From positions 62,001 through 126,000 of the forward strand of contig JAJFGG010000016.1 of the NCBI GenBank assembly GCA_021776235.1: a stretch of 64,000 nucleotides of DNA, in the 5' to 3' direction. The DNA is from Alphaproteobacteria bacterium. GTDB taxonomy: Bacteria; Pseudomonadota; Alphaproteobacteria; GCA-2731375. The notes below the pieces were generated by a model. That model saw only the letters and a list, made by a program, of their open reading frames with translations, searched no databases and was not told the origin of the DNA. A program made the translations under genes and the position numbers. This document shows, piece after piece, positions 1 to 64,000 of this stretch (the first letter of the stretch is position 1; each line of letters begins with the position of its first letter).

Positions 1-506
1 GCCAGACGTGTCGCGCCATCGAGTGCGAACTTGCTGCAGAAATAGCTGAAACGCGTTGGCGAGGCGGAGGTCATCTGCGTATCCAGCATGTTGATGATGG
101 CGCCGGATGTGGGAAATGGATCCTGTTCGGCAAATGCCTGCATGAGAAACACGGGCGCTGCGACATTGATGTCCGTTAGGCGGCGCCAGCTTTCAATCGT
201 GAGGGAACCCAGGTTGTCGGCCTCGAAAGCGGAAGCGGAATTGACCAACACCGAGACCGGGCCGCCCAGGGCCGCGGCCGCCCTGGCGATCAAGTCTTTC
301 GACGTTTCGGGTTGGCTTAGGTCATGCTGCAAACACTCGGCCCTGCCGCCCTTTGCCGTAATCTCGGCGGCCAGTTCATTGGCGCCCCTCGACGATGTAT
401 TGTAGTGCAGCGCCAGCGCGTAGCCGTCGTCAAAAAGGCCGGCCGCGATGGCGCGGCCGAGCCGTTTACCGGCCCCTGTCACCAAGGCAATTTTCTGGTC
501 GTTCAT
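1..506 (-). CDS. SDR-family pterin reductase (FolM/PTR1-like), C-terminus outside window
   Basis: Probable NAD(P)H-dependent short-chain reductase acting on pterins. The visible 168 residues start MNDQKIALVTGAGKRLGRA. The TGxxxRLG turn (residues 10-17), rather than TGxxxGIG, is typical of pteridine and dihydromonapterin reductases (PTR1/FolM). An NSAS stretch near residue 87 replaces the usual NNAG, and a YFCSK motif near residue 151 is the catalytic YxxxK. It starts 14 bases after the stop of the dihydropteroate-synthase-like gene and is the last visible gene of a four-gene pterin operon. That context supports a pterin substrate over a general SDR role. The C-terminal part runs off the window, so full length and substrate loop cannot be judged. 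A generic SDR oxidoreductase is the alternative. Confidence 0.8.
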   Translation of the reverse strand, partial: MNDQKIALVTGAGKRLGRAIAAGLFDDGYALALHYNTSSRGANELAAEITAKGGRAECLQHDLSQPETSKDLIARAAAALGGPVSVLVNSASAFEADNLGSLTIESWRRLTDINVAAPVFLMQAFAEQDPFPTSGAIINMLDTQMTSASPTRFSYFCSKFALDGATRL

Positions 507-520
507 TGCCGGCCCTTATC

Positions 521-1405
521 TCAGGCAAAATCCTGCAGATCCAGGACCGGCTGAACCCGTGGCACTTCATGGCTGCGCACCAGATTGACCTTGGATAGCA
601 CCGCCAGGGTCGCGGCACTTGTTTGGGCAACGCGAACCTCATCGCGAAACAGATAAACTGCACCGGTGAGTTGCACCGTTACCGGCCAGCCAAGTTCCCG
701 GAGGCGGAAGGATTGCAGGATGCTGTCGGTCTGATACCGGATGCGGTCCGGTCCATCCGGCAGATTGAGCGTGAAGCCAAATCCTGGATCGACCCACAGC
801 CGTTCCACGCCGGCGCTTTCGGCAAGCGCAATCCGTTCCTTGAAAAACACCAACTGCCGGTCGAAAATCTCGCTGGCTGCCGGGAGAACGTCGGACGACC
901 GGGCATTCTCACCGGGCGTATAACACAGGACAATGCCGGCCTCATGCTTCGCCACGGCCTGGTAAAAGGCTGTATCGTCGACACGCCCGGTTAAATTCAC
1001 CACGCCTGCGCCGGCTTGCAACAGCGCCACGGCAACTTCGGGATGATAGGTCTCGACCGAGACGAGGATTTGTTCCTCCGCAAGCGCGGCCACCACCGGT
1101 CGCATTCGATCGATCTGTTTTTCAATGGAAACAATATCTGCCGTGTCGCCCGTTGATTCACCGCCAATGTCCACCATGGCGGCGCCCTCCAGGGTCATCC
1201 GCCGCCCGCGATAAAGCGCGGCTTCAAAGGTATGGCAGATGGTTTCCCGATAGATGCTGTCCGGCGAAAGGTTCAACACACCCATCTGGTAGGTTCTGTC
1301 ATCAAACTGCTTGTTAAACCTGGGAAACTCGAATGTTCGGATCGGCGCTTCGAGGGCCTGGCGATAACGGCTCCATAGGGGGAAAATACGATCGGCTGAA
1401 ATCAT
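521..1405 (-). CDS. Divergent dihydropteroate synthase-like protein (pterin-binding TIM barrel)
   Basis: A 294-residue protein of the DHPS/pterin-binding family. In order it has MGVLNLSPDS (41-50, for the usual MGVLNVTPDSF), MVDIGGEST (77-85), SVETYHPEVA (116-125), VVNLTG (135-140), VDPGFGF (205-211) and LVRSHEV (275-281, for RVHDV). Barrel landmarks and the pterin-binding Asp of DPG are therefore present. Several normally conserved residues are changed. The Arg-Pro after DIGGEST is GDT, the Asp of SVDT is Glu118, and no SRKS lysine motif is seen (LTGAVYLF lies there). These positions handle p-aminobenzoate and pyrophosphate in known DHPS, so the reaction may differ. It overlaps folK by four bases (ATGA) and precedes the SDR reductase. 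Either a functional but remote folP or a paralogue acting on another pterin. Confidence 0.78.
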   Translation of the reverse strand: MISADRIFPLWSRYRQALEAPIRTFEFPRFNKQFDDRTYQMGVLNLSPDSIYRETICHTFEAALYRGRRMTLEGAAMVDIGGESTGDTADIVSIEKQIDRMRPVVAALAEEQILVSVETYHPEVAVALLQAGAGVVNLTGRVDDTAFYQAVAKHEAGIVLCYTPGENARSSDVLPAASEIFDRQLVFFKERIALAESAGVERLWVDPGFGFTLNLPDGPDRIRYQTDSILQSFRLRELGWPVTVQLTGAVYLFRDEVRVAQTSAATLAVLSKVNLVRSHEVPRVQPVLDLQDFA

Positions 1406-1953
1406 GCTGCGCCACTTTCTTCATGGGACAGTGGCAGATCATAGCCGGCTGTCCACTTGTCATCGAACAGGGTCAGATCGCCGGCTTCCGTGGGCAGACG
1501 GTTCAACAGGGTCAACATCGTGTCATGCAGTCTGGGATGTGCCAATCCGGCGGCAATGTCGCAAACCGGAACCATCACAAAGCGCCGCTCATGCATCCGG
1601 GGATGCGGCAGAACCAGTTCCGGGTCGTCTGAAATTTCCGCTTCATAAACAAGAATGTCGAGATCAAGGGTTCTTGGGCCCCAGCGGACCTTTCGCTCGC
1701 GATTTTGGCCTGCCTCAATGCGCTGCAGGGCAAGCAACAATTCCGGTGCTGATAACTCAGTCTCAAGGCGCGCCGCCCCATTGAGAAACGCGCCTTGTCT
1801 GTCCGGACCACCCACGGGTGCGGTCTCGTATAGACGGGACAATGCGACAAGCCGCGTTTCCGGTAGCCCCGACATGCCGGCAACGGCCGCGTTCAAATGC
1901 GCCAGCCGGTCGCCAAGATTTGATCCCAGTGCGATGAGGGCAACTGCCAACAC
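1402..1953 (-). CDS. folK: 6-hydroxymethyl-7,8-dihydropterin pyrophosphokinase
   Basis: Transfers pyrophosphate from ATP to 6-hydroxymethyl-dihydropterin, the step before dihydropteroate synthase in folate synthesis. The 183-residue protein has the N-terminal ALGSNLGDR (8-16), ETAPVG (43-48), the signature RWGPRTLDLDIL (90-101) with the two magnesium-binding aspartates, and LPHPRMHERRFV (115-126). Length is normal for HPPK. The start is uncertain: GTG gives this length, but a strong GGGGAGG lies only two bases upstream, and the TTG one codon later has better spacing. Its stop overlaps the start of the DHPS-like gene (ATGA), so the two are translationally coupled. The substrate-producing FolB-like gene lies 59 bases upstream. 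Confidence 0.95.
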   Translation of the reverse strand: MLAVALIALGSNLGDRLAHLNAAVAGMSGLPETRLVALSRLYETAPVGGPDRQGAFLNGAARLETELSAPELLLALQRIEAGQNRERKVRWGPRTLDLDILVYEAEISDDPELVLPHPRMHERRFVMVPVCDIAAGLAHPRLHDTMLTLLNRLPTEAGDLTLFDDKWTAGYDLPLSHEESGAA

Positions 1954-2012
1954 ATCCTCCCCAGCGGTTAACGGCGAGGCCTATCCCCAACCTCAAAATA
2001 CTTCCTTGCCAT

Positions 2013-2426
2013 TTACTGCGGCGCCCGCGTCCGCACGATGCGGATGCCCACGCCATCGGCGGCCGGAATGATGTCCGGTTTAGTGACCTTGACCTGGACG
2101 CTTTCGACCAGAGGGTTTTCAAGCACGAAGCAGGCTACCAACTCGGCCCATTCCTCCAGCAGCTCAACATGCTCGCCGGAATGCGCTTTTCTCTCGATAA
2201 ATTCGACGGCGTCGGCGTAGGAAACATATTCCCCTGTCTCTCGAACGACTTTCCCGTAATCCGGGACCGTGCGCATTTCAATATCAAATCGGAGCGCCTG
2301 GGTTTGCCCTTTCTCTGACGCGAAAACACCGACCCGGGCCTGGACCAGGAGATTTTCGATGACAATGGCGTCGGGCCCAACAGTTTTAGGCGTTGCTGAC
2401 GGTACAGCCGGATGGGCGGCTTTCAT
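2013..2426 (-). CDS. folB: Dihydroneopterin aldolase family protein
   Basis: Predicted to release glycolaldehyde from dihydroneopterin to give 6-hydroxymethyl-dihydropterin, the FolK substrate. It is a small T-fold protein with IENLLVQARVGVF near the N-terminus, VSYADAVEFIE in the middle, ELLEEWAELVACFVLE (family form LIETLAE) and VQVKVTKPDI at the end, where the KP lysine is the family catalytic residue. The ATG at 2426 is preferred because GGGAG lies about seven bases upstream. An in-frame ATG at 2444 would add six residues and lacks such a site. It is first in the pterin operon. The FolX epimerase branch of the same fold cannot be excluded, and would match the FolM-like reductase at the operon end. 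Confidence 0.83.
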   Translation of the reverse strand: MKAAHPAVPSATPKTVGPDAIVIENLLVQARVGVFASEKGQTQALRFDIEMRTVPDYGKVVRETGEYVSYADAVEFIERKAHSGEHVELLEEWAELVACFVLENPLVESVQVKVTKPDIIPAADGVGIRIVRTRAPQ

Positions 2427-2950
2427 TCGGAGCTCCCACAGCATTCAAAGACTCGTGCCCCGAAGGGTTATTCACTATTAGCCCGGCTGTCGCAGCCGTC
2501 AAGGATCGATAGGCCTGTAGGGGTACATACTCCAAAAACTTCTCCGGAAACCGGCCGCTGCAGTCCGACGACCATACCCCGCGACCAAGGGCCATCCATG
2601 ACACGGGTTACTGCGGGATGAAATAATAGCGCCGACAAATGACCATCGCTGAAAAACCGTTGGCAGTTCCATTTATGCAATCGTGGCGCATTCGCAGCAT
2701 GAATCCGCCGTGGACAGCCGCCCTCAGTACGGTTGCCGAAAATAAAACTATCAAGCTCGACGAACTAATGCCTTGGCGTTACGCTGAAGCCTCTGCGCAA
2801 CAGGGCCATCCGTCCCGAGATGGGGCGGCGGCACCGGACGGTTACGGCAAAACCAAGGATTGCAGTCGTCGGAGATGGTCGGTTGTTCGTGACGTACAGG
2901 GTTGCGCTAATTGAAAATTACTATCGGTAAGTATCACTTGGAGATGGCAT
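2427..2950. other. Gap between folB and the DUF924 gene; contains an IS66 remnant
   Basis: About 520 bases with no intact gene. Upstream of folB it should hold the promoter of the pterin operon, but no clear -35/-10 pair was recognised. The only recognisable coding remnant is the C-terminal tail of an IS66-type transposase, listed separately. The rest shows no gene-like reading frame. Confidence 0.6.
2699..2803 (+). pseudogene. Remnant of IS66-family transposase C-terminus
   Basis: The plus-strand frame reads MNPPWTAALSTVAENKT followed by IKLDELMPWRYAEA. This matches the short C-terminal element of IS66 TnpC transposases, whose tail usually reads like VDPxxWLxxVLxxIAxxK, then a (K/R)LDELLPWNY stretch. 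Nothing of the DDE catalytic domain is visible upstream, and the frame runs on past the normal stop. It is therefore a truncated fossil. A second IS66 fossil with the same orientation (tnpA end) lies just beyond the DUF924 gene. Confidence 0.6.
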
Positions 2951-3796
2951 ATGTACGACGGACTCAACCGGGGTTTCCGTACCGGGTTTCTGTTGATCGC
3001 CACAGTGCTCATGACGGCGTGTGCCGGCGCCGATTCGGTGTGGCAGAACAGCATTGCCGGCAGCAAACAACTGGAAGCAGGCTTCCAAGCCGTGCCTCCG
3101 GGCTCGCCCGAGGACAAGGGTGTCCGCTCCTATTGGCTTGCCCATACGGTCCCCGAGGCTATGGCAATATTGCATTACTGGTACGAAGAGTGGGATACGG
3201 ACCGAGTGCGTGGCGGCCGCGGCCGATATAACGAAAAGTGGTTCCCACACGGACCGGAAGGTGCCGCCGGGAGTGCAAAGGTGGATCGCGAGATCAGAGA
3301 ACGCTTCCTGCCGACCTTCGAGCGTGCCGTATCGAACCAGCTCGGCTGGAATATTGACAACAATCCATATGAAAACCTCGCATATATCCTTTTGATCGAT
3401 CAATTCTCACGCAATATGTTCCGCGGCCAGGATCGAGCTTATGCCCACGATACGCTGGCATTAAACGCAGCACGTCTGAACGTAAATAGCGGCCTCTTTC
3501 GTTATTACTTCACCGGGTATCAAAAACTATTTGTCGTGTATCCTTTCATGCACGATGAAAATCCAGCCTCTCAGACTCACTCAATCACGTTGCTCAAGTC
3601 GATCAACGAGCACCCAGATCATCGCTATGCCTTTCTCAACGCGTTCGACAAAGGTATGGAGCATTATCAGATGATTTTTATGTTTGGACGCTTCCCGCAT
3701 CGCAACGTGCGGCAGGGACGTCCGGATACCGCTCTTGAAAAGGCATATTTTACGAAAAAGGGGAGTCCAGGATTCGTGGACGGCTCCAAATGGTGA
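2951..3796 (+). CDS. DUF924 family putative lipoprotein
   Basis: A 281-residue member of the DUF924 (TPR-like all-helical) family of unknown function. The N-terminus has a basic start, a hydrophobic stretch and a lipobox-like LMTAC near residues 20-24, so the protein is probably exported and lipid-anchored. Most DUF924 proteins are cytosolic, so this is unusual. Family hallmarks are ILHYWYEEWD near residue 72, LLIDQFSRNMFRG near 147-159 and FMFGRFPHRN near 243-252. The ATG is preceded by GGAGA at good spacing. IS66 fossils flank it on both sides, so it may have arrived with or been stranded by mobile DNA. No function is inferred. Confidence 0.85.
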   Translation: MYDGLNRGFRTGFLLIATVLMTACAGADSVWQNSIAGSKQLEAGFQAVPPGSPEDKGVRSYWLAHTVPEAMAILHYWYEEWDTDRVRGGRGRYNEKWFPHGPEGAAGSAKVDREIRERFLPTFERAVSNQLGWNIDNNPYENLAYILLIDQFSRNMFRGQDRAYAHDTLALNAARLNVNSGLFRYYFTGYQKLFVVYPFMHDENPASQTHSITLLKSINEHPDHRYAFLNAFDKGMEHYQMIFMFGRFPHRNVRQGRPDTALEKAYFTKKGSPGFVDGSKW

Positions 3797-3799
3797 GCT

Positions 3800-3816
3800 G
3801 TAAGCGGTGTTCTAAC
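3800..3816 (+). repeat. Putative left terminal repeat of an IS66-family element
   Basis: The sequence GTAAGCGGTGTTCTAAC begins with GTAAGC, the usual tip of IS66-family inverted repeats. It stands about 75 bases before the tnpA-like pseudogene in the correct orientation. No matching right end was found nearby, consistent with a truncated element. Confidence 0.4.
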
Positions 3817-3846
3817 CCCATCTTTCGCGTCTGACTTAGATTTGCG

Positions 3847-3870
3847 AGTCTCCTGGTTTTGCAGGAGACT
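3847..3870 (+). promoter_or_regulatory. Hairpin covering the Shine-Dalgarno of the tnpA remnant
   Basis: A perfect 9-base inverted repeat, AGTCTCCTG and CAGGAGACT, is separated by GTTTTG and followed by TTTC. The right arm contains AGGAG, the ribosome-binding site of the ATG at 3876, so the folded RNA would hide it. This could limit transposase translation or act as a weak terminator against read-through transcription. Confidence 0.55.
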
Positions 3871-3875
3871 TTCTG

Positions 3876-4196
3876 ATGAGAGAGACAGACCAAAAGGATA
3901 GTCAAAAGGACAGTCCTAATACCCGGGGCGAATCCGTTTTTAGCAGTTCTGCGTTTTCGCGGCTTGACGTTATCTCGGGCCCGACGGGCCGTCATCGTTG
4001 GCCAGCAGATGTGAAGGCGCGGATCGCGGCGGAGTCCCATGCTCCGGGTGTTTCTGTGTTGGAGGTGGCGCGTCGCCATGAGCTTCGCGCCAACCAACTT
4101 TATCTTTGACGCCGCCAGGCGCGGGAGGGCAAGCTGGTGCGGTTGGAGGATGTGTTCGGCGGCGATGGCCAGGAATTACACTTTGGATTACGGTGA
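3876..4196 (+). pseudogene. IS66-family TnpA (OrfA) pseudogene
   Basis: The frame encodes a helix-turn-helix TnpA-like protein: RHRWPADVKARIAAES, then PGVSVLEVARRHELRANQLY. The next codon is TGA (4107-4109) where the family has TGG for tryptophan. After the stop the same frame continues RRQAREGKLVRLEDVF, as expected for an OrfA, and then degenerates into a short unrelated tail ending at a second stop. One nonsense mutation plus truncation have therefore inactivated it. TnpB and TnpC are absent downstream. Confidence 0.75.
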
Positions 4197-4243
4197 GAGT
4201 GCAGTTTATTGATGTCCAGTGAACGACATGGCAGGCTCGGCCC

Positions 4244-4477
4244 ATGGCCCGGCTGGCCAGAATTGTCCTTCCCGTCGCCCGCACGATTTCACCCAGCGCG
4301 GCAACGGCGTGAAACAGACTTTTTTTTGTGCCTGGCGACTATCCGCTCGATCGCGATCTGCCTGGCTGTTGGTGCTGTTCGGTCGAGGTCTGGGCCTGAT
4401 GCCCGATGCCCAATCACGTCCATCTCGTCCTGGTGCCGCACGACACGTACGGCCCGCGGCGCTCGCCGTCGAGCGTG
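4244..4477 (+). pseudogene. REP-associated tyrosine transposase (RAYT) pseudogene, frameshifted and truncated
   Basis: Pieces of a RAYT/IS200-like Y1 transposase appear in three frames in the correct order. They are MARLARIVLP at the start, then PHDFTQRGNGVKQTFFC in a second frame, then GDYPLDRDLP and VEVWA followed by a stop, and finally MPNHVHLVLVPHDTYG. The HVH of the last motif is the HUH metal-binding signature of this family. At least two frameshifts and one stop separate the pieces. Homology ends just before the neighbouring minus-strand gene, so the C-terminal half with the catalytic tyrosine is lost. No REP palindromes were recognised nearby. Confidence 0.75.
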
Positions 4478-4485
4478 CGCTGCTG

Positions 4486-5085
4486 CTACGCTGGCGCCCT
4501 GTCGCCGGGCGGCAGATCGGCCGCCTTGCGCCGGATATTTCCTGGCCGGTCGAACAGCACAATGCAGCGGTCGGGCGCCAGGGTGGCGGGCCTGAAGGCG
4601 AAGTCTTCGATCTGCTTCAGGAAAGCCGCATCGCCGCAGCCAGGCACGCGGCAGTCCGGTTTGCCCTTGGGACAGCGTCCATAGGTGCAAAGACGGCCCA
4701 GATAGCCGTCGCTTCCGGGGGCCAGAATGAATACGTCAACCTGGTGATGGGCCACGCCGATACCCTCGGCCTGATAGAGCTTGTTCACGGTCTGGCCGCG
4801 AAGCCGGTTGAGCCTCGGCAGAGCCTCCAGGCTTGATAGCCAGAGCGCGAGATCGAGATCCTTGCACTCGTGCCAAAGTTCGATCCCGGCCCGGCGATAG
4901 AGGCCAAAGCGCGGCACCTCTTTCCACAAAGGCCGGGCAACCGAGCCGATCAGGGCGATCCGCTGCACGGCCTCGACGGCCGACCAGGCATCAACGAGCG
5001 CATCGGCCGCCAGCCGGAGTTGCCGATGGCGCAACGCAAGCCGGCCGTTGTCCTCGTCGATCCTGTGTTGCGGAATGCGCGCCAT
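4486..5085 (-). CDS. Nucleotidyltransferase-like conserved hypothetical protein
   Basis: About 199 residues. The central part reads ALIGSVARPLWKEVPRF then KDLDLALWL. A GS followed after a spacer by DLDLA resembles the nucleotidyltransferase fold (GS and DxD). A later VDVFIL could supply the third acidic residue. The segment CTYGRCPKGKPDCRVPGCG carries four closely spaced cysteines, suggesting a metal-binding knuckle. The start is uncertain between ATG at 5085 and GTG at 5094. It stands alone between the RAYT fossil and tRNA-Lys. A substrate cannot be assigned. Confidence 0.68.
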   Translation of the reverse strand: MARIPQHRIDEDNGRLALRHRQLRLAADALVDAWSAVEAVQRIALIGSVARPLWKEVPRFGLYRRAGIELWHECKDLDLALWLSSLEALPRLNRLRGQTVNKLYQAEGIGVAHHQVDVFILAPGSDGYLGRLCTYGRCPKGKPDCRVPGCGDAAFLKQIEDFAFRPATLAPDRCIVLFDRPGNIRRKAADLPPGDRAPA

Positions 5086-5189
5086 GGCCAGCACCGGAGT
5101 TCACGTCGCCCCCGATCGAAAGGCAGTCCACCCTGCCGATCTGACCGGCGCGAAACAGTGTAACCGATTGACTTTAGAACTATTTTTAT

Positions 5190-5265
5190 TGGTACGCCCG
5201 ACTGGGATCGAACCAGTGACCTACTGATTAAAAGTCAGTTGCTCTACCAACTGAGCTACGGGCGC
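5190..5265 (-). tRNA. tRNA-Lys (anticodon TTT)
   Basis: The minus strand gives a full cloverleaf: acceptor GCGCCCG pairing with CGGGCGT, D-arm AGCTCAGTTGGTAGAGC, anticodon arm with CTTTTAA in the loop, and T-arm with GGTTCGATCCC. The discriminator is A and CCA is encoded. It lies downstream of tgt on the same strand. Its 3' end faces the decayed mobile-element islet, the usual side for integration at a tRNA, but no duplicated tRNA 3' end was seen. Confidence 0.97.
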
Positions 5266-5333
5266 ATCGCGGCGGAACTTAGGTCGGTGCGGGGTTGGGG
5301 TCAATGTTAATTCGACCGAAGGCGCCGTAAAAA

Positions 5334-6458
5334 TCATACGGGGTCGATATCACCCATGGTTGCCAGCCTTGCATGCTCGGCGGCGAAAGCCTCCAGGCTA
5401 CCCCGGCTGATGGCGGCGCGCAGACTGGCCATCAGATCCTGATAGTGGGTCAGGTTGTGCCAGGTCGCCAGCATGGCGCCCAGGATCTCCTTGGCGCGGA
5501 ACAGATGGTGCAGATAGCCGCGGGAATAATGCCGGCACAACGGGCAACGGCAATCGGCGTCCACCGGGCGGGGGTCGTCGGCGTGGCGGGCGTTGCGGAT
5601 ATTCAGGGTGGCGCGGGGGCTGAACAGCTGCCCCGTGCGTCCGGAACGGGTGGGCATCACGCAATCGAACATGTCAATGCCGCGCTGCACCGCCCCGACG
5701 ATGTCGCCCGGCCGCCCCACGCCCATGAGATAACGGGGCCGGTCTGCAGGCAGATGCGGCACCGTACCCTCCAGGGTGCTGAAAGTCAGGGCCTGCCCCT
5801 CGCCCACCGCCAGGCCGCCGACGGCATAGCCGTCAAAGCCTATCTGCAACAGCCTGGCGGCGGATTCAGCGCGCAAATCCGGGTACATGCCGCCCTGCAC
5901 AATGCCGAACAGAGCATAGCCCGGCCGCGCCACGAAGGCCGCCCGGCAGCGTTCGGCCCAGCGCATGGAAAGCTGCATGGAGGCCGCCGCGACTGCTTCG
6001 GTGGCGGGAAACGGCGTGCATTCATCAAAGGCCATGGTGATATCGGCGTCGAGCAGATGCTGCACCTCTATGCTGCGCTCGGGGCTGAGATGCATTTCGG
6101 AGCCGTCAATATGGGATTTGAAGGTCACCCCGGCCTCGTCCAGCTGCCGCAGATCGGAGAGGGAATAGACCTGAAAACCACCGGAATCCGTCAAAATGGG
6201 CCGCTGCCAATGCATGAAGTCGTGCAGGCCGCCAAGGCGGGCCAGCCGTTCCGCGCCGGGCCGCAGCATCAGGTGATAGGTATTGGCCAGGACAATATCG
6301 GCCCCGGTTTCGCGCACCGCCTCGGGCGTCATCGCCTTGACCGTGGCGGCGGTGCCGACGGGCATGAAGGCCGGCGTGGCGATGGCGCCATGGGCCGTGG
6401 TGATCGCACCCGTCCGCGCCGCGCCGTCCCGGGCCAGAAGCTGAAAGCCGTAGGTCAT
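5334..6458 (-). CDS. tgt: tRNA-guanine transglycosylase
   Basis: Exchanges guanine-34 for preQ1 in tRNAs with GUN anticodons, the committed tRNA step of queuosine synthesis. The 374-residue protein has the nucleophile-region [10 protein letters not shown] (91-100), GGLAVGE (214-220), [13 protein letters not shown] (264-276) with the second catalytic Asp265, and the zinc site Cys303-x-Cys305-x2-Cys308 with His334. Length is normal for bacterial TGT. Its ATG overlaps the queA stop (ATGA), so the two queuosine genes are coupled. Confidence 0.98.
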
Positions 6459-7564
6459 CGGCTGGCCTGACGGGTTTGCACCGCTTCCAGCAAACAGCCG
6501 TCGCCATAGGAATAGAAACGATAGCCGGCCTGGATGGCATGGGCATAGGCCGTCCGCATGCGGGCCAGGCCGGCGAAGGCGGCGACCAGCATGAACAGGG
6601 TGGAGCGGGGCAGATGGAAATTGGTCAGCAACAGATCCACGACACGGAATTCAAAGCCCGGGGTGATGAAGATATCGGTCTCGCCGTCGAACGGCGCCAA
6701 AATTTCACTGTCCGGCACGCCCCGGGCGGCGCTTTCCAACAGCCGTAGCGAGGTGGTGCCAACCGCCACCACCCGCCCGCCCCCGGCGCGGGTTTCGCGG
6801 ATCTGTTGCACCACACTTTCATCAACCCGGCCCCATTCGCCATGCATCACGTGATCGGCGGTATCGGCCACGCTGACGGGCCGGAAGGTGCCCGCTCCCA
6901 CATGCAATGTGACCTCGGCGTGGCCAATCCCCGCCTGGCCCAGGCGCGCCAGCAGTCGGTTGGTGAAATGCAAGCCGGCGGTCGGCGCCGCCACGGCACC
7001 GTCGTGACGGGCCAGAACGGTCTGATAATCCACCTTGTCCCGGGCATCAACGGCCCTGTGTTTGCGAATATAGGGCGGCAGGGGCAGGCTGCCGTGGCGT
7101 TCCAGAGCCGCCATCAGGGCGGCATCGTCCAGGGCGAAATCCAGCACCACCTGGCCATCCGCATGGGGGCCCTGCACGGTGGCGGTGAAATCGCCGGCGA
7201 TCTCCAGACGGTCGCCCGCCCGCAGACGCCGGGCCGGACGCGCGAAGGCCTGCCAACAGCCCCGGCCCAGAGCCTGCAGCAGGGTCAATTCAATCCGGGC
7301 CGCACCACGCCGGGCCTGCAATTGCAGGGGCAGGACCCGCGTGTTGTTGAAGACCAGCAAATCCCCGGGCCGCAACAAATCCGGCAGATCGCCGATCAGC
7401 CGATCGTGCAATGCCGCCATGTCGCGCGAATTATCCCCTGAACTGTCGCCCGAATTATCCCCCGAATTAGCGATGTGCAGCAAACGGGCGCTGTCGCGCG
7501 GCCGCGCCGGCCGCAGGGCGATGGCCTCGGGGGGCAGTGCAAAATCGAATTGGTCGACGTCCAT
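6455..7564 (-). CDS. queA: S-adenosylmethionine:tRNA ribosyltransferase-isomerase
   Basis: Transfers and isomerises the ribosyl group of SAM onto preQ1-tRNA to form epoxyqueuosine. Family motifs include [17 protein letters not shown] at the N-terminus, [35 protein letters not shown] and [12 protein letters not shown] towards the C-terminus. Residues 33-48 form a four-residue repeat ([16 protein letters not shown]) encoded by 12-base tandem units. The insert lies in a surface region between LLHI and the [19 protein letters not shown] segment. The gene overlaps tgt, and the cyclophilin gene lies 50 bases upstream. Confidence 0.97.
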
Positions 7565-7614
7565 TGGCGGCGTTCCGCTATTCCGTCAAACGCGCCAGCG
7601 CCGCCGCCGGAAGC

Positions 7615-8157
7615 TTATTCCGGGTCGGCGGCGATCCGCATGGAAATGATCTTGTCCGGGTTATCGACCACGCCGCTGCCGGGCGCACCCTTTTTGATCT
7701 TGTCCACGGCCTCCATGCCGGCGGTGACCTGTCCCCAGAAGGTATATTGCCCGTCCAGCCAAGGCGCGGCCTTGAAGACAATGAAGAACTGGCTGTCGGC
7801 GCTATTGGGATCGGCCGCGCGGGCCATGGACAGGGCGCCGCGCAGATGCTTCTCGTTGGAGAATTCAGCCTCCAGATGCTGCCCCGAGCCCCCCGTGCCC
7901 GTGCCCGTCGGGTCGCCGGTCTGGGCCATGAAATCCTCGATCACCCGGTGAAAGACGATGCCGTCATAAAATTTTTGACGCACCAGTTCCTTGATGCGCG
8001 CGACATGCTTAGGCGCCAGATCGGGACGCATTTCGATGGTCACCTGGCCATCCTTCAGTTCCAAATAGATGGTATTTTCCAAGTCAGCTGCTCCTACCTG
8101 CATGGCCGGCAACGCCATCGCCATGATGAGTCCAAAAATAAGTCGTCGAATTTGCAT
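7615..8157 (-). CDS. Peptidyl-prolyl cis-trans isomerase, cyclophilin type, exported
   Basis: A 180-residue cyclophilin. After a signal peptide (MQIRRLIFGLIMAMALPA, predicted cleavage near GAA-DL), the mature domain has FYDGIVFHRVIEDFMAQTGDP, the core catalytic and binding segment with its Arg. QFFIVF and LDGQYTFWGQV follow; the usual WLDG(K/R)HTVFG tryptophan pocket is changed to Tyr-Thr-Phe. The short GTGTGGSG insert is typical of proteobacterial PpiA/PpiB. It probably assists proline isomerisation in the periplasm. It sits in the order coaD, ppi, queA, tgt. Confidence 0.93.
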   Translation of the reverse strand: MQIRRLIFGLIMAMALPAMQVGAADLENTIYLELKDGQVTIEMRPDLAPKHVARIKELVRQKFYDGIVFHRVIEDFMAQTGDPTGTGTGGSGQHLEAEFSNEKHLRGALSMARAADPNSADSQFFIVFKAAPWLDGQYTFWGQVTAGMEAVDKIKKGAPGSGVVDNPDKIISMRIAADPE

Positions 8158-8181
8158 CCCGCCGCCCCTCGTCAGATCAAT

Positions 8182-8691
8182 TTATGTGCGAACTACCCGT
8201 TCGAGAAGCCGCTTGGCAACCCGCCCCGAAACAAACGTCGAGATTTCGCCATTCAGCTGAGCAATCTCTTTCACCAGGCGTGACGCTATGAATTGATGCT
8301 CGTGGTTCGCCATGATGAAAATCGTTTCGATATTCTCATCCAATTGCCGGTTCATGCCGACCAATTGGTATTCGTATTCGAAATCCGCTACCGCCCGCAG
8401 ACCACGAATAATGATGCTGGCATTGTGTTCCTGGGCACAATGAATAGTCAGATCATCGTACGGATGCACGTCCACGTCGCAGCCGTCCAATTTGCTCTTC
8501 ATGTCTTCCAGTTCGTCCCGGACCATCTGAACGCGTTCCTCGAGGGTGAACATGGGTCCCTTGTTGAGGTTGATGGCAACCCCAATGACCAAACGGTCGA
8601 CAATCTGCGCCGCACGCCGAATGATGTCGCCGTGGCCCAGTGTTATGGGATCGAACGTTCCCGGGTAAAAACCGATACGCTGTTTTGACAA
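8182..8691 (-). CDS. coaD: Phosphopantetheine adenylyltransferase
   Basis: Adenylates 4'-phosphopantetheine to dephospho-CoA in coenzyme A synthesis. The 169-residue protein has YPGTFDPITLGHGDII (9-24) with the nucleotide-binding TxGH motif, IIIRGLRAVADFEYE and ASRLVKEIA towards the C-terminus. The start is a TTG preceded by AGGAGG at five bases. No ATG lies near the conserved N-terminus, so TTG is well supported. It follows gyrA by 92 bases. Confidence 0.97.
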   Translation of the reverse strand: MSKQRIGFYPGTFDPITLGHGDIIRRAAQIVDRLVIGVAINLNKGPMFTLEERVQMVRDELEDMKSKLDGCDVDVHPYDDLTIHCAQEHNASIIIRGLRAVADFEYEYQLVGMNRQLDENIETIFIMANHEHQFIASRLVKEIAQLNGEISTFVSGRVAKRLLERVVRT

Positions 8692-8783
8692 GATCGCCTC
8701 CTACGCCCAACTCACAGGTCCCGGCCCTCATTAGCCTTTCAGGGCGGTCATGGAAAGAGTGAAAAATGATCTGCTAGGCGCCA

Positions 8784-11558
8784 CTAGCCCCCGTCGCCAC
8801 CGCCATCATCGACGCCATCAGCAAGATCATCAATGCCGCTATCGCCATTACCGTCGGAACTGGCCTGCTCCGATAGCCAGGCAACCGATACCACCCGCTC
8901 GTTGGGTTCCACATCGAACAGGGTCACCCCTTGGGTACTCCGTCCCGCGATGCGAATATCGTGCACTGGTATGCGGATCAGACGCCCCGTATCGGTGACC
9001 AGCATGATGTGGTGCTCTTCCCCGACCGGCGCAGAGGCCACCACCGGACCATTGCGGTCCGAGGTTTCGATATTGATGATGCCCTGCCCACCGCGCCCGG
9101 TGATCCGGTATTCATAGGCCGAAGTGCGTTTGCCATAGCCGTTTTCCGTGATCGAGAGGACGAATTGCTCGGTCCGCGCCATATCCTCGGCCCGTGGCGG
9201 GGCGCCCGCAGAGGCCTCGCCCGCGGCCTCCCCATCCGCCTCGACCCGGCGCCGGGCATTGGACCAACGTAAATAGCGCTCCCGCGTGTCGCTATCGGTA
9301 TCTACGTGACGCAGGATCGACATGGCAATCAACTCGTCATCGCCAAGCAGCCGAATGCCCCGCACGCCCACGGAATCCCGGCTTTTGAAAACCCGCACAT
9401 CGATTACCGGAAAGCGAATACATTTGCCCCTGAAGCCGGAGAGCAGGATATCGTCATTGGCGCCACAGATCGCGACCCCGATTATGCGGTCGCCTTCGGG
9501 CAATTTCATGGCAATTTTGCCGTTTGCCTGGACCCGCTGGAAATCCGCCAGCTCGTTGCGCCGGACCGAGCCTGACGCGGTTGCAAACATGACATAACGG
9601 TCGGCCCATTCCGCCTCGTCCTCCGGCAGCGGCAGAACCGTGTGGATGGTTTCCCCCGCCGCCAACGGGAACAGATTGACCATGGCCTTGCCCCGCGCCT
9701 GGGGCGCCGCCATGGGCAAACGATAGACCTTCAATTTGTAAACCTTGCCGGTGGAAGAGAAAAACAACATCGGCGTGTGGGTATTGGCGACAAACAGCTG
9801 GCTGACAAAATCCTCGTCACGGGTGGCCATGCCCTGGCGCCCCTTGCCGCCCCGGCGCTGCGGCCGATAGGTGGAAAGCGGCACCCGCTTGACATAGCCA
9901 TTGTGAGAAACCGTCACCACCATCTCTTCGCGCTGGATCAGGTCCTCATCATCCTGGTCCGCGCCCCCCTCGATGATCTCGCTGCGCCGCGGTGTGGCAA
10001 AGCGCGCCTTCATATCCGTCAATTCCTCGCGGATGATCTCCCGCAGACGGTCGCTGGAGCGCAGGATGTCCAGATAGTCCAGAATTTTGGCACCCAGGTC
10101 CTGCAATTCCTGACCGACTTCGTCCCGGCCCAGAGCGGTCAAACGTTGCAGGCGTAAATCCAGGATGGCGCGGGCCTGTATTTCACTCAGGCGATACACA
10201 CCATCGGTAACCCTGTGCCCAGGCTCGTCGATCAATCGGATCATGGCTTCCACATCATGGGCCGGCCAGTCCTTTGCCATCAACTGGGCCCGCGCCGTGG
10301 CCGGATCCGGCGCACTGCGGATCAGGGCGATGATGGCATCGATATTGGCCACGGCAATCGCCAGGCCGGCCAGGACATGGGCCCTCTCGCGCGCCTTGCC
10401 CAACAAATATTTGGTCCGCCGGGTAACGACGACTTCCCGTGAATCGACGAATGCGGCGATCATCTGGGCCAGGTTCATCAATTCCGGGCGGCCGTGGTTC
10501 AAGGCCAGACTATTGACCCCGAAAGAGGTTTGCAGGGGCGAAAACCGGTACAACTGGTTCAACACCACGTCCGCCATGGCGTCGCGCTTCAATTCGATCA
10601 CCACGCGAACGCCGTTACGGTCGCTTTCATCGCGCAAATCGGAGATCCCCTCGATCCGCTTGGCGCGGACGGCTTCGGCGATCTTCTCGATCATGCCGGC
10701 CTTGTTCACCTGATAGGGCACCTCGGTGACGATAATGGCTTCCCGGTCCTTGCGGATGGTCTCCACATTCGTACGCCCGCGCATGACCACGGAACCGCGT
10801 CCCGTACGAAAGGCCGACAGAATACCCGCCCGGCCCAGAATAAGCCCCCCGGTGGGAAAATCCGGACCCAGGACAAATTCCATCATGCCATCAACCGTTA
10901 TCTCACGGTTGTCCAGATAGGCACAGCAGGCGTCAATGATTTCGCCCAGATTATGGGGCGGGATGTTGGTGGCCATGCCGACGGCGATCCCGCCCGCGCC
11001 ATTGGCCAGCAGGTTCGGGAACATGGCCGGCAGGACGACAGGTTCCGAGGCGGAACCATCGTAGTTATCCTGGAAATCGACCGTGTCCTTGTCGATGTCG
11101 GCCAGCAGCATTTCCGCCGGCTTGTCCATACGCACTTCGGTGTAGCGCATGGCGGCGGGACGGTCGCCATCCATGGAGCCGAAATTGCCCTGGCCATCCA
11201 ACAGTGGCAGGCGCATGGCGAAACTTTGCGCCATGCGCACCATGGCGTCATAGATCGCCTGATCGCCGTGGGGATGGTAGCGGCCCATGACATCACCCAC
11301 GACGCGGGCCGATTTTCGGTACGGTTTATCCGAAGTATAGCCCGCTTCATGCATGGCAAAGAGAATGCGGCGGTGCACCGGCTTCAAGCCATCGCGGGCA
11401 TCGGGAATGGCCCGGCTGACGATCACGCTCATGGCGTAATCGAGGTACGAGCGGCGCATTTCGTCTTCGATGGCAATGGGCAAAACGGCTTCGCCTTCAC
11501 CGCCGGAAGGCGGCATGGCGGGTGGGGCCGGGGGTGGTGTCTGGCTGTCGTCGGTCAA
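8784..11558 (-). CDS. gyrA: DNA gyrase subunit A
   Basis: Breakage-reunion subunit of gyrase. The catalytic tyrosine is Tyr139 in [10 protein letters not shown]. The quinolone pocket reads [12 protein letters not shown] (95-106), so the position equivalent to E. coli Ser83 is Gln100, while the aspartate equivalent to Asp87 is kept. The GyrA box QRRGGKGR needed for DNA wrapping is present in the C-terminal domain. The tail is very acidic and glycine-rich. The start is TTG ([10 protein letters not shown]) preceded by AGGA, with a proline-rich 20-residue leader before the conserved domain. Length (924) is slightly above the usual 875-910. Confidence 0.98.
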
Positions 11559-11772
11559 ATTGATCGGTCCTGCTGGATATATTTCGACGGCCGGCGTCGA
11601 ACAAGTTCAATGGGCTTTGGCGCCTGATGTCGCTATCGCGAGATATTGCGTGGCTAGGTTAAAAATTATACCAAGTCTTGCGGTTTACAGCAATCATTGG
11701 CGGCCAAATTCAAGCTCGAATGGCTGCCTTTATCGCCACTTTTCTCTGCGCTTTTTCCAATATTTCCGAAAG

Positions 11773-13380
11773 CTAGGTGCGCGCCTCGCCCAGGGGCGCG
11801 GAATCACCTGTGGCCCGGGGCACCGCCTGGACCTTTTGCTTGCGTTCGCGCAACAGCAGGGCCGGCAACATGGCAGCGAAATAGATCAATCCCAGAAACA
11901 GGAAGACATCCCGAAAGGCCAGCATGGAGGCCTGAGCGTAAAGACTGTTACCCAGCAAATGCAGTGCCGCCACAGGGTGCAATTCACTGGGCCAGCCCAA
12001 TTGCGCCAGCAGGCCCGACAGACGCTGCAGCAGATCCTGGGTCAGAAAATTATCCGGGGTCTGGAAACCGGCAAAACCCTGTGAGAACACGGCTGTGCGA
12101 TGCTCCAGGGCCACGGCGATAAGGTTGACCCCCATGGCGCCGCCCAGGTTGCGCATGAAGTTGACAGCGCCCGAACCCTGGCTCAACAGCGGTCCGCTCA
12201 GACTGCGCAGGGCCGTGACATTGATCGTGGGAATGACGAAGGCCAGGCCAATGCGTCCCACTACCAGCCACAAGGCGAAGGTCCAGAAAGGCGTGTCCGT
12301 GTGGGCCGAGGTCATCAACAGCGATGACATGGCAAAGGCGCACAAGCCGCCCAGAATAAGCCAATGACGGGGCAACCAGTCAGCCAGGCGGCCGCCAACG
12401 GGCATCAACAGCATCATGGTAAGACCGGCCGGCACCATCAACAGGCCCGACCGGGTCGGCGAATAGCTTTGTACGGTCTGCACGAACAGCGGGATCAGAT
12501 AGGTTGTGCCGTACAGACCCGCGCCAAGGGCCATGCGGACGACCGCCGCGGCGGCGAATTCCCGGTTCAGAAACAGGCGCAACTGCAGGATTGGATCCGG
12601 CACCCGCCATTCCCACCACAGAAAGGCGCCGAAGGACAACGCAAAGACGGAGAAATAGACGGCGATAATGGGGGCGTGCCAACCCTCGCGCTGGCCTGAC
12701 GACAGGCCAATCAGCAAAGAGAATATAAACGCCACCAGCAAGACCAGGCCGGTCCAGTCAAAGCGCGGTTTGGCCTCGTCACCCGAACGCCAGGGCATGA
12801 ATAACCAGGCCAGAATACTGCCCAATGCGGCCACCGGCACCGAAGCGTAAAAGACGTAATGCCAATTGAATCCATCCAACAGGACCCCGCCCAGGGTTGG
12901 CCCCAGGGTCGGGGCAACGACGACGCCAAGACCAAACAGGCCCATGGCCTTGCCGCGCTGGCGGACCGGAAAGATCTGGTACATCAGAACCATGGACAGG
13001 GGCTGCACCAGCCCCGCGCCGGTACCCTGCAACAGGCGCGCCGCGATCATCATGTCGATGTTGCTGCTGAGACCCCCCATGACAGCGCCGAAAGTGAAGA
13101 TAAACATGGCGCCAAGGTAGGTTGCGCGCATGCCGAAGGTGCGGACAAACCAGTCGTTCAAAAGCATGGCCACGGTCATCGCCGCGATATAGCCGGTGGC
13201 CAGCCAATGCACCTTGTCCTGGCCAACGCCGAAGGCCCCCATGATGACCGGTATGGCGACATTGATCATGGTGGCGTTCAACAGCATCGCCACCACGCCC
13301 AGAATTGCCGTAAAGGTCACAAAGGCCCGGTATTTCGGGCCATAGCGCTCGAACAACGCCTCGATGGCAGCGGTTGGCAC
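11773..13380 (-). CDS. DHA2-family multidrug efflux MFS transporter (EmrB-type), copy 1
   Basis: A 535-residue, 14-TM major facilitator of the EmrB/QacA class. It has the early AMLLNATMINVAIPVIMG helix, a motif-A-like DWFVRTFGMRATYLG, and motif C GPTLGGVLLDGFNW, diagnostic for drug/proton antiporters. It likely works with the EmrA-like adaptor encoded two genes upstream, forming a tripartite export path. It follows the paralogous transporter by ten bases, and the starts align (PTAAIEALFERYG and RSPAIEAMFARYG). The start is GTG. The substrate is unknown. Confidence 0.93.
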   Translation of the reverse strand: MPTAAIEALFERYGPKYRAFVTFTAILGVVAMLLNATMINVAIPVIMGAFGVGQDKVHWLATGYIAAMTVAMLLNDWFVRTFGMRATYLGAMFIFTFGAVMGGLSSNIDMMIAARLLQGTGAGLVQPLSMVLMYQIFPVRQRGKAMGLFGLGVVVAPTLGPTLGGVLLDGFNWHYVFYASVPVAALGSILAWLFMPWRSGDEAKPRFDWTGLVLLVAFIFSLLIGLSSGQREGWHAPIIAVYFSVFALSFGAFLWWEWRVPDPILQLRLFLNREFAAAAVVRMALGAGLYGTTYLIPLFVQTVQSYSPTRSGLLMVPAGLTMMLLMPVGGRLADWLPRHWLILGGLCAFAMSSLLMTSAHTDTPFWTFALWLVVGRIGLAFVIPTINVTALRSLSGPLLSQGSGAVNFMRNLGGAMGVNLIAVALEHRTAVFSQGFAGFQTPDNFLTQDLLQRLSGLLAQLGWPSELHPVAALHLLGNSLYAQASMLAFRDVFLFLGLIYFAAMLPALLLRERKQKVQAVPRATGDSAPLGEART

Positions 13381-13390
13381 GGCCTTGCCG

Positions 13391-14971
13391 TCAGCCCGGC
13401 CGCGGCAGCGGTTGCGTCTTTGCCTTGGATTTTCGCTCCCGCAGCAACAGGGCCGGTATCATGGTCGCGAAATAGACCAGGGCAATGAAAAGAAAAACAT
13501 CGCGGAAGGCCATCATGGAAGCTTGAGCATAAACACTGCGGCCAACCAAATAAAGCGCGCCGGCCGGGGTCATTTCAAAGGGCCAGCCCAATTGCCCCAA
13601 CATGCGGGCGAACTGCGTCATAAAATGCATGGTGGTGAAATTGTCCGGCGTTTGCAGGCCCGCGAAGGCATCCGAGAAGAAGGCGGTGCGCCGCTCCAAC
13701 AGCATCGCCATCAAATTGACGCCCACCGCGCCGCCCAATTGGCGGGTAAAATTGATCGCGCCCGCGCCCTGGCTCAATTGTTCCGGCTTCAGGGTGGCCA
13801 CGGCACTAACGGTCAGGGTCGGCATAATCGCCGCCAGACCGACACGGCCGATCATGATCCAGATCGCAAAAGTCCAGAATGGCGTATCCGTATGTACCTG
13901 GATCATTAAAAGAGACGAGGCACCGAATACAAACAGACCGAACATGACCAACTGATAGGACGGCAGCATGTCGGAAAGGCGCCCTGCAATGGGAAACGCA
14001 AGCATCATCACAATGCCACCGGGCACCATCAGAAGGCCGGATCGCGTCGGGCTATAACCCTGAATAACCTGCACGAACAATGGGACGACGTAGATGGACC
14101 CGAACAGGCCCGCGCCCAGCACCATGCCGACAACAGCAGCGGCCGTGAAGTTGCTGTTATTGAATACCCGCAACTGCATGATGGGATCGGGGGTGACCAG
14201 TTCCCAAAAGATAAAGGCCATGCCGCTGATCGCCGCCGTGGCGAAATAGATCGAGATGATGGGAGCCCCCCAGCCCTCGCGCTGACCGCTGGACATGCCG
14301 ATCAGGATTGCCGAAACGAATACAATGACCAGGGCCAGACCGGTCCAGTCAAACACCGGCAGCGGCCCCTCGCGTTTGCGGCTGGGCATGAACACCAACG
14401 CCAGGATCACGCCCGCCGCCGCCACCGGCACGGACATGAAAAAGACGTAACGCCAGTTGAAGACATCCAGCAATATCCCACCCAAGGTCGGCCCCAGGGC
14501 CGGCGCGACGATTATCCCGACCCCGAACAGGCCCATGGCCCGGCCTCGTTGTTCCACTGGAAACACCTGAAACATCAGGATCATGGATAGGGGCTGCACC
14601 ATGCCGGCGCCCAGACCTTGCAGAACACGGGCGAAAATCATGACATCGATGCTGTTGCAGAGGCCACCCAACACCGCGCCAAAGGTAAAAATCGACATGG
14701 CGCCGAGGTAAGTGGCTCTTTCCCCAAAGGCCCGCACCAGCCAGTCGTTGACCAGCATGGAAATGGTCATGGCCGCGATGAAGCCGGTGGAAAGCCAATG
14801 CACGGTGTCCTGGCCCACTCCGAAGGTGCCCATGATCACCGGAATTGCCACGTTGATCATGGTGGCCGTCAGGACCATGGCCATGGTGCCAAGCATGGCC
14901 GTAAAGGAAACGTAGAAGCGGTAGCGCGGTCCGTACCGCGCGAACATTGCCTCAATCGCGGGCGATCGCAA
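13391..14971 (-). CDS. emrB: DHA2-family multidrug efflux MFS transporter (EmrB-type), copy 2
   Basis: A 526-residue paralogue of the next gene, again with 14 predicted TM segments and the antiporter motif GPTLGGILLDVFNW. The chosen TTG start overlaps the emrA end by 20 bases. It is preferred because its N-terminus (MRSPAIEAMFARYG) aligns with the paralogue. The ATG at 14947 would remove eight residues. Adjacent to emrA, it is the more likely cognate partner. The proteins are similar throughout, including the SYSPTRSGLLMVP and GYSPTRSGLLMVP loops, so a tandem duplication is likely. Confidence 0.93.
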   Translation of the reverse strand: MRSPAIEAMFARYGPRYRFYVSFTAMLGTMAMVLTATMINVAIPVIMGTFGVGQDTVHWLSTGFIAAMTISMLVNDWLVRAFGERATYLGAMSIFTFGAVLGGLCNSIDVMIFARVLQGLGAGMVQPLSMILMFQVFPVEQRGRAMGLFGVGIIVAPALGPTLGGILLDVFNWRYVFFMSVPVAAAGVILALVFMPSRKREGPLPVFDWTGLALVIVFVSAILIGMSSGQREGWGAPIISIYFATAAISGMAFIFWELVTPDPIMQLRVFNNSNFTAAAVVGMVLGAGLFGSIYVVPLFVQVIQGYSPTRSGLLMVPGGIVMMLAFPIAGRLSDMLPSYQLVMFGLFVFGASSLLMIQVHTDTPFWTFAIWIMIGRVGLAAIMPTLTVSAVATLKPEQLSQGAGAINFTRQLGGAVGVNLMAMLLERRTAFFSDAFAGLQTPDNFTTMHFMTQFARMLGQLGWPFEMTPAGALYLVGRSVYAQASMMAFRDVFLFIALVYFATMIPALLLRERKSKAKTQPLPRPG

Positions 14972-16172
14972 TCTCGACCTCGACCATCATGCCCGGGCGC
15001 AACAGGCCATCGACCTGGGGAATGCTGATTTTGACCGGCAGCCGTTGAGTAATTTTGGTGAAGCTGCCAGAGGGGTTTGGGCTGGGCAGCAGGGCGAACT
15101 GATTGGTCGCCGCATTGCCGATCCGGACAACTTCGCCAACGACTTCCAGGTCCGGATAGGCATCAACACCAATTCTTGCCTTGGCCCCCAGTTTGACGTC
15201 GCGGATATCGGTCTCCTTGATATTTGCCTCGACCCAGATCACCGATGGATCGTGCAACAACAGAAGACGCTGTCCCCGGGCCACATATTCACCGGGATCG
15301 ATAAAGACCCGGTCCACCTTGCCCTTGCTGGGCGCCTTTATAATGCGGTCGGCCAGATCCAGCTGTTGCCGCTGGTGTTGTGTTTTCAGGCGTTCCTCAT
15401 CAAACCGCAGGCTGGCAATGCGGCCCTGCAGCAGATCCATGCGCTGGCGGTCGGCCTGGGCCTCGATAACGGCGGCATTGGCCTGGGCCACATCCGCCTC
15501 GGCCTTCAAAACCGATTGCCCCGCGACGCGATAGTCGGTGCGCAGGGATTCCCAGCGCTGCCGCGAGATTACCTTCTTCGCCAGCAAGGACTGGCCCCGT
15601 TTGAAATCGCTGCGGATCTGCTCCAATTCCGTATCGATGCCCGCTTTCGCCGCCTGGGCCGCGGTCAAGGCGGCGCGGCTGGCGTCAATACGGCCCTGGG
15701 TTTGCTGATCAATCATGTGGACTTCGGCTGCGATCCGTTCCCGCTCCGCCTGCATTGAACTTCGCTGGGCGTCAATTTCCCGCAGATGCAGAGTGGAATC
15801 GCGGTGATCGATCATGATCAACGGTTGGCCGACGGCCAACTCGCTGCCCTCTGATATGGGAACCTCGGTGACCCAGCCGTCGATCCGCGAGGATATCATG
15901 ATCATATCCGCCTTGATGCGGGCGTCGTACACGACCACGTTGGTATAACGGCCATAGACCCAGTAAATCAGGCCGGCAACGCCAATTGCGACGGCAGCCC
16001 CCAACAAGACCCGGCCGATGCTGCGGCGCAGACGTGATTGACCATGGGGCAGGCTGCCTTCGTGGGGCTTGGCCTGCGCCTCATTCTGAACTCCGGCCGG
16101 ACCGTCCGTCGACGCGCCGGTCTGCTTGTCGTCCTGCGGCTCCAGCCGCTGGGTCACCGATTTGTCATTCAC
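14952..16172 (-). CDS. emrA: HlyD/EmrA-family membrane fusion protein
   Basis: Periplasmic adaptor linking the inner-membrane EmrB-like pump to an outer-membrane channel. It has a short cytoplasmic N-terminus, one TM helix (LGAAVAIGVAGLIYWVYG), a lipoyl-like half (ISSRIDGWVTEVPISEGSEL), a long coiled-coil hairpin rich in Ala, Gln and Arg, and the beta-barrel end (VKISIPQVDGLLRPGMMVEVEI). The reading frame stays open far upstream inside marR. A GTG five bases after the marR stop, giving VNDKSVTQ, is chosen because anything longer would read marR out of frame. About 406 residues, normal for EmrA. Confidence 0.9.
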   Translation of the reverse strand: MNDKSVTQRLEPQDDKQTGASTDGPAGVQNEAQAKPHEGSLPHGQSRLRRSIGRVLLGAAVAIGVAGLIYWVYGRYTNVVVYDARIKADMIMISSRIDGWVTEVPISEGSELAVGQPLIMIDHRDSTLHLREIDAQRSSMQAERERIAAEVHMIDQQTQGRIDASRAALTAAQAAKAGIDTELEQIRSDFKRGQSLLAKKVISRQRWESLRTDYRVAGQSVLKAEADVAQANAAVIEAQADRQRMDLLQGRIASLRFDEERLKTQHQRQQLDLADRIIKAPSKGKVDRVFIDPGEYVARGQRLLLLHDPSVIWVEANIKETDIRDVKLGAKARIGVDAYPDLEVVGEVVRIGNAATNQFALLPSPNPSGSFTKITQRLPVKISIPQVDGLLRPGMMVEVEIAIARD

Positions 16173-16176
16173 CTGA

Positions 16177-16707
16177 TCAATCCGATCCTGCCGATCCCAA
16201 TTCCAACGCCATGGCTGCGTCGTTGCCCGACACGGCCGCCACGGCCTGACGCTCGATGCGGTCAAAAACCGCCAGACAATGCGCCAGATCGGCATCCGAG
16301 ATGCCGGCCATATGCTCGCCCCGCAGTTCCACCGCAACATCGTCCAAAACCTGGATCATCTGCCAACCCTTGTCGGTCAAATGCACTGTCTTGCCGCGCC
16401 GGTCGGTTTCGTCCAGGCGGCGTACGATCAGACCCTTGCTCTCAAGTTTGTCGAGAATATGCACCAGGGTTGGGCCCTCGATACCGACCAGGCCGGCCAA
16501 GGCCTTTTGCTGATGGCCATCGGCGCCCCGTTTCAGGTACATCAAGACAACCCAGCGGGCCTGGGTCAGGCCATGGGGCCGCATCTTTTCATCCAGGCGG
16601 GCGCGCCATAGCCGGGCCAGACGGCCCAGGCGAAAGCCGAACTGTTCGCGCACATCAATTTTCTCGTGGCTATTCACGCTATCCGTCAGGTTGTGGCCAA
16701 TATGCAT
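16177..16707 (-). CDS. MarR-family transcriptional regulator
   Basis: A winged-helix regulator, probably the local repressor of the emrA-emrB-emrB operon. Central motifs are LTQARWVVLMYLKRG, QKALAGLVGIEGPTLVHILDKLESKGLI (recognition helix region) and the wing VRRLDETDRRGKTVHLTDKG. The Asp-Arg-Arg wing is typical of MarR/SlyA proteins. The start is uncertain: ATG at 16707 fits the family length, and ATG at 16737 would add ten residues. Neither has a strong Shine-Dalgarno. It stands first in the efflux operon. Confidence 0.92.
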   Translation of the reverse strand: MHIGHNLTDSVNSHEKIDVREQFGFRLGRLARLWRARLDEKMRPHGLTQARWVVLMYLKRGADGHQQKALAGLVGIEGPTLVHILDKLESKGLIVRRLDETDRRGKTVHLTDKGWQMIQVLDDVAVELRGEHMAGISDADLAHCLAVFDRIERQAVAAVSGNDAAMALELGSAGSD

Positions 16708-16836
16708 GGGTACAATTTGCACCCTATTGATTAGCATACTATTAATTTATAGGCAATTTATTACCATGCTTGGAAAAGAGCCACGCTAATGGCGTAAACT
16801 GCCGGGGATTTGAAACCACTGTTGAAGGAAAACATC
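16708..16836. promoter_or_regulatory. Divergent promoter region of marR operon and NIPSNAP gene
   Basis: An AT-rich block (about 16730-16775) within GC-rich surroundings contains the imperfect inverted repeat ATTAGCATACTATTAAT. This resembles the AT-rich palindromes bound by MarR proteins. It is the natural place for an autoregulatory operator controlling the efflux operon. Exact promoter elements are not assignable. Confidence 0.45.
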
Positions 16837-17157
16837 ATGCTACTCGACGTACGCACCTACACCTGCCGTCCCGGTACCATCAACCAGCATCTGGCTTTGT
16901 ACGCAGAGAAAGGCTTTGCGCCGCAAAGCCACAATTTGGGCCAACCTCTGGCCTACATGAAGACGGAAACCGGCAATCCAAATCAGTATATGCACATCTG
17001 GGTGTACGAAAACGCAGGCGACCGCGAGGCAAAACGGGCGGCCTTGTGGGCGGATCCGGACTGGATTGCCTATACCCAGGCCTCGGCCGCGCTGGGCGCC
17101 CTGGAAAAACAGAAGAACGTATTGATGACGCCGACGGATTTCTGTCCCGTCAAATGA
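16837..17157 (+). CDS. NIPSNAP family protein
   Basis: A 106-residue single-domain protein of the NIPSNAP dimeric alpha/beta-barrel fold. It starts MLLDVRTYTCRPGTI, the usual (E)xRxYxxxPG opening, with QYMHIWVYENAGDREAKRAALWADPDW in the middle. Bacterial members are small and of unclear biochemistry. They often sit near oxidoreductases or quinone-modifying genes. The ATG is chosen because GAAGGA lies eight bases upstream. It is divergent from marR, with an LLM oxidoreductase downstream on the same strand. Confidence 0.88.
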   Translation: MLLDVRTYTCRPGTINQHLALYAEKGFAPQSHNLGQPLAYMKTETGNPNQYMHIWVYENAGDREAKRAALWADPDWIAYTQASAALGALEKQKNVLMTPTDFCPVK

Positions 17158-17307
17158 TTTACCGGCGGGGCGGCGACCTCTCCTGGCGCCGCCCCTGCCC
17201 GGCCCGTATACGTTCGGCCCGCACTTGACCACCCCGTACTTGACCACTGGGGCACGACGCGCCAATGATTGCGGGCGCACAAATCTCCATTGCGAAAGAA
17301 GACGGCC

Positions 17308-18285
17308 ATGACCCTGCAACTTGACGACCATTTCCGCTTCGGTGTTCAGACCATGCATCGACGGACCGAGCCGGCGGAGGGCCAATGGCTGCCGGAGGCG
17401 GAAGATGGCCGTGCCATGGTCGAATTGATTGATCGTTTGGGTTACGATTCCCTGTGGGTCGGCGACCACCTGTCATTCGCGATTCCCATTCTGGATCCCT
17501 TGATCCAGCTGGCCCAGGCCGCGACCTACAGCTCCCGATTGGCCCTTGGCGTCGGGGTCTATCTATTGCCTCTGCGCCATCCCGGACCGGTGGCAAAACA
17601 GGTGGCGAGCCTGGATCACCTGTCCGGCGGCCGCCTGATCCTTGGGGTCGGGGTGGGCGGCGAATTCAAAACCGACTTCCAGGTTGCCGGCGTCGCGCCA
17701 TCGGAACGCGGCGCCCGCCTGACGGAAGGTATTCATGTCCTGCGCAAATTGTGGCGTGGCGAGGCGGTCTTCCATGATGGCGCCCATTTTCCGTTTCCTG
17801 AACTGACCATGTCGCCCCCGGCCCGCCAGATCGGCGGCCCGCCGATCTGGTGCGGCGGCCGGTCCGCCGCCGCCCTGCGCCGGGCCGGTGAAATTGGCGA
17901 CGGCTGGTTATCCTATGTGGTCACGCCGGCCATGTACGCCGAGTCCCTTGACCGAATCCATGCGGCCGCGGCCGCCGCCCAAAGCCCCGACCGGCCTTTT
18001 GGCACAGGTCATTTACTATTCGCCACGGTTGACGATACCTACGAAAGCGCCCTGGAGAAGGCAACGGAGACCTTGTCGGTGCGCTACGCCATGGATTTCC
18101 GCGAGGCAGCCAAGAAGTATTGCGCCCTGGGCCGGCCGCAGGACGTGGCGGAAAGATTGCGTGAGTTTCACGACGCGGGCGCGCGCCATGTGATTATGGA
18201 TTTCGTCGGCCCTTATGAAGATCGCGACCGGCAGTTTGTCCGTTTCGCAGAAGAGGTCATGCCCCTGTTAACGGATCTGCGTTGA
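17308..18285 (+). CDS. LLM-class flavin-dependent oxidoreductase
   Basis: A 325-residue luciferase-like TIM-barrel protein. Visible features are FGVQTMHRR at the first strand, YDSLWVGDHLSF (typical GxDSxWVxDH), LALGVGVYLLPLRHP, GRLILGVGVGGE, and PPIWCGGRSAAALRRAGEIGDGW. These fit F420- or FMN-dependent LLM monooxygenases or dehydrogenases. The cofactor cannot be decided from the sequence alone. The ATG has GAAAGAAG upstream. It is 150 bases after the NIPSNAP gene and may share its transcript. Substrate unknown. Confidence 0.9.
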   Translation: MTLQLDDHFRFGVQTMHRRTEPAEGQWLPEAEDGRAMVELIDRLGYDSLWVGDHLSFAIPILDPLIQLAQAATYSSRLALGVGVYLLPLRHPGPVAKQVASLDHLSGGRLILGVGVGGEFKTDFQVAGVAPSERGARLTEGIHVLRKLWRGEAVFHDGAHFPFPELTMSPPARQIGGPPIWCGGRSAAALRRAGEIGDGWLSYVVTPAMYAESLDRIHAAAAAAQSPDRPFGTGHLLFATVDDTYESALEKATETLSVRYAMDFREAAKKYCALGRPQDVAERLREFHDAGARHVIMDFVGPYEDRDRQFVRFAEEVMPLLTDLR

Positions 18286-18350
18286 AACCAGGCCATCAAT
18301 CGGCCGGCAGGCGCCCCGCGCGGAATGCGGCCACGGCGGCTTGCAATGGC

Positions 18351-19508
18351 TTATGACCGCGCAATCCAGCCGCCGCCGAGAACTTTCTCGCCATCGTAAA
18401 GAACACAGGCCTGGCCCGGCGCGACGGCATCTTCGGCCTGCGACAACTCGACTGAAATACCGGCTTGCGGCCGGGGTTCGAACAATCCCAGCGTGGCGGC
18501 GACCGGCGCATGGGTAGAACGTATCCGCGCCTGCACCATCCGGCCCGGCAGCGGGGCCTCATGATCCAACCAATTGACGTCATGCAGCTGCACCAGACGC
18601 TGGCCAAGGGCCGCCTTGGGGCCCACCACCACTCGCCTGGCCGCCGCGTCCAGGCGCAGGACATAAAGGGGCTCGGGTCCGGAAAGCCCCAGGCCCCGGC
18701 GCTGCCCCACGGTGAAATGGATCACCCCGTGGTGTTGCCCAAGAACCTGGCCCGCGCCATCGACGATCTCACCCGGTTCCGCCGCCCCGGGCCGCAACCG
18801 TTCAATCAGTTCCCCATAGCGCCCATCAGGTACGAAGCAGATATCCTGACTGTCGGGTTTCGCCGCCACCGGCAGCTGAAAGGCCTCGGCCAGGGCGCGT
18901 GTCGCTGATTTTGCGGCCAGGCCGCCCAGGGGAAAACGCAGATAGTCCAACTGTTCCCGGCTGGTTGTAAAAAGGAAATAACTCTGATCGCGGGCCGGAT
19001 CGGTCGCGCGGTGCATTTCCGCACCCCGGTACCCCTCCACCCGCCGTACGTAATGGCCGGTGACCAGGGCCGCCGCACCCAGTTCCCGTGCCGTTGACAG
19101 CAGATCCTCGAACTTGACCCGTTGATTACAGCGGATACAGGGAATGGGCGTGGAACCAGCCAAATAATCATCAACAAATTCTTCGATCACGGCGGCACGA
19201 AAGCGATCCTCGTAATCCAGCACATAATGGGCGATGCCCAAACCGTTGGCGACTTGCTTCGCGTCATGAATATCGGCGCCGGCGCAACAGGCGCCGGCCC
19301 GCTGGATGGCCTGACCGTGATCGTAGAGTTGCAAGGTTATACCGACCACTTCATAACCCGCGCGTTGGCACAGGGCGGCACAGACCGACGAATCCACGCC
19401 ACCGGACATGGCAACGACAACCCGGGCGCCGTCGGGCACCCCGTTCAGGCGAATGCCCTCGGCAATCATCTGTTCCGGCAATTGTTCGAGGGTCGGTGTG
19501 CTCAACAT
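18351..19508 (-). CDS. mnmA: tRNA-specific 2-thiouridylase
   Basis: Adds sulfur to U34 of tRNA-Lys, -Glu and -Gln, forming the 2-thio part of mnm5s2U. It has the PP-loop SGGVDSS (about 35-41), the catalytic cysteine in [23 protein letters not shown], and QRRGLGL near the C-terminal barrel. The second active cysteine is expected in the QDICFVPDG segment. ATG at 19508 is preferred to an upstream TTG at 19517. It converges with the LLM gene and is divergent from the large TPR glycosyltransferase gene. Confidence 0.96.
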
Positions 19509-19621
19509 GGCCGGCAATATAGTGCGGGCATCTCAAGCAGCAAGAGATTCCTGGCAAATGGCGCAATTTTCAGCGTCCTTTCAGCGAATTATTAACCATA
19601 TGCCACGAAGCTCGCCTGATC

Positions 19622-22285
19622 ATGAGCATGGATGAACACGCACCATCATCGCCGCCGCCGTCGGAAGCCATGTCTGAGGCACTTTGGCGCCAGGCCAATG
19701 ATCTGGCCGCGCAGGGGAAATTGCTGGACGCCGTTCCGCTGTACCTCGAAGTGTCCGATTTGTGGCCGGACCGGCCCATTGTCTGGCTCAATCTTGGCGT
19801 CGTGCTGGGCGGCCTGCATCGCCATGACGAGGCCAGTCAATGCCTACAACGGGCTCTGGAGATGGACCCGAACGATCCCCAGGCGCATTATCAATTGGGG
19901 CAGATGCGGGACCACCTTGGCCGACCCGACGCCGCCGCACAGAGCTTTCTGGCGGCAACTGAGTTGGACCCGGGCTTTCTTGATGCCTGGCAAGGCCTGG
20001 CCGATATATCCCTACAATGCGGACAAACAGAACTAGCCAAGGAATATCTAGGCGAGATTTTTCAGGTTGCGCCGGAGCATGCCGCAGGCAATTTTTTGCT
20101 GGGTAACTTGCTGCTTGGACAGGGCGACGACGGCGCCGCCGCGGAACATTTCGCCATCGCTTACAGGGCCACCGGCGATCCGGCCTGCGGCAATAATCTG
20201 GCCGGCGCGTTGGAGCGAATGGACAGAATTCCCGAAGCGATCGATCTGCTGCATGATCTGGTGCAGTCCCGGCCCGATTACAAATTGACCTGGAATACCC
20301 TTGGCGGCCTGCTGATGCGATGCAAACGTTATGCCAAGGCACGCGAAGCGCTGGCGCAGGCGCTGAAAATCGATGATGGATTCCATGCCGCCCGGCACGG
20401 CCTCGCCCGTTGCCTGGTTAAGATTCAGGACCTGCTGGGCGCCCAGGAACAATTGCGGCGCCTGTTGCAGGAAACACCCGATGACGTCTCGGTCATGAAG
20501 GACTACGCCGTGGTGCTGGAGCGCCTGGGCGAGTTTGACCAGGCACTGGCGCTGCGCGAACAGGCCATGGCACTAGCCCCAGGCGATGCCCGGCTGACAG
20601 CGGATCATGCCAACCTGCTGCAGGCCCTGCGCCGGCCGGAAGATGGTGAACCTTTTGCCCGGCGCGCCCTTGCCCTGGATGAAAACGAACTGCGGGCCCA
20701 TATGGCGCTGATCTCCATCTGTAGCGAGAGCAAACGCATGCTGGAAGCCCATGAACATTTGGCGGCAGTCATGGCATCGGGCACGCAGGATGTTCTAATC
20801 CTGAATTCGGTCGGCTCGCTGTTTGAACAGTGGAAGGAAGCCGGCAAGGCCATTGCCGTCTATGAGCACGTACTGGAAATCGATGCCACCGACGCCAACG
20901 CCGCGATCCGGATATTCGATTTGAAGATGGGGATGTGCGATTGGACCGACTATGACAAGACCTGTCAGGACCAGGTCGATCAGATCAATGCCGGCTGCGC
21001 CGAGGATGCGGAGGACGGCAGCCGGTTCGATGTCTTCAACCTACAAGCCCTGCCCGTCAGTTACGAATTCATCGGCACGGCCGCCCGACACGCCGCGAAA
21101 CAGATTGCCGCGGACGCCCGTTCGAATTTGGATGCGCCGCCTCTGGTGCACGCCCAACCGCGCGGGGGCAGAATTCGCCTGGGCTATGCCCTGGGTTATA
21201 CCTGGTTCCACAGTCTGCCACTGGTTATGAAGGAAGTCGTCGAACGTCACGATCGCGACCGCTTCGAAGTCTTTGGCTATTCTGTCCGTCCCACCGATGG
21301 CGGCGAGTTCAATGATCGCTACAGAGCCGCATTCGATCATTTTCGGGATATTCCCGGCACGGCGCCGTACCTGGCGGCGCAGATGATCAACGAAGATGCC
21401 ATTGATGTTCTGATCGATGTCACCGGCCTGACGTCGATCAATTGCATGCCGGTCAGTTCATTCCGCCCGGCGCCGGTACTGATGCACGGCTATGGCTATT
21501 CCATCACCACCGGAGCTGACTATATCGACTACCTGATTACCGATCGTACCTATATCCCCGAGGAATGGGAGGCCGTGGGTCCGGAGAAATTGCTTTATTT
21601 ACCAAATACCTTCCTGCCGACCAAGCGGCCCGACGGCATGGGCGCTCCCGTTACCCGGGCAGAAATGGATTTGCCCGATGACGCGGTTGTCTTTTGCAAT
21701 TTCAATCACCCCTGCAAATTCGAACCGAAAATTTTCACGGCCTGGATGGAAATCATGACCCGGGTGCCGGGCAGCGTGCTCTGGTTCGGCGCCTGGATGC
21801 ATGACACCCAGGCAAATCTGCGCCGGGAAGCCGCGAAGCGCGGCATCGACGGCAACCGCCTGATCTTTAGCAAGATTGTCAAACACGATGAACATCTGGC
21901 CCGCCTGCAACTGGCGGACCTGGCGCTCGACAACCTGCACCATGGCGGCGGCATTACTTCGGTCGATGCCTTATGGGTTGGGCTGCCTCTGCTAACGATC
22001 CTTGGCGACAAGCCAGGCGCCCGTCTGGGCGCGACATTGTGCAATGCCGCCGGCGTGCCTGAAATGGTGGTACGGGATCTGCCGGCCTACGTTGACCGAG
22101 CCGTCGCCCTGGCCCATGCCCCGGAGCAGTTGCAGGATCTAAGCCAGCGCCTGATCGAAGGGCGCGACAGCCGGCCGTTGTTCGATAATGAGCGTTATTG
22201 CCGCAATCTGGATAAGGCCATTGAAGCCGCCTGGAACAATCACCTGGCTGGCCGGCCGCCGCAACGCATCGAAATTATCGAATAG
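19622..22285 (+). CDS. TPR-GT41 glycosyltransferase (SPINDLY/OGT-like)
   Basis: An 887-residue cytosolic protein. Residues about 10-430 are tandem TPR units (for example QYHYQLGQMRDHLGRPDAA-like repeats). A linker is followed by a GT41 catalytic region from about residue 510: RIRLGYALGYTWFHSLP, VLMHGYGYSITTGADYIDYLI, VVFCNFNHPCKFEP and LDNLHHGGGITSVDALWVGLP. The last segment aligns with the OGT sugar-nucleotide motif LDxxxxNGHTT, but His is Gly777 and Thr is Ile, so the donor may not be UDP-GlcNAc. Architecture resembles bacterial flagellin glycosyltransferases such as Caulobacter FlmG. Its place at the head of a sugar region that ends beside flgL/flgK supports, but does not prove, flagellin glycosylation. 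Confidence 0.85.
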   Translation: MSMDEHAPSSPPPSEAMSEALWRQANDLAAQGKLLDAVPLYLEVSDLWPDRPIVWLNLGVVLGGLHRHDEASQCLQRALEMDPNDPQAHYQLGQMRDHLGRPDAAAQSFLAATELDPGFLDAWQGLADISLQCGQTELAKEYLGEIFQVAPEHAAGNFLLGNLLLGQGDDGAAAEHFAIAYRATGDPACGNNLAGALERMDRIPEAIDLLHDLVQSRPDYKLTWNTLGGLLMRCKRYAKAREALAQALKIDDGFHAARHGLARCLVKIQDLLGAQEQLRRLLQETPDDVSVMKDYAVVLERLGEFDQALALREQAMALAPGDARLTADHANLLQALRRPEDGEPFARRALALDENELRAHMALISICSESKRMLEAHEHLAAVMASGTQDVLILNSVGSLFEQWKEAGKAIAVYEHVLEIDATDANAAIRIFDLKMGMCDWTDYDKTCQDQVDQINAGCAEDAEDGSRFDVFNLQALPVSYEFIGTAARHAAKQIAADARSNLDAPPLVHAQPRGGRIRLGYALGYTWFHSLPLVMKEVVERHDRDRFEVFGYSVRPTDGGEFNDRYRAAFDHFRDIPGTAPYLAAQMINEDAIDVLIDVTGLTSINCMPVSSFRPAPVLMHGYGYSITTGADYIDYLITDRTYIPEEWEAVGPEKLLYLPNTFLPTKRPDGMGAPVTRAEMDLPDDAVVFCNFNHPCKFEPKIFTAWMEIMTRVPGSVLWFGAWMHDTQANLRREAAKRGIDGNRLIFSKIVKHDEHLARLQLADLALDNLHHGGGITSVDALWVGLPLLTILGDKPGARLGATLCNAAGVPEMVVRDLPAYVDRAVALAHAPEQLQDLSQRLIEGRDSRPLFDNERYCRNLDKAIEAAWNNHLAGRPPQRIEIIE

Positions 22286-22345
22286 AGCCCATTCGATGCT
22301 GGCCTAACCTGACACCCGGTTAAGACCGCGTTGACCTGCAACAAG

Positions 22346-22389
22346 TCCGTGCCCGTTGTGCCGCAACGAAGCCGCGTCGAAGGCACGGA
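22346..22389. terminator. Nested inverted repeat between convergent genes
   Basis: Perfect 8-base arms TCCGTGCC and GGCACGGA enclose a smaller hairpin CGTTG-TGCCG-CAACG. It lies between the ends of the GT41 gene and the convergent methyltransferase gene. No T-tract follows, so a terminator role is only suggested by position. Confidence 0.35.
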
Positions 22390-22421
22390 TGGGATCCCGG
22401 ATACAGGGCCGGCAACCAGCC

Positions 22422-23543
22422 TTACAAACGTATGGTGTTTTCGCGAAGATAGCGCGCCAGATTGGATGGGTGAGAGGACGCAGGCAATTCTTTGCGCGGC
22501 GTGTTCGCCATGGCCGCCTCGGCCAGCTCTACAAAGTGACCTGCCAAGCCTTCCGCTTGTTCCAAACCACCATGCACGTCCAAAACATGCAGAAGATAAA
22601 GAAAGATTTCCAGGATCGCATCAGCGCACGAGCCATCATCGCCCAAATGTGCGAAATGAGTGTTGATCAAGCCCAGCGCGGCCTGCATACGCGCCGTACG
22701 ATCGGCCAGGGCAAAATCCGCCTCGCGCGCCAAAGCGCACAATACCGCCACATCGTCGGCATAGCCGCACGCGGGCTCATCCCAAAGAACCGCACCTTCT
22801 GCCGGTACGCCGCGGCACAGCGCCTCGTGAGGCTGAAATTCCTGGTTGCCATGGCCATGCAAAATCGTATCAAAGCCGGCCGCACGGGCCACCGGTTCCA
22901 GACCAGCGCCGCTCAATAATTCGGCAAACTCCATGGCGTTGTACCAGTCAATATGCGGTACGGCCAAATCGTCCCGGACGCGGCGCCGGGCATCCCGTAT
23001 CAGGGGCACGCTTTCCAAGCGGAAGGCGACCTCGTTCGGACGCGGGTAAAGCCGCCGGGCGGTTTCTATCGTGAATTGGCGGAGACTGCCCGCATTATAG
23101 CCATGGATATAGAATTGCGCCGCTTTGCCCGGCGCCAGATCACGCAACGACTGCAACAGCGCTAAAGGCCTGGAGACATGATGGAGGACGTTATACAGCC
23201 ATACAACATCCTGGTTCTCCGCCCGGATATTCTCGCTTAGCAGATCCCCATGCACGATTTCAATGCCGTCTATTTCGAAGTGCCGGGTGTAATCATGCAA
23301 CCGCCGAACTTTGTCGAGTGCCGAGTCAACCGCCAGCACCTGTTTGGCCCCGGCGCGCAGAAACGCCAGGGCCCAATCGCCCTGGCCACAGCCATAGTCG
23401 ATGACCTTGGCGCCGTTCAAGGCATCGCCGAAGACGCGTTGCAGATAAGAAGCGCAGGTGTCAAGCCAGCCGTCATGCAATCGATCGTACCGAAAACTGG
23501 TTTTTACTTCGTCGTTACTTGGCGTCGGTGATACGAGATACAT
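22422..23543 (-). CDS. Class I SAM-dependent methyltransferase
   Basis: A 373-residue protein with a Rossmann methyltransferase core. Motif I is VIDYGCGQGDWALAFL (about 46-61), with VLAVDSALDKV as the acidic loop, IVHGDLL, and VVWLYNVLHHVSRPLALLQ as motif IV and after. This resembles ubiE/methyltransf_11 proteins. The C-terminal 170 residues contain no domain I recognise. The ATG start gives MYLVSPTPSND. The gene is isolated, convergent with the GT41 gene and followed upstream by a 0.9-kb gap before the sugar operon. Its substrate is unknown; a glycan or peptide target is suggested only by neighbourhood. Confidence 0.82.
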   Translation of the reverse strand: MYLVSPTPSNDEVKTSFRYDRLHDGWLDTCASYLQRVFGDALNGAKVIDYGCGQGDWALAFLRAGAKQVLAVDSALDKVRRLHDYTRHFEIDGIEIVHGDLLSENIRAENQDVVWLYNVLHHVSRPLALLQSLRDLAPGKAAQFYIHGYNAGSLRQFTIETARRLYPRPNEVAFRLESVPLIRDARRRVRDDLAVPHIDWYNAMEFAELLSGAGLEPVARAAGFDTILHGHGNQEFQPHEALCRGVPAEGAVLWDEPACGYADDVAVLCALAREADFALADRTARMQAALGLINTHFAHLGDDGSCADAILEIFLYLLHVLDVHGGLEQAEGLAGHFVELAEAAMANTPRKELPASSHPSNLARYLRENTIRL

Positions 23544-24462
23544 AGCTTAAGCTCACAAACATCATAATAAGATCATCGCTGATACCGGGCATCGTATAGT
23601 CGAGGATCAGTTGGTTCTGGTACGGTCTCTTAAAGGCGTATGTGCATTAAAGCCAGAAAAAGATTAATGCTGGCTGAACATGCCGCGAATTGAGGCTAAT
23701 TCAGTAGATCACCCGCCATAGCGGGGCATTCGCGTCGCTGTTTCCGGCAGGGCATTCCACGTCTTCAGGCGGAATCGGTTGCCACCATTTTGCGCTCAGG
23801 AATTGTCTGAGTGGCGGTCCCGACCAGTTCGACAACCAGGTCTTTGTCTTCAGTCCCGGTCCAGGCAAAACTACTGCTGCGGGCCATTTGGTTTAGACGG
23901 CGGCCCGATGACTGCGGGTGTTTGACGCGAGCCCTTCAGGCCAATTTTATGATTAACAAATTCTTGAGAGTTATCCCGATACAATCTTGATCGTGGTTGG
24001 AGATTGGTTGGCAGCCTAAGCAAATAAGCTTCTGCCACGGTGCCTTTACAGGATTATTACCGGCTGCGGCAGACGAAATTCGGCAGAGTAATCGTGCGCC
24101 TCAATGCATCAATTTTGTTTTTCGGGTCACGTCGCGACAATTTGGGATTTAGTAAGAATCATGTTCAACGCAGCGGGCCTTATCGGACCTTGGAAACGTC
24201 GGACACGAAGGTTGGCGGGCACGGGCGCTTGGCAGCCTGGAATAATGTGCAAACGACCAACCTTTTGCGTCCCGGACAGGACGGCCGGCAAAGCCGAATG
24301 GAAGGATAAAAACCCACTGGCGGCAATTCATGGAATTGTCGGGCGCCGGGAAGATTATAAGATTGATCAGCACTTCAACCGCTTGGGCGCGACTTCCAAT
24401 ATTGATGGCTTCCTGTACCGCAAGCCCATCGAAGAGCTGGCGGGAGAATTGTTGCCCGCGTC
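23544..24462. other. 0.9-kb gap before the heptose operon; possible decayed gene
   Basis: No intact gene was recognised. A minus-strand frame ending near 23711 reads GLKTKTWLSNWSGPPLRQF and LSAKWWQPIPPEDVECP before a stop. It looks protein-like but has no convincing start and is interrupted upstream, so it may be a fossil. On plus, a frame reading IDQHFNRLGATSNIDGF ends in an ATGA overlap with the next gene, which could be the tail of a lost upstream gene. A CtrA-like sequence with one mismatch (TTAA-N7-TTGA at 23953) was noted. The operon promoter must lie here but was not identified. Confidence 0.45.
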
Positions 24463-25719
24463 ATGACACAGTCAAAATCAATGTTTCAGAGCAGTGGCGG
24501 CCAGCAGCCGGAGCGACCCCGTCAGGCGGTGATCCTGGCCGGCGGCAGAGGAACCCGTTTGGCGCCGATCAGCGATTTGCGCCCCAAACCGTTGATCGAG
24601 TTCCATGGCCAGCCCTTCGTCGAGTACCTGCTTGAGATGCTTTCGCGGGAAGGTTTCGAGCGCGTGGTCCTGCTGACCGGTTACCGGGGGGAACAACTAG
24701 AAGCAAGACTGGGCAGTGGCGCCAAATGGGGTCTGGAAATCGCATATCATTGGTCGCAAGAAAAATTCGACACCGGCGCCAGGGTGCGGGCGGCCAGTGA
24801 CCTGCTGGATGATACTTTCTTGCTGCTCTATTGCGACAACTACTGGCCGTTGCCATTCGAACAGCTTTGGACGCGTTATTGCGCCATGGAGGCCGAGGCG
24901 CTGGTGACGGTCTACCGGAACTCGGACGATTACACGCGCTCGAATCTCATTGTCGATGCGACAGGTAAGGTTGTCCTCTACGACAAGACCCGAAGCGCAA
25001 AAAATCTGCAAGGGGTCGACATCGGGTTCTTGATCTTGCGCAAACATTTGCTGCAGCTGCTGCCGCCAGGCAATATTAATCTGGAGCGCGAGTTGTTCCC
25101 GAAATTGATTGCGCAAGGCCAATTGACCGCCTTTGTCAGCGAACATCGGTACTACAGCGTTGGCGACATTCCGCGCCTGCCAGCGACAGAAAAATTTTTG
25201 CGGTTTGAACCAACGATCCTCCTGGACCGTGACGGCGTGCTTAACAAAAAGCGTCCAAAGGGGGAATACGTAACGGATTGGCGCGAATGGGAATGGCAGG
25301 ACCATGCCCTTTCCGCACTGCGAAAGCTGACGCAGGCGGGCTATCGTATCGTTGTCGTCACCAATCAGGCCGGCATCGCGCGCGGGATGCTGGATGCCGA
25401 CGCACTGGAAGACATCCATTCCCGCATGACAGCGGATGCCGAGGAATTTGGCGCGAAAATCGCGTGCGTCTACTATTGCCCGCATGGCTGGGACGACGGC
25501 TGCGACTGCCGTAAACCGCGGCCAGGCATGCTGCTGCAGGCGCAGAAGGATTTCTGCCTGGACCTTTCACGTTGCTGGTTTCTGGGAGACGACGAGCGTG
25601 ATGGCATGGCGGCGAAGGCGGCGGGATGCCGGTTTGGCCTGATCGATGAGAACACCGACCTGGCCGGCATGGTTGATCATATTCTCGCCCGCCGGGCCAA
25701 CATTTTACAATTTGGATAA
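24463..25719 (+). CDS. Fused sugar-phosphate nucleotidyltransferase (HddC-like) and HAD phosphatase (GmhB-like)
   Basis: A 418-residue two-domain protein. Residues about 21-240 are a nucleotidyltransferase with AVILAGGRGTRLAP (22-35), RPKPLIEF (40-47) and the metal-binding CDN (124-126). Residues about 250-415 are a HAD-IIIA phosphatase with LLDRDGVLNK (253-262), VTNQAG (298-303), the zinc site Cys338-x-His340-x5-Cys346-x-Cys348, and FLGDDERDG. The pair matches the two last steps of GDP-D-glycero-alpha-D-manno-heptose synthesis: removal of the 7-phosphate (GmhB) and guanylylation (HddC). The kinase HddA lies two genes on; no GmhA isomerase is in the window. It overlaps an open frame upstream by ATGA. 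Confidence 0.88.
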   Translation: MTQSKSMFQSSGGQQPERPRQAVILAGGRGTRLAPISDLRPKPLIEFHGQPFVEYLLEMLSREGFERVVLLTGYRGEQLEARLGSGAKWGLEIAYHWSQEKFDTGARVRAASDLLDDTFLLLYCDNYWPLPFEQLWTRYCAMEAEALVTVYRNSDDYTRSNLIVDATGKVVLYDKTRSAKNLQGVDIGFLILRKHLLQLLPPGNINLERELFPKLIAQGQLTAFVSEHRYYSVGDIPRLPATEKFLRFEPTILLDRDGVLNKKRPKGEYVTDWREWEWQDHALSALRKLTQAGYRIVVVTNQAGIARGMLDADALEDIHSRMTADAEEFGAKIACVYYCPHGWDDGCDCRKPRPGMLLQAQKDFCLDLSRCWFLGDDERDGMAAKAAGCRFGLIDENTDLAGMVDHILARRANILQFG

Positions 25720-25736
25720 TTTGCGGAGGCAGTGGT

Positions 25737-26723
25737 TTGGCAGAACGGGTCTTGATAACTGGAATTACCGGTTTCGTCGGCTCTCACTTGGCGGACTATG
25801 CCTTGTCACGCGGGGTGGAGGTCTATGGCGTGCAACGTTGGCATCTTTCGCGGCGCGACAACGTTCGCCATTTCCAGGATCAGGTGTCATGGGTTGACTG
25901 CGACATTACCGACCCGATCGCGGCGCGGGAGATGTTGGATAAAGTCGCGCCGGAACGGATATTCCACTGTGCCGCCGAAAGTTTCGTTTCGCCTTCGTGG
26001 CAGAACCCGACCCGTTATATGAACGTCAATTATAATGGCACACTGAATATCCTGGATGCCATGAAACAGGCCGGCAGCACCGCGCCCTTTCATATTCCGG
26101 GCTCGGGCGAAGAATATGGCGAAATCCGACCGGAAGAACTGCCCATAACCGAAGAAACGGTCCTGCGCCCGGTCAATCCGTATGCGGTATCGAAAGTAGC
26201 CCAGGACTTGATCGGTTATGTCTATCACAAATCCTATGGCTTGAATGTAATCCGAACCCGCACCTTCAATCATGAAGGACCGCGGCGGCAAAAGGTCTTC
26301 GGCATTCCCTGGTATGCCTATCAGATTGCCCGCGCAGAAGCCGGCAAAGGCCCGCGGGAGTTGCGGGTCGGTCATCTGGACGACCGGCGAAATTTCACCC
26401 ATGTGCGCGATATTGTTGAAGCCTACTGGCTGGCCACGGAACATTGCCTGCCCGGCGAGTTGTATTTAATCGGCGCCGAAGCGGAGAGCCACGTTCATAC
26501 CTTCCGCGATTGCCTGGACCAGTTGATCGATATGTCGAACGAAAGCGGTTTCAGTTACGAAACCGTCGCCGAATTTGTCCGGCCGACGCAGGTGCCATAC
26601 CTGATTGCCGATACAGCGAAGTTCCGGGCCGTCTGTGACTGGCAGCCAAAAGTCGCATTTGAGCAGATCCTTTCGGACACCCTGGACTATTGGCGCGAGA
26701 AAATCGCCACAAATTTGGATTAG
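25737..26723 (+). CDS. GDP-mannose/GDP-heptose 4,6-dehydratase-like SDR
   Basis: A 328-residue extended SDR. It has LITGITGFVGSHLADYAL for NAD(P) binding, HCAAESFVSPSW, NYNGTLNILDAM, YAVSK (YxxxK), NPYAVSKVAQDL and RTRTFNHEGPRR, which together resemble GDP-mannose 4,6-dehydratase. In the dehydratase signature the usual STSE or STDE becomes GSGEEYG: Ser replaces the catalytic Thr, Gly the next residue, and Glu is kept. With HddA and HddC beside it, the likely substrate is GDP-D-glycero-manno-heptose, giving a 4-keto-6-deoxy product. The start is TTG with GGAGG seven bases upstream. Confidence 0.85.
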   Translation: MAERVLITGITGFVGSHLADYALSRGVEVYGVQRWHLSRRDNVRHFQDQVSWVDCDITDPIAAREMLDKVAPERIFHCAAESFVSPSWQNPTRYMNVNYNGTLNILDAMKQAGSTAPFHIPGSGEEYGEIRPEELPITEETVLRPVNPYAVSKVAQDLIGYVYHKSYGLNVIRTRTFNHEGPRRQKVFGIPWYAYQIARAEAGKGPRELRVGHLDDRRNFTHVRDIVEAYWLATEHCLPGELYLIGAEAESHVHTFRDCLDQLIDMSNESGFSYETVAEFVRPTQVPYLIADTAKFRAVCDWQPKVAFEQILSDTLDYWREKIATNLD

Positions 26724-26735
26724 GCGAGAAAGCAC

Positions 26736-27743
26736 GTGGATAGAGACGACGACGACATATTCATGACGCGCACGCCATTGCGGATAAGCTTCAATGGCGG
26801 CGGCACCGATTTGCCGAGTTTTTTCGAGCATGAAGATGGCCTGGTGGTTTCAACAACAATCAACAAGTACATCTATGTCACGGTGAAGCGTCTTAACCCG
26901 GTTTATCAGGAACAATACAGACTGAATTATTCGACCACCGAGAGTGTCGCTTCGATCGACGAGATCAGCAACGATATCGCCCGCGAGTGTTTACGGCTCG
27001 TCGCCGTGGACGGACCGCTCTACATAGGAACCTTTGCAGACCTGCCGGCGAATTCAGGTCTCGGTTCGTCATCCAGTTTTGCCGTTGGGTTGCTCAAGGC
27101 TCTACACCTGATGCGTGGCGAAAAGGTTTCGAACGGTCAGCTGGCGGAGGAAGCCGCGCATGTGGAAATCGATGTGCTGGGCCACCCGATTGGGAAACAG
27201 GACCAGTATGCCGCCGTCTTCGGCGGGCTGAACGGCATTGAGTTCCGCACGGACGGCAGCGTTTCGATCGAACCGTTGACGATGCGGTGCGAATTCCTGA
27301 ATAGGTTGTTTGATCAAACGCGCCTCTACTGGACCGGAATTACCAGGAGCTCATCTGAAGTCTTAAACGAACAAAACGCGAGATCTTCGGAAAATCGCGC
27401 CGCGCTGCAGTGCATGCGCGAACAGGCTGTGTTGCTTCGCAGCAAAATGCTCAAAGGCCTGGACCCGGCCGCCTTTGGCGCTCTGCTTGATGGCAACTGG
27501 CAGGTAAAACGAAAGCTGGCCAGCCGCATTTCGAACGGCGAAATCGACCGCCTGTACGATCTGGCCATTAAGGCAGGCGCATACGGCGGCAAACTATGCG
27601 GCGCCGGCGGCGGCGGTTTCCTGATGTTCCTGGTGCCACCGGACGGCGCTGATGCGGTTCGCCAGGCGCTTGGAAATCTGAGTGAAGTGACCGTCTCTTA
27701 TGAACCGCACGGCTCGATCCAAATGCTGCCTCGTTCGAATTAA
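26736..27743 (+). CDS. hddA: D-glycero-alpha-D-manno-heptose 7-phosphate kinase (GHMP family)
   Basis: Phosphorylates heptose 7-phosphate at C1 in the alpha series. The GHMP fold is shown by TRTPLRISFNGGGTDLPSFF (11-30), the phosphate-binding loop LPANSGLGSSSSFAVG (103-118), and KLCGAGGGGFLMFL at the C-terminus. The opening NGGGTDLP is characteristic of HddA-type kinases. The start GTG has GGCGAGA upstream. ATG at 26763 fits the family N-terminus but lacks a binding site. Located between the dehydratase and an RmlC-like gene, which fixes the heptose reading of the operon. Confidence 0.9.
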   Translation: MDRDDDDIFMTRTPLRISFNGGGTDLPSFFEHEDGLVVSTTINKYIYVTVKRLNPVYQEQYRLNYSTTESVASIDEISNDIARECLRLVAVDGPLYIGTFADLPANSGLGSSSSFAVGLLKALHLMRGEKVSNGQLAEEAAHVEIDVLGHPIGKQDQYAAVFGGLNGIEFRTDGSVSIEPLTMRCEFLNRLFDQTRLYWTGITRSSSEVLNEQNARSSENRAALQCMREQAVLLRSKMLKGLDPAAFGALLDGNWQVKRKLASRISNGEIDRLYDLAIKAGAYGGKLCGAGGGGFLMFLVPPDGADAVRQALGNLSEVTVSYEPHGSIQMLPRSN

Positions 27744-27759
27744 CCACGGAGTGAACGGG

Positions 27760-28317
27760 ATGCCACGGCAAAGCGCAATAGAAGGTGTTGTTGAAACAAG
27801 TAACGTGCATCTTGACGATGAACGGGGCTCCCTCGACAAGTTCTTCCACGCGCAGGTGCAGGATACCTGCTCTTCGGCGCTTACCTGGAAACAGGTTTTG
27901 CGCTCCACAACCAAGCAGGCCGGTGTTCTGCGCGGGCTGCAAGCCTTGAAGGCGCCCTATACCGAAGGCAAATTGATCGTTCCACTGAACGGCGAGATGT
28001 TTTGGGTAAGCGTCGACATGCGTGCCGGCAGCAACACGTTTGGCTGCTGGACATCGAAGCTGTTACGCCCCGACAACGGAAAAGGCCTGTTCGTGGCACG
28101 CGGGTTTTTCCATGGTTGTCTGTCGATGACCGACAATGTGGAACTGCTGATCATGGCCGACAACGATCATTCCGATGACCACAATGTCGGCATCAAATGG
28201 GACGACCCCGATCTTGCGATCGACTGGCCATTGCAGGACCGGCAGCCCATTTTGTCGCTAGCACACATGAAATATCCCAGCTTTGCGGACTTTCAACACA
28301 ATCATCATGGTTTGTAG
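27760..28317 (+). CDS. RmlC-family cupin, catalytic His replaced
   Basis: A 185-residue member of the dTDP-4-dehydrorhamnose 3,5-epimerase family by layout: ERGSLDKFF, GVLRGLQALKAPYTEGKLI, GEMFWVSVDMRAGSNTFG, FVARGFFHGCLSMTD and IKWDDPDLAIDWPL. In active epimerases the fourth stretch is RGLHYQ, and its histidine is the general base. Here it is Gln (RGLQAL). The usual YKCTDYY region is also changed to MADNDHS. It may therefore be non-catalytic, or act by a different mechanism on a heptose derivative. ATG chosen because GGAG precedes it. Confidence 0.83.
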   Translation: MPRQSAIEGVVETSNVHLDDERGSLDKFFHAQVQDTCSSALTWKQVLRSTTKQAGVLRGLQALKAPYTEGKLIVPLNGEMFWVSVDMRAGSNTFGCWTSKLLRPDNGKGLFVARGFFHGCLSMTDNVELLIMADNDHSDDHNVGIKWDDPDLAIDWPLQDRQPILSLAHMKYPSFADFQHNHHGL

Positions 28318-28352
28318 CCGTGGCTTGTAACGATGTCTGACGAGGCAAAGCA

Positions 28353-29102
28353 GTGAACCAGGAGCAAAGATATCTGTTCGATACCCATGGCTATATTGTC
28401 TTACGGGGTGTGCTTGACACGGCACTGGTCGCCACTCTGAACGGGCATATGGACCAACTGGAAGCATTGGCCGAGGACGAATTTCCCGAAGGCGTCACTT
28501 TGGGTAAACCACGCAGCGAAAATACCCTGTTCATCTCCAATATCGTCGAAGCCGATCCGGTCTTTTTCAATTTGATCGATCTGCCGCCGGTTATCGACAT
28601 CGTCCGCGAAACGTCGTCGGGCCTGTTCCGCCTGAACCATACCAATTCAATCACCCACGGCAGAGGCGCCTATACCTACGTTCATATGGGCGGTGCGCCG
28701 CTGCATCCGAAAGCGACCTATGCCGTGGTGGACGGAAAAATCTTTTCATTGCTGACCAAGGCAGTCTTTCCCTTGGCCAATCAGAAGACCGACGATGGCT
28801 GCTTTGCCGTCATCCCCGGTTCACACAAGTCAAATTTTGAACGCCCCAGTGACGATCACCCGGATGCCAATCCTTATCTGGTGCCGGTTGAAGCCGAGCC
28901 GGGTGACTGCATTGTGTTTACCGAAGCGCTGGCCCACGGCAGCCTGGTCAACCAATCGGGGCGGGCGCGCAGAACCCTGTTCTATTGTTACAGCGTTGGA
29001 TACATGCCGGATTGGGGCAATTTGGGTCTTTCGTTTAGCGAAGGATTTCTCGAACGGCTCTCGCCCGAACAGGCCGAGATCGTGCGCTTAAAGGCCAATT
29101 AG
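28353..29102 (+). CDS. Phytanoyl-CoA dioxygenase (PhyH) family protein
   Basis: A 249-residue 2-oxoglutarate/Fe(II)-type oxygenase-like protein. It begins FDTHGYIVLRGVLD, the usual PhyH entry. It has YVHMGGAPLHP in the place of the HxD iron-binding strand, GCFAVIPGSHKSNF (typical hydroxylase G-S-H-K segment) and a distal ALAHGSLVNQSGRARRTLFY with the second His and the 2-oxoglutarate Arg. The HxD motif is not clean, so metal binding is unproved. In this operon it could hydroxylate a sugar or a lipid carrier group. Start is GTG with GAGG eight bases upstream. Confidence 0.85.
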   Translation: MNQEQRYLFDTHGYIVLRGVLDTALVATLNGHMDQLEALAEDEFPEGVTLGKPRSENTLFISNIVEADPVFFNLIDLPPVIDIVRETSSGLFRLNHTNSITHGRGAYTYVHMGGAPLHPKATYAVVDGKIFSLLTKAVFPLANQKTDDGCFAVIPGSHKSNFERPSDDHPDANPYLVPVEAEPGDCIVFTEALAHGSLVNQSGRARRTLFYCYSVGYMPDWGNLGLSFSEGFLERLSPEQAEIVRLKAN

Positions 29103-29147
29103 TCGGACATATGGGCAAAAACAGAAATTTCGAAAAGAGAGTAACGA

Positions 29148-29597
29148 ATGATTGACGGGGTAAAAGTCGTACCGCTGCGGAAAATTCCCGATGAACGCGG
29201 CGCCGTGTTCCATTTTCTGAAGAAAACCGATCCGCATTTCACGGAGTTTGGCGAAGTCTATTTTTCCTGCGGTTATCCGGGCGTTATCAAGGCCTGGCAC
29301 ATCCATAAGGAAATGACCCTGAACAACGTTTGTGTCGTCGGGATGATCAAACTGGTCATTTACGATTGCCGTGACAATTCGCCCACAAAAGGTGAACTCA
29401 TGGAAATCCATATTGGCGAGCAGAACTATGCTCTTGTGCAAATTCCGCCACTGGTGGCCAATGGTTACAAGGCATTCGGCGACAAGATGGCGATCATTTC
29501 GAACTGCGCCAGTATGGTCCATGATCCCGACGAGCTGATCTATATAGATCCGCTCAACAACGATATTCCCTATGACTGGGCGCAGAAACATGGCTGA
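29148..29597 (+). CDS. Short RmlC-like cupin (sugar 3,5-epimerase or isomerase)
   Basis: A 149-residue single cupin domain: VKVVPLRKIPDERGAVFHFL at the start, then CGYPGVIKAWHIHKEMTLNN and VQIPPLVANGYKAFG. Unlike its neighbour two genes upstream it keeps histidines (AWHIH) where RmlC-type enzymes have RGLHY. It is a likely epimerase for a 4-keto nucleotide sugar made by the dehydratase. The end overlaps the next methyltransferase gene by eight bases. Confidence 0.82.
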   Translation: MIDGVKVVPLRKIPDERGAVFHFLKKTDPHFTEFGEVYFSCGYPGVIKAWHIHKEMTLNNVCVVGMIKLVIYDCRDNSPTKGELMEIHIGEQNYALVQIPPLVANGYKAFGDKMAIISNCASMVHDPDELIYIDPLNNDIPYDWAQKHG

Positions 29598-30867
29598 CAG
29601 CACACAACCGATCGGACCCTGCATCGTTTGTGCGGGCAGCAACATTCAGGAATTTCTGGATCTTGGCGAGACGGCTTACGCGAATGCCTTTCCGACGGCG
29701 GAAGACATCCGCCAAGGGGGCGAAGAAAAGTTCCCGCTAACTGTCGGGTACTGCCCGGACTGCCATCACGTACAATTAACCCAACACGCCACACCATCGG
29801 ATTTGTTCTCCCATTACCTGTATATGTCGTCGGCCTCGGCGGTTTTGGTCGGGCATCTTAAGGGTCTGGCAAAGACGGTGGCCGCCCGCTACCACGAGCA
29901 GGCGCAAGGCCTGGTACTCGATGTCGGATGCAACGACGGCACGCTGCTGTCCGGCTTCATGGAAGCGGGGGTTGGTCGCGTACTGGGCATCGACCCTGCC
30001 GCAAACCTGGCACCTGTCGCCCAGGACAAGGGCGTTGAGGTCATCACTGACTTTTTCAATGCGGAAACGGCGCGAAAACTGAAAAACGACGGCCGCGAGG
30101 CACAAATCATAACGCTTACCAACAGCTTTCCACATATCCCCGACCTTTCCGGTCTTTGCCGCGGCTTCGATGAATTGCTCAGCGATGACGGCGTGATCGT
30201 ATTGGAGGCGCATTATCTTGGTGACCTTCTCGACATGCTGGCCTTCGACACGGTTTATCACGAGCATGTGTCGTACTGGTCCCTTGGTCCAGCCTGCCGT
30301 TTATTCGCAGCCCACGGCTTCGAGGTGGTCGATGTGGAGAGGCTGCCCATCCATCATGGCCAGTTAAGGCTTTGGGTGCGCCGCGCCGGTAAGGAAGCAG
30401 TCAGTGAACGTGTCGCCACTTTGCTAGAGGCGGAAAAGGCACGTGGATTTGGACGCCTTGAGACTTTTCAGGCGTTTGCCGGCGCCATCGACCAGATCAG
30501 GAGTTCTGTTACCGATTGGTTGGCGCAAGCCACGGCGGAGGGAAAAACGGTAGCCGGCTATGGCGCGCCGGCCAAGGGGAACACACTGCTCAGTTACCTG
30601 CGGGTCAGCCCTGAGGATCTGAAGTACATTGCCGATCTGAACCATCTGAAGCAGGGCCGTTTTACGCCTGGAACACATATCCCGGTGGTTTCCCCGGACC
30701 TGTTGCGGCAAGATCCACCGGACTATTTGCTAATTCTTGCCTGGAATTTTGTGGAGGAAATCGCCGCGCAACAGCAGGCCTTTGCCGATACGGGCGGTCG
30801 TTTTTTTGTGCCGGTTCCATCTCTGCGCGAGATTACCGGCGCTGCAACCGCAATACCGGCGGCATAA
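29590..30867 (+). CDS. Sugar C-methyltransferase with N-terminal zinc domain
   Basis: A 425-residue protein of the class that methylates a carbon of 4-keto nucleotide sugars (NovU/TylC3-type). The N-terminus has zinc cysteines Cys11-x2-Cys14 and Cys55-x2-Cys58 (GYCPDCHHVQL). The SAM-binding motif is VLDVGCNDGTLL (109-120). HHGQLRLWV and AGYGAPAKGNTLL in the C-terminal domain are also characteristic. It completes the operon and predicts a branched (C-methyl) deoxy sugar. A perfect palindrome immediately follows its stop. Confidence 0.9.
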   Translation: MADSTQPIGPCIVCAGSNIQEFLDLGETAYANAFPTAEDIRQGGEEKFPLTVGYCPDCHHVQLTQHATPSDLFSHYLYMSSASAVLVGHLKGLAKTVAARYHEQAQGLVLDVGCNDGTLLSGFMEAGVGRVLGIDPAANLAPVAQDKGVEVITDFFNAETARKLKNDGREAQIITLTNSFPHIPDLSGLCRGFDELLSDDGVIVLEAHYLGDLLDMLAFDTVYHEHVSYWSLGPACRLFAAHGFEVVDVERLPIHHGQLRLWVRRAGKEAVSERVATLLEAEKARGFGRLETFQAFAGAIDQIRSSVTDWLAQATAEGKTVAGYGAPAKGNTLLSYLRVSPEDLKYIADLNHLKQGRFTPGTHIPVVSPDLLRQDPPDYLLILAWNFVEEIAAQQQAFADTGGRFFVPVPSLREITGAATAIPAA

Positions 30868-30893
30868 GGGGTCTTCTCAGCTGAGAAGACCCC
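30868..30893. terminator. Perfect 26-base palindrome between convergent operons
   Basis: Two 13-base arms, GGGGTCTTCTCAG and CTGAGAAGACCCC, abut with no spacer, starting right after the C-methyltransferase stop. A tail rich in T (CATTCATTTTG) follows about 10 bases later on plus. Position between two long head-on operons suggests a bidirectional terminator. A zero-length loop is unusual, because at least three bases must be unpaired in RNA. Confidence 0.6.
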
Positions 30894-30921
30894 GGCTGCG
30901 TTCATTCATTTTGAATTTGCG

Positions 30922-32811
30922 CTAGCCTGCCGCTGCCGCCAGGGAACCGGGCAGTTCGCCGATCATCAAGCGTGGAATGTCTTTGTTCTTGAAATCTTGC
31001 GCATGCAGATCAGCGACGGTCAGATCGAACGCCTCCAGCCGTTCCTTCCAGTATGAAGAGCGAGATAGCTGACCTTCGAGACGTGTGATCGTCGCCGGCG
31101 CGATGGATCCCTCCAATTTATGCTCGAGATAGGCCAGAAAATAGAGTGCAAATCCGTGCTCGGGCGAAATGACATCGCAAAGATTGTTCAGATGGTGCCG
31201 CAGTTGCTGCAACTTCTGAATTCGATTTTCACCAAATAGACGATGAAAATTCAGGTGATAATTCATGAAGAACCAGATGTCGTCGATCTGTTCGCGTGTT
31301 GGAATGGCGTCCAACGGTATCGCTTCAAAGGCTTCCGCAAATCCAACGGTGGCCAGGCGTTGGCCGGTTTCGAGCTCATTTTGCTTGCCAAAGCCGCCCG
31401 ACATAAAGCGCACTTCAGAAGTTTCCGTTGCCTCGATCAGACCTTGGGCGATCATGGCGTCATAGATGGGCGTGTTCGGCAGCGGCTGTAGAGCCGTAAT
31501 GCCGCACCAATCCATGTCCATTTGTCTGGCAACGTTGATTGTATCCCCGATCATGGCCAGCGTTTCGTTGGGAAACCCCAACATCAAAAAGACCCGGGCA
31601 TGGATGCTCGGATAGCGCTTCAATGTTTCCGCCGCTCGCAGAAATACATCGACGGTTCCGGGCTTCTTGACCTGCCGTAGGATTTGAGGATTGCCGGATT
31701 CCATTCCGATATTCAGCGCGATGCAACCGCTCTCGGCCATGGCATGCACGGTTTGATCGTCGCAAGACGACGCAATGACGCCGTTCGTTGCATCCCAGGT
31801 CATCTTCAGGCCACGCTTGATCTTGCCGTTGAATAGCTGCAGGGCCCGATCCTGATCCTTCAGCAAATCGTCATCGAGCCAGACAATATGATTGATGCCC
31901 TGGACTTCCTCGAGATACTGCAATTCGTCCAAAACACTATCGACATCGCGGTGACGCACACCACGACCGTTGAAATTTCGAACACTGCAGAAGGTGCACT
32001 GCGCCCGGCAACCGCGATTGGACAGCACGGTTGCGAAACGGCTGCCCTCTGGTTTCAAAGCGTAAAAATTACCGATGGTGCCGTATTCGGACAGTCTGCC
32101 GATGTCGATCAGATCATAGGCGGGAAGAACACTGATGTCCTGCCGGTCCGGGGCCGCCGGTTGCGCGATCGAATGCCGTTCGTCACCATCGGACAGGATA
32201 ACCTGGGCCAGGGCACTTGCCGGCTTGGCGCCACGGACCACATCGCAAAACAATTCAATTGCAACATCGGCTTCCTTCAGAAAGGCAATATCAATGCCCT
32301 TAATGTCATCAAGGATGCGTTCGGGGTTGTTGGAGACGTGAACGCCTCCCACCGCAACCGGTACATCAAAAGCTGCTGCATAGTCACAAACACGGCTGAA
32401 CGACAGATGCGTCATTGTGAACATGCAGGTGACGCCAATGAGATCGGGCGCGAAGTCCTCAATTCCCGCCTTCAACTCCTGTCGCCATATGGCATCGAAA
32501 TCAAAACTGCCGTCGTCGTACTGGTCGCGGCACGACTCCAAAATACTGTTGTTGAGGTTGCAAATTCTGACCTCAATATTTCGGCGACGAAGGTGTTCGG
32601 CGATGAGCAATATGCCATAGGGCGGGTAGTTGGCGTAGCGGCCACGCAAGGCGGTTTCTGGTTGAAACAGCTCGCTATTGCCGTCGGGCGGATTAACCAG
32701 GAGAACGCGATCTAAAGCGCCTTCCGGGAACAACCGCCGCAAAGCGCTTTCGACTTTAATCAAATCTGGGCTGTCTTGACCGCGCGTCGCAACCCTAGCC
32801 GCATGTGCCAT
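30922..32811 (-). CDS. B12-binding-type radical SAM protein
   Basis: A 629-residue protein. Residues about 35-190 form an N-terminal Rossmann-like domain typical of B12-binding radical SAM enzymes (RVLLVNPPDG, then GVTCMFTMTH and PVAVGGVHVSNNPE), but no DxHxxG cobalamin motif was seen. The radical SAM domain follows with Cys268-x3-Cys272-x2-Cys275 (GCRAQCTFC), IVWLDDDLL, and IGMESGNPQILRQVKKPG. A 200-residue C-terminal extension is unrecognised. Members modify unactivated carbons (methylation, ring changes, P-methylation). The ATG has ACAGGAG upstream; it overlaps the SDR gene by 17 bases. It is last in the minus-strand sugar array. Confidence 0.9.
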   Translation of the reverse strand: MAHAARVATRGQDSPDLIKVESALRRLFPEGALDRVLLVNPPDGNSELFQPETALRGRYANYPPYGILLIAEHLRRRNIEVRICNLNNSILESCRDQYDDGSFDFDAIWRQELKAGIEDFAPDLIGVTCMFTMTHLSFSRVCDYAAAFDVPVAVGGVHVSNNPERILDDIKGIDIAFLKEADVAIELFCDVVRGAKPASALAQVILSDGDERHSIAQPAAPDRQDISVLPAYDLIDIGRLSEYGTIGNFYALKPEGSRFATVLSNRGCRAQCTFCSVRNFNGRGVRHRDVDSVLDELQYLEEVQGINHIVWLDDDLLKDQDRALQLFNGKIKRGLKMTWDATNGVIASSCDDQTVHAMAESGCIALNIGMESGNPQILRQVKKPGTVDVFLRAAETLKRYPSIHARVFLMLGFPNETLAMIGDTINVARQMDMDWCGITALQPLPNTPIYDAMIAQGLIEATETSEVRFMSGGFGKQNELETGQRLATVGFAEAFEAIPLDAIPTREQIDDIWFFMNYHLNFHRLFGENRIQKLQQLRHHLNNLCDVISPEHGFALYFLAYLEHKLEGSIAPATITRLEGQLSRSSYWKERLEAFDLTVADLHAQDFKNKDIPRLMIGELPGSLAAAAG

Positions 32812-33811
32812 GCTGCACTCCTGTCGTGATTTCGCCAGGCGCCGGGCTGATCTGGGCGTCCAAATTGGCGTGTAGGGTCAAGCAGCGCGAAAGTTCGTCA
32901 ATGATGACCTCAGATGATGGGCGTATGGGCTCGAAACCCGGCATCTCCATGGCCCGATTGCTGAGCTGTCGCGGCCAATCCGGATTATCTTCATCGATAT
33001 CGGCGGCATCGCTAACCGTGCAGCGCAAGCCGAGGCGCTTGCAGACCAACGCCAAGATACGCCTTTTGGAAATCGCTTCAGGACTGACAAGGTCGATCGC
33101 CCGATTGAAGGCCGGTGTATTCAGTGCGTAACCTACGCAGTCGGCAATTTCGGGCGGCCCGATATAGTCCCTTAGAAAATTCTGCCTGTTGATTTGCAGG
33201 GGCTTTCCCGAAATTAAGCTGTTCGCAATTTCAGAAAGAAAGTAGCCGCCTGCAATGGGGAGTTCCTTGCTGAGATAACCGAAGACCCGAACGTCGAGAA
33301 TTGAACGCGAGACCAGGGCGCGATGCTTGGCTTCGGCGACGATTTTCGCTAATGGGTAACAGGGGGTCTTCTCGGATTGATTAACAGGAATTGTCAATGC
33401 GTCACTGTTTTCAGCGGGACGATTATAGGCGTTGCCGTAAATCGCACCGGTACTAAGGAAGAGCAATTTACAGCGCGGCTGCTGGTTGAGATAAGCCAAT
33501 GTCATGTTGTCAACGGCTTCCGAGGCATAAAGGATTTCAGCCCCCAACCCGCGAATGACCTTGGGATCGCCCGGCAACGCGGCGTTCACGACGAGATCAT
33601 AGGCGTCGCGACCAAAGTCACTGGTATGGCTGATTTCAGCCGCTCGTTCGCCCTTTTCAGCAACGCCCAAGAGTGTTCGCAGGCGCCCGGGCCGTTCGGT
33701 GAAGAGATCCAGCCGGCAATCGGCATCCAGTGCCTCGGCCAAGCCGCGGCCAATTTGACCCCCGGCCCCGAGAATCGCAATTCTGGCGCCTGAAATGCCC
33801 CGATCTGTCAT
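32795..33811 (-). CDS. NAD-dependent epimerase/dehydratase-like SDR
   Basis: About 338 residues. The N-terminus has IAILGAGGQIGRGLAEAL (GxxGxxG). FLSTGAIYGNAYNRP supplies the Ser region, and YPLAK gives the YxxxK pair. YIGPPEIADCVGYAL is typical of SDR proteins acting on nucleotide sugars. The ATG at 33811 is chosen because GAGG lies eight bases upstream and the fold starts there. It lies between two radical-SAM genes. Substrate unknown; 4-keto reductase or epimerase in the array's pathway. Confidence 0.84.
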   Translation of the reverse strand: MTDRGISGARIAILGAGGQIGRGLAEALDADCRLDLFTERPGRLRTLLGVAEKGERAAEISHTSDFGRDAYDLVVNAALPGDPKVIRGLGAEILYASEAVDNMTLAYLNQQPRCKLLFLSTGAIYGNAYNRPAENSDALTIPVNQSEKTPCYPLAKIVAEAKHRALVSRSILDVRVFGYLSKELPIAGGYFLSEIANSLISGKPLQINRQNFLRDYIGPPEIADCVGYALNTPAFNRAIDLVSPEAISKRRILALVCKRLGLRCTVSDAADIDEDNPDWPRQLSNRAMEMPGFEPIRPSSEVIIDELSRCLTLHANLDAQISPAPGEITTGVQHGTCG

Positions 33812-33933
33812 CTCTGCCTCAAAAATTCCCGGAAAACGACCCTTGCAGCCGGTATCATAGGCATCAAACATGCTCAAATTATTAACTCTTTCGGATCATT
33901 TCCCGGGCATTTTGCGGGCCCGCCGGGACAGCC

Positions 33934-34899
33934 CTATCCTTGAACGCGGCCAGCCTCCGTTGCCAAGACGGTACAGTGGCCACACAGTTTGTGTTGGCTC
34001 TTTTTCCCGGCCGAATGGAGTTCGCGCAATTTGTTTAGCGGTTTGGCATTGAAGAGGTCGATGGGGTCCGTATCAAAAGCATTTCCGAAGCCATATTTAC
34101 CTTCGAGCAGATCTTCAAAACACAAAGCGACCTTGCCGTTGGCCAAGATCACAAGCTTTTCGAATAGATGGTGACACGGCTGTGCGGCCAACGGATCGTT
34201 GTTTTCAATGCGGGTGGCGTCGCCGCCCGTTTGCCCTGACCAGTCGTGCATGTGGTAACGAAGCACAAGATCGTTTCTTTTCTCGTTGATCCTGGTTTTC
34301 CAGAAGGCGCGGTATGCTTCCCATTCCTGGGCATTGTGTTTCTGTTGGATGAAGCGGATGACAAACCGGGTTTTATGGTTGCCGGCATCGCGTTCGCGAA
34401 TTGCCGCCTCAACGTTGCTGACAACGCGGTCGAAATTTGTTCGTGGGCGTGCGGTTTCGTGCACGGCCCTAGTTGCGCCGTCGATACTGACGAGGATTGT
34501 GTCAACGCCACCGGCAAGAAGTTGCCTGCGCCATTCAAGATCCAGCAAATGCGCGTTGGTCGATACGGCCACGCCTGTGAAGCCTCGATTTTTGAGCAAC
34601 GCAACCCGTTCTGGCAAGAATCGATCGAGCAGGGGTTCCCCCAATCCGAACAAATCAAACATCGTAATCTGATCTCGATAAGGTACCAGGCGGTCTATGA
34701 GGGCTTCGAATTTCTCCATCGACATCACGCCTTTGTCCCGTTCCGTCGGATGTTCGATCAGGCACATCGGGCAACGGGCATTGCAGCCGAAGACTGTTTC
34801 GATCACGACCCGGGACGGGATCAGGCGTTCGCCATGCCGATCGGTCATGTCCATGGCGCCTTGCCGCTTGTCGCCGATAGCTGTGGATGATGCCGCCAT
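33934..34899 (-). CDS. Radical SAM/SPASM-type protein
   Basis: About 321 residues with the radical SAM cluster motif Cys39-x3-Cys43-x2-Cys46 (FGCNARCPMC). FDLFGLGEPLLDRF follows (GGE-like segment as GLGEP), then VSTNAHLL and ILVSIDGATRAVHE. C-terminal cysteines (CHHLFEKLVILANGKVALCFED and LCGHC) resemble a shortened SPASM cluster site. ATG at 34899 is chosen (AAAGG upstream), since upstream codons run into the neighbouring gene. It follows the E1-beta gene by 32 bases. Family members modify sugars, peptides or cofactors. Confidence 0.88.
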   Translation of the reverse strand: MAASSTAIGDKRQGAMDMTDRHGERLIPSRVVIETVFGCNARCPMCLIEHPTERDKGVMSMEKFEALIDRLVPYRDQITMFDLFGLGEPLLDRFLPERVALLKNRGFTGVAVSTNAHLLDLEWRRQLLAGGVDTILVSIDGATRAVHETARPRTNFDRVVSNVEAAIRERDAGNHKTRFVIRFIQQKHNAQEWEAYRAFWKTRINEKRNDLVLRYHMHDWSGQTGGDATRIENNDPLAAQPCHHLFEKLVILANGKVALCFEDLLEGKYGFGNAFDTDPIDLFNAKPLNKLRELHSAGKKSQHKLCGHCTVLATEAGRVQG

Positions 34900-34931
34900 G
34901 TTCAGCCTTTGGATTAGAGGGCAAGGCGCGC

Positions 34932-35873
34932 CTAAGGCGCGTCGAGGAAGGCGCGGATTTCGTTCATGTCGGGCTGGAACCGGTCTGGATTGGGACACAG
35001 GGTCCAATCATCATAGGACATGACCTTAACCCGTGTGGCCCCCAGCATTTCGGATACTGCGCTCACCAAGCCGAAATACGGTTTATTGCGACTCTTCGCG
35101 TCATCAAGAATAAGCAACCGTCCCGCCGTCATGGCTTCTTCGCGAACATTATCGCCGACGGTAATATGCGCGGCGTTTACGCCCATCAGGCCGCATGAAT
35201 AACCCTCAGCCGTCAACTGTCCTTGGATCTCGGCCGCCTGGGGAAACGCCATATTGTAGGCGCAGACCGTGAGGTCCCGGCCGGATTCATAAACGATGCT
35301 GTCGGCGTGCTCGGTTATATGCTTTGGCGCCAGTGTCGAACCCGGAACCGGTTCGCGGAACAAACGTTCGCTGCAGGTGATAATGCGGAATCCCGGCGCG
35401 GCGAAGTGCCTGGCCAACACGGCGGGTATGTCGTGACGATTTGTGACGGTATACCCTTCGATATCCGCAATCGAGCACAGGTCATAAAGCCCGTTGAATG
35501 AACTTTGCGGCCCCGAATATCCGCCATCAACGGTAATTGCCAGGATCGTGAACGAGGCTCCCAGGTTTTCCCCGCGCAGGATATTCCAGGTATTGACCAG
35601 TTGATCGACACCAAGCAGCAAGAAATCCAACTGCTTCATGCAATAGGCGCTGCTGATACCCTTTAGCATCAGGCCGAAGCCAACACCGGCCAGTGTGTTT
35701 TCGCTGTTTTGGGTATTGATGGCACGGTGGTCGTCATCCAGGTTCAGGTTGCGGGTCAGCCCGCCGAGGCATGAACCCGCGTCCACATTCTGGCCGTAAA
35801 GAACAAATCGGTCCTGTGCTGCGATGGTTTTGCGCAGGCAGGCGTTCACGAATGACACGTAGCTTTCGCTCAT
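34932..35873 (-). CDS. TPP-dependent E1-beta / transketolase-like subunit
   Basis: A 313-residue homologue of the beta subunit of 2-oxoacid dehydrogenase E1 or of the transketolase pyrimidine-binding half. The TPP-activating glutamate is Glu58 in QNSENTLAGVGFGLMLKG. ITVDGGYSGPQSSFN then corresponds to the E1-beta phosphate-loop region. The C-terminal Rossmann domain (VCAYNMAFPQAAEIQGQL, RLLILDDAKSRNK) is complete. The start overlaps the alpha-subunit stop (ATGACATGAG arrangement), so the two form one translationally coupled enzyme. No E2 or E3 lies nearby. It may perform carboligation or transketolation on a sugar precursor instead of oxidative decarboxylation. Confidence 0.86.
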   Translation of the reverse strand: MSESYVSFVNACLRKTIAAQDRFVLYGQNVDAGSCLGGLTRNLNLDDDHRAINTQNSENTLAGVGFGLMLKGISSAYCMKQLDFLLLGVDQLVNTWNILRGENLGASFTILAITVDGGYSGPQSSFNGLYDLCSIADIEGYTVTNRHDIPAVLARHFAAPGFRIITCSERLFREPVPGSTLAPKHITEHADSIVYESGRDLTVCAYNMAFPQAAEIQGQLTAEGYSCGLMGVNAAHITVGDNVREEAMTAGRLLILDDAKSRNKPYFGLVSAVSEMLGATRVKVMSYDDWTLCPNPDRFQPDMNEIRAFLDAP

Positions 35874-36805
35874 GTCATTTCCTCGCGCAATGCGGTCTGT
35901 ATTCTTATCGCTTCTGCGGCAAGGGTCGCAGGCTCGACCCAGTTTTTCAGCTGTTCGACGGGGTCCTTGTCCAAAGGGTCGAGCGCCGGCCAATCCGGTA
36001 TCTCGAGATGCCGCGCCGGGCCCTGATGATAGTTGACTGTTCTGCCATCAGGCGCCCGTTCATCGTGGACGGTGAACCAGCCCAGGGTATCCAAGGACAC
36101 CTCCAAAAGCACCGGTGTGGCCCCGGCGGAAGCCGCCAGGCGCGCGTCTTTGACGGCATCGAGGCAGGCAAAAACATCCGCACCGTCTGTACGGCGATAG
36201 GGGACAGCAAAACTGTTGCAGAATGCTTCGAGATCGATGGCGCAGCGGCGTTCGGAAACATGCGTTGCCAATGACCATTCGTTGACTTCGGCAACGATCA
36301 CGCAGGGTGCCGCCCGGCTTTTCATAAACTGCAGCGACTCGTAGAACGCACCCTCTTCAAGGGCGCCATCGCCTGTGGTGACAAAGCAAACACTGCCGTC
36401 GCCCAGGACCGCGGCACCCAACGCAACGCCGGCGGCGACCGGTAGGTTGTTCGCCAGGATTGACGAGCTGTAAGGCAACCCCTTTGCGGGATTTGACAGA
36501 TTCATTGAACCCAGGCGGCCGCCGTCCAGGCCTTCATTGCGCAAATGATAGGCCTGATACTCGCTCGCGAAATTGTCGGCGCGGGTGAGGTTGTAGTGAA
36601 TATTTCGATGGGTCAGGAGCAGGCTGTCACCCGACGCCATCGCCAGATCGACGGCCACCGCAATGGCCTCGTGCCCCAGCGCAAGATGAAGCGGGATCTT
36701 GAGCCCGTTGGTGTCCATGGTCTCGTTGATAAGGAGTTGCGCCAGGCGGAGCCGCAATACCTCCCGCGCGATATCTAGGCGGCTGTGGGCATTTGCACGG
36801 CACAT
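35870..36805 (-). CDS. TPP-dependent E1-alpha / transketolase-like subunit
   Basis: A 311-residue thiamine-diphosphate-binding subunit. LHLALGHEAIAVAVDLAM and LTHRNIHYNL resemble E1-alpha. The TPP-Mg motif is GDGALEEGAFYESL (about 145-158), with the Asn ligand in VAEVNEWSLAT near residue 175 replacing the usual VENNGYAIST. The ATG at 36805 begins right after the upstream SDR stop (TGAA-ATG). A longer version starting at 36838 would overlap that gene. It partners with the next gene. Together they resemble acetoin/pyruvate-dehydrogenase E1 but sit among sugar genes. Confidence 0.86.
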   Translation of the reverse strand: MCRANAHSRLDIAREVLRLRLAQLLINETMDTNGLKIPLHLALGHEAIAVAVDLAMASGDSLLLTHRNIHYNLTRADNFASEYQAYHLRNEGLDGGRLGSMNLSNPAKGLPYSSSILANNLPVAAGVALGAAVLGDGSVCFVTTGDGALEEGAFYESLQFMKSRAAPCVIVAEVNEWSLATHVSERRCAIDLEAFCNSFAVPYRRTDGADVFACLDAVKDARLAASAGATPVLLEVSLDTLGWFTVHDERAPDGRTVNYHQGPARHLEIPDWPALDPLDKDPVEQLKNWVEPATLAAEAIRIQTALREEMT

Positions 36806-36806
36806 T

Positions 36807-37721
36807 TCAATTTGCCCCATAGCCAAAATAATCGGCAAGACGGATCAAGCCTTCCCGGTATTGCACCGTGGCTTTCCAGCCCAGGTCAATTTCTGCCTTT
36901 CGGGACGACAGGGACCTGATACTGGGCGCCGCCGGGTTTTTTTCCGTCGTCGCAATCGAACTGCCAAGTATTTCCTGTGCCGCCGAAACAATATCGCCCA
37001 GGCTGGTCAATTCGGGTCCCTGTATATTGAGAACCCCTTCGACGGGAGATTTGCAGGCCGCAATGATGGCATCAGCGACATCGCTGACATGCAGATACCG
37101 CCGCGCCGTAGCGAGCGAACCGACGCTGATATCCTCTGGTCTGGCAACGCTGGCGAGCAGGCTTTCCACCGCTCCCCAGTTCGTCATGCGCTCGCCATAG
37201 ATGATCCCAAAGCGCAGAATTGCCAAGCTCAATTGATTGTTTCGGCTATACTGGGACAAGCCATATTCCGCCATCAATTTGGACAGAGCATACTCTGAGG
37301 TAAGCGCGAGCGGATCGATGCGGGTATCTTCCGTGACGGGCGTCTCGCCAGCCGCATCCGGATAGACCCATTCGCTGGAGGCAAAGACAAAGCGTCTGAC
37401 ACCCGCCTTTGCCGCTGCCTGCGCCATGTTCATGGTGCCGGCGACATTGATTCTGAAGCATTCGGCTGGTTTGCCGGTGCAATCGGAATCGCGGGAAAGG
37501 GCCGCGAGATGGACCAGCGCATCAGTGTTCAGATCAATATGATCGGCCACTCCCGGGTCATTGATATCGCAGCGGATCGTTGTGTCAGCATCATCCACCC
37601 TGAGGTCGATGCCCGATACCTTGATGCCTTGATCCCGGCATCGTTTGCGCAGGACCTGGCCGACAAAACTCTCGATGCCGGTAATGAAAATGCGCCCGAA
37701 TGTCTGTTGTTTCTGCATCAT
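36807..37721 (-). CDS. NAD-dependent epimerase/dehydratase-like SDR
   Basis: About 304 residues. The nucleotide-binding loop reads FITGIESFVGQVL, with Ser where most SDRs have the second Gly (GxxGxxG). RFVFASSEWVYP gives the Ser region, SEYALSK the YxxxK, and ARRYLHVSDVADAI the cap. It resembles UDP-glucose 4-epimerase-like proteins of glycan clusters. The ATG overlaps the stop of the upstream GT2 gene (ATGA) and its own stop is one base before the E1-alpha start, so the array is tightly coupled. Confidence 0.84.
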   Translation of the reverse strand: MMQKQQTFGRIFITGIESFVGQVLRKRCRDQGIKVSGIDLRVDDADTTIRCDINDPGVADHIDLNTDALVHLAALSRDSDCTGKPAECFRINVAGTMNMAQAAAKAGVRRFVFASSEWVYPDAAGETPVTEDTRIDPLALTSEYALSKLMAEYGLSQYSRNNQLSLAILRFGIIYGERMTNWGAVESLLASVARPEDISVGSLATARRYLHVSDVADAIIAACKSPVEGVLNIQGPELTSLGDIVSAAQEILGSSIATTEKNPAAPSIRSLSSRKAEIDLGWKATVQYREGLIRLADYFGYGAN

Positions 37722-38917
37722 GCCACGATCTTGCAAAGGTTCGACAGTTCATCTATCTGGCCAGACCGCCGAATTGGGCCTTCCGAAATCTCTTGGCGCG
37801 AGTGGAAAAGTTCCGGATCGACATATAGGAAATATTCGCGCTCCTCGCACGGCAACTGCGATAGCACCCGGCTGGTTGCAACAATCACCTCGGCCTCGGG
37901 TGAAGCTGTCAGGTAGGCTTCGACTATGGACTGGGTCTTTTCATGCTCCTCGACAACGAGCAAATCGGTTGCCCCGGACGTTCGCATGCAGAGAATGATT
38001 GTCTGGGCAACTATATGCGCCCTTAGACCCTCGTCGACCAAATTTGCGAGATGGTTCGCCGCTTCCAAGCCATAGGCGCACGCGCGAATTGTTAGGCTCC
38101 GTCCCCGTAAATACATCCCCCTGTCGAATGCGGTTAGAGCGCCTACGACATACTGCTGCGCCAGTTTCTGCGCGATAAACATCTGGCGCTGCTTCGGCGA
38201 CAGATTGGGAATGCTCACGGCGGCCAGTTGATAGTCAGCTAAGTAGGAAGACAAATGTTCGTCTTCAAACATACTCCTGGAGCCCTGCCCTGCATGTTGC
38301 AGCACGCCATGAATCGGGTCTTCGATGAAAACAACGTCGCCCATTTTCATGAGATTCGTCATACCGAAGAAATCAAATGAAAGCTGATACTGAAACGGCA
38401 TCAATGCCTTCTGGTAGGCTCGCCGCCGCATTATGGGCATCTCAACCGAATTGATGCTGTCTATAACTTCATGCAGGTTGCTCAAGCTGCGCCGACCGTG
38501 TTTGGATTCGTCCTGTCGGATGGACTCGATAGACCCATCACCCTCGCGAACTTTGAGCCACGTACCAAAGACCACCGCGACATCAGCGTGGTTGTCCAAT
38601 TCATCAATGGCCCTCAACAAGCCCTCTTCTATCAAATAGTCGTCGTCAGCCAGATATACGAGGTAGTCCCCGCGGGCCAGATTGAAGGCCGGCAACTGAG
38701 TTTGAAATCTGTTTAATGCATTTTCTTGACGGAAATAATATACGCTGGGCAGGCGGCCGCGGAATTGCTCGACGACAGCCTCGGTATCGTCGCTGGAGGC
38801 ATTGTCGGAGATAACAACTTCGAAATCCCTGAATTGAAATTCGTCAAGATGGCTCAAACAGGTGGCCAATCTCTCCGCTCTATTGCGGGTCGGTATGCAT
38901 ATACTCAGCTTTGGCAT
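37718..38917 (-). CDS. GT2 family glycosyltransferase, copy B
   Basis: A 399-residue protein with an N-terminal GT-A domain: LSICIPTRNRAERLATCLSH, VVISDNASSDDTEAVVEQ and GDYLVYLADDDYLIEEGLL (DDD metal site, about residues 92-94). The C-terminal 200 residues are unrecognised apart from being shared with the neighbour copy. The paralogue upstream has exactly the same length and the same ends (SEGPIRRSGQIDELSNLCKIVA compared with SEGPIRRSAQVDELLNLCKILA). Clearly a tandem duplication that has diverged. Probably transfers a sugar to a surface glycan or protein. Confidence 0.9.
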   Translation of the reverse strand: MPKLSICIPTRNRAERLATCLSHLDEFQFRDFEVVISDNASSDDTEAVVEQFRGRLPSVYYFRQENALNRFQTQLPAFNLARGDYLVYLADDDYLIEEGLLRAIDELDNHADVAVVFGTWLKVREGDGSIESIRQDESKHGRRSLSNLHEVIDSINSVEMPIMRRRAYQKALMPFQYQLSFDFFGMTNLMKMGDVVFIEDPIHGVLQHAGQGSRSMFEDEHLSSYLADYQLAAVSIPNLSPKQRQMFIAQKLAQQYVVGALTAFDRGMYLRGRSLTIRACAYGLEAANHLANLVDEGLRAHIVAQTIILCMRTSGATDLLVVEEHEKTQSIVEAYLTASPEAEVIVATSRVLSQLPCEEREYFLYVDPELFHSRQEISEGPIRRSGQIDELSNLCKIVA

Positions 38918-39041
38918 CAGATTATGGTCCGGTCACGTTATCATTTGGCATTAACGTGAAAACGGAAACCGCGATAACCCTGACCAGTTATGCTCTGAAT
39001 ACCTGTGCGGAAAACACCGCGAATTATGCGCCGGATTTTCA

Positions 39042-40241
39042 TTACGCCAGAATTTTGCATAAGTTCAACAATTCATCGACCTGGGCCGAACGACGAATTG
39101 GCCCTTCTGAAATGTTCTCACGGGACCGCAAAAGTTCCGGGTCGACATAAAGAAAATACTCACGCCCGCCGTACGGCATCTGCGACAGCTCATCGCCGGT
39201 CGCAATGGTCAGATTGGCCTCGGGCAGGGACGACCGGTAAAAATTGGCGATAGGCCGGGTCCTTTCGTGGTCCTCAACAACCAACAAATCCGTTGACCCG
39301 GATGTTCTCATGCTGACAATAATTGTCTGGACAACAATTTGAGTCCGCAGTTCCTTGTCCATGAACATTGCAAATCCATCGGCCTCGCCCACCCCGTAGG
39401 CAAGCGCGCGGACAATAAGGTTCCGACCAAGCAGGAACATGCCCTGGCGGCACGCGGTTTGTGCGGCAGCAACATACTGATGAACTATTCTTTGCGCGAT
39501 GAACAACTGGCGCTGCCTCGGCGACAGATTAGGCAAGGTGATGGCGGTCAATTCATAGTCAGCGAGGTAAGATGAAAGGTGTTCGTCTTCAAACAGTTGA
39601 TTGGAACCTTGCCCGTCATGCTGCACCACCCCATAAATGGGATCTTCGATAAATACAACGTCGCCCATTTTCATCAAATTGGTCATGCCGAAGAAGTCGA
39701 ATGAAAGCTGATACTGAAACGGCATCACCGCCTTACGGTAAGCTTCCCTTCGCATAATGGGCATTTCGACGGCATCGATATTGTGAATAATTTCATGCAA
39801 ATTGTCCAAACTGCGGCGTCCGTGAGCCGACTCATTCTGTTTGACCGCTTGAATCGAGCCGTCTTCATCGCGAACTTCAAGCCAGGCGCCGATGACAACC
39901 GAAACATCGGGGTTGCTCTCCAGCAAATCGAGCGCCTTTAACAGGCCCTCTTCTATCAAAAAGTCGTCATCGGCCAAATATGCAAGGTATTCCCCGCTCG
40001 CGAGATTGAATGCCGGCAGTTGGCTTTGAAATCTGTTTAATGCAGTCTCTTGACGGAAATAATAGACGTTTGGGAGTTGTCCGCGAAACCGCTCCACCAC
40101 TGCTGCAGTATCATCGCTGGAAGCATTATCAGAAATAACAACTTCAAAATCTTTGAATTGAAAGTCACTGAGCCTACTCAAACATGTCGCCAACCGTTCT
40201 GCCCTGTCACGGGTAGGTATGCAAATACTCAGTTTCGGCAT
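39042..40241 (-). CDS. GT2 family glycosyltransferase, copy A
   Basis: A 399-residue paralogue of the adjacent downstream gene, with LSICIPTRDRAERLATCLSR, VVISDNASSDDTAAVVER and LAYLADDDFLIEEGLL (DDD). Middle segments such as LSFDFFGMTNLMKMGDVVFI are identical in both, so they arose by gene duplication. Copies differ most in the C-terminal third, which suggests different acceptors. The gap of 124 bases between the copies contains no gene. Start ATG (MPKLSIC). Confidence 0.9.
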   Translation of the reverse strand: MPKLSICIPTRDRAERLATCLSRLSDFQFKDFEVVISDNASSDDTAAVVERFRGQLPNVYYFRQETALNRFQSQLPAFNLASGEYLAYLADDDFLIEEGLLKALDLLESNPDVSVVIGAWLEVRDEDGSIQAVKQNESAHGRRSLDNLHEIIHNIDAVEMPIMRREAYRKAVMPFQYQLSFDFFGMTNLMKMGDVVFIEDPIYGVVQHDGQGSNQLFEDEHLSSYLADYELTAITLPNLSPRQRQLFIAQRIVHQYVAAAQTACRQGMFLLGRNLIVRALAYGVGEADGFAMFMDKELRTQIVVQTIIVSMRTSGSTDLLVVEDHERTRPIANFYRSSLPEANLTIATGDELSQMPYGGREYFLYVDPELLRSRENISEGPIRRSAQVDELLNLCKILA

Positions 40242-40380
40242 CCGATTTTTATCCTGATTTTGGTGTATTCGTGGAACCGGCGCAAGGGAACGAAATATGG
40301 TTAACTGGATTATCTCCCAATTTGCTTAAGTAAAGGTTATATTCCAAACTCCAATATAGAAAATATTGCGCGAGTAAGTT

Positions 40381-41304
40381 TTACTTCAAATGCGAATTCC
40401 ACCATTCAACTGAGCCACGAAGTCCTTCAACAAAATTGTCCCCAGCAACGAAGCCAATATTTTTTCGCAGTAACGTATCGTCACCAACTAAACGGTGGGG
40501 CACTCCTTTGCCGCCAAGCCGGTGGTCATGCCTTATTAGGGCGGGGTCTGCGTCGCAAAGCAAAAATACGGACGCCGCGATCTCGCCCAGGGTCAATCCT
40601 TCGCCACTACAAATATTGACCGTTGTTTCTGTAGTGCCTGCCAATAATTTGCAGAGAGCGCCTGCAACGTCGCGGGATCCCATGTAGTCGCGTAACAATT
40701 CGCCGGGGCCCATGGAGAATTGCCGATTTTCCAGAGCGGCCATGATCGCTTGCGGGATGAACCTATTCGGTTTTTCGCCCGCGCCATGACAGAAAAAAAT
40801 ACGCCCCGTCGCCGCGGAAACAGGGGCGGCTGTTTCAAGATAATGGGACACTATTCTCTTACCCTGGCCCAGCGCGGAGGCCGGAGAAACAGGTGCATCC
40901 TGCTCTCTAAAATTCCTGGAACCAGTCTTGCTGTCTTGCCAATTGTACTCGGCGCAACTGCCGGCAAAGACAAGCCGCCGGCCCCCGTTTTGCGCAAAGG
41001 CATCAATCAGTGAAATGCTTGCGTCTGCCCAGATTCGGTTTTCCTCAAAACTATCGCGGAACTCATGCCCCGTCGCCCAGGCTAGATGGATCAGGCTGTC
41101 GGCTTTGACATCTTTCACAATTCCTGCCATCGCGGCACGATCAAGGATGTCAGCCTGCAGCCACTTCACACAAGGCCCTCTGATATCGGGCCTCTGGTTG
41201 CCCGTGCCCGCTAATGCGATGACATCCTGTTTTGCCGCACGCAACTGTCTGACAACCTGCCGACCAATCAGGCCCGCTGCACCCGTTACCAAGACGGCCG
41301 TCAC
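40381..41304 (-). CDS. NAD-dependent SDR-like protein lacking the catalytic tyrosine
   Basis: A 307-residue extended-SDR homologue with VLVTGAAGLIGRQVVRQL, SLIHLAWATGHEF, RLVFAGSCAEYNWQD and LLRDYMGSRDVAGAL. The catalytic YxxxK is not found: the aligned stretch is SALGQGKRIV, in which Leu replaces Tyr and Lys is kept. It may bind a nucleotide sugar without oxidising it, or use a substitute residue. The start is GTG. It is the first gene of the minus array and divergent from a radical-SAM gene. Confidence 0.82.
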   Translation of the reverse strand: MTAVLVTGAAGLIGRQVVRQLRAAKQDVIALAGTGNQRPDIRGPCVKWLQADILDRAAMAGIVKDVKADSLIHLAWATGHEFRDSFEENRIWADASISLIDAFAQNGGRRLVFAGSCAEYNWQDSKTGSRNFREQDAPVSPASALGQGKRIVSHYLETAAPVSAATGRIFFCHGAGEKPNRFIPQAIMAALENRQFSMGPGELLRDYMGSRDVAGALCKLLAGTTETTVNICSGEGLTLGEIAASVFLLCDADPALIRHDHRLGGKGVPHRLVGDDTLLRKNIGFVAGDNFVEGLRGSVEWWNSHLK

Positions 41305-41740
41305 GGCCCTTCCCCGATAGCAAGATGCGGTCCCCCGTCGGGGCTGTATCCAAAATCCATTAATCCGACATATCTCAATTAGACTTAAATTTGGTGAAGA
41401 TGTTACTCACCCTGCGCTATTCCGGGAAAAGAGGAACTTTTCTTGAGGCTCATATTGGACAGCGGCAAATCGCCAAACTCAAAACCGGAGTTATGGCCCA
41501 AATTATCGGATTCTCTGTTTACACAATAGTTCAACAGATCGCTTGTTTCTCAATAAACTCTCTGAGGAAGCAAAAAATAATAAACAACAGATTAATGAAA
41601 AAGTAACGGTGTACTTATAAATTCGAACCCTTGGATGGCCTCGCCTTTTCAACCTGGAGCGACTGAATAGTCTTGAACGCGGGTCGTTATTCGGAACCCA
41701 TGTTCACAAGATTTGCCGTTAACCAATACATAGGTGCAGT
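41305..41740. other. AT-rich divergent intergenic region
   Basis: A 436-base region clearly poorer in GC than its neighbours, especially 41480-41620. It separates the GTG of the SDR gene from the ATG of a radical-SAM gene transcribed the other way. Promoters for both must lie here. A 71-codon frame starting at TTG 41391 lacks a ribosome-binding site and was not accepted. No operator was recognised. Confidence 0.55.
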
Positions 41741-42985
41741 ATGAATGACTTGACTATGAGCCCGCGGCTAGAAGAGGTTGCTGTAAGTTGGGTCGATGAG
41801 GCAACCGGCCGGGATTTTTCCCGCCTGGTTCATGTGAGCAGGCTGGCACAGCTTTCCGTAGAGCTTTCCACGTCGTGTAACTTGGCCTGCGTCTATTGTC
41901 ATTTCGCTCCGCTGGACCGCCGCGGCAATGATATGCCGGTGGATACCATTGAGCATGTCATTGAATTCTGTACATCTTTTCCAATAGATGTTGTTACCCT
42001 CTCGGGTGACGCTGAAATTACCATGTACAAAGGCTGGGAGACGGTCGCAAAACGTCTGCTGGATGCCAGTGTCAACCTGCGCACTATTTGTAATTTTACC
42101 AACGGCATCTTTTCCGAAGAGCAGGTTGACGCGTTTTCGCAATTCAGCGAAATACTTGTCAGCCTCGATACTGCAGACGCACAGTTGTTAAAGAAAACCC
42201 GCTATCGGGCGGACCTGCGCACTATCACACTTAATGTGATGGCGATCCGTGCAAAATGCATCCTGGATGGCCGGCCGCAACCACGTTTCATTTGTAACAC
42301 CGTGGTCAGTGACAAAAACTTTACCGTTCTGGATAAACTGACCGCGTTCGCCATCGCGGCGGGGTTCAATATAATTTCCTTGCAGCGTCTTGTCGGGCTC
42401 GAGGAAGTCGAGGGTGGAAAGAACGATTTCTTCGATAACCCCAATGCAATTCCGGTTTTTCCACTCCATACAATGGCTGACGACGCAGCCCGCGAGGGTC
42501 TTGCCGCGCTGGAGCGGGCAATGCAATTGGCCGTGGGCCGTATTGAATTAGCTATGCACCCGGCGATATCCGGAGAATTTGAGCGACTGATCGACTATCT
42601 CAATGGAAAAATTGAGACAGCCGCGCCACCCTCTGAAACGGATGGCGCCTCGAACGAAAGCCTGGCCTGCGAGACTGATGCACAAGCTATTGTCGGGGGA
42701 AAACGCACCAAGGCATGCCTGATGCCGTGGAACTATATGCATGTCATGTGGAACGGCGAAATACCGCCATGTTGCATCGTCAAGGACAAGTTCATTGGAA
42801 AGACAGACGATGCCCCGCTTGCGGAAATCTTTAATTCGGATCAGATGAAAAGTTACCGCATGGGGCTGTTGACCGGAAATCTACCGGACGTATGCGAGAC
42901 TTGCACATACATGCCCGATGCCAGCACGGACTATTTGGTAGCCTCGGTTGAGAGCTATTTGGGACAGATCACACCATCGAGCTGA
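41741..42985 (+). CDS. Radical SAM/SPASM domain protein
   Basis: A 414-residue protein with a clear cluster motif Cys46-x3-Cys50-x2-Cys53 (TSCNLACVYC), VVTLSGDAEITMYKG (a GGE-like segment written SGDAE) and EILVSLDTADAQLL. The C-terminal region has KACLMPWNYMHVMWNGEIPPCC and VCETCTY, matching a SPASM auxiliary cluster site. Its orientation is opposite to the flanking genes, so it is a single-gene transcript. Members of this type occur in glycan clusters and in peptide modification. It is not closely similar to the other two radical-SAM proteins here. Target unknown. Confidence 0.88.
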   Translation: MNDLTMSPRLEEVAVSWVDEATGRDFSRLVHVSRLAQLSVELSTSCNLACVYCHFAPLDRRGNDMPVDTIEHVIEFCTSFPIDVVTLSGDAEITMYKGWETVAKRLLDASVNLRTICNFTNGIFSEEQVDAFSQFSEILVSLDTADAQLLKKTRYRADLRTITLNVMAIRAKCILDGRPQPRFICNTVVSDKNFTVLDKLTAFAIAAGFNIISLQRLVGLEEVEGGKNDFFDNPNAIPVFPLHTMADDAAREGLAALERAMQLAVGRIELAMHPAISGEFERLIDYLNGKIETAAPPSETDGASNESLACETDAQAIVGGKRTKACLMPWNYMHVMWNGEIPPCCIVKDKFIGKTDDAPLAEIFNSDQMKSYRMGLLTGNLPDVCETCTYMPDASTDYLVASVESYLGQITPSS

Positions 42986-43052
42986 TAACTGGACTGAGCA
43001 AGACCAAGCCGGCCAACGTAACAAGATAATAAAACCCGCTATGTCGTTCCTG

Positions 43053-43074
43053 ATCCGTCTTGGTCCGGACGGAT
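43053..43074. terminator. Short hairpin between convergent genes
   Basis: Seven-base arms ATCCGTC and GACGGAT around TTGGTCCG, between the radical-SAM gene and the convergent epimerase gene. No T-tract. Possible bidirectional terminator by position only. Confidence 0.35.
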
Positions 43075-43153
43075 GGTGCGCGCTTTCGATACCCTTGTTG
43101 CCACGATTTCAACGGACTGCCGGCAGATCCGTTTTCATGACCTCTTCAGCCCG

Positions 43154-44173
43154 CTAGCTATCCGACAAATAGCGGAACCAGTCCTCTGTCGCGGCGGCGA
43201 TCTTGTCTGCGTTCCAGATAGGGGCGTCGCGCCAATAATCTATGTTATCGAGCATGATCCGCACGCCTTTCTCGATGGGCACCTGCGATGTCCAGCCAAA
43301 ATGCTGCTTGATCCGGCTCACGTCTGCCAGAGTGCAATCGGGCTCGCCGGGCCGCTTGGGAATATGCACCACCTGTTCGGCGCCCAGCAGTTCCACCAGG
43401 CGATTGACCGAAACATCCTTGCCGGTACCAACGTTAAAAACCTCGCCACTAACGTCATGCCCCGCCACGGAGGCAACCGCATCCGCAACGTCGCCAACAT
43501 AGGTAAAGTCGCGGGTCTGTTTGCCGTCCCCCACCACGGTCAATGGTTCACTGGCCAGCAACTGGGCCAGGAAAACTCCAAAGACCGCACCATAGGTACC
43601 GGAGGTTCGGGCCCGTGGCCCATAAACATTGAAAAACCGCAATGAGGCCACCGGCAGGCCATAGACCTGGCCCCAGTGCAGCACAAGTTGTTCGCCCAAA
43701 TATTTGGTCAGGGCATAGGGATATTCCGGCCGGATATCAGCCGCTTCGGCGGTCGGGTAATTATCCGGGATGCCATAGCAGGACGACGACGCGGCATAGA
43801 CCAGCCGTTTCACGTTAGCGGCGCGTGCCGCCTGCAGGATATTGAATGTGCCGGTGACATTGGTGTCGTAATATCCGTCCGGGTTCTGGATCGATGGGAC
43901 AATATCGGCCAAAGCGGCCAGATGAAAAACCCTCTCGGCCCCTGCCAGTACCGTTTGCATCGCCGCGCGGTCGCGGATATCCGCCTCCACCAGTTTAAAT
44001 CTTCCGTCGCCCGCCAGATGTTTCAGATTATGCGGTCCACCGGTAATGAAATTATCAACCGCCCGGACGCGCCGCCCGTCGGCCAGCAGCCGGTCAACCA
44101 AATGACTGCCAATAAAACCGGCGCCCCCGGTAACCACATCCAAACCGTCGTTGGCCAATTGAAGCTTTGCCAT
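43154..44173 (-). CDS. NAD-dependent UDP-sugar 4-epimerase-like SDR
   Basis: A 339-residue extended SDR: VVTGGAGFIGSHLVDRLL, VRAVDNFITG, YAASSSCYG, the catalytic pair in YPYALTKYLGE, and FNVYGPRARTSGTYG. This is typical of UDP-glucose/UDP-GlcNAc 4-epimerases and UDP-glucuronate-processing enzymes. The ATG is preferred over an earlier in-frame start because AAGG lies just upstream. It follows flgL by about 40 bases on the same strand, so it is probably cotranscribed with the hook-associated proteins, hinting at a role in flagellar glycosylation. Confidence 0.88.
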   Translation of the reverse strand: MAKLQLANDGLDVVTGGAGFIGSHLVDRLLADGRRVRAVDNFITGGPHNLKHLAGDGRFKLVEADIRDRAAMQTVLAGAERVFHLAALADIVPSIQNPDGYYDTNVTGTFNILQAARAANVKRLVYAASSSCYGIPDNYPTAEAADIRPEYPYALTKYLGEQLVLHWGQVYGLPVASLRFFNVYGPRARTSGTYGAVFGVFLAQLLASEPLTVVGDGKQTRDFTYVGDVADAVASVAGHDVSGEVFNVGTGKDVSVNRLVELLGAEQVVHIPKRPGEPDCTLADVSRIKQHFGWTSQVPIEKGVRIMLDNIDYWRDAPIWNADKIAAATEDWFRYLSDS

Positions 44174-44214
44174 GCAGCCTTCTTTCTCCCGCGGCATCAA
44201 AGCCGCGCCACGCC

Positions 44215-45168
44215 CTAGATGAAGTCCAGCAGGCTCAATCGGCCTAACCGGCCAATAACCTGCATGGATGCGGTCAACGCCGTTTCGCCGGCCTTCATGT
44301 TGGTTACGGCCTCGGCGATGTCGACGTTTTCAATCTGGGATACAAATATATCAAGGAAATTAATTTCCTCTTGCTGCCGTTCAATTTGTTTTTCAAGCGC
44401 GCTTATATTCAGGCCATTCAGTTGCTCCGCGCTGCGGGCGGTACTAATCCCATTCACAGCACCGCTGAACTCACTAACCAGAAAGTCGACCTGATTGGGC
44501 GCCAAAGGATCGGTGAAGCTGCCGGCGGGCCCAAAGGCGCCGGCGCCCGATGGCAGGGTACCATTCTCGAATTGCTGGATGCGGCGAATGCTATCCAGCA
44601 GAGGCAGGGCGACATCGCTGGCCAGAACGCCGTGTTCCAAAACCCGGTTTTCATCCAGGCGCTGGGTCTGTTTAACAGCGTTATTGTCAAAGGCGTCAGC
44701 CGTCGTCGTCAAGGCCAGCAGCTCGGTCGTGGTCGAAATATTGATCGGCGAGGTATCGGTGCGGGTGCCGCTAAACAGAAAATTACCGTTCAACGTCGTA
44801 TCGAGCAGACCTATCAGCCGTTCCATGTGATTTGTCATATTGGCCACCAGCCCGACGCCACTATTCAGGTTGACCGTCTTGATCAAATCGTTGCGCAATT
44901 CATCGGCGATCTCGGCAATACCACCCAGGGCGGTATTCTGCAGTTCCAGACGGTTGGCCAATTCCTTATTGGCCCGAATGAAACTGTCTGTCCGGGCAGA
45001 TACGGTTCGCGACGACAGCAAGACGCTGCTCTCGCGGGCAATGGCCTTCAAGTCATCGCCATTTTTGCCAGTGGCAACCCGCGTCTGCTCAGTGCGCATA
45101 TATTCCTGATTGCGCAGCATTTGCGTCAAAAGTGCCTGGCCCTGGCTGAATGTCGAAATTCTGGTCAT
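44215..45168 (-). CDS. flgL: Flagellar hook-associated protein 3 (hook-filament junction)
   Basis: A 317-residue axial protein. Flagellin-like N-terminus MTRISTFSQGQALLTQMLRN and C-terminal helix VDIAEAVTNMKAGETALTAS, then VIGRLGRLSLLDF. It has the NGNFLFSGTRTDT hallmark typical of FlgL. Joins FlgK to the filament. It follows flgK by 24 bases on the minus strand and precedes the epimerase gene. Confidence 0.95.
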   Translation of the reverse strand: MTRISTFSQGQALLTQMLRNQEYMRTEQTRVATGKNGDDLKAIARESSVLLSSRTVSARTDSFIRANKELANRLELQNTALGGIAEIADELRNDLIKTVNLNSGVGLVANMTNHMERLIGLLDTTLNGNFLFSGTRTDTSPINISTTTELLALTTTADAFDNNAVKQTQRLDENRVLEHGVLASDVALPLLDSIRRIQQFENGTLPSGAGAFGPAGSFTDPLAPNQVDFLVSEFSGAVNGISTARSAEQLNGLNISALEKQIERQQEEINFLDIFVSQIENVDIAEAVTNMKAGETALTASMQVIGRLGRLSLLDFI

Positions 45169-45192
45169 GACATCATTTCCTAAAAAGCGCCG

Positions 45193-47286
45193 TCAAATTC
45201 TCAATAAGGTTTCGTACATCTCGTTCACCGCCGCGATAATGCGGGCGGCGGCGTTGTAGGCATTTTGGTATTGCACCATCGCCGCCAGTTCTTCGTCCAG
45301 GTTGATCCCGGTAACGCTGTCGCGGCGGAATCCAAGCTCTTGCTTGAGGATATTGCGATCCTCCGCCAGGCTGGAAATACGGTCCGCTTCCAAGCCGATA
45401 TTGGACAGGAAGAAGTTGCCATATTTGGCCAAGGTGGTCGTGGTTACCGGCAGATCGCCGGCGCCGGCAAAATTGGTTGTTTCCGACGACAGGGCAAAGA
45501 AGGCATTGACGCCCCGATTGTCACCGGAGTTCAAGGCCGGAATACCGGTGGCAGGGGCTGTGTCGAGCCGCGCCAAGGCAAATCCGACCGGATTGGCGTT
45601 GATGACGGAGTCGACCGTAATATCGAACGCGGCATCCATGCGGTAGTGATCACCAACGCCAAAAAAGTCGGAGAACGATTTAGCCGTGACGCCCCGTGTG
45701 GTGGTATCGCTACGCACCTTCATGTCATAGCTTTCGTAACCAACCGCAGGTGTCAGGACCAGCTTGCCGTTGCTGTCCATGGTGTATGTTCCATAGCCGG
45801 AAAAAGCCGTGTTCAGGTCGGTCAAGACGTTAGCCACGGTGCCGCCCACGGCGGAAAAATCGAGAGTATGGGACGCCGCCAGAATGCCCCCGGGGCCGCG
45901 AAATTCCATACTTACCGTGCCGGTGGCGCCAAAGCCATGGCCAGCCGCCGTTGTCAAACCGGTGTCAAAGTGCGGAATTTCGCGGGCCGAAAGCAGATCG
46001 TTCATGCCAAAAAAATGCGAGAAGCCCCGGCCGCCGCGGGCACTGGGGGTGGCGTCGGTTTGCGCTATGGCGACGCCATCGGTGCTGGTGGTCGCTGTGA
46101 AACTCATGACGCCATTGGCTAAGGCCAGGGTGCCACCGGCAACGTTGGCGTTAACGTCATCAATGACATCCTGTACGGTGACGAGACCGCCGGCACCAAA
46201 GTCTATCTCGTAAGACGAGGTCAAAAGGCTAGCGCTGTCCAGAACCGCAAAAGTTGCCTTGCCGGTAAAGCCATGAGCGTCGGTGGCCAGAATACCAACG
46301 TTACGGCCGGTCAAGGCATTGGGTGGTGGGACAGCGCTGTTTGCGTTGTGCACCTTGTTGATCAAATCCATGAAATTGGCGGATAACTCACCCAGGGACA
46401 GAGCGACTTCGGGTAGTTCCTTGTCCCGCATGTCCACCAGCCCTTTTAAGGTGCCGGCCCGCAGGTTGGGCTCCAACGCGACGCCTGTCGCCGCCGCCAG
46501 GCCGGTGGTCGCATCAACTTTGTGTACGGTAATGGAATTGAAGACGACGGTGGTCTCCACCTGGCCCGGCGGATTGTATTGGACAATGCGCGGCAGGTCG
46601 TCGATCAAAGCCAGGCCGGAAATCGTCGAGATCTCTACTTTATAGGTGCTCCGTTCCGTAACGCGGATATCAATGATATCGCTAACTTTTTCGATTGCCC
46701 TGGCGCGCTCTTCTTCCAGCGCCGCCGGATTTCCGCCGCTTTCCTTTTCATGGGAGATCAAGTTATTAAGGCTGTTGATTTGCGACAAGGCGTTGTTAAG
46801 AATGGCAATTTCACCGGTGATCTGGCTGTCGGCATCGCTACGCAAATTCAATATCTGATTGGCATAGCGGTCCAATGAATCCGCCATGCTCTGAATATCG
46901 GTCAAGGCGCCAATTCGCCGCGCCGCCTGGGTTGGATCCGTGGCCAGGGTGGCAAAGGCATCGAACATTCGGTCAATTTTACTGTTCAGGGACAAGACGT
47001 CGTCAGGCGTGCCAAACAATGACGACAGACGATCATATATTTCGCTCTGTTTCTGGTAATAGCCGTCATAGGCCGAAGCACCAATTAGTTCCTTGGTGAG
47101 AAACTTGTCCACGATGCGGCGGATTTCGCCAATTTCCACACCAGCACCAGTAGGACTTAACACCACTTCCTGACGGGCATAGCCAGGTGTGTTGACGTTG
47201 GCGATATTGGTCGACGTCGTGCGCAGAGCCGCCTGGTTGGTATTCAGGCCGCTCAAGGCGGTGCGTAGGACGGCATCAAGAGACAT
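45193..47286 (-). CDS. flgK: Flagellar hook-associated protein 1
   Basis: A 697-residue axial protein. N-terminus MSLDAVLRTALSGLNTNQAAL, then TSTNIANVNTPGYARQEVV, the rod/hook motif. The C-terminal helix is LDEELAAMVQYQNAYNAAAR, then IIAAVNEMYETLLRI. A strong GGAGG is nine bases before the ATG. The middle variable domain is longer than in enteric FlgK (about 550), typical of many alphaproteobacteria. It is the first gene of the flgK-flgL-epimerase unit. Confidence 0.97.
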   Translation of the reverse strand: MSLDAVLRTALSGLNTNQAALRTTSTNIANVNTPGYARQEVVLSPTGAGVEIGEIRRIVDKFLTKELIGASAYDGYYQKQSEIYDRLSSLFGTPDDVLSLNSKIDRMFDAFATLATDPTQAARRIGALTDIQSMADSLDRYANQILNLRSDADSQITGEIAILNNALSQINSLNNLISHEKESGGNPAALEEERARAIEKVSDIIDIRVTERSTYKVEISTISGLALIDDLPRIVQYNPPGQVETTVVFNSITVHKVDATTGLAAATGVALEPNLRAGTLKGLVDMRDKELPEVALSLGELSANFMDLINKVHNANSAVPPPNALTGRNVGILATDAHGFTGKATFAVLDSASLLTSSYEIDFGAGGLVTVQDVIDDVNANVAGGTLALANGVMSFTATTSTDGVAIAQTDATPSARGGRGFSHFFGMNDLLSAREIPHFDTGLTTAAGHGFGATGTVSMEFRGPGGILAASHTLDFSAVGGTVANVLTDLNTAFSGYGTYTMDSNGKLVLTPAVGYESYDMKVRSDTTTRGVTAKSFSDFFGVGDHYRMDAAFDITVDSVINANPVGFALARLDTAPATGIPALNSGDNRGVNAFFALSSETTNFAGAGDLPVTTTTLAKYGNFFLSNIGLEADRISSLAEDRNILKQELGFRRDSVTGINLDEELAAMVQYQNAYNAAARIIAAVNEMYETLLRI

Positions 47287-47673
47287 TGGCCATTACCTCC
47301 AATTCGCCAGGAAAAGCGCGGTCAAATTGCCCCGGTCATGGGCGCCATGCGTGGCAGGAATTGCCGTCGGTTCGCCCTTGGCCGTCCGGTTGGGCAAAAT
47401 GTACCGATCACAGAAAGCCAGCCGCGAATTCATTTCAATTGCGGTAAACCTTTGTTTTAAAGAGCTTACTTGTACTCGTGGCACAACGTGTTTCCTAACT
47501 GCTGGCTGCGTCGCATAACTTCCTGCCCTCAACCGTGCAACTTCGGTGCCAACTCGGCGCAGGCACAGGATTTGCGAAAAAAAACGCCCGGACAAACCGG
47601 GCGTTCTTTATTCAATCACTGAAAAATCTGGTGATAGAACCGTGGCAAACAGCCAAACTGTTAGATTGTCTGC
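47287..47673. other. Intergenic region between flgK and the Sel1 gene
   Basis: Contains the upstream region of flgK and the terminator of the Sel1 gene (listed). No sigma-54 -24/-12 pair of good quality and no CtrA box were recognised. One weak GG-N10-GC match near 47325 lacks the other consensus bases. Open frames here lack ribosome-binding sites and are not supported. Confidence 0.5.
47577..47604 (-). terminator. Rho-independent terminator of the Sel1-repeat gene
   Basis: On the minus strand an 8-base stem (ACGCCCGG with CCGGGCGT, loop TTTGT) is followed directly by eight T residues. It lies about 70 bases after the Sel1 gene stop in the right orientation. Confidence 0.88.
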
Positions 47674-48366
47674 CTAAACGGAGGCGTCCGCGCTCGCCTC
47701 TTGCAGACTGGCCAGAGTCTCTATCGCCGGTGCGTGGCCCTGTTCGGCCGCCGCGGCCATAAGTTCCATAGCGCGCTCGACATCCTGCTCCACGCCGTAG
47801 CCGTTGAATAGCATTACAGCCAGATTGAACTGGGCCGGCGCCAGACCTACGCTGCTGGCCAGTTCGTACAATTGGGCAGCCTTGGCCTCATCCTTGGGCA
47901 AACCCACACCGTTTTCCCACATCACGCCAAGATTAAAGGTGGCCACCGTGTAGCCAGCCTGTGCCGCCGTTGAATACAACTCCACCGCCTTGGCGAAATC
48001 CTGGGTAACTCCCTCGCCGCGCTCATACAGGCCAGCCAGATTGCACATGGCCGGCACGTGCTTTTTATCCGCCGCCCGGGTATACCAATATGCCGCCTCC
48101 GGGACGTCTTCTTCGACGCCCAGGCCGACCCCGTATAGGACACCAACACTGTATTCTGATTCGGTGTGGCCTGCATTGGCCGCCTTCAAAAAGTGATCAT
48201 GGGCGCGCTGATAGTCTTTCTCGAATCCGTGGCCCTGACTATGCAATTGACCAAGACGGAATTCCGCTTCGATGTCGCCATCTTCGGCCGCTTCGTGCCA
48301 CGCTTCCATGGCCGCTTGATACTCGCCGCGCTCAAAATGCTGGTTTGCGGTTTCCATTATCAACAT
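47674..48366 (-). CDS. Sel1-like repeat protein
   Basis: A 230-residue protein made of about six Sel1-like repeats of 36 residues, each with an A-x-x-x-x-x-G-x-x-x-A-x-x-x-L-G pattern. Examples are EAEFRLGQLHSQGHGFEKDYQRA and its neighbours, up to PAQFNLAVMLFNGYGVEQDV. Such solenoids bind proteins. No signal peptide is evident, so it is probably cytosolic. ATG at 48366 (MLIMETANQ) or at 48357. It is divergent from the fliK operon, whose control region holds a CtrA box. A role in flagellar control is possible but only by neighbourhood. Confidence 0.88.
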   Translation of the reverse strand: MLIMETANQHFERGEYQAAMEAWHEAAEDGDIEAEFRLGQLHSQGHGFEKDYQRAHDHFLKAANAGHTESEYSVGVLYGVGLGVEEDVPEAAYWYTRAADKKHVPAMCNLAGLYERGEGVTQDFAKAVELYSTAAQAGYTVATFNLGVMWENGVGLPKDEAKAAQLYELASSVGLAPAQFNLAVMLFNGYGVEQDVERAMELMAAAAEQGHAPAIETLASLQEASADASV

Positions 48367-48489
48367 CAGTGCTGCCTCTTGCTTGTACCTAACATACGCC
48401 GTCCTCTTGTGTTGCCCACGGACGAAGCGATGGAAAACACGCTGGGCATTCCGCGCCTATCTCATGCGCCAGCTATAAACCAGGGCCGT

Positions 48490-48505
48490 TTAAGAAATCG
48501 TTAAC
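48490..48505 (+). promoter_or_regulatory. Perfect CtrA-type box upstream of fliK and the Sel1 gene
   Basis: TTAAGAAATCGTTAAC matches the full alphaproteobacterial CtrA consensus TTAA-N7-TTAA, with the often-seen trailing C. It lies 200 bases before fliK and 125 bases before the divergent Sel1 gene. This is seen in the sequence; regulation by CtrA is inferred. Confidence 0.65.
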
Positions 48506-48645
48506 GACGTTTCCGGTCAAGGGCGGCAAAACACGCCGTGCGAGGCGGCAGGAATTTCCCCCAAAGGACAGCCTTGCCGGGTGGGCTAATTATCGTCGGC
48601 TGATGTTTAATACATAAATTCATAGGCTTAACTGAATTCGCCGGG

Positions 48646-48663
48646 TTGGCCCGTTAATTGCTT
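48646..48663 (+). promoter_or_regulatory. Sigma-54 promoter of the fliK-flgD-flgE operon
   Basis: TTGGCCCGTTAATTGCTT contains GG and GC exactly ten bases apart and matches the sigma-54 consensus TTGGCACR-N4-TTGCW with one mismatch. Predicted transcription starts around 48673, giving a 33-base leader before the fliK ATG. A FlbD-type enhancer-binding activator is encoded in this window. Confidence 0.75.
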
Positions 48664-48705
48664 CTGTTCCGTCGGTACCAACCCGCAAAATGGAAGCAAG
48701 CAAGA

Positions 48706-50418
48706 ATGAATTTCAACATCGCCAATCTAGGCTCCCTCCCAGCGGATTATATGACCGCATTAGAAAGCAACTTCGGTAATGCCAATCCAGGCAAACTGGA
48801 CGACGAACATTTCGCCCGGACCTTGCGCAATGAGAACAGGCGGGCCGAGCAGGCGGACGTCGAGGCCAAAGACCGCCACGCCGCCGAACGCAACGATGGC
48901 CGCGAAGACTTAGAGCGCGCCGAGCAGCCAAAGCACGATCGCTCGGAAAAGGCTGTCGAGGCCCAGTCGTCCGATAGCCGTCAACGCCATGCCGACGAAA
49001 ACAGCGGCGATGACAGCCATGATGATAGCGGGCAACAACGGCAGGCGGACAGGAATAGCGACAGCCGGTCCGAAGCCGATCAGTCGGAGCAGCGCGCTGA
49101 CGCCGATACGACAGCGCGGGATGCGGACCGCCGCACGGACGCTGACGCGGATGACGGCGCCGTACAAACCGCCCGCGCTGACGGTACCGCGGCGGCAGAA
49201 AACCAAAATCACCAAGAGGCGTCGGGACTACCGGCAACCGCGTCCACGGGACAGCAACTCGCCAATACAGCCGGCATCAATCAACCGAAAGCGCCCGAAA
49301 CCCTCATAAACCAAAACAACCAGGCAGCGCCGACCCCAGTGCCAGGATCCCAGGCAGCGCTGCCCGGCAACCCCGATTCTCTGGCCAACGGAGCCCTGCC
49401 GGTTCCCCTCGTGAAGAAGCTGGATCCGGCGAATCTTCAATCTGAAGATGCAGGCGCCGGCGATGGCGATGGCTTGAAGTTGGCGCAGCAGGCCCGGGCC
49501 CTAGCGAAACAGCAGGAATCACCACATCTACGCGGCGGACAAGTCAAACATGGCGGCGACATTCTGCCCGACGCTCTGCCCCGTCCGCAAACAGCCCGGA
49601 CCACCGCCGGCATTACCTCTGGGCAGCAAGTATCCAACCCCACACCGGACCCGGCAATCCCAGCAGTGAAGGTGGCGGGTATCATCGGTTCAAACGACGG
49701 TGCGGCAATGCAGAAACTGCAAACTGCCGCCGCACCCGATCGCGCGGGTCAGGCGGAATTGCCAGTATTGACGGCACGAGCCGACGGCAACCCTACCCCG
49801 ACACCACCGTCACCACAGGCTCTGGCCAGCCTGGGCGTGGATGGCGACAGTAAATCCAGCATGGCCGGTCTGGGCGAAGATGCGGGAAAATCCAGTGGCA
49901 ACAGTGCAAACTCCGCCAGCGCCGCTTCCGGCACTTCGAGCGCCTCAAAAGCGGCAAGCCTGGTCCAGCAAACCGCTACATCCGATATTCGCAGCCCGGG
50001 CATCCAGGTTGCCATGCATCTGTCAAAGGCGGTGCAGAACGGTATCGACCGACTGTCCATTCGACTGGATCCAGCGGAGCTGGGACGGGTCGACGTCAAA
50101 TTGGAAATTGGCCACGACGGCCGCGCCATAGCGCTGGTTGCCGCGGAACGCCCTGAAACCCTGGAACTGTTGCAGCGGGATGCACGCGCCCTGGAACGGG
50201 CCTTGCAACAGGCCGGTTTGGAAACCGATGCCGGCAGTCTCAGTTTTTCGCTGTCGCAGGGAGATCAGCAAGGCGGCGCTTTGGCGGATGGCTCTGAAAA
50301 TGGTGCCGACAGCGGCAAAGGCGATGGCAGTGGCCAAGCAGATGACGAAACATCCGCAGATGCCGGAGACGTCCTGCCGCAAGTGGTTTCGAACCGCGCC
50401 TTGGATATCAGTGTATAG
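48706..50418 (+). CDS. fliK: Flagellar hook-length control protein
   Basis: About 570 residues. A long, highly charged and low-complexity N-terminal half (Asp, Ala, Arg, Gln rich) is the expected molecular ruler region. The conserved C-terminal Flg_hook domain reads LSIRLDPAELGRVDVKLEI and ALERALQQAGLETDAGSLSF. FliK measures the hook and switches export specificity through FlhB. The ATG at 48706 lies just after the predicted sigma-54 leader. First gene of the fliK-flgD-flgE operon. Confidence 0.92.
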   Translation: MNFNIANLGSLPADYMTALESNFGNANPGKLDDEHFARTLRNENRRAEQADVEAKDRHAAERNDGREDLERAEQPKHDRSEKAVEAQSSDSRQRHADENSGDDSHDDSGQQRQADRNSDSRSEADQSEQRADADTTARDADRRTDADADDGAVQTARADGTAAAENQNHQEASGLPATASTGQQLANTAGINQPKAPETLINQNNQAAPTPVPGSQAALPGNPDSLANGALPVPLVKKLDPANLQSEDAGAGDGDGLKLAQQARALAKQQESPHLRGGQVKHGGDILPDALPRPQTARTTAGITSGQQVSNPTPDPAIPAVKVAGIIGSNDGAAMQKLQTAAAPDRAGQAELPVLTARADGNPTPTPPSPQALASLGVDGDSKSSMAGLGEDAGKSSGNSANSASAASGTSSASKAASLVQQTATSDIRSPGIQVAMHLSKAVQNGIDRLSIRLDPAELGRVDVKLEIGHDGRAIALVAAERPETLELLQRDARALERALQQAGLETDAGSLSFSLSQGDQQGGALADGSENGADSGKGDGSGQADDETSADAGDVLPQVVSNRALDISV

Positions 50419-50431
50419 GGAGCAGTAGAAA

Positions 50432-51112
50432 ATGGATATTTCAACAATCGGGGCCAGTCAGCTTGGCGCCGCCAACTCCGCAGCCGCGGATGCCGATGCC
50501 AAGTTGACGGATAATTTCGATACCTTCCTGAAACTGCTGACCACCCAGTTGGTGCATCAGGATCCCCTTGATCCAATGGACGCCAACCAGTTCACCGAGC
50601 AATTGGTACAGTTCAGCCAGGTCGAGCAATCGATCGAAGCCAACAAGCATCTAGAGCAACTGTTGGCATTAGCCTCGACCAATTCCGCCGCCGATGCAGT
50701 TTCCTACCTGGGCAAAAATATTGCCGCGGTGGGCAACACCAACATGCTTAGCAACGGCAAGGCCGAATACCAATACCGGCTGCCGGAGAAAGCGGACAGT
50801 ACAGCGATCACGATATCCGATGCATCCGGCAAACTGGTCTATGCCACCAATGGCAACGTTGACGCAGGGACCCATGACTTCACCTGGGACGGCAAAGACG
50901 GTCAAGGCAACAGCCTGGTCGACGGGGCCTACACAATCGAGGTCAGCTCGTCGAATTCCATCGGCGAGCCCATCGCGGTCGAGAATTTTGTTGCCGGCGT
51001 CGTCACCAGCATCGAGAACGACGAACAGGGTGTCTATCTGATGCTGCAGGACGTCGCCATACCAACCACTTCGGTGCGCAATATCCGCGAAACGGTAGCG
51101 ACCGGCACCTAG
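50432..51112 (+). CDS. flgD: Flagellar hook capping protein
   Basis: A 226-residue cap scaffold. The N-terminal conserved part is FDTFLKLLTTQLVHQDPLDPMD, then QFTEQLVQFSQVEQSIEANK. It is followed by a FlgD Ig-like/FLN fold containing GTHDFTWDGKDGQGN and DGAYTIEV. It is needed for polymerisation of FlgE. Gap of 13 bases after fliK. Confidence 0.97.
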   Translation: MDISTIGASQLGAANSAAADADAKLTDNFDTFLKLLTTQLVHQDPLDPMDANQFTEQLVQFSQVEQSIEANKHLEQLLALASTNSAADAVSYLGKNIAAVGNTNMLSNGKAEYQYRLPEKADSTAITISDASGKLVYATNGNVDAGTHDFTWDGKDGQGNSLVDGAYTIEVSSSNSIGEPIAVENFVAGVVTSIENDEQGVYLMLQDVAIPTTSVRNIRETVATGT

Positions 51113-51191
51113 TTAGCCGCCATTTAGAAATAAACAGATTGCAACACGATCGCACCGCCCAGCGCGGCGCATATAAGTTAAGGAGAGTATC

Positions 51192-52517
51192 ATGAGTCTT
51201 TACGGCGCCCTGTTTTCCGGTGTTTCCTCCCTTGCCGCCCAAAGCCAATCCATGGGCATCATCGCTGACAACATCACCAATGTGAACACCGTGGGTTACA
51301 AGGCAACGCGGGCCGACTTCTCCACCCTGGTCACGTCCAGCGGTACCGCTTCGAAATATTCGCCCGGCGGTGTCTCGTCCAATCCTACCGGCCTGATCGA
51401 CCGCCAGGGCCTGTTGCAGGCGTCGACTTCGCCCACAGATCTGGCGGTCACCGGCAAGGGTTTCTTCGTCGTCAATACCGCTCAGGTCCCGTCAGGGACG
51501 ACCGGCACATATCTTTATACCCGGGCCGGCTCGTTTTCCGCCGATTCGAATGGCTATTTGAAGAATACGGGCGGTCATTATCTCCAGGGTTATCCGTTCG
51601 ATGCAGCCGGCGCGCTGCCAACCAACCGCGCCCTGGGGTCACTACAATCCATCAACATCAGCAACTTGACCGGCACGGCGACGCCGACATCAACCTTGGC
51701 CATATCCGCCAACTTGAATTCTGACCAGACCCCCGTCGCCTATACGTTCGGCAACATGTCGGCAGGCACGGTGACGCCGGATTTTGAGCGCTCGGTGCAA
51801 GTATTTGACTCCAAGGGTGGCGCTCGGGCTCTGACTTTCGGCTTCGTCCGCAATAACGCCCTGGCCGCCAATCAATGGTCGGTGGAGATTTATGCCAATC
51901 CGGCTACCGATGTTACCAACGCCAATGGTCTGCTGAACACCGTGGGCACTTCGCTTCTGGCCTTCAATACAGACGGGACCCTCAATACCGCGACCACCAA
52001 TTTGCCCGCAACCCTGTCGATTACCACCTGGGCCGCGGCATTGGGGATCGCAAACTCGACCATTGCCGCCAACTACGGCACCAATTCCCAGGCCGACGGT
52101 CTGACCCAGTTTGCCAACCCATCGGCACTGATTTCGACCGATACCAACGGCGCGGTCTACGGTGCCTTGACCGGCGTCAGCGTCGCAGAAGGTGGCATCG
52201 TTACGGCATTGTTTGATAACGGCACGCGACAGGATATCTACCAGGCGCCGCTGGCCCTGTTTCCCAACGTCAATGGCCTGGAGGGCCGCACCGGCAACGC
52301 CTATATCGGAACCGTCTCCGCCGGCGATCTAACCTTGCAAGACGCCGGCAGCGGTGGCTCCGGTCTGATCAATGCTTCCAATCTGGAAGCCTCCACCGTT
52401 GATCTGGCCGAGCAGTTCTCGATCATGATCCAGACCCAACAGGCTTATTCGGCCTCTGCCCGAATTATTACATCGGCGGATGAAATGCTGGATGAGCTGA
52501 TCAGACTTGCCCGATAA
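51192..52517 (+). CDS. flgE: Flagellar hook protein
   Basis: A 441-residue axial protein. It starts SLYGALFSGVSSLAAQSQSM, followed by IIADNITNVNTVGYK. It ends with DLAEQFSIMIQTQQAYSASARI, then ITSADEMLDELIRL. Both terminal coiled-coil regions of hook proteins are complete. AGGAGA is seven bases before the ATG. Third gene of the operon; a strong hairpin follows its stop. Confidence 0.97.
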   Translation: MSLYGALFSGVSSLAAQSQSMGIIADNITNVNTVGYKATRADFSTLVTSSGTASKYSPGGVSSNPTGLIDRQGLLQASTSPTDLAVTGKGFFVVNTAQVPSGTTGTYLYTRAGSFSADSNGYLKNTGGHYLQGYPFDAAGALPTNRALGSLQSINISNLTGTATPTSTLAISANLNSDQTPVAYTFGNMSAGTVTPDFERSVQVFDSKGGARALTFGFVRNNALAANQWSVEIYANPATDVTNANGLLNTVGTSLLAFNTDGTLNTATTNLPATLSITTWAAALGIANSTIAANYGTNSQADGLTQFANPSALISTDTNGAVYGALTGVSVAEGGIVTALFDNGTRQDIYQAPLALFPNVNGLEGRTGNAYIGTVSAGDLTLQDAGSGGSGLINASNLEASTVDLAEQFSIMIQTQQAYSASARIITSADEMLDELIRLAR

Positions 52518-52529
52518 CTGCAGTATTCA

Positions 52530-52556
52530 GGTCCGGCGAGCAGGGGTCGCCGGGCC
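52530..52556 (+). terminator. GC-rich hairpin after flgE
   Basis: Ten-base arms GGTCCGGCGA and TCGCCGGGCC (one G-U pair) with a seven-base loop, 13 bases after the flgE stop. No T-tract follows, so it may be a weak or Rho-assisted terminator or an mRNA end protector. Confidence 0.5.
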
Positions 52557-52667
52557 GATCCGCGGCACAACTTTATCCTTAGCGCAGCATTAACTCTCTT
52601 CCTTAGCCAAAGTTTAAACGATGTCCGATAGCTTCTGGCCCATAGAGTACGAGGGACAATCAGTAAC

Positions 52668-53015
52668 ATGACACAGACGGCTAATCAGAATTCGGACCGC
52701 ATCATGGGGCCCCATGGCGAGCAGATCACCATGAGCGATCTGCCCCCGAGCAATACCAAACGCTGGGTTATCCGGCGCAAGGCATTGGTGGTCGCCGCTG
52801 TTCGCGGCGGCCTGATCAGTCTGGAAGAAGCCTGCCGCCGCTATGCCCTGTCAGTCGAGGAATTCCTGTCCTGGCAACAGGCAATTGATCGCCATGGCTT
52901 GCCCGGGTTACGCACCACCCGTACCCAGCTTTACCGCGACAGCGATCAGGAACATGAACAGAGGCATGATGACTTCCATCCAGGCGACAATTTCGCCGCC
53001 CCGGTTTCCGCCTAA
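52668..53015 (+). CDS. sciP: CtrA inhibitor SciP (DUF1153 family)
   Basis: A 115-residue helix-turn-helix protein. WVIRRKALVVAAVRGGLISL, EEACRRYALSVEEFLSWQQA and IDRHGLPGLRTTRTQLYR match the whole SciP/DUF1153 domain closely. SciP binds CtrA and DNA and shuts down CtrA-activated genes. The last about 20 residues (DQEHEQRHDDFHPG) are an unrecognised extension compared with the roughly 90-residue Caulobacter form. Like in Caulobacter, it sits beside hook genes. It is separately transcribed: a hairpin precedes it and a terminator-like hairpin follows. Confidence 0.93.
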   Translation: MTQTANQNSDRIMGPHGEQITMSDLPPSNTKRWVIRRKALVVAAVRGGLISLEEACRRYALSVEEFLSWQQAIDRHGLPGLRTTRTQLYRDSDQEHEQRHDDFHPGDNFAAPVSA

Positions 53016-53075
53016 CCGAAGTTCCCAAATCGCAATCAATTTCGCTGCAAATAATTGTAACAACAGGGCCTTTTA

Positions 53076-53107
53076 CCGGCCGTCATAGCCGACGCTGGCC
53101 GGCTTTT
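53076..53107 (+). terminator. Likely intrinsic terminator after sciP
   Basis: A six-base GC stem CCGGCC and GGCCGG around a 15-base loop is followed by CTTTTCC. It lies 60 bases after the sciP stop, before the fliF control region. Confidence 0.5.
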
Positions 53108-53178
53108 CCAACTTCAGATACGTCATCCGGCCGCCTGCGGCATGAGCGTGTGCAGGTGCTAAAGATTCCTCCCGCCCG

Positions 53179-53193
53179 TTAACCGTTTTTTAT
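53179..53193 (+). promoter_or_regulatory. Near-consensus CtrA box upstream of fliF
   Basis: TTAACCGTTTTTTAT matches TTAA-N7-TTAA with one mismatch in the right half. It lies 125 bases before the fliF start. CtrA directly controls fliF in Caulobacter, so the position is functionally plausible. CtrA occupancy here is inferred. Confidence 0.5.
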
Positions 53194-53199
53194 CACCCG

Positions 53200-53218
53200 C
53201 TAGGCATGATTTGCCTAG
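53200..53218 (+). promoter_or_regulatory. Inverted repeat upstream of fliF
   Basis: Seven-base arms CTAGGCA and TGCCTAG with loop TGATT lie seven bases after the CtrA-like box. Either an operator or a leader hairpin; the protein bound, if any, is unknown. Confidence 0.4.
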
Positions 53219-53317
53219 GCACGGGGACAGAAGACCCATCGACTGCCCATCGATAGAACGAACTGGCCAGAACAATTCGGCCGCGGCGTATGGCGTAACA
53301 GAGTTGGCGGAACTTAC

Positions 53318-55072
53318 GTGAACAGTATTATTGCATCGGTCAAGGCGATGGGGCCGGCCCGGCTTCTGGCAACAGGGGTGGTTTTGGCTACCGCGATAGC
53401 CTTTTTCGTCGTGCTGACGACCCGCCTCACCTCGCCTAACATGGCTTTGCTCTACGGTGAACTGGCACAGAATGACGCGGGCCAGATTGCCAGTAAGCTC
53501 GAAACAATGGGCGTGCCCTATGAACTAAAGGCCAGCGGCACTGTTATTCATGTTCCGTCGGACCAGGTTCTGCGTTTACGCATGGCCATGGCCACCCAGG
53601 GACTTCCGACAGGTGGCTCGGTCGGATACGAATTGTTCGACCGCACCGACTCCCTGGGTACCACCAGCTTTGTGCAAAACATAAACCATTTGCGTGCCCT
53701 GGAGGGGGAACTGGCGCGGACCATAAGTACAATTGAAAAGATCTCTGCCGCGCGGGTGCATCTGGTTCTGCCCCGGCGAGAATTATTCAGCCGCGAACGG
53801 CGCAAGGCGTCCGCCTCGATCATTTTAAAAGTACGCGGCAATCGCACCCTCGACTCCAATCAGGTGACCGCAATCCAGGCCCTGGTATCGGCTGGCGTCG
53901 CCGGCTTGAAAGCCGACATGGTTTCCATTGTCGACGACCGCGGCAATTTGCTATCGCGCCAGAGCAGCACGAATGATCCATCGGGCTCGGGCACTGTGGG
54001 CAAATTACGCCTATCCTATGAAGCGCGGGTCAAGGAAGCGCTTGAATCGATGATCGAACGTTCCGCGGGCATCGGCAATGTCCGCGTCGAAGTGTCGGCC
54101 GACATGAACTTCGACCGAACCACCACAAATTCAGAATTGTATGATCCTGATAGCCAGGTCGCCCGTTCATCCCAGACCGTCGAACAATCGGATTCATCAG
54201 CCGAAGGCGAGTCAAGTGGCACCGTTTCGGTTTCCACCAATCTTCCCGATGCCGAGCCAACGGCCACGGCCGGCAGTCAGAATGAGAATAAATCCGCCCG
54301 CGTCGAAGAGACGATCAACTACGAAATATCGAAAACCATCCGTACACAAATCCATGAATCCGGCACCGTGAAACGCATCTCTATTGCTGTTCTTGTTGAT
54401 GGCACCTATAGCACCGAAGGTGAGGGCAAAGAGGCCAAGCGCATATACAAGCCCCGCGACGATGCGGATCTGAAACAGATCGAGGAGTTGGTCAGATCCT
54501 CCGTCGGTTTCGACGAAGCCCGCGGCGATAGCGTAAAAGTAATCAATATGCGCTTCGCCCGTCTGGAGGATGATCCGGATTTCGTGGTGGAGGAAGGTTT
54601 CGCTTTGACCAAAAGCGATATGTTCCGCATGGCTGAGATCGGCTCCTTGGCGGTGGTCGGCATCCTGGTAATTTTCCTTGTTTTACGCCCCTTGATGTCA
54701 CGGGTTCTAACGCCAGGGCACTTAGTCGGGCCGGATGGACTGGCAATGGCGATAGATGACGACGGCAAGCCTGTCGCCAGTGATGAAACCAAAATCGCCG
54801 CCCAACTGCCGGCGGCACTGACATCGCAATTAACCAATCCCGACGTTATCAAGGCCGTTGAATCCGGTAGTCTGGGAGACAATGAGGCGCAGGAATTGAT
54901 TCAGGCCGCTGTTGCCCGCCTCCAGGGTAAGTCAGCCACCGACCAAATCGACATGGCCGAAATCGAAGGCCGCGTAACCGACAAATCAACACGCAAACTG
55001 GTCGAGATGGTGAAAAATCATCCCGACGAAGCCGTCGCGATCATGCGCACTTGGATGTACCAGGAAGTCTAG
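53318..55072 (+). CDS. fliF: Flagellar MS-ring protein
   Basis: A 584-residue membrane protein that forms the MS ring on which the export gate and C-ring assemble. N-terminal TM (LLATGVVLATAIAFFVVLTT), the ring-building motif LYGELAQNDAGQIASKL, QNINHLRALEGELARTI, and LVLPRRELF. The second TM is near residue 440 (GSLAVVGILVIFLVLRPLMS). The C-terminal FliG-binding tail ends MVKNHPDEAVAIMRTWMYQEV. Start is GTG preceded by GGCGGA. First gene of a long motor/export operon. Confidence 0.97.
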   Translation: MNSIIASVKAMGPARLLATGVVLATAIAFFVVLTTRLTSPNMALLYGELAQNDAGQIASKLETMGVPYELKASGTVIHVPSDQVLRLRMAMATQGLPTGGSVGYELFDRTDSLGTTSFVQNINHLRALEGELARTISTIEKISAARVHLVLPRRELFSRERRKASASIILKVRGNRTLDSNQVTAIQALVSAGVAGLKADMVSIVDDRGNLLSRQSSTNDPSGSGTVGKLRLSYEARVKEALESMIERSAGIGNVRVEVSADMNFDRTTTNSELYDPDSQVARSSQTVEQSDSSAEGESSGTVSVSTNLPDAEPTATAGSQNENKSARVEETINYEISKTIRTQIHESGTVKRISIAVLVDGTYSTEGEGKEAKRIYKPRDDADLKQIEELVRSSVGFDEARGDSVKVINMRFARLEDDPDFVVEEGFALTKSDMFRMAEIGSLAVVGILVIFLVLRPLMSRVLTPGHLVGPDGLAMAIDDDGKPVASDETKIAAQLPAALTSQLTNPDVIKAVESGSLGDNEAQELIQAAVARLQGKSATDQIDMAEIEGRVTDKSTRKLVEMVKNHPDEAVAIMRTWMYQEV

Positions 55073-55084
55073 GAAGAATCCGTA

Positions 55085-56107
55085 ATGGCAGGTGAAATCG
55101 CAGAGCGCATTAATGGTCTTACCGGCCCGGAAAAGGCGGCCGTGATCATGCTGGCCCTGGGGCATGACCATGGCACGGCGCTATGGCCGCTGATGGATGA
55201 CGAAGAAATCCGAGACATTTCCATGGCGATGGCGACCTTGGGAAAGGTCGACCCGGAAGTCATTGAATATCTGGTCGTTGATTTCGCCACGCAGATGAGT
55301 TCAACCGGAACCATTGTCGGCTCATTGGACAGCACCGAACGTCTGCTGCGTGACATCCTGCCGGAGGACCGGGTCGACACGATCCTGGAAGACATCCGCG
55401 GCCCGGCCGGGCGCACCATGTGGGATAAACTATCCAACGTAAACGAGATAGTGTTGGCCAACTATCTCCGCAACGAATATCCGCAAACCGTTGCTGTCGT
55501 GCTTTCAAAAATCCGCTCCGAGCACGCCGCCCGGGTATTGTCCTCTCTACCCGAGGACTTCGCCTTGGAGGTGGTCATGCGCATGCTGCGTATGGAGTCT
55601 GTTCAGAAAGACATTCTGGATAAGGTGGAACGCACCCTGCGGGTCGAATTCATGAATAATCTTGCCCGCACCAACCGGCGCGACAGCCACGAATTGATGG
55701 CCGATATTTTCAACAATCTGGACCGCAACGCCGAAGGCCGGTTCATGGCCTCGCTGGAAGAACGTAATCGGGACGCGGCCGAAAAGATCAAGGCACTGAT
55801 GTTCACTTTCGAGGACCTGCTGCGCCTGGACCCAGGTGGCGTACAGACTTTGATCCGGAGCGTCGAAAACAACCGGCTGGCACTGGCATTGAAGGGATCG
55901 TCCGATTCCATTCGGGACCTTTTCTTTTCCAACATGTCGGAACGGGCCGCAAAAATCCTCCGCGAGGATATGGACGCCATGGGACCGGTGCGCCTGCGCG
56001 ATGTGGATGAGTCGCAATCTGAAATTGTTGCCTCTGCCAAGGATTTAGCGGACCGCGGCGAAATCATGCTGGCGGACAACAAAGAAGACGACGAGTTGAT
56101 CTACTGA
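55085..56107 (+). CDS. fliG: Flagellar motor switch protein
   Basis: A 340-residue C-ring component that binds FliF, FliM and the stator. Features: [15 protein letters not shown] at the N-terminus, [18 protein letters not shown] (ARM_M), the EHPQ-like patch modified to NEYPQ, and the C-terminal torque helix with [22 protein letters not shown]. Charged torque residues are present. It follows fliF by 12 bases. Confidence 0.97.
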
Positions 56108-56128
56108 TGACCGGAGAGGGATAACAGA

Positions 56129-57022
56129 ATGGCGAAGTTCCTTTTCGACAATCAGTTTGATGTCGATGGCAATGGCAAAGTCAAACCGGATGAAGCACCG
56201 CCGGCTTTGTACACGGAAGAAGATCTGGCCGCCGCGCGGGGCGAGGCGCAACAAATCGGTTTTGCCGCAGGTAAGCAAGAGGCCCTGAATGAAATTCAGA
56301 ATCTGGCAGCCAATACGTTGCAAAATATCGCTGTGGCTATTGGTAACCTTGGCGCCCAGCATGAACAGGCCGTCCTGGCCTTGAAGCAGGAAGCGGCCCA
56401 AATGGCCATGGTCATTGCCGGCAAGTTGGCCCCGGCCTTGTTGCAGAGCCAGCCTTTGGACGAGATCAGGAGTCTGATCACGGACTGCCTGGACCTGATC
56501 CCCAATGAGCCCCGGATCGTCGTCCGCATTAATGAAGCCCTGGTTGAGAGTCTGGCCGGAGAGATTGATCAGCTAGCGGTTCGCGGCGGCTTTCAAGGCA
56601 ATGTGGTTCTGTTAGGCGAAGCAAACATGACCGACGCCGATTGCCGGGTGGAGTGGGCCGACGGCGGAGCGGAGCGCAATGTGGAGGTCTTGTTCCAGAA
56701 AATCGAGGTTGCGGTAACCCGTTATTGCGCCAACCTCGCGGACCAAATCAGCCAAATCGAACAGGCCATACAAAATGGCGAAGCACCAGACGGACGCCAG
56801 GTAGCCGATCGGGAGATGGCCGCTTTTGACCATAGTCGGGAACTCCCACCCGCCACGGTGTCGCAAATCGACGATGATCCTTTTCCCCTGCCACCCGGTG
56901 CCGAAGATATCGGCGTCGTGGAAAATCCACTACCGCCGCTGGCGCGGGCCGCCAGCCAGGTTCCGCCCTCCCATGATGACGCCCAGGCCGCCACGGCGCC
57001 AACAGTAACGACAGAGCCGTAG
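56129..57022 (+). CDS. fliH: Flagellar export-apparatus regulator FliH-like protein
   Basis: A 297-residue protein located where fliH is expected. Coiled-coil region with repeated GxxxG-like pattern (AARGEAQQIGFAAGKQEAL), followed by VAIGNLGAQHEQAVLALKQE and a conserved V/I-rich C-terminal domain (PRIVVRINEALVESLAGEI, DCRVEWADGGAERNVE). FliH holds the FliI ATPase. A disordered Pro/Asp/Ala tail of about 70 residues is extra. No fliI is in this window. Identity rests on domain pattern and synteny. Confidence 0.85.
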   Translation: MAKFLFDNQFDVDGNGKVKPDEAPPALYTEEDLAAARGEAQQIGFAAGKQEALNEIQNLAANTLQNIAVAIGNLGAQHEQAVLALKQEAAQMAMVIAGKLAPALLQSQPLDEIRSLITDCLDLIPNEPRIVVRINEALVESLAGEIDQLAVRGGFQGNVVLLGEANMTDADCRVEWADGGAERNVEVLFQKIEVAVTRYCANLADQISQIEQAIQNGEAPDGRQVADREMAAFDHSRELPPATVSQIDDDPFPLPPGAEDIGVVENPLPPLARAASQVPPSHDDAQAATAPTVTTEP

Positions 57023-57031
57023 GAGACCCTG

Positions 57032-57472
57032 ATGGCCGACGATGACGAACAAATGGACGACGAGCAGACGGACCACGAAATGACCATGGAAGAAGCCATG
57101 GCGGCCGAAGCGGCGAACGCGCCCGCAGGCGGAGCCGCACCTGAATTGGATGAAGTTTCGGGCGAAAATCGCGGCGGCGACGCTGCCCTTCAACCTGGTG
57201 ACGAGGACGAAGAGAGTCAACGTGCCGCGACCGATTTGGCCGCGGTCTACAATGTACCCGTAAAGGTTTCTGCAGTGCTGGGCCGTTCGAGCATGCAGGT
57301 CAGTTCACTGCTCAAGATGGGTCAGGGTGCGGTCATCGAGTTGGACCGGAAAGTCGGCGAAGCTATCGACATCTACGTCAACAACCGTTTGGTGGCGCGG
57401 GGCGAGGTGGTCGTGGTGGATGAACGCCTGGGGGTAACCATGACGGAAATTATCAAGGGCGATAAGGCCTAA
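57032..57472 (+). CDS. fliN: Flagellar motor switch protein
   Basis: A 146-residue C-ring protein. The acidic N-terminal 65 residues have methionine-glutamate repeats and are probably unstructured. The SpoA/FliN domain follows: YNVPVKVSAVLGRSSMQVSS, LLKMGQGAVIELDRKVGEAI, IYVNNRLVARGEVVVVDERL, GVTMTEII. Gap of nine bases after fliH. Confidence 0.96.
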   Translation: MADDDEQMDDEQTDHEMTMEEAMAAEAANAPAGGAAPELDEVSGENRGGDAALQPGDEDEESQRAATDLAAVYNVPVKVSAVLGRSSMQVSSLLKMGQGAVIELDRKVGEAIDIYVNNRLVARGEVVVVDERLGVTMTEIIKGDKA

Positions 57473-57474
57473 AC

Positions 57475-58284
57475 ATGGCCAGAGCAAAAACAGCACCGGG
57501 AAGCCGTGGCGGCGGGACCTCTCTCACGACCGTCATCGGTTTGCTATCGGGATTCGCCCTGGTAATCGCCGCCATGTTCTGGGGCGGCTCGCCGGCTTCG
57601 TTTTTCGATGGCCCGGCTCTACTGATTGTCTTTGGCGGCACGTTTGCCGTTACTCTGGCGTCATATTCACTGACCGACATTGCACGGGCGACCGCTGCCA
57701 TAGGCCAAGTGATTATCCACCGCAACCATGACCCCAGCCGGGCCGCCTATCGAATTGTGGAACTGGCCGAACAGGCGCGCAACGATGGTGTCTTGGGTTT
57801 GCAGGACCGACTGCCAAAATTGAGATCCGAGCCATTCCTGATGAAGGCCATGGCAATGGTCGTGGATGGCACACCGGGGGAAATGGTCGAACGCATCATG
57901 CGCCGGGAAGTCGACACCAACGCCAGCCGGCAGCAAACCTCCGCGGATGTTTTCAGCAAGGCGGCCGAAGTATCCCCGGCCATGGGACTGATCGGTACTC
58001 TGGTCGGATTGGTGCAAATGCTGGGAAATTTGAACGATCCATCCACCATCGGACCGGCCATGGCAATTGCCCTGTTAACAACATTCTACGGCGCAGTGCT
58101 TTCCAACATGGTGTTTTCCCCCTTGGCAACCAAACTGGAACGCGCCAGCGACGGAGAAGCTCTGGTCCACAACGTTTATCTGACTGGGGCGGCCTCAATC
58201 GGGCGGCAGGAGAACCCTCGGCGGCTGGAAATGCTGCTTAACGCCATGCTGCCGCCAACCCATAGAATTCAGTATTTTGACTAA
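57475..58284 (+). CDS. motA: MotA/PomA-type stator protein
   Basis: A 269-residue proton/sodium channel protein. It has four TM segments, including TVIGLLSGFALVIAAMFWGG and ALLIVFGGTFAVTLASY near the N-terminus, and MGLIGTLVGLVQMLGNL and AIALLTTFYGAVLSNMVFSP later. The layout resembles PomA rather than long enteric MotA. No motB or pomB is near, so the partner must be elsewhere. It begins three bases after fliN, embedding a stator gene in the motor operon. Confidence 0.9.
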   Translation: MARAKTAPGSRGGGTSLTTVIGLLSGFALVIAAMFWGGSPASFFDGPALLIVFGGTFAVTLASYSLTDIARATAAIGQVIIHRNHDPSRAAYRIVELAEQARNDGVLGLQDRLPKLRSEPFLMKAMAMVVDGTPGEMVERIMRREVDTNASRQQTSADVFSKAAEVSPAMGLIGTLVGLVQMLGNLNDPSTIGPAMAIALLTTFYGAVLSNMVFSPLATKLERASDGEALVHNVYLTGAASIGRQENPRRLEMLLNAMLPPTHRIQYFD

Positions 58285-58305
58285 GCAGGATTTGGAGTTT
58301 CGACA

Positions 58306-59697
58306 ATGCGTTTATTGATTATCGGCAACCTTGACGGGCAGGTCGCGGCAGCGACCCAAATCGCCATGCAGCGGGGCGCCAAGGTCGCGCATGCCGGATC
58401 AGCCGAAGTCGCCCTGGAACATCTGCGGGCAGGCCGTGGTGCCGACATGGCCATGATGGAAGTCAATCTGGATATCAAGCAGTTCATCCAGAGTCTGGAT
58501 CGCGAACGTATCGCCATTCCCGTCGTAGCCTGCGGCATTGAAACCGATCCCGATACCGCCGCGGACGCAATTCGGGCCGGGGCCAAGGAATATGTCCCCC
58601 TGCCGCCCGACCCGGAATTGATTGCGGCTGTCCTGGAGGCGGTCACGGAGGAAAATCAATCAATGATCTTCCAGGACCCGACCTTCACCTCCGTCGTAGC
58701 CTTGGCCGACCAGGTGGCCAAAAGTGATGCCAGCATTCTTATTACCGGCGAGTCGGGCAGCGGCAAGGAGTTAATGGCCCGGTACGTACACGATAACAGC
58801 CGGAGGGCCCAACGTCAGTTTATCTCGGTCAACTGTGCTGCGATCCCGGAAAACCTTCTGGAATCCGAATTGTTTGGCCATGAAAAAGGTGCTTTCACCG
58901 GCGCCATAGCGCGCCGCATCGGCAAGTTCGAGGAAGCAGACGGCGGCACCCTGCTTTTGGACGAGATCAGCGAGATGGAACCCCGTCTACAGGCCAAGTT
59001 GCTGCGCGCTATTCAGGAACGCGAAATCGACCGCATCGGCGGTGGTCAACCTATTAAGATCGATATCCGCCTGATCGCCACTTCTAACCGCAACCTTACC
59101 GACGCGGTGAAGGAGGGTTCTTTTCGAGAAGATCTGCTGTTTCGTCTGAACGTGGTCAATTTACGGGTACCGTCGCTGCATGAACGGCCCGCCGATATTG
59201 TCCTGCTAACCAAGCATTTTGCGAAAAAATATGCCGACGCCAACGGCATGCCGCAACGTCCGGTGGCCGCCGAGACGATTGCACTGCTCGAATCCCTGCC
59301 CTGGCCGGGCAATGTGCGGGAACTGGAAAACACCATTCACCGCGCCATCCTGATGGCCAACGGTTCGGAGATCACTACGGACGCCATCATGACGCCTGAT
59401 GGCCAGACGGCCGAAATGGTCGGCAGGCCGGAGAATTCCGGCGCCGCCGGCTTTGAAGGCTCGATTGGCGAAGAAAGCGGCAGCGCCGAACAAACCTCCC
59501 GCCTTGTTGGCCGCACGGTCGCCGATGTGGAACGCGATTTGATAATCGATACCTTGTATCACTGCCTGGGCAACCGCACCCATGCCGCCAATATCCTTGG
59601 GATATCAATCCGCACTTTGCGCAATAAACTGAAACTATACACCGACGACGGGGTGCATGTGCCGGTGCCTGGCGAAACCAGCCGCGCCAACGCATAA
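58306..59697 (+). CDS. flbD: Sigma-54 enhancer-binding flagellar regulator (FlbD-like)
   Basis: A 463-residue activator. Residues 1-115 are a receiver-like domain in which the phospho-acceptor Asp appears as Glu52 (AMMEVNLD). The AAA+ domain has Walker A GESGSGKE (148-155), the sigma-54 contact loop GAFTGA (195-200), and Walker B GGTLLLDEI. The C-terminal Fis-type helix-turn-helix reads NRTHAANILGISIRTLRNKL. This order and the missing Asp fit FlbD, which is not controlled by ordinary phosphorylation. It should activate the sigma-54 promoter seen before fliK. Confidence 0.93.
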   Translation: MRLLIIGNLDGQVAAATQIAMQRGAKVAHAGSAEVALEHLRAGRGADMAMMEVNLDIKQFIQSLDRERIAIPVVACGIETDPDTAADAIRAGAKEYVPLPPDPELIAAVLEAVTEENQSMIFQDPTFTSVVALADQVAKSDASILITGESGSGKELMARYVHDNSRRAQRQFISVNCAAIPENLLESELFGHEKGAFTGAIARRIGKFEEADGGTLLLDEISEMEPRLQAKLLRAIQEREIDRIGGGQPIKIDIRLIATSNRNLTDAVKEGSFREDLLFRLNVVNLRVPSLHERPADIVLLTKHFAKKYADANGMPQRPVAAETIALLESLPWPGNVRELENTIHRAILMANGSEITTDAIMTPDGQTAEMVGRPENSGAAGFEGSIGEESGSAEQTSRLVGRTVADVERDLIIDTLYHCLGNRTHAANILGISIRTLRNKLKLYTDDGVHVPVPGETSRANA

Positions 59698-59720
59698 AGC
59701 AGCCGGAAGCATTTCATTTA

Positions 59721-61892
59721 ATGAGTGATACATCCACTGAGGGCGGGGTTCCGGCTCTGCCCGCACCAGGCGGCGAGGGCGGAAACGACCCTGGCGGTGG
59801 CGCGCCCGGGCCTGATATTGGCGCCATTGCCGTAAGCGTGTTTACGCGCATGCGCCAGGGCGACGTCGCTCTGGCATTGGGTGTATCCGCCATTCTGGTG
59901 GTCTTGATCCTACCCTTGCCAAGCTGGTTACTGGATGTGGCCCTGGCTTTATCAATTACCTTCGCGGTGATGATCCTGATGACCTGTCTGTTCATCAGCC
60001 GGCCATTGGAGTTTTCATCGTTTCCGACCGTGCTATTGATCGCAACAATGTTGCGATTGTCGCTCAATTTGGCATCAACCCGGTTGATTTTGGCAGATGG
60101 CCATGAAGGCACACACGCCGCCGGCCGGGTTATAGAAGCCTTTGGCAATTTCGTCATGGGGGGCAACTTCGTCATAGGCGTGATCGTTTTCTCCATCCTG
60201 ATCATTGTCAATTTTATCGTTATCACCAAGGGTTCCGGGCGCATCGCCGAAGTCGCCGCCCGCTTCAGCCTGGACGCCATGCCGGGCAAGCAGATGGCCA
60301 TCGACGCGGATCTGTCCGCCGGCCTGATCAACGAGGATGAGGCCCGCCTGCGCCGCCGGACTCTGGAGGATGAGAGCACCTTCTTCGGGGCCATGGACGG
60401 CGCCGCGAAATTTGTCCGCGGCGACGCTATCGCCGGTTTGCTAATCACCTTTATCAACATAATCGGCGGCATCGTGGTCGGCGTGGCGCAGAATGATATG
60501 AGCTTTGCCAACGCCACCGAGTCGTACACATTGCTGACAGTCGGCGATGGCCTGGTGTCGCAGATTCCGGCCCTGGTCGTCTCCACCGCATCCGGCCTGC
60601 TGGTATCAAAAGCCGGCGTTGTAGGTTCTGCCGACAAAGCGTTGTTTGCGCAATTGTCGGGGTATCCCAAGGCAATGGGGCTGGTCAGCTTTCTATTGCT
60701 CTGCCTTTCGCTGTTGCCCGGCCTGCCCTTGCTGCCATTCATGATATTGTCGATCATTACCGGCGCCTTGACCTGGCGATTGCTGCAACAGAATAATCTG
60801 GTGGAAACCCAAACAGCCGACGCGGTACAGCGGGAAATGGAAGATGCCGAGCCGATGGAAGAGCCCATTTCCACGGCCCTGGCGATCGATGAATTGCGTA
60901 TCGAGTTGGGTTATGGCCTGCTATCCCTGATCAATGATACTCGCGGCCATCGTCTGACCGATCAGATCAAGGCCCTGCGCCGGCAGATCGCGGGCGATAT
61001 GGGCTTCATCATGCCATCTGTGCGGATCCTGGATAACATGCAGTTGCCGGCCAGCGTCTACGCCTTGCGGATCAAGGAAGTCGAGGCAGGCCGGGGCGAA
61101 TTGCGTCCCGACAAGTTGCTGGTGATGGACCCGCAGGGCGGTGCCATCGACCTACAGGGCGAGGCCACGACCGAGCCGACCTTTGGCTTGCCGGCCATGT
61201 GGGTTGACGAAGCCTTGCGTGAAGAGGCCAGCTTCCGCGGTTATACGGTGGTTGATCCGCCTACCGTCATTACCACCCATCTGACCGAGGTCATGCGCGA
61301 AAACATGTCCGACCTGCTGTCCTATGCCGCAACTCAAAGACTGCTTGACGATCTGCCCCAGGAACATCACAAGCTGGTCGACGACGTGGTTCCCGCGCAA
61401 CTATCGGTGACCGCCGTACAGCGTATTCTGCAGCGTTTACTGTCCGAGCGCATATCGATCCGCGATCTGCCTACCATTCTGGAAGGCATGGCCGAGGCCG
61501 TGGGCTTCACCCAGAACGTCGTGCAGATCGCCGAGCATGTGCGCTCGCGCCTGGCCCGTCAAATCAGCCATGCCTCTACCACGATGAATGGTTATATCCC
61601 GCTTGTGCCATTGTCGCCGGAATGGGAGCAGGATTTCGCCGAGGCGATTACCGGCCAAGGCGATGAAATGCAATTGGCCATGGCGCCAACAAAATTGCAG
61701 GAATTCATCGGCCGCATCCGCGAGGTATTTGACGAACTGGTTCAGCAGGGAGAGCTTCCCGTTCTGTTGACTTCGCCGGCGGCACGGCCTTATGTCCGCT
61801 CGATCATTGAGCGGGTGCGTCCGACCACATCGGTACTATCCCAGAACGAAATCCATCCAAGCGCCAAAATTCGCACTTTGGCGCAGCTCTAG
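59721..61892 (+). CDS. flhA: Flagellar export gate protein
   Basis: A 723-residue inner-membrane export protein with eight N-terminal TM segments. Hallmarks include LPLPSWLLDVALALSITFAV, SRPLEFSSFPTVLL, LRLSLNLASTRLIL, ARFSLDAMPGKQMAIDADLS (FHIPEP) and VVSTASGLLVSKAG. The large cytoplasmic C-terminal domain ends IRTLAQL. It takes substrates from FliH/FliI and chaperones. It follows flbD by 23 bases. Confidence 0.98.
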   Translation: MSDTSTEGGVPALPAPGGEGGNDPGGGAPGPDIGAIAVSVFTRMRQGDVALALGVSAILVVLILPLPSWLLDVALALSITFAVMILMTCLFISRPLEFSSFPTVLLIATMLRLSLNLASTRLILADGHEGTHAAGRVIEAFGNFVMGGNFVIGVIVFSILIIVNFIVITKGSGRIAEVAARFSLDAMPGKQMAIDADLSAGLINEDEARLRRRTLEDESTFFGAMDGAAKFVRGDAIAGLLITFINIIGGIVVGVAQNDMSFANATESYTLLTVGDGLVSQIPALVVSTASGLLVSKAGVVGSADKALFAQLSGYPKAMGLVSFLLLCLSLLPGLPLLPFMILSIITGALTWRLLQQNNLVETQTADAVQREMEDAEPMEEPISTALAIDELRIELGYGLLSLINDTRGHRLTDQIKALRRQIAGDMGFIMPSVRILDNMQLPASVYALRIKEVEAGRGELRPDKLLVMDPQGGAIDLQGEATTEPTFGLPAMWVDEALREEASFRGYTVVDPPTVITTHLTEVMRENMSDLLSYAATQRLLDDLPQEHHKLVDDVVPAQLSVTAVQRILQRLLSERISIRDLPTILEGMAEAVGFTQNVVQIAEHVRSRLARQISHASTTMNGYIPLVPLSPEWEQDFAEAITGQGDEMQLAMAPTKLQEFIGRIREVFDELVQQGELPVLLTSPAARPYVRSIIERVRPTTSVLSQNEIHPSAKIRTLAQL

Positions 61893-61907
61893 GAGGCAGT
61901 ACCGAAC

Positions 61908-62909
61908 ATGCGTCTTAGAACTTTTTCCGCACCCTCCATGGCCGAGGCCATGCAGCAAATCCGAGCTGCCCTCGGTGATGATGCGATCATCGTGTCCAGT
62001 CATCAGAGCGAACGGGGCCGCGGCGTTCAGGTTACGGCCGCAGCGGAAAACAATGCGCTCCAAGGCGAAGCCGCGAAAGAGGCCGATATCGATTCCAGCG
62101 ACGAGGCCACAGCCGAGATCGCGGCCGATCAAGACGACAGCCTATTGCAGTCCCTGATCTATCACGATGTTCCCGAAAAATTGGCCGAAATGCTGGCAAC
62201 CACCAGCGCCAAGGCCGGGCTGGACGACACGGTCGAGGCCCTGGCGTCCGGCTTGGACCGATATTTTGAGTTCCGCTCGTTGAAAGATCTTAAGCGGCCC
62301 ATCATGCTAATTGGGCCCCCCGGCGCAGGTAAGACCGTCACCCTGGCAAAATTGGCCGCCGCGGCTACGTTGCGCGGCGCCCCGGCGTCGATCATAAGCA
62401 CCGATACAGTGCGGGCCGGCGCCTCGGCACAGCTTTTAGCCTATACTGATATTCTGCAACAGCCCCTGTTGACGGCGGATTCGCCGGAAAGTTTTCACGC
62501 CGCCATTCTCAATGGCGGCGACGGTCGTATGTTGGTCGATACCCCCGGCACCAATCCTTTCAATGATGAAGAAATGTCCGATCTAAGCCGCTTCATCGCG
62601 GTCAGCAACGTTGACCCCGTGTTGGTGCTACCGGCCGGACTTAACGCCCAGAATGCCGCTGATATGGCGGCGGCATATTCCCGGCTGGGCTGCGCCACCC
62701 TGATCGCAACCCAACTTGATGGGGCCCGGCGCCTTGGTGCTGTGCTGTCAGCAGCGCAGGGCGGCAATTTGTCTTTCAGCGTTGTCTCGATTTCGCCCTC
62801 CATCGCCCAAGGCCTCACGCCCTTGAACCCAATGTCGTTGGCTCGCGTTCTGCTACGCGATCCAGAAGAAAGTCACGAGTACCCCGAGACCGGAGTAAAA
62901 CAAGCATGA
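61908..62909 (+). CDS. flhF: Flagellar SRP-type GTPase, divergent G4 motif
   Basis: A 333-residue SRP-GTPase fixing flagellar number or place. It starts MRLRTFSAPSMAEAMQQIRA, then ALGDDAIIVSS, typical of FlhF. P-loop GPPGAGKT (136-143). The G3 segment is VDTPGTNPF instead of DTAGR, and the G4 specificity motif TKxD appears as TQLD (268-271). This may weaken guanine specificity or activity. It overlaps flhG by four bases. Confidence 0.9.
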   Translation: MRLRTFSAPSMAEAMQQIRAALGDDAIIVSSHQSERGRGVQVTAAAENNALQGEAAKEADIDSSDEATAEIAADQDDSLLQSLIYHDVPEKLAEMLATTSAKAGLDDTVEALASGLDRYFEFRSLKDLKRPIMLIGPPGAGKTVTLAKLAAAATLRGAPASIISTDTVRAGASAQLLAYTDILQQPLLTADSPESFHAAILNGGDGRMLVDTPGTNPFNDEEMSDLSRFIAVSNVDPVLVLPAGLNAQNAADMAAAYSRLGCATLIATQLDGARRLGAVLSAAQGGNLSFSVVSISPSIAQGLTPLNPMSLARVLLRDPEESHEYPETGVKQA

Positions 62910-63739
62910 ACCCAAACATGCCCACGATCCCCAAGAAACGCGTCGCCGTTCATCCGGCTTCCGCCACGGCCGGGCGCAACGTCATCAATATCGCCTCGGG
63001 CAAAGGCGGTGTCGGGAAGACCTGGATGGCCATTACCTTGACCCATGCTTTGGCGCGTCAAGACGAAAAGGCCTTGCTGTTCGATGCCGATTTTGGCCTG
63101 GCCAACGTCGACGTACAACTGGGATTGAATACACAACAGAATCTTGGCGGCGTCGTTGCCGGAAAGCTAGCCATGAGCCAAGCCGTCACAAATTTTGCCG
63201 AAGGCGGCTTCGATATCATCGTCGGAATGTCCGGCTCAGGCCAATTAGCCGATATGGGGCGGGCCCGGCTGAGCGAACTGAAGAGTGATCTGTGGCAATT
63301 GGCGCAGCGCTACGACCGGGTCGTTATCGATCTCGGGGCGGGCTTAGAATCCGCGGTGCGTTCCCTGACCCCAATGGGCGGCATGACCCTGGTGGTTGCC
63401 ACGGACGAGCCGACGTCCCTGACAGACGCCTATGCTTACATTAAGGTCTCCATGCAGGAGAATCCACGCGCCGATATGCGCCTGGTGATCAATATGGCGA
63501 CCGATCAGCGCCAGGGAGAGCGGACCTATGGCGCATTGTCCAAAGCCTGCCGGACGTTCCTGAACTACACCCCACCGCTGATGGGGATTGTGCGGCGAGA
63601 CGACCACATACCGGACGCCATTCGCCGGCAAACGGCCTTTCTATCCCGCCACCCCCAAACCAATGCGGCCCAGGACCTTACCGCGTTGGCGGCGGCGATC
63701 CGTAAACAACCCGCCAAGAGCGCCCGGAAGCCGACATGA
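62906..63739 (+). CDS. flhG: MinD-like ATPase, flagellar number regulator
   Basis: A 277-residue ParA/MinD-family ATPase (FleN/FlhG). Deviant Walker A GKGGVGKT, followed by DADFGLANVDVQLGL and VIDLGAGLES. It limits the number of flagella together with FlhF. A polar, low-number flagellation is therefore expected. ATGA overlap with flhF on one side and with the next gene on the other. Confidence 0.95.
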   Translation: MNPNMPTIPKKRVAVHPASATAGRNVINIASGKGGVGKTWMAITLTHALARQDEKALLFDADFGLANVDVQLGLNTQQNLGGVVAGKLAMSQAVTNFAEGGFDIIVGMSGSGQLADMGRARLSELKSDLWQLAQRYDRVVIDLGAGLESAVRSLTPMGGMTLVVATDEPTSLTDAYAYIKVSMQENPRADMRLVINMATDQRQGERTYGALSKACRTFLNYTPPLMGIVRRDDHIPDAIRRQTAFLSRHPQTNAAQDLTALAAAIRKQPAKSARKPT

Positions 63740-64000
63740 ACCCGATAGATGATCACTTGCGCCAACGGCGCACATGCTTGACGACGGTCGCCAATCCGGC
63801 CACCGACCGGGACCGCATCAGTATCCTGTCGGGCGAGTTGCCGGCCTCCGCCCTGTTGGGGGGCGCGCCCATTCACATTGATCTACGCTATATCGCCGAT
63901 CGGGACATAATCGCAGCCACTGCGCTGGCACATTACTTTCAGGTTGCGGCGCAGGAACCGTGCGACACCCTGGAAGGTTATGCGGACATGGTTCTTAACG
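63736..64000 (+). CDS. Unrecognised protein after flhG, C-terminus outside window
   Basis: The start ATG overlaps the flhG stop (ATGA), so the gene is part of the operon. The visible 88 residues contain NPATDRDRISILSGELP and IHIDLRYIADRDIIAATAL. The NPxxxRD and IDLRYxAD stretches faintly recall the T-fold proteins of the QueF type, but the QueF catalytic cysteine region is not present. No domain can be assigned with confidence. Confidence 0.7.
   Translation, partial: MNPIDDHLRQRRTCLTTVANPATDRDRISILSGELPASALLGGAPIHIDLRYIADRDIIAATALAHYFQVAAQEPCDTLEGYADMVLN

Follow-up and report, generated by a model that had tools for sequence, protein, structure and literature searches.

The window, that is the whole stretch of 64,000 nucleotides that was analysed, carries six consecutive minus-strand genes (g1 to g6 in transcription order), directly preceded by a glycosyltransferase gene:

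37718..38917, minus strand: GT2 glycosyltransferase, directly upstream of g1 (PF00535)
36807..37736, minus strand: g1, extended SDR (PF01370)
35870..36838, minus strand: g2, ThDP-dependent E1-like alpha subunit (PF00676, 9e-30)
34932..35993, minus strand: g3, ThDP-dependent E1-like beta subunit (profile match to E1beta structures)
33934..35007, minus strand: g4, radical SAM/SPASM enzyme (PF04055 and PF13186)
32795..33877, minus strand: g5, divergent SDR (weak PF01370, 4e-7)
30922..32811, minus strand: g6, B12-binding radical SAM enzyme (PF02310 and PF04055)

The likely starts are ATG 37721 for g1, which overlaps the GT2 gene by 4 nt, ATG 36805 for g2 (1-nt gap to g1), ATG 35873 for g3 (4-nt overlap with g2), ATG 34899 for g4 (32-nt gap to g3), ATG 33811 for g5 (122-nt gap to g4) and ATG 32811 for g6 (17-nt overlap with g5). 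These are true coding sequences and not chance reading frames, because all six have protein-level relatives elsewhere. Reading frames and likely starts agree with the order, strand and tight packing given in the sequence-only reading of this locus, and the enzyme families are also those it had named, as seen from Pfam matches for g1, g2 and g4 to g6. The g3 protein has no Pfam match and only a weak E1-beta match in NCBIfam; profile comparison with solved structures nevertheless identifies it as a clear E1beta (1um9_B, 9.6e-20).

The six genes do not form a separate unit. They continue from the GT2 gene, which has a 38% relative within the sugar island of another genome (G173), and they face a convergent series of sugar genes. 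Promoter and terminator scans gave no signal above chance level. Flagellin, FlgK and other flagellar genes border the sugar island in the window, and FlgK/flagellin-like genes border the island of G173 too. Amid such an island, the six genes do look the part for sugar biosynthesis, as had been proposed. The convergent genes are the following:

24463..25719, plus strand: sugar-1-phosphate nucleotidyltransferase fused to a GmhB-like heptose-bisphosphate phosphatase (PF00483 and HAD)
25737..26723, plus strand: GDP-mannose dehydratase/reductase-like SDR (PF16363, 1.7e-73)
26736..27743, plus strand: HddA-like D-glycero-D-manno-heptose kinase, GHMP type (NCBIfam HddA, 1.9e-51, below cut-off)
27700..28317, plus strand: RmlC-like 3,5-epimerase (PF00908, 3.5e-35)
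28353..29102, plus strand: PhyH-type non-haem iron oxygenase (PF05721, 3.8e-17)
29148..29597, plus strand: small RmlC/FdtA-like cupin (PF00908, 1e-13)
29572..30867, plus strand: sugar C-methyltransferase, Methyltransf_13/14 (PF08421 and PF08484)

Candidates for all four enzyme types of the heptose route are present, namely kinase, phosphatase, nucleotidyltransferase and isomerase, with scores below the NCBIfam equivalog cut-offs. The nearest structure to the kinase is the 3k85 heptose kinase, and its NCBIfam score is 175.5 for an equivalog cut-off of 600; the GmhB-like part of the fused protein gives a GmhB-type match of 7.7e-48 (score 162 for a cut-off of 178). Since these scores stay below the cut-offs, a related sugar-1-phosphate route is possible instead of heptose. 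As for the isomerase, a GmhA-like gene lies in the same genome outside the island (L034:7021-7638). The nearest structures to the SDR at 25737..26723 are a GDP-deoxyhexulose reductase and a GDP-heptose 4,6-dehydratase.

E1alpha and E1beta relatives turned up in nine other genomes, among them members of Chloroflexota, Ca. Liptonbacteria and Pseudomonadota, and they are adjacent in every one. The SDR stands upstream of or near the pair in at least seven of these genomes, with homologues of 37-47% identity seen beside or close to it in seven other loci, and its YxxxK motif is invariant. As judged by sequence comparison, SDR-E1alpha-E1beta is the conserved core, and only these three genes travel together between bacteria. 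The g1 product is a predicted partner of the E1 pair, which could act on an NDP-sugar as a dehydratase, epimerase or ketoreductase. The full six-gene block had no second occurrence in any other genome examined, and beyond the core the only recurrence is g4 after E1beta, seen once. The earlier proposal of a conserved six-gene order is thus rejected, the order having been seen in this genome only, which is part of what that reading itself had named as refuting it. The whole pathway is not contained in the six-gene span: what recurs is the core together with the heptose/C-methyl-sugar module at 24463-30867, outside that span.

The HddA-like kinase is encoded in 9/9 E1-bearing genomes (seven by search, G173 and G448 from the kinase seen within the cluster) versus 21/141 in a background drawn from one class, the E1 loci themselves spanning phyla (Fisher p=1.7e-7). 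Usually it shares the cluster of the E1 pair, where nucleotidyltransferase/heptose-bisphosphatase, RmlC and C-methyltransferase genes are found as well. In one locus (L020), it is located about 23 kb from the pair on the same contig, and in another (L015) it was not found within the 12.7 kb examined. GmhA-like genes are present inside two E1 clusters. Relatives of the nucleotidyltransferase/GmhB-like and RmlC-like genes occur in most E1 loci, and those of the C-methyltransferase in six others. The relatives in G173 and G448 reach 66-68% for the SDR at 25737..26723 and 73% for the small cupin, and the PhyH-type oxygenase has a 62% relative in G173, where it overlaps the E1beta gene.

The three remaining enzymes are more variable. 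A 47% relative of g4 comes immediately after E1beta in G448 (locus L022), the only genome showing this, and g4 is predicted to be a sugar tailoring enzyme. The sole relative found for g5 (27%, in G009) lies beside a C-methyltransferase gene and near split transketolase and CDP-glucose genes; g5 is probably a reductase or an epimerase. The g6 product, predicted to modify a sugar carbon, has a 54% relative in G073 (locus L032), a genome without an E1beta match. AlphaFold gave models of low confidence for g5 and g6 (mean pLDDT 41.9 and 58.7), not good enough to search for similar folds. These differing distributions would fit a juxtaposition of at least two glycan modules, with the E1 trio serving the heptose module and g4 to g6 another sugar. 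The tight packing argues against such a split, as does the position of the g6 relative, which immediately follows GmhA- and HldE-like genes in a genome that also carries a heptose/C-methyl module; for the same reason, g6 also points to heptose. Juxtaposition is regarded as rather unlikely, if still worth considering.

The ThDP/Mg-binding residues and the catalytic Glu are intact in the E1 pair. The alpha subunit retains the GDG motif and the Asn ligand (D157 and N186, conserved), and the catalytic Glu of the beta subunit, E98, is conserved. In contrast, the HSQ His of E1beta is absent in 10/10 family members and present in 6/6 outgroups, including four paralogues from the same genome. The E1alpha family forms a clade of its own (100/100), apart from the own-genome paralogues and from two plasmid E1alphas. 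The pair sits among NDP-sugar genes, both in the window and in the loci of its relatives, and neither a lipoyl E2 nor an E3 domain turned up in the neighbouring proteins that were scanned. By analogy with AviB1/AviB2, Pau11/Pau12 and KbDH, the best reading is that of an E2-independent carboligase, which would transfer a C2 unit to a heptose-derived ketosugar.

If the pair were transketolase-like, it would take a ketol C2 unit from a sugar phosphate or pass one on to it, so that the heptose chain became shorter or longer, and no 2-oxo acid would be decarboxylated. There is a precedent in Rif15, a two-subunit transketolase transferring C2 units in rifamycin biosynthesis (PMC6002545), and in a genome of the same genus a split transketolase is encoded close to CDP-glucose genes, a C-methyltransferase and the g5-like SDR. 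By profile, however, both subunits here resemble the E1 of 2-oxo acid dehydrogenases, and the transketolase match of the alpha subunit is weak (3e-6), which makes this activity unlikely. Membership of the E1 superfamily would also suit an E1 that serves an E2-linked 2-oxo acid or acetoin dehydrogenase and supplies acetyl groups only, for instance for sugar O-acetylation, but the missing His, the distinct clade, the lack of E2/E3 genes among the scanned neighbours and the sugar genes accompanying the relatives make this very improbable.

With the E2-independent carboligase retained, the island would make an unusual, probably C-methylated and C2-branched sugar from D-glycero-D-manno-heptose, likeliest for flagellin or another surface glycan. 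This reading is given a probability of about one half and builds on the gene content, the SDR-E1alpha-E1beta grouping, the heptose-kinase association, the ThDP residues, the missing E1beta His and the separate E1 clade, all directly observed; we infer from there the donor, acceptor, step order, stereochemistry, product and flagellin attachment. GmhA would provide heptose-7-phosphate, to be converted into an NDP-heptose by the HddA-like kinase together with the two halves of the fused protein, the GmhB-like phosphatase and the nucleotidyltransferase. The SDRs and RmlC-type cupins may then yield keto-deoxy intermediates, and the C-methyltransferase would add a methyl group to the sugar. The E1 pair and its SDR partner would perform the ThDP-dependent decarboxylation of a 2-oxo acid, probably pyruvate, the C2 unit going to a sugar ketone and not to a lipoyl-E2. 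The products of g4, g5 and g6, like the PhyH oxygenase, would be variable tailoring enzymes. A fuller version, in which a multi-phylum E2-independent E1 lineage makes a heptose-derived, C-methylated, C2-branched surface sugar of an undescribed class, modified by the SPASM and B12 radical-SAM enzymes and attached to flagellin, looks doubtful as a whole.

The papers searched, which took in only a minority of the subscription journals, describe no pathway with such a gene set, in line with the earlier statement, and no heptose/E1/radical-SAM flagellar pathway was among their subjects. The suggestion of an undescribed system holds to that extent, but the core chemistry is probably of a familiar kind: antibiotic biosynthesis already offers two-subunit E1-like enzymes that put C2 branches on sugars (PMC12247030, PMC4425429, PMC4753412). 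AviB1/AviB2 (avilamycin), Pau11/Pau12 (paulomycin), KbDH-alpha/beta (kibdelomycin) and the aldgamycin enzyme perform sugar branching of the alpha-keto acid dehydrogenase 2 type. The likeness, drawn from their descriptions (PMC12247030, PMC4425429, PMC4753412), lies in the two separate E1-like subunits encoded in sugar clusters and in a C2 unit that is predicted, here by analogy, to pass from pyruvate to a ketosugar. Those enzymes are encoded in antibiotic clusters and place the branch at C3 or C4, whereas the present family is found in a surface/flagellar island, with heptose genes, and in several non-actinobacterial phyla.

Known sugar branching in surface glycans is attributed to single-chain YerE-like enzymes, two-subunit E1-type branching being described from antibiotics (PMC12247030). 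The YerE-type enzymes (yersiniose, erwiniose, caryophyllose) share the use of ThDP to branch ketosugars for the surface glycans of bacteria (PMC12247030), but YerE works as one chain, a TPP-dependent flavoprotein that belongs to the decarboxylase class (PMC4753412, PMC12247030), in contrast to the two E1-type chains seen here. Rif15 is likewise a C2-transferring ThDP enzyme encoded by two genes, which overlap, in a biosynthetic cluster (PMC6002545), but of transketolase type with a ketose donor. The kinase, phosphatase, nucleotidyltransferase, SDR and RmlC cupins recall the GDP-D-glycero-D-manno-heptose route (GmhA, HddA, GmhB, HddC) and the GDP-6-deoxyheptose enzymes, from which the island differs by its below-cut-off scores and its additional C-methyltransferase, PhyH, E1 pair and radical-SAM enzymes. 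If the proposed reading is true, this sparse E1 lineage, found in several phyla and associated with heptose genes, would bring two-subunit E1-type branching to surface or flagellar glycans, and an E1beta devoid of the HSQ His would be a gene marker for finding branched higher-carbon sugars. A search of plasmids brought up only distant E1beta sequences. An E1 pair from a Streptomyces plasmid (L025) was also considered as an AviB-like reference and set aside: its neighbours did not resemble a deoxysugar cluster, and the HSQ motif is present in its E1beta.

An ORF check bore out the arrangement that the sequence-only reading had given for the block, namely six minus-strand genes in the order SDR (g1), E1alpha (g2), E1beta (g3), SPASM (g4), divergent SDR (g5) and B12 radical SAM (g6), and domain searches agreed with the families named for them. 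With plausible starts, successive genes are joined by a 1-nt gap, a 4-nt overlap, 32- and 122-nt gaps and a 17-nt overlap, and there is a further 4-nt overlap between g1 and the GT2 gene upstream of it. The E1beta gene has no Pfam match; its profile match is the E1beta subunit of 2-oxo acid dehydrogenases. This six-gene order had been put forward as an undescribed sugar system. The genes of the window do form a real sugar pathway, which is probably undescribed, but its core is made of the E1 trio (g1 to g3) and of heptose genes located outside the six-gene block. The chemistry at its heart is likely to be a variation on C2 sugar branching of a known kind.

The E1 pair is rare. Searches with E1beta gave one other match in 385 genomes of the class (G173), one match in 398 genomes of the phylum (G448) and seven further matches when the genome collection was scanned, Chloroflexota, Ca. 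Liptonbacteria and Pseudomonadota MAGs among them. E1alpha adjoins E1beta in all nine of these other genomes. A g1-like SDR accompanies the pair, adjacent or close by, in G173 and G448 and at loci L015, L018, L019, L020 and L021; the SDRs closest to the pair at L017 and on the 10-kb contig of L016 differ from g1. Most of these clusters also hold genes for a GHMP kinase, an NTP transferase, RmlC and a C-methyltransferase. In G173, a PhyH gene overlaps E1beta, and beside it lies a second oxygenase-resembling protein without Pfam match (L012:8270-9025).

The E1alpha relatives form one clade (support 100/100), apart from four paralogues of the same genome and two plasmid sequences, and they retain the Asp of the GDG motif and the Asn ligand. 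The Glu of E1beta is likewise kept in all ten family members. In contrast, the HSQ motif of E1beta is absent in 10 of 10 family members and present in 6 of 6 outgroups, and it is also missing when the family is compared with 1um9_B. The His of this motif serves lipoyl acylation in E1 enzymes. The scan of the block's neighbours in the window showed no E2 or E3 gene. Taken together, the loss of HSQ and the lack of E2/E3 genes among these neighbours argue for an E1 pair that would perform carboligation, on a presumed donor and acceptor, rather than feed an E2. A plasmid of Solidesulfovibrio magneticus, pDMC1, carries a row of genes (L026:5876-14854) encoding a radical SAM enzyme, a NUDIX protein, a kinase, E1alpha, E1beta, a GDP-fucose-synthase-like protein, an aminotransferase and a nucleotidyltransferase; its E1beta retains the HSQ His.

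Two ThDP-dependent routes to branched sugars have been described. In one, known for LPS sugars, the enzymes are YerE-like and single-chain; in the other, known for antibiotics, they are E1-type with two subunits, use pyruvate as donor and yield C2 branches (PMC12247030, PMC4425429, PMC4753412). The non-haem iron enzyme AviO2 also takes part in avilamycin branching (PMC4425429). The window pair resembles the antibiotic two-subunit enzymes in its anatomy. No description of a heptose-linked version of E1-type branching was found in the literature searched.

The genes that point to heptose mostly face the block. Convergent to it, the plus strand carries a nucleotidyltransferase/GmhB-like fusion, a GDP-mannose dehydratase-like SDR, an HddA-like kinase, RmlC, a PhyH oxygenase, a small RmlC/FdtA-like cupin and a C-methyltransferase. 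Heptose kinases are the best structure matches of the kinase, and HddA is its best NCBIfam model, with a score far under the cut-off. The phosphatase half of the fusion is GmhB-like, slightly under the NCBIfam cut-off, and a GmhA-like gene is found elsewhere in the genome (L034:7021-7638). For the SDR at 25737, GDP-deoxyhexulose reductase outscores GDP-heptose dehydratase in phmmer searches, both being good matches.

The E1 pair and the kinase also occur together. An HddA-like kinase was found in all seven E1 genomes searched for it, and the other two, G173 and G448, have it within the cluster itself; in the class, 22 of 142 genomes carry it, counting that of the window. For the association test, nine E1 genomes were selected through E1beta alone; the kinase is present in 9/9 of them versus 21/141 of the background (Fisher p=1.7e-7, to be taken as a guide since the background is a single class).

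The last three genes of the block are distributed differently. A relative of g4 recurs only in G448 (47%), directly after E1beta, and a single relative of g5, at 27% identity, was found among 61 relatives searched. The 54% relative of g6, in G073, immediately follows a GmhA-like and an HldE-like gene. This genome has the NTP-transferase, kinase, cupin and C-methyltransferase module and no E1beta match; the heptose/C-methyl module is thus separable from the E1 trio, and the trio has the look of an addition to that module. The g6 relative is followed downstream by a tandem pair of large proteins that resemble radical-SAM enzymes, of 688 and 701 aa (L032:13191-17365).

Upstream of the block come two GT2 genes, an SDR, a second SPASM enzyme, another SDR, flagellin, FlgK and more flagellar genes. 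Roles for the radical-SAM enzymes, like a tie of the sugar pathway to flagellin, are predicted from position only. Flanking features are as follows.

19622-22285, plus strand, TPR protein that carries an O-GlcNAc-transferase-like GT41 domain, at the island edge
37718-38917, minus strand, GT2 glycosyltransferase, similar to the next
39042-40241, minus strand, GT2 glycosyltransferase, similar to the preceding one
41741-42985, plus strand, second radical SAM/SPASM protein

Relatives of the GT2 (33-38%) and SPASM (49%) proteins lie together in the flank of the G173 island (L023), which is also flanked by a 1002-aa protein (L012:1573-4581) similar to the TPR-GT41 protein. G009, a genome of the same genus, has a split two-gene transketolase with CDP-glucose genes, the sole g5-like SDR and a C-methyltransferase close by (L013:3829-10835), possibly another two-subunit ThDP sugar-branching cluster.

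Follow-up and report, generated by a model that had tools for sequence, protein, structure and literature searches.

A phylum-crossing clade of E1-type thiamine diphosphate enzymes as candidate carboligases of heptose-type surface sugars

In a stretch of 64,000 nucleotides from an alphaproteobacterial genome (hereafter the window), we found a two-subunit E1-type enzyme encoded within a sugar gene cluster. Our comparisons favor, with reasonable though far from complete confidence, the reading that the pair is an E2-independent thiamine diphosphate (ThDP) carboligase that would attach a two-carbon unit to the keto carbon of a sugar derived from GDP-heptose and so produce a C-branched sugar. The wider proposal, for and against which we see the balance as even, is that an undescribed clade of E1-type carboligases crossing several phyla, with a beta subunit invisible to Pfam and Gln-Ser in place of a His, builds C-branched and possibly doubly branched (3-C-methyl) GDP-heptoses for flagellin or other surface glycans, including in small-genome bacteria that lack E2.

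A complete two-subunit E1 fold with its cofactor residues is present. The original prediction had described such an E1-alpha/E1-beta pair at 34932-36805 with the GDG motif and Glu58, and the sequence, Pfam (for alpha) and the structure models agree on it. On the minus strand, the extended SDR gene is followed by E1-alpha, E1-beta, and a radical SAM/SPASM gene (table 1). E1-alpha starts 1 nt past the stop of the SDR gene, and an ATGA overlap joins the two E1 reading frames, in keeping with the translational coupling that had been proposed. E1-alpha matched Pfam E1_dh (8.4e-30, 104 bits) and, in a sequence comparison with solved structures, human PDH E1-alpha (about 2e-17). It scored 116.9 bits with the NCBIfam PDH E1-alpha equivalog, below the cut-off of 393.85, and only 25.8 bits with the transketolase model (cut-off 488); transketolase is not its closest family. 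E1-beta had no Pfam match at 1e-3, and neither did three further E1-betas of the clade (four tested, including that of the window). The E1-beta of T. thermophilus aligned with it over residues 7-273 (phmmer, 3.8e-7). Structure prediction, proposed earlier as a check, was run on each subunit and gave E1 folds: the alpha model matched human PDH E1-alpha (Z 31.6, rmsd 2.5, 278 residues) and the beta model (pLDDT 84) matched human PDH E1-beta (Z 27.5, rmsd 3.1, 300 residues). PDH/BCKDH E1 was the best structural alignment for both.

Table 1. Genes of the sugar cluster and adjoining flagellar genes in the window
Feature	Position	Strand	Remarks
CmcI/rhamnosyl O-methyltransferase remnant	24275-24424	+	C-terminal part of about 50 residues, 47% identity to L043; immediately precedes the guanylyltransferase
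HddC-like sugar-1-P guanylyltransferase fused to GmhB-like heptose-1,7-bisphosphate 7-phosphatase-like HAD	24463-25719	+	
GDP-sugar 4,6-dehydratase/4-reductase family SDR	25737-26723	+	
HddA-like heptose 7-phosphate 1-kinase (GHMP)	26736-27743	+	
RfbC-type 3,5-epimerase	27700-28317	+	
PhyH-type non-haem iron dioxygenase	28353-29102	+	also adjoins E1-beta in L031, L060
RfbC/FdtA-like cupin	29148-29597	+	73-77% identical in L031, L050, L060
Sugar 3-C-methyltransferase, TylC3/TcaB9 type	29572-30867	+	enzyme type acting on keto-sugars
B12-binding radical SAM protein	30922-32811	-	
Divergent SDR	32795-33877	-	
Radical SAM/SPASM protein	33934-34854	-	directly downstream of E1-beta
E1-beta-like subunit	34932-35873	-	313 aa; divergent clade; activator Glu58; invariant K80-Q81, Q123-S124
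E1-alpha-like subunit	35870-36805	-	311 aa; ThDP/Mg GDG motif 145-147; His260
Extended SDR	36807-37736	-	partner gene of the E1 pair
GT2 glycosyltransferase	37718-38917	-	70% identical to neighbor
GT2 glycosyltransferase paralogue	39042-40241	-	
SDR, epimerase/dehydratase type	40381-41304	-	
Radical SAM/SPASM protein	41741-42985	+	kept in L031, L060
flgL-like flagellin-domain protein and flgK	44215-47286	-	cluster in flagellar region

The sugar gene cluster occupies about 24.4-44.2 kb of the window and is embedded in flagellar genes, with FlgD, FlgE, and FliF at 50-55 kb. SDR and GT2 genes surround the pair as had been described, but the radical SAM genes number three, not two. The plus-strand genes of the cluster were assigned by family similarity. 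The HddA-like kinase is closest by sequence to solved heptose kinases, and the heptose kinase, 7-phosphatase, and HddC models match window genes, all below the curated NCBIfam equivalog cut-offs. Among solved structures, the nearest to the SDR at 25737 are GDP-6-deoxy-4-hexulose reductase (2pk3, the best PDB match) and GDP-heptose 4,6-dehydratase (7us5); judged by the best match, this putative dehydratase could instead be a 4-reductase. The partner SDR of the pair is a candidate reductase of the new branch, or an epimerase.

Several other features of the region were recorded. The two GT2 genes are adjacent and represent a tandem duplication. The B12-binding radical SAM protein had HpnJ and P-methyltransferases as its best NCBIfam matches, all far under cut-off. 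A TPR protein with a GT41 (O-GlcNAc-transferase-like) domain at 19622-22285, a homologue of which lies at the edge of the L031 cluster, is a candidate flagellin protein O-glycosyltransferase. MnmA-like genes, recognized by eye and 59% identical, flank the window region (18351-19517) and the cluster of genome G755 (L060:13962-14999), reflecting either chance or a shared neighborhood. Finally, two neighboring genes at 11773-14971 encode paralogous membrane proteins of 535 and 526 aa that look MFS-like by eye, with a strong AT skew (0.29) at 12-14 kb.

None of the 14 other genomes of this order yielded the E1 pair, which is therefore accessory. Ten further pairs were found in different phyla, giving 11 loci in total, some of them ended by contig ends. 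Genome G173 carries a 45%-identical pair in a cluster that lies beside a flgL homologue and has at least nine gene families in common with the window; a flagellar setting was recorded for the window and for L031. Seven more pairs came from a scan of genome contigs (a Chloroflexi MAG, Sulfuritalea, a Liptonbacteria MAG, and unclassified MAGs), and genome searches added pairs in G448 and G755. Homologue counts were restricted to the clade at ≥37% identity, because the wide matches (L011-L028, 22-28% identity) were mixed and E2-linked dehydrogenases appeared at weak E-values (L051, L052, L054). The original prediction had named ordinary 2-oxoacid dehydrogenase operons as the setting of homologues that would speak against it; the clade pairs were instead surrounded by sugar or surface-glycan genes.

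The two subunits stay together in every clade locus, and some of their neighbors recur. An HddA kinase was present in 9 of the 11 loci, the partner SDR adjoined the pair or lay a few genes off in 9, an RfbC-type epimerase occurred in 8, and a sugar 3-C-methyltransferase in 7. Fuller copies of the CmcI-type methyltransferase, left as a remnant in the window, were found in seven related clusters, and GmhA-type isomerases in two loci (L039 and L040). At L042, the SDR and the pair are all that is left of the set, with no HddA within 20 kb. Radical SAM genes were considered as core functional partners and set aside, being only partly recurrent: a 50%-identical homologue of the one at 33934 is also directly 3' of E1-beta in G448 (L050), that at 41741 recurs in L031 and L060, and the B12-binding one recurs only by weak similarity. 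A search of plasmids gave E1-beta matches of just 21-31% identity and no E1-alpha match at 1e-18. A Streptomyces match (L029) was discarded, the surrounding cluster not being sugar-pathway-like by eye, and the literature on Coxiella LPS (virenose), searched for a described homologue, contained no mention of E1 that we could find.

The claim that no E2 or E3 lies nearby held up. An E2/E3 pair just outside the window was looked for, and the pair's own 160-kb contig contains no E2; the only E2 genes of the host genome are two, on other contigs (C70 and C101). Scans with an E2 and an E3 model detected neither in ten clade neighborhoods, and the eleventh likewise gave no E2; these models, built from E2 and E3 proteins, do detect E2-linked E1 loci. 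Moreover, genome-wide scans for PF00198 (E2) gave no match in 6 of the 11 hosts, including G448 (3.8 Mb, 96% complete) and the Liptonbacteria MAG of 0.6 Mb, while it was matched in 10 of 14 control genomes. MAG incompleteness weakens single cases of E2 absence, not the whole set. Six hosts have no E2, and therefore the pair must work without E2 there.

The cofactor motifs are as originally stated, but the beta active site, which had drawn no remark, is not ordinary. Across the clade, beta Glu58 and alpha GDG 145-147, Arg67, His40, and His260 are invariant, the last retained in an N-Y-H-x-G loop behind a 16-residue insertion. The HSQS/HSHS segment, found in all 12 other E1-betas, was absent from all ten aligned clade betas, which have an invariant Gln123-Ser124 in place of the conserved His segment. 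The register of this segment is uncertain (pLDDT <50 for beta 117-123), with no conserved His there in any register; either Gln123 or Ser124 would take the place of the His. Lys80-Gln81 is likewise invariant in clade betas and was not seen in other E1-betas. In the E1 of G. stearothermophilus, the proton for lipoate acetylation has been proposed to come from His128-beta; a variant with Gln at this position kept its decarboxylation but was impaired in acetylating lipoate, and no E1, in the authors' argument, will do without the beta His (PMC2663715). Loss of the His alongside kept cofactor machinery fits an enzyme that would still decarboxylate without feeding lipoate. It could also alter the decarboxylation step or the donor.

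These results bear on two conservative explanations. An ordinary 2-oxoacid dehydrogenase E1 feeding an E2 encoded elsewhere would account for the E1 fold and cofactor motifs, and the host does carry two E2 genes on other contigs. However, E2 is missing genome-wide in six hosts, on which ground we rejected an orphan PDH E1 with a remote E2; the beta His for lipoate acylation, His128/146, is lost in every aligned member, and the score with the PDH E1-alpha equivalog is far below cut-off, so that we hold this explanation to be extremely improbable. The altered beta active site could also suggest a catalytically dead or regulatory pseudoenzyme. We regard this as very unlikely, given that the cofactor Glu, GDG, alpha His40 and His260, and Arg67 are invariant in all members across phyla and that both subunits are kept together at every locus.

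Two further explanations keep the enzyme active and change its product. The pair might be a chain-extending ketolase: a two-carbon unit (acyl or glycolaldehyde-type) would be transferred onto an aldehyde, that of a sugar or a sugar phosphate, and HddA/HddC would activate the octose or still longer sugar that results. ThDP enzymes of the superfold do move two-carbon units to aldehydes (transketolase; the split transketolase 6yaj, Z 23.7), split transketolases have been proposed for the sugars of miharamycin and amipurimycin (PMC12247030), and the HddA/HddC homologues diverge from the heptose equivalogs and could act on another sugar. Against this, E1-alpha belongs with E1_dh and is far from transketolase, both subunit models align best to PDH/BCKDH E1, and the GmhA-type isomerases of L039 and L040 fit a heptose start; chain extension thus seems rather unlikely to us. 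Somewhat less credible still is the possibility that the pair supplies a small molecule (an acyloin, an aldehyde, or an acyl intermediate) for other enzymes to link to the sugar through an ester, amide, or ether bond, with no sugar C-C bond made by the pair itself. E1 enzymes also form acyloins, and the PhyH and radical SAM enzymes of the cluster could do further side-chain chemistry, but no acyltransferase or ligase was seen recurring with the pair, whereas keto-sugar chemistry and one SDR do recur.

Under the preferred reading, carboligation to a C-branched sugar, the gene families suggest that a kinase, a phosphatase, and a guanylyltransferase would convert heptose-7-P to GDP-heptose, from which a dehydratase would give a 4-keto intermediate, followed by epimerization and/or 3-C-methylation. 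The E1 pair would then remove CO2 from a 2-oxoacid, probably pyruvate, leaving an acyl carbanion on ThDP, whose two-carbon unit would be placed on the keto carbon C4, or C3, of the GDP-activated heptose-derived sugar; precedent and gene context suggest this step and its position, with branching the more probable outcome than chain extension. The partner SDR may reduce the branch, and the GT2 enzymes would transfer the branched sugar to flagellin or another surface glycan. Flagellin is suggested as the target by the position of the cluster among flagellar genes in the window and in G173; other phyla may use the sugar elsewhere. Several points count against carboligation: the 3-C-methyltransferase would by itself account for a keto-sugar being required, in the trees the clade stands apart from the His-containing E1 pairs of other sugar clusters, the dehydratase may be a 4-reductase, the heptose assignments fall short of equivalog level, loss of the beta His could affect decarboxylation or the donor, and L042 lacks a nearby HddA.

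These His-containing pairs make up a second set, whose sugar clusters likewise lack E2; it comprises pairs on the Solidesulfovibrio magneticus plasmid pDMC1 and in G109, G120, G334, and G271. Maximum likelihood trees were built from the ten clade members then available, host PDH-type E1s, E2-linked E1s, and the second set. In both subunit trees, support was 100/100 for a single clade of the ten members, to the exclusion of the PDH-type E1s of the host, the E2-linked E1s, and the other sugar-cluster pairs. Either E1 pairs reached sugar clusters on more than one occasion, therefore, or their divergence has been very great; unrooted trees confined to these four groups are compatible with both. 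The second group resembles the clade in having its pairs surrounded by sugar genes and no E2; two of these pairs also neighbor HddA and a nucleotidyltransferase. Unlike the clade, it keeps HSQS, the two members tested match Pfam transketolase domains, and its HddA-containing clusters carry a DegT aminotransferase. The two clusters, L030:7870-14854 (S. magneticus pDMC1) and L035:5328-11357 (G109), combine a His-containing pair with an HddA kinase, a nucleotidyltransferase, the DegT aminotransferase, and SDRs, and likely represent another carboligase-type sugar pathway.

Placing a carbon branch on a sugar ketone gives a hindered tertiary alcohol. If the proposal is true, E1-type carboligases extend to flagellar and surface glycans across several phyla, a new kind of branched heptose is predicted, and the clade offers new targets for structure and biocatalysis. 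The clade would also offer natural variants for finding out which E1 residues act solely in lipoate acylation, the beta His being lost and the cofactor machinery kept.

That a stand-alone E1-type enzyme could serve as a sugar carboligase, the central idea of the original prediction, is largely supported by our comparisons. Such carboligases are already known (PMC12247030, PMC4425429, PMC10338323), so that the idea is well founded, though its principle is not a novel one. They transfer an acetyl unit from pyruvate onto C3 or C4 keto groups of sugars, and in vitro KbDH-alpha/beta accepts ketones, sugar analogues among them, as coupling partners for pyruvate (PMC12247030). Inactivation of pau11 abolishes paulomycins (PMC4425429), the branch ketone of which is reduced by a ketoreductase (PMC4753412), and EvdU5/EvdS3 of everninomicin is a proposed case (PMC10338323). 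According to a 2025 review, surface sugars are branched by YerE-like single-chain enzymes and antibiotic sugars by E1-type ones, and an E1-type enzyme that accepts ketones has yet to have its structure solved (PMC12247030). Among the open-licence papers searched, we found nothing on E1-type carboligases in flagellin glycosylation, and no report of E1-type carboligation of a bacterium's own heptose-type surface sugars.

PDH/BCKDH E1 and the clade have the fold, the ThDP motif, the activator Glu, and the alpha-loop His in common, but the clade differs in lacking E2/E3 and the beta His segment, in the insertion before the alpha His, and in the invariant beta Lys-Gln 80-81. Like the reaction proposed for our pair, that of YerE-like carboligases (yersiniose, erwiniose) uses ThDP to extend an NDP-4-keto-sugar destined for a cell-surface glycan by carboligation; YerE, however, is a single-chain flavoprotein of the decarboxylase superfamily using CDP-sugars, whereas the clade has a two-subunit E1 in a GDP-sugar-type cluster. 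In Campylobacter, a 4,6-dehydratase turns GDP-heptose into GDP-4-keto-heptoses, and the enzyme set described there includes no ThDP enzyme or C-methyltransferase; its heptose kinase, phosphatase, guanylyltransferase, and C3/C5 epimerase have putative counterparts in our cluster, and a GDP-keto-heptose would be common to both (PMC10680097). The closest likeness in kind is with the alphaKADH2 carboligases (AviB/Pau/KbDH), whose working principle as sugar carboligases is known and would apply here. In both, the ThDP enzyme is of E1 type with two subunits, and its deoxysugar gene cluster also encodes keto-sugar enzymes and a candidate ketoreductase. The pair has the corresponding E1 fold with ThDP/Mg motif and activator Glu, no E2/E3 partner, and NDP-keto-sugar genes around it. 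Those enzymes belong to antibiotic clusters, and the review describes their branching only in secondary metabolites (PMC12247030). In contrast, the clade occurs in GDP-heptose-type flagellar or surface clusters of Gram-negatives, the Chloroflexi MAG, and the small-genome Liptonbacteria MAG, and its betas lack the conserved His and, in the four tested, a Pfam match. What is new here is a separate clade, the missing beta His, a Pfam-invisible beta subunit, and a heptose-type surface-glycan setting.
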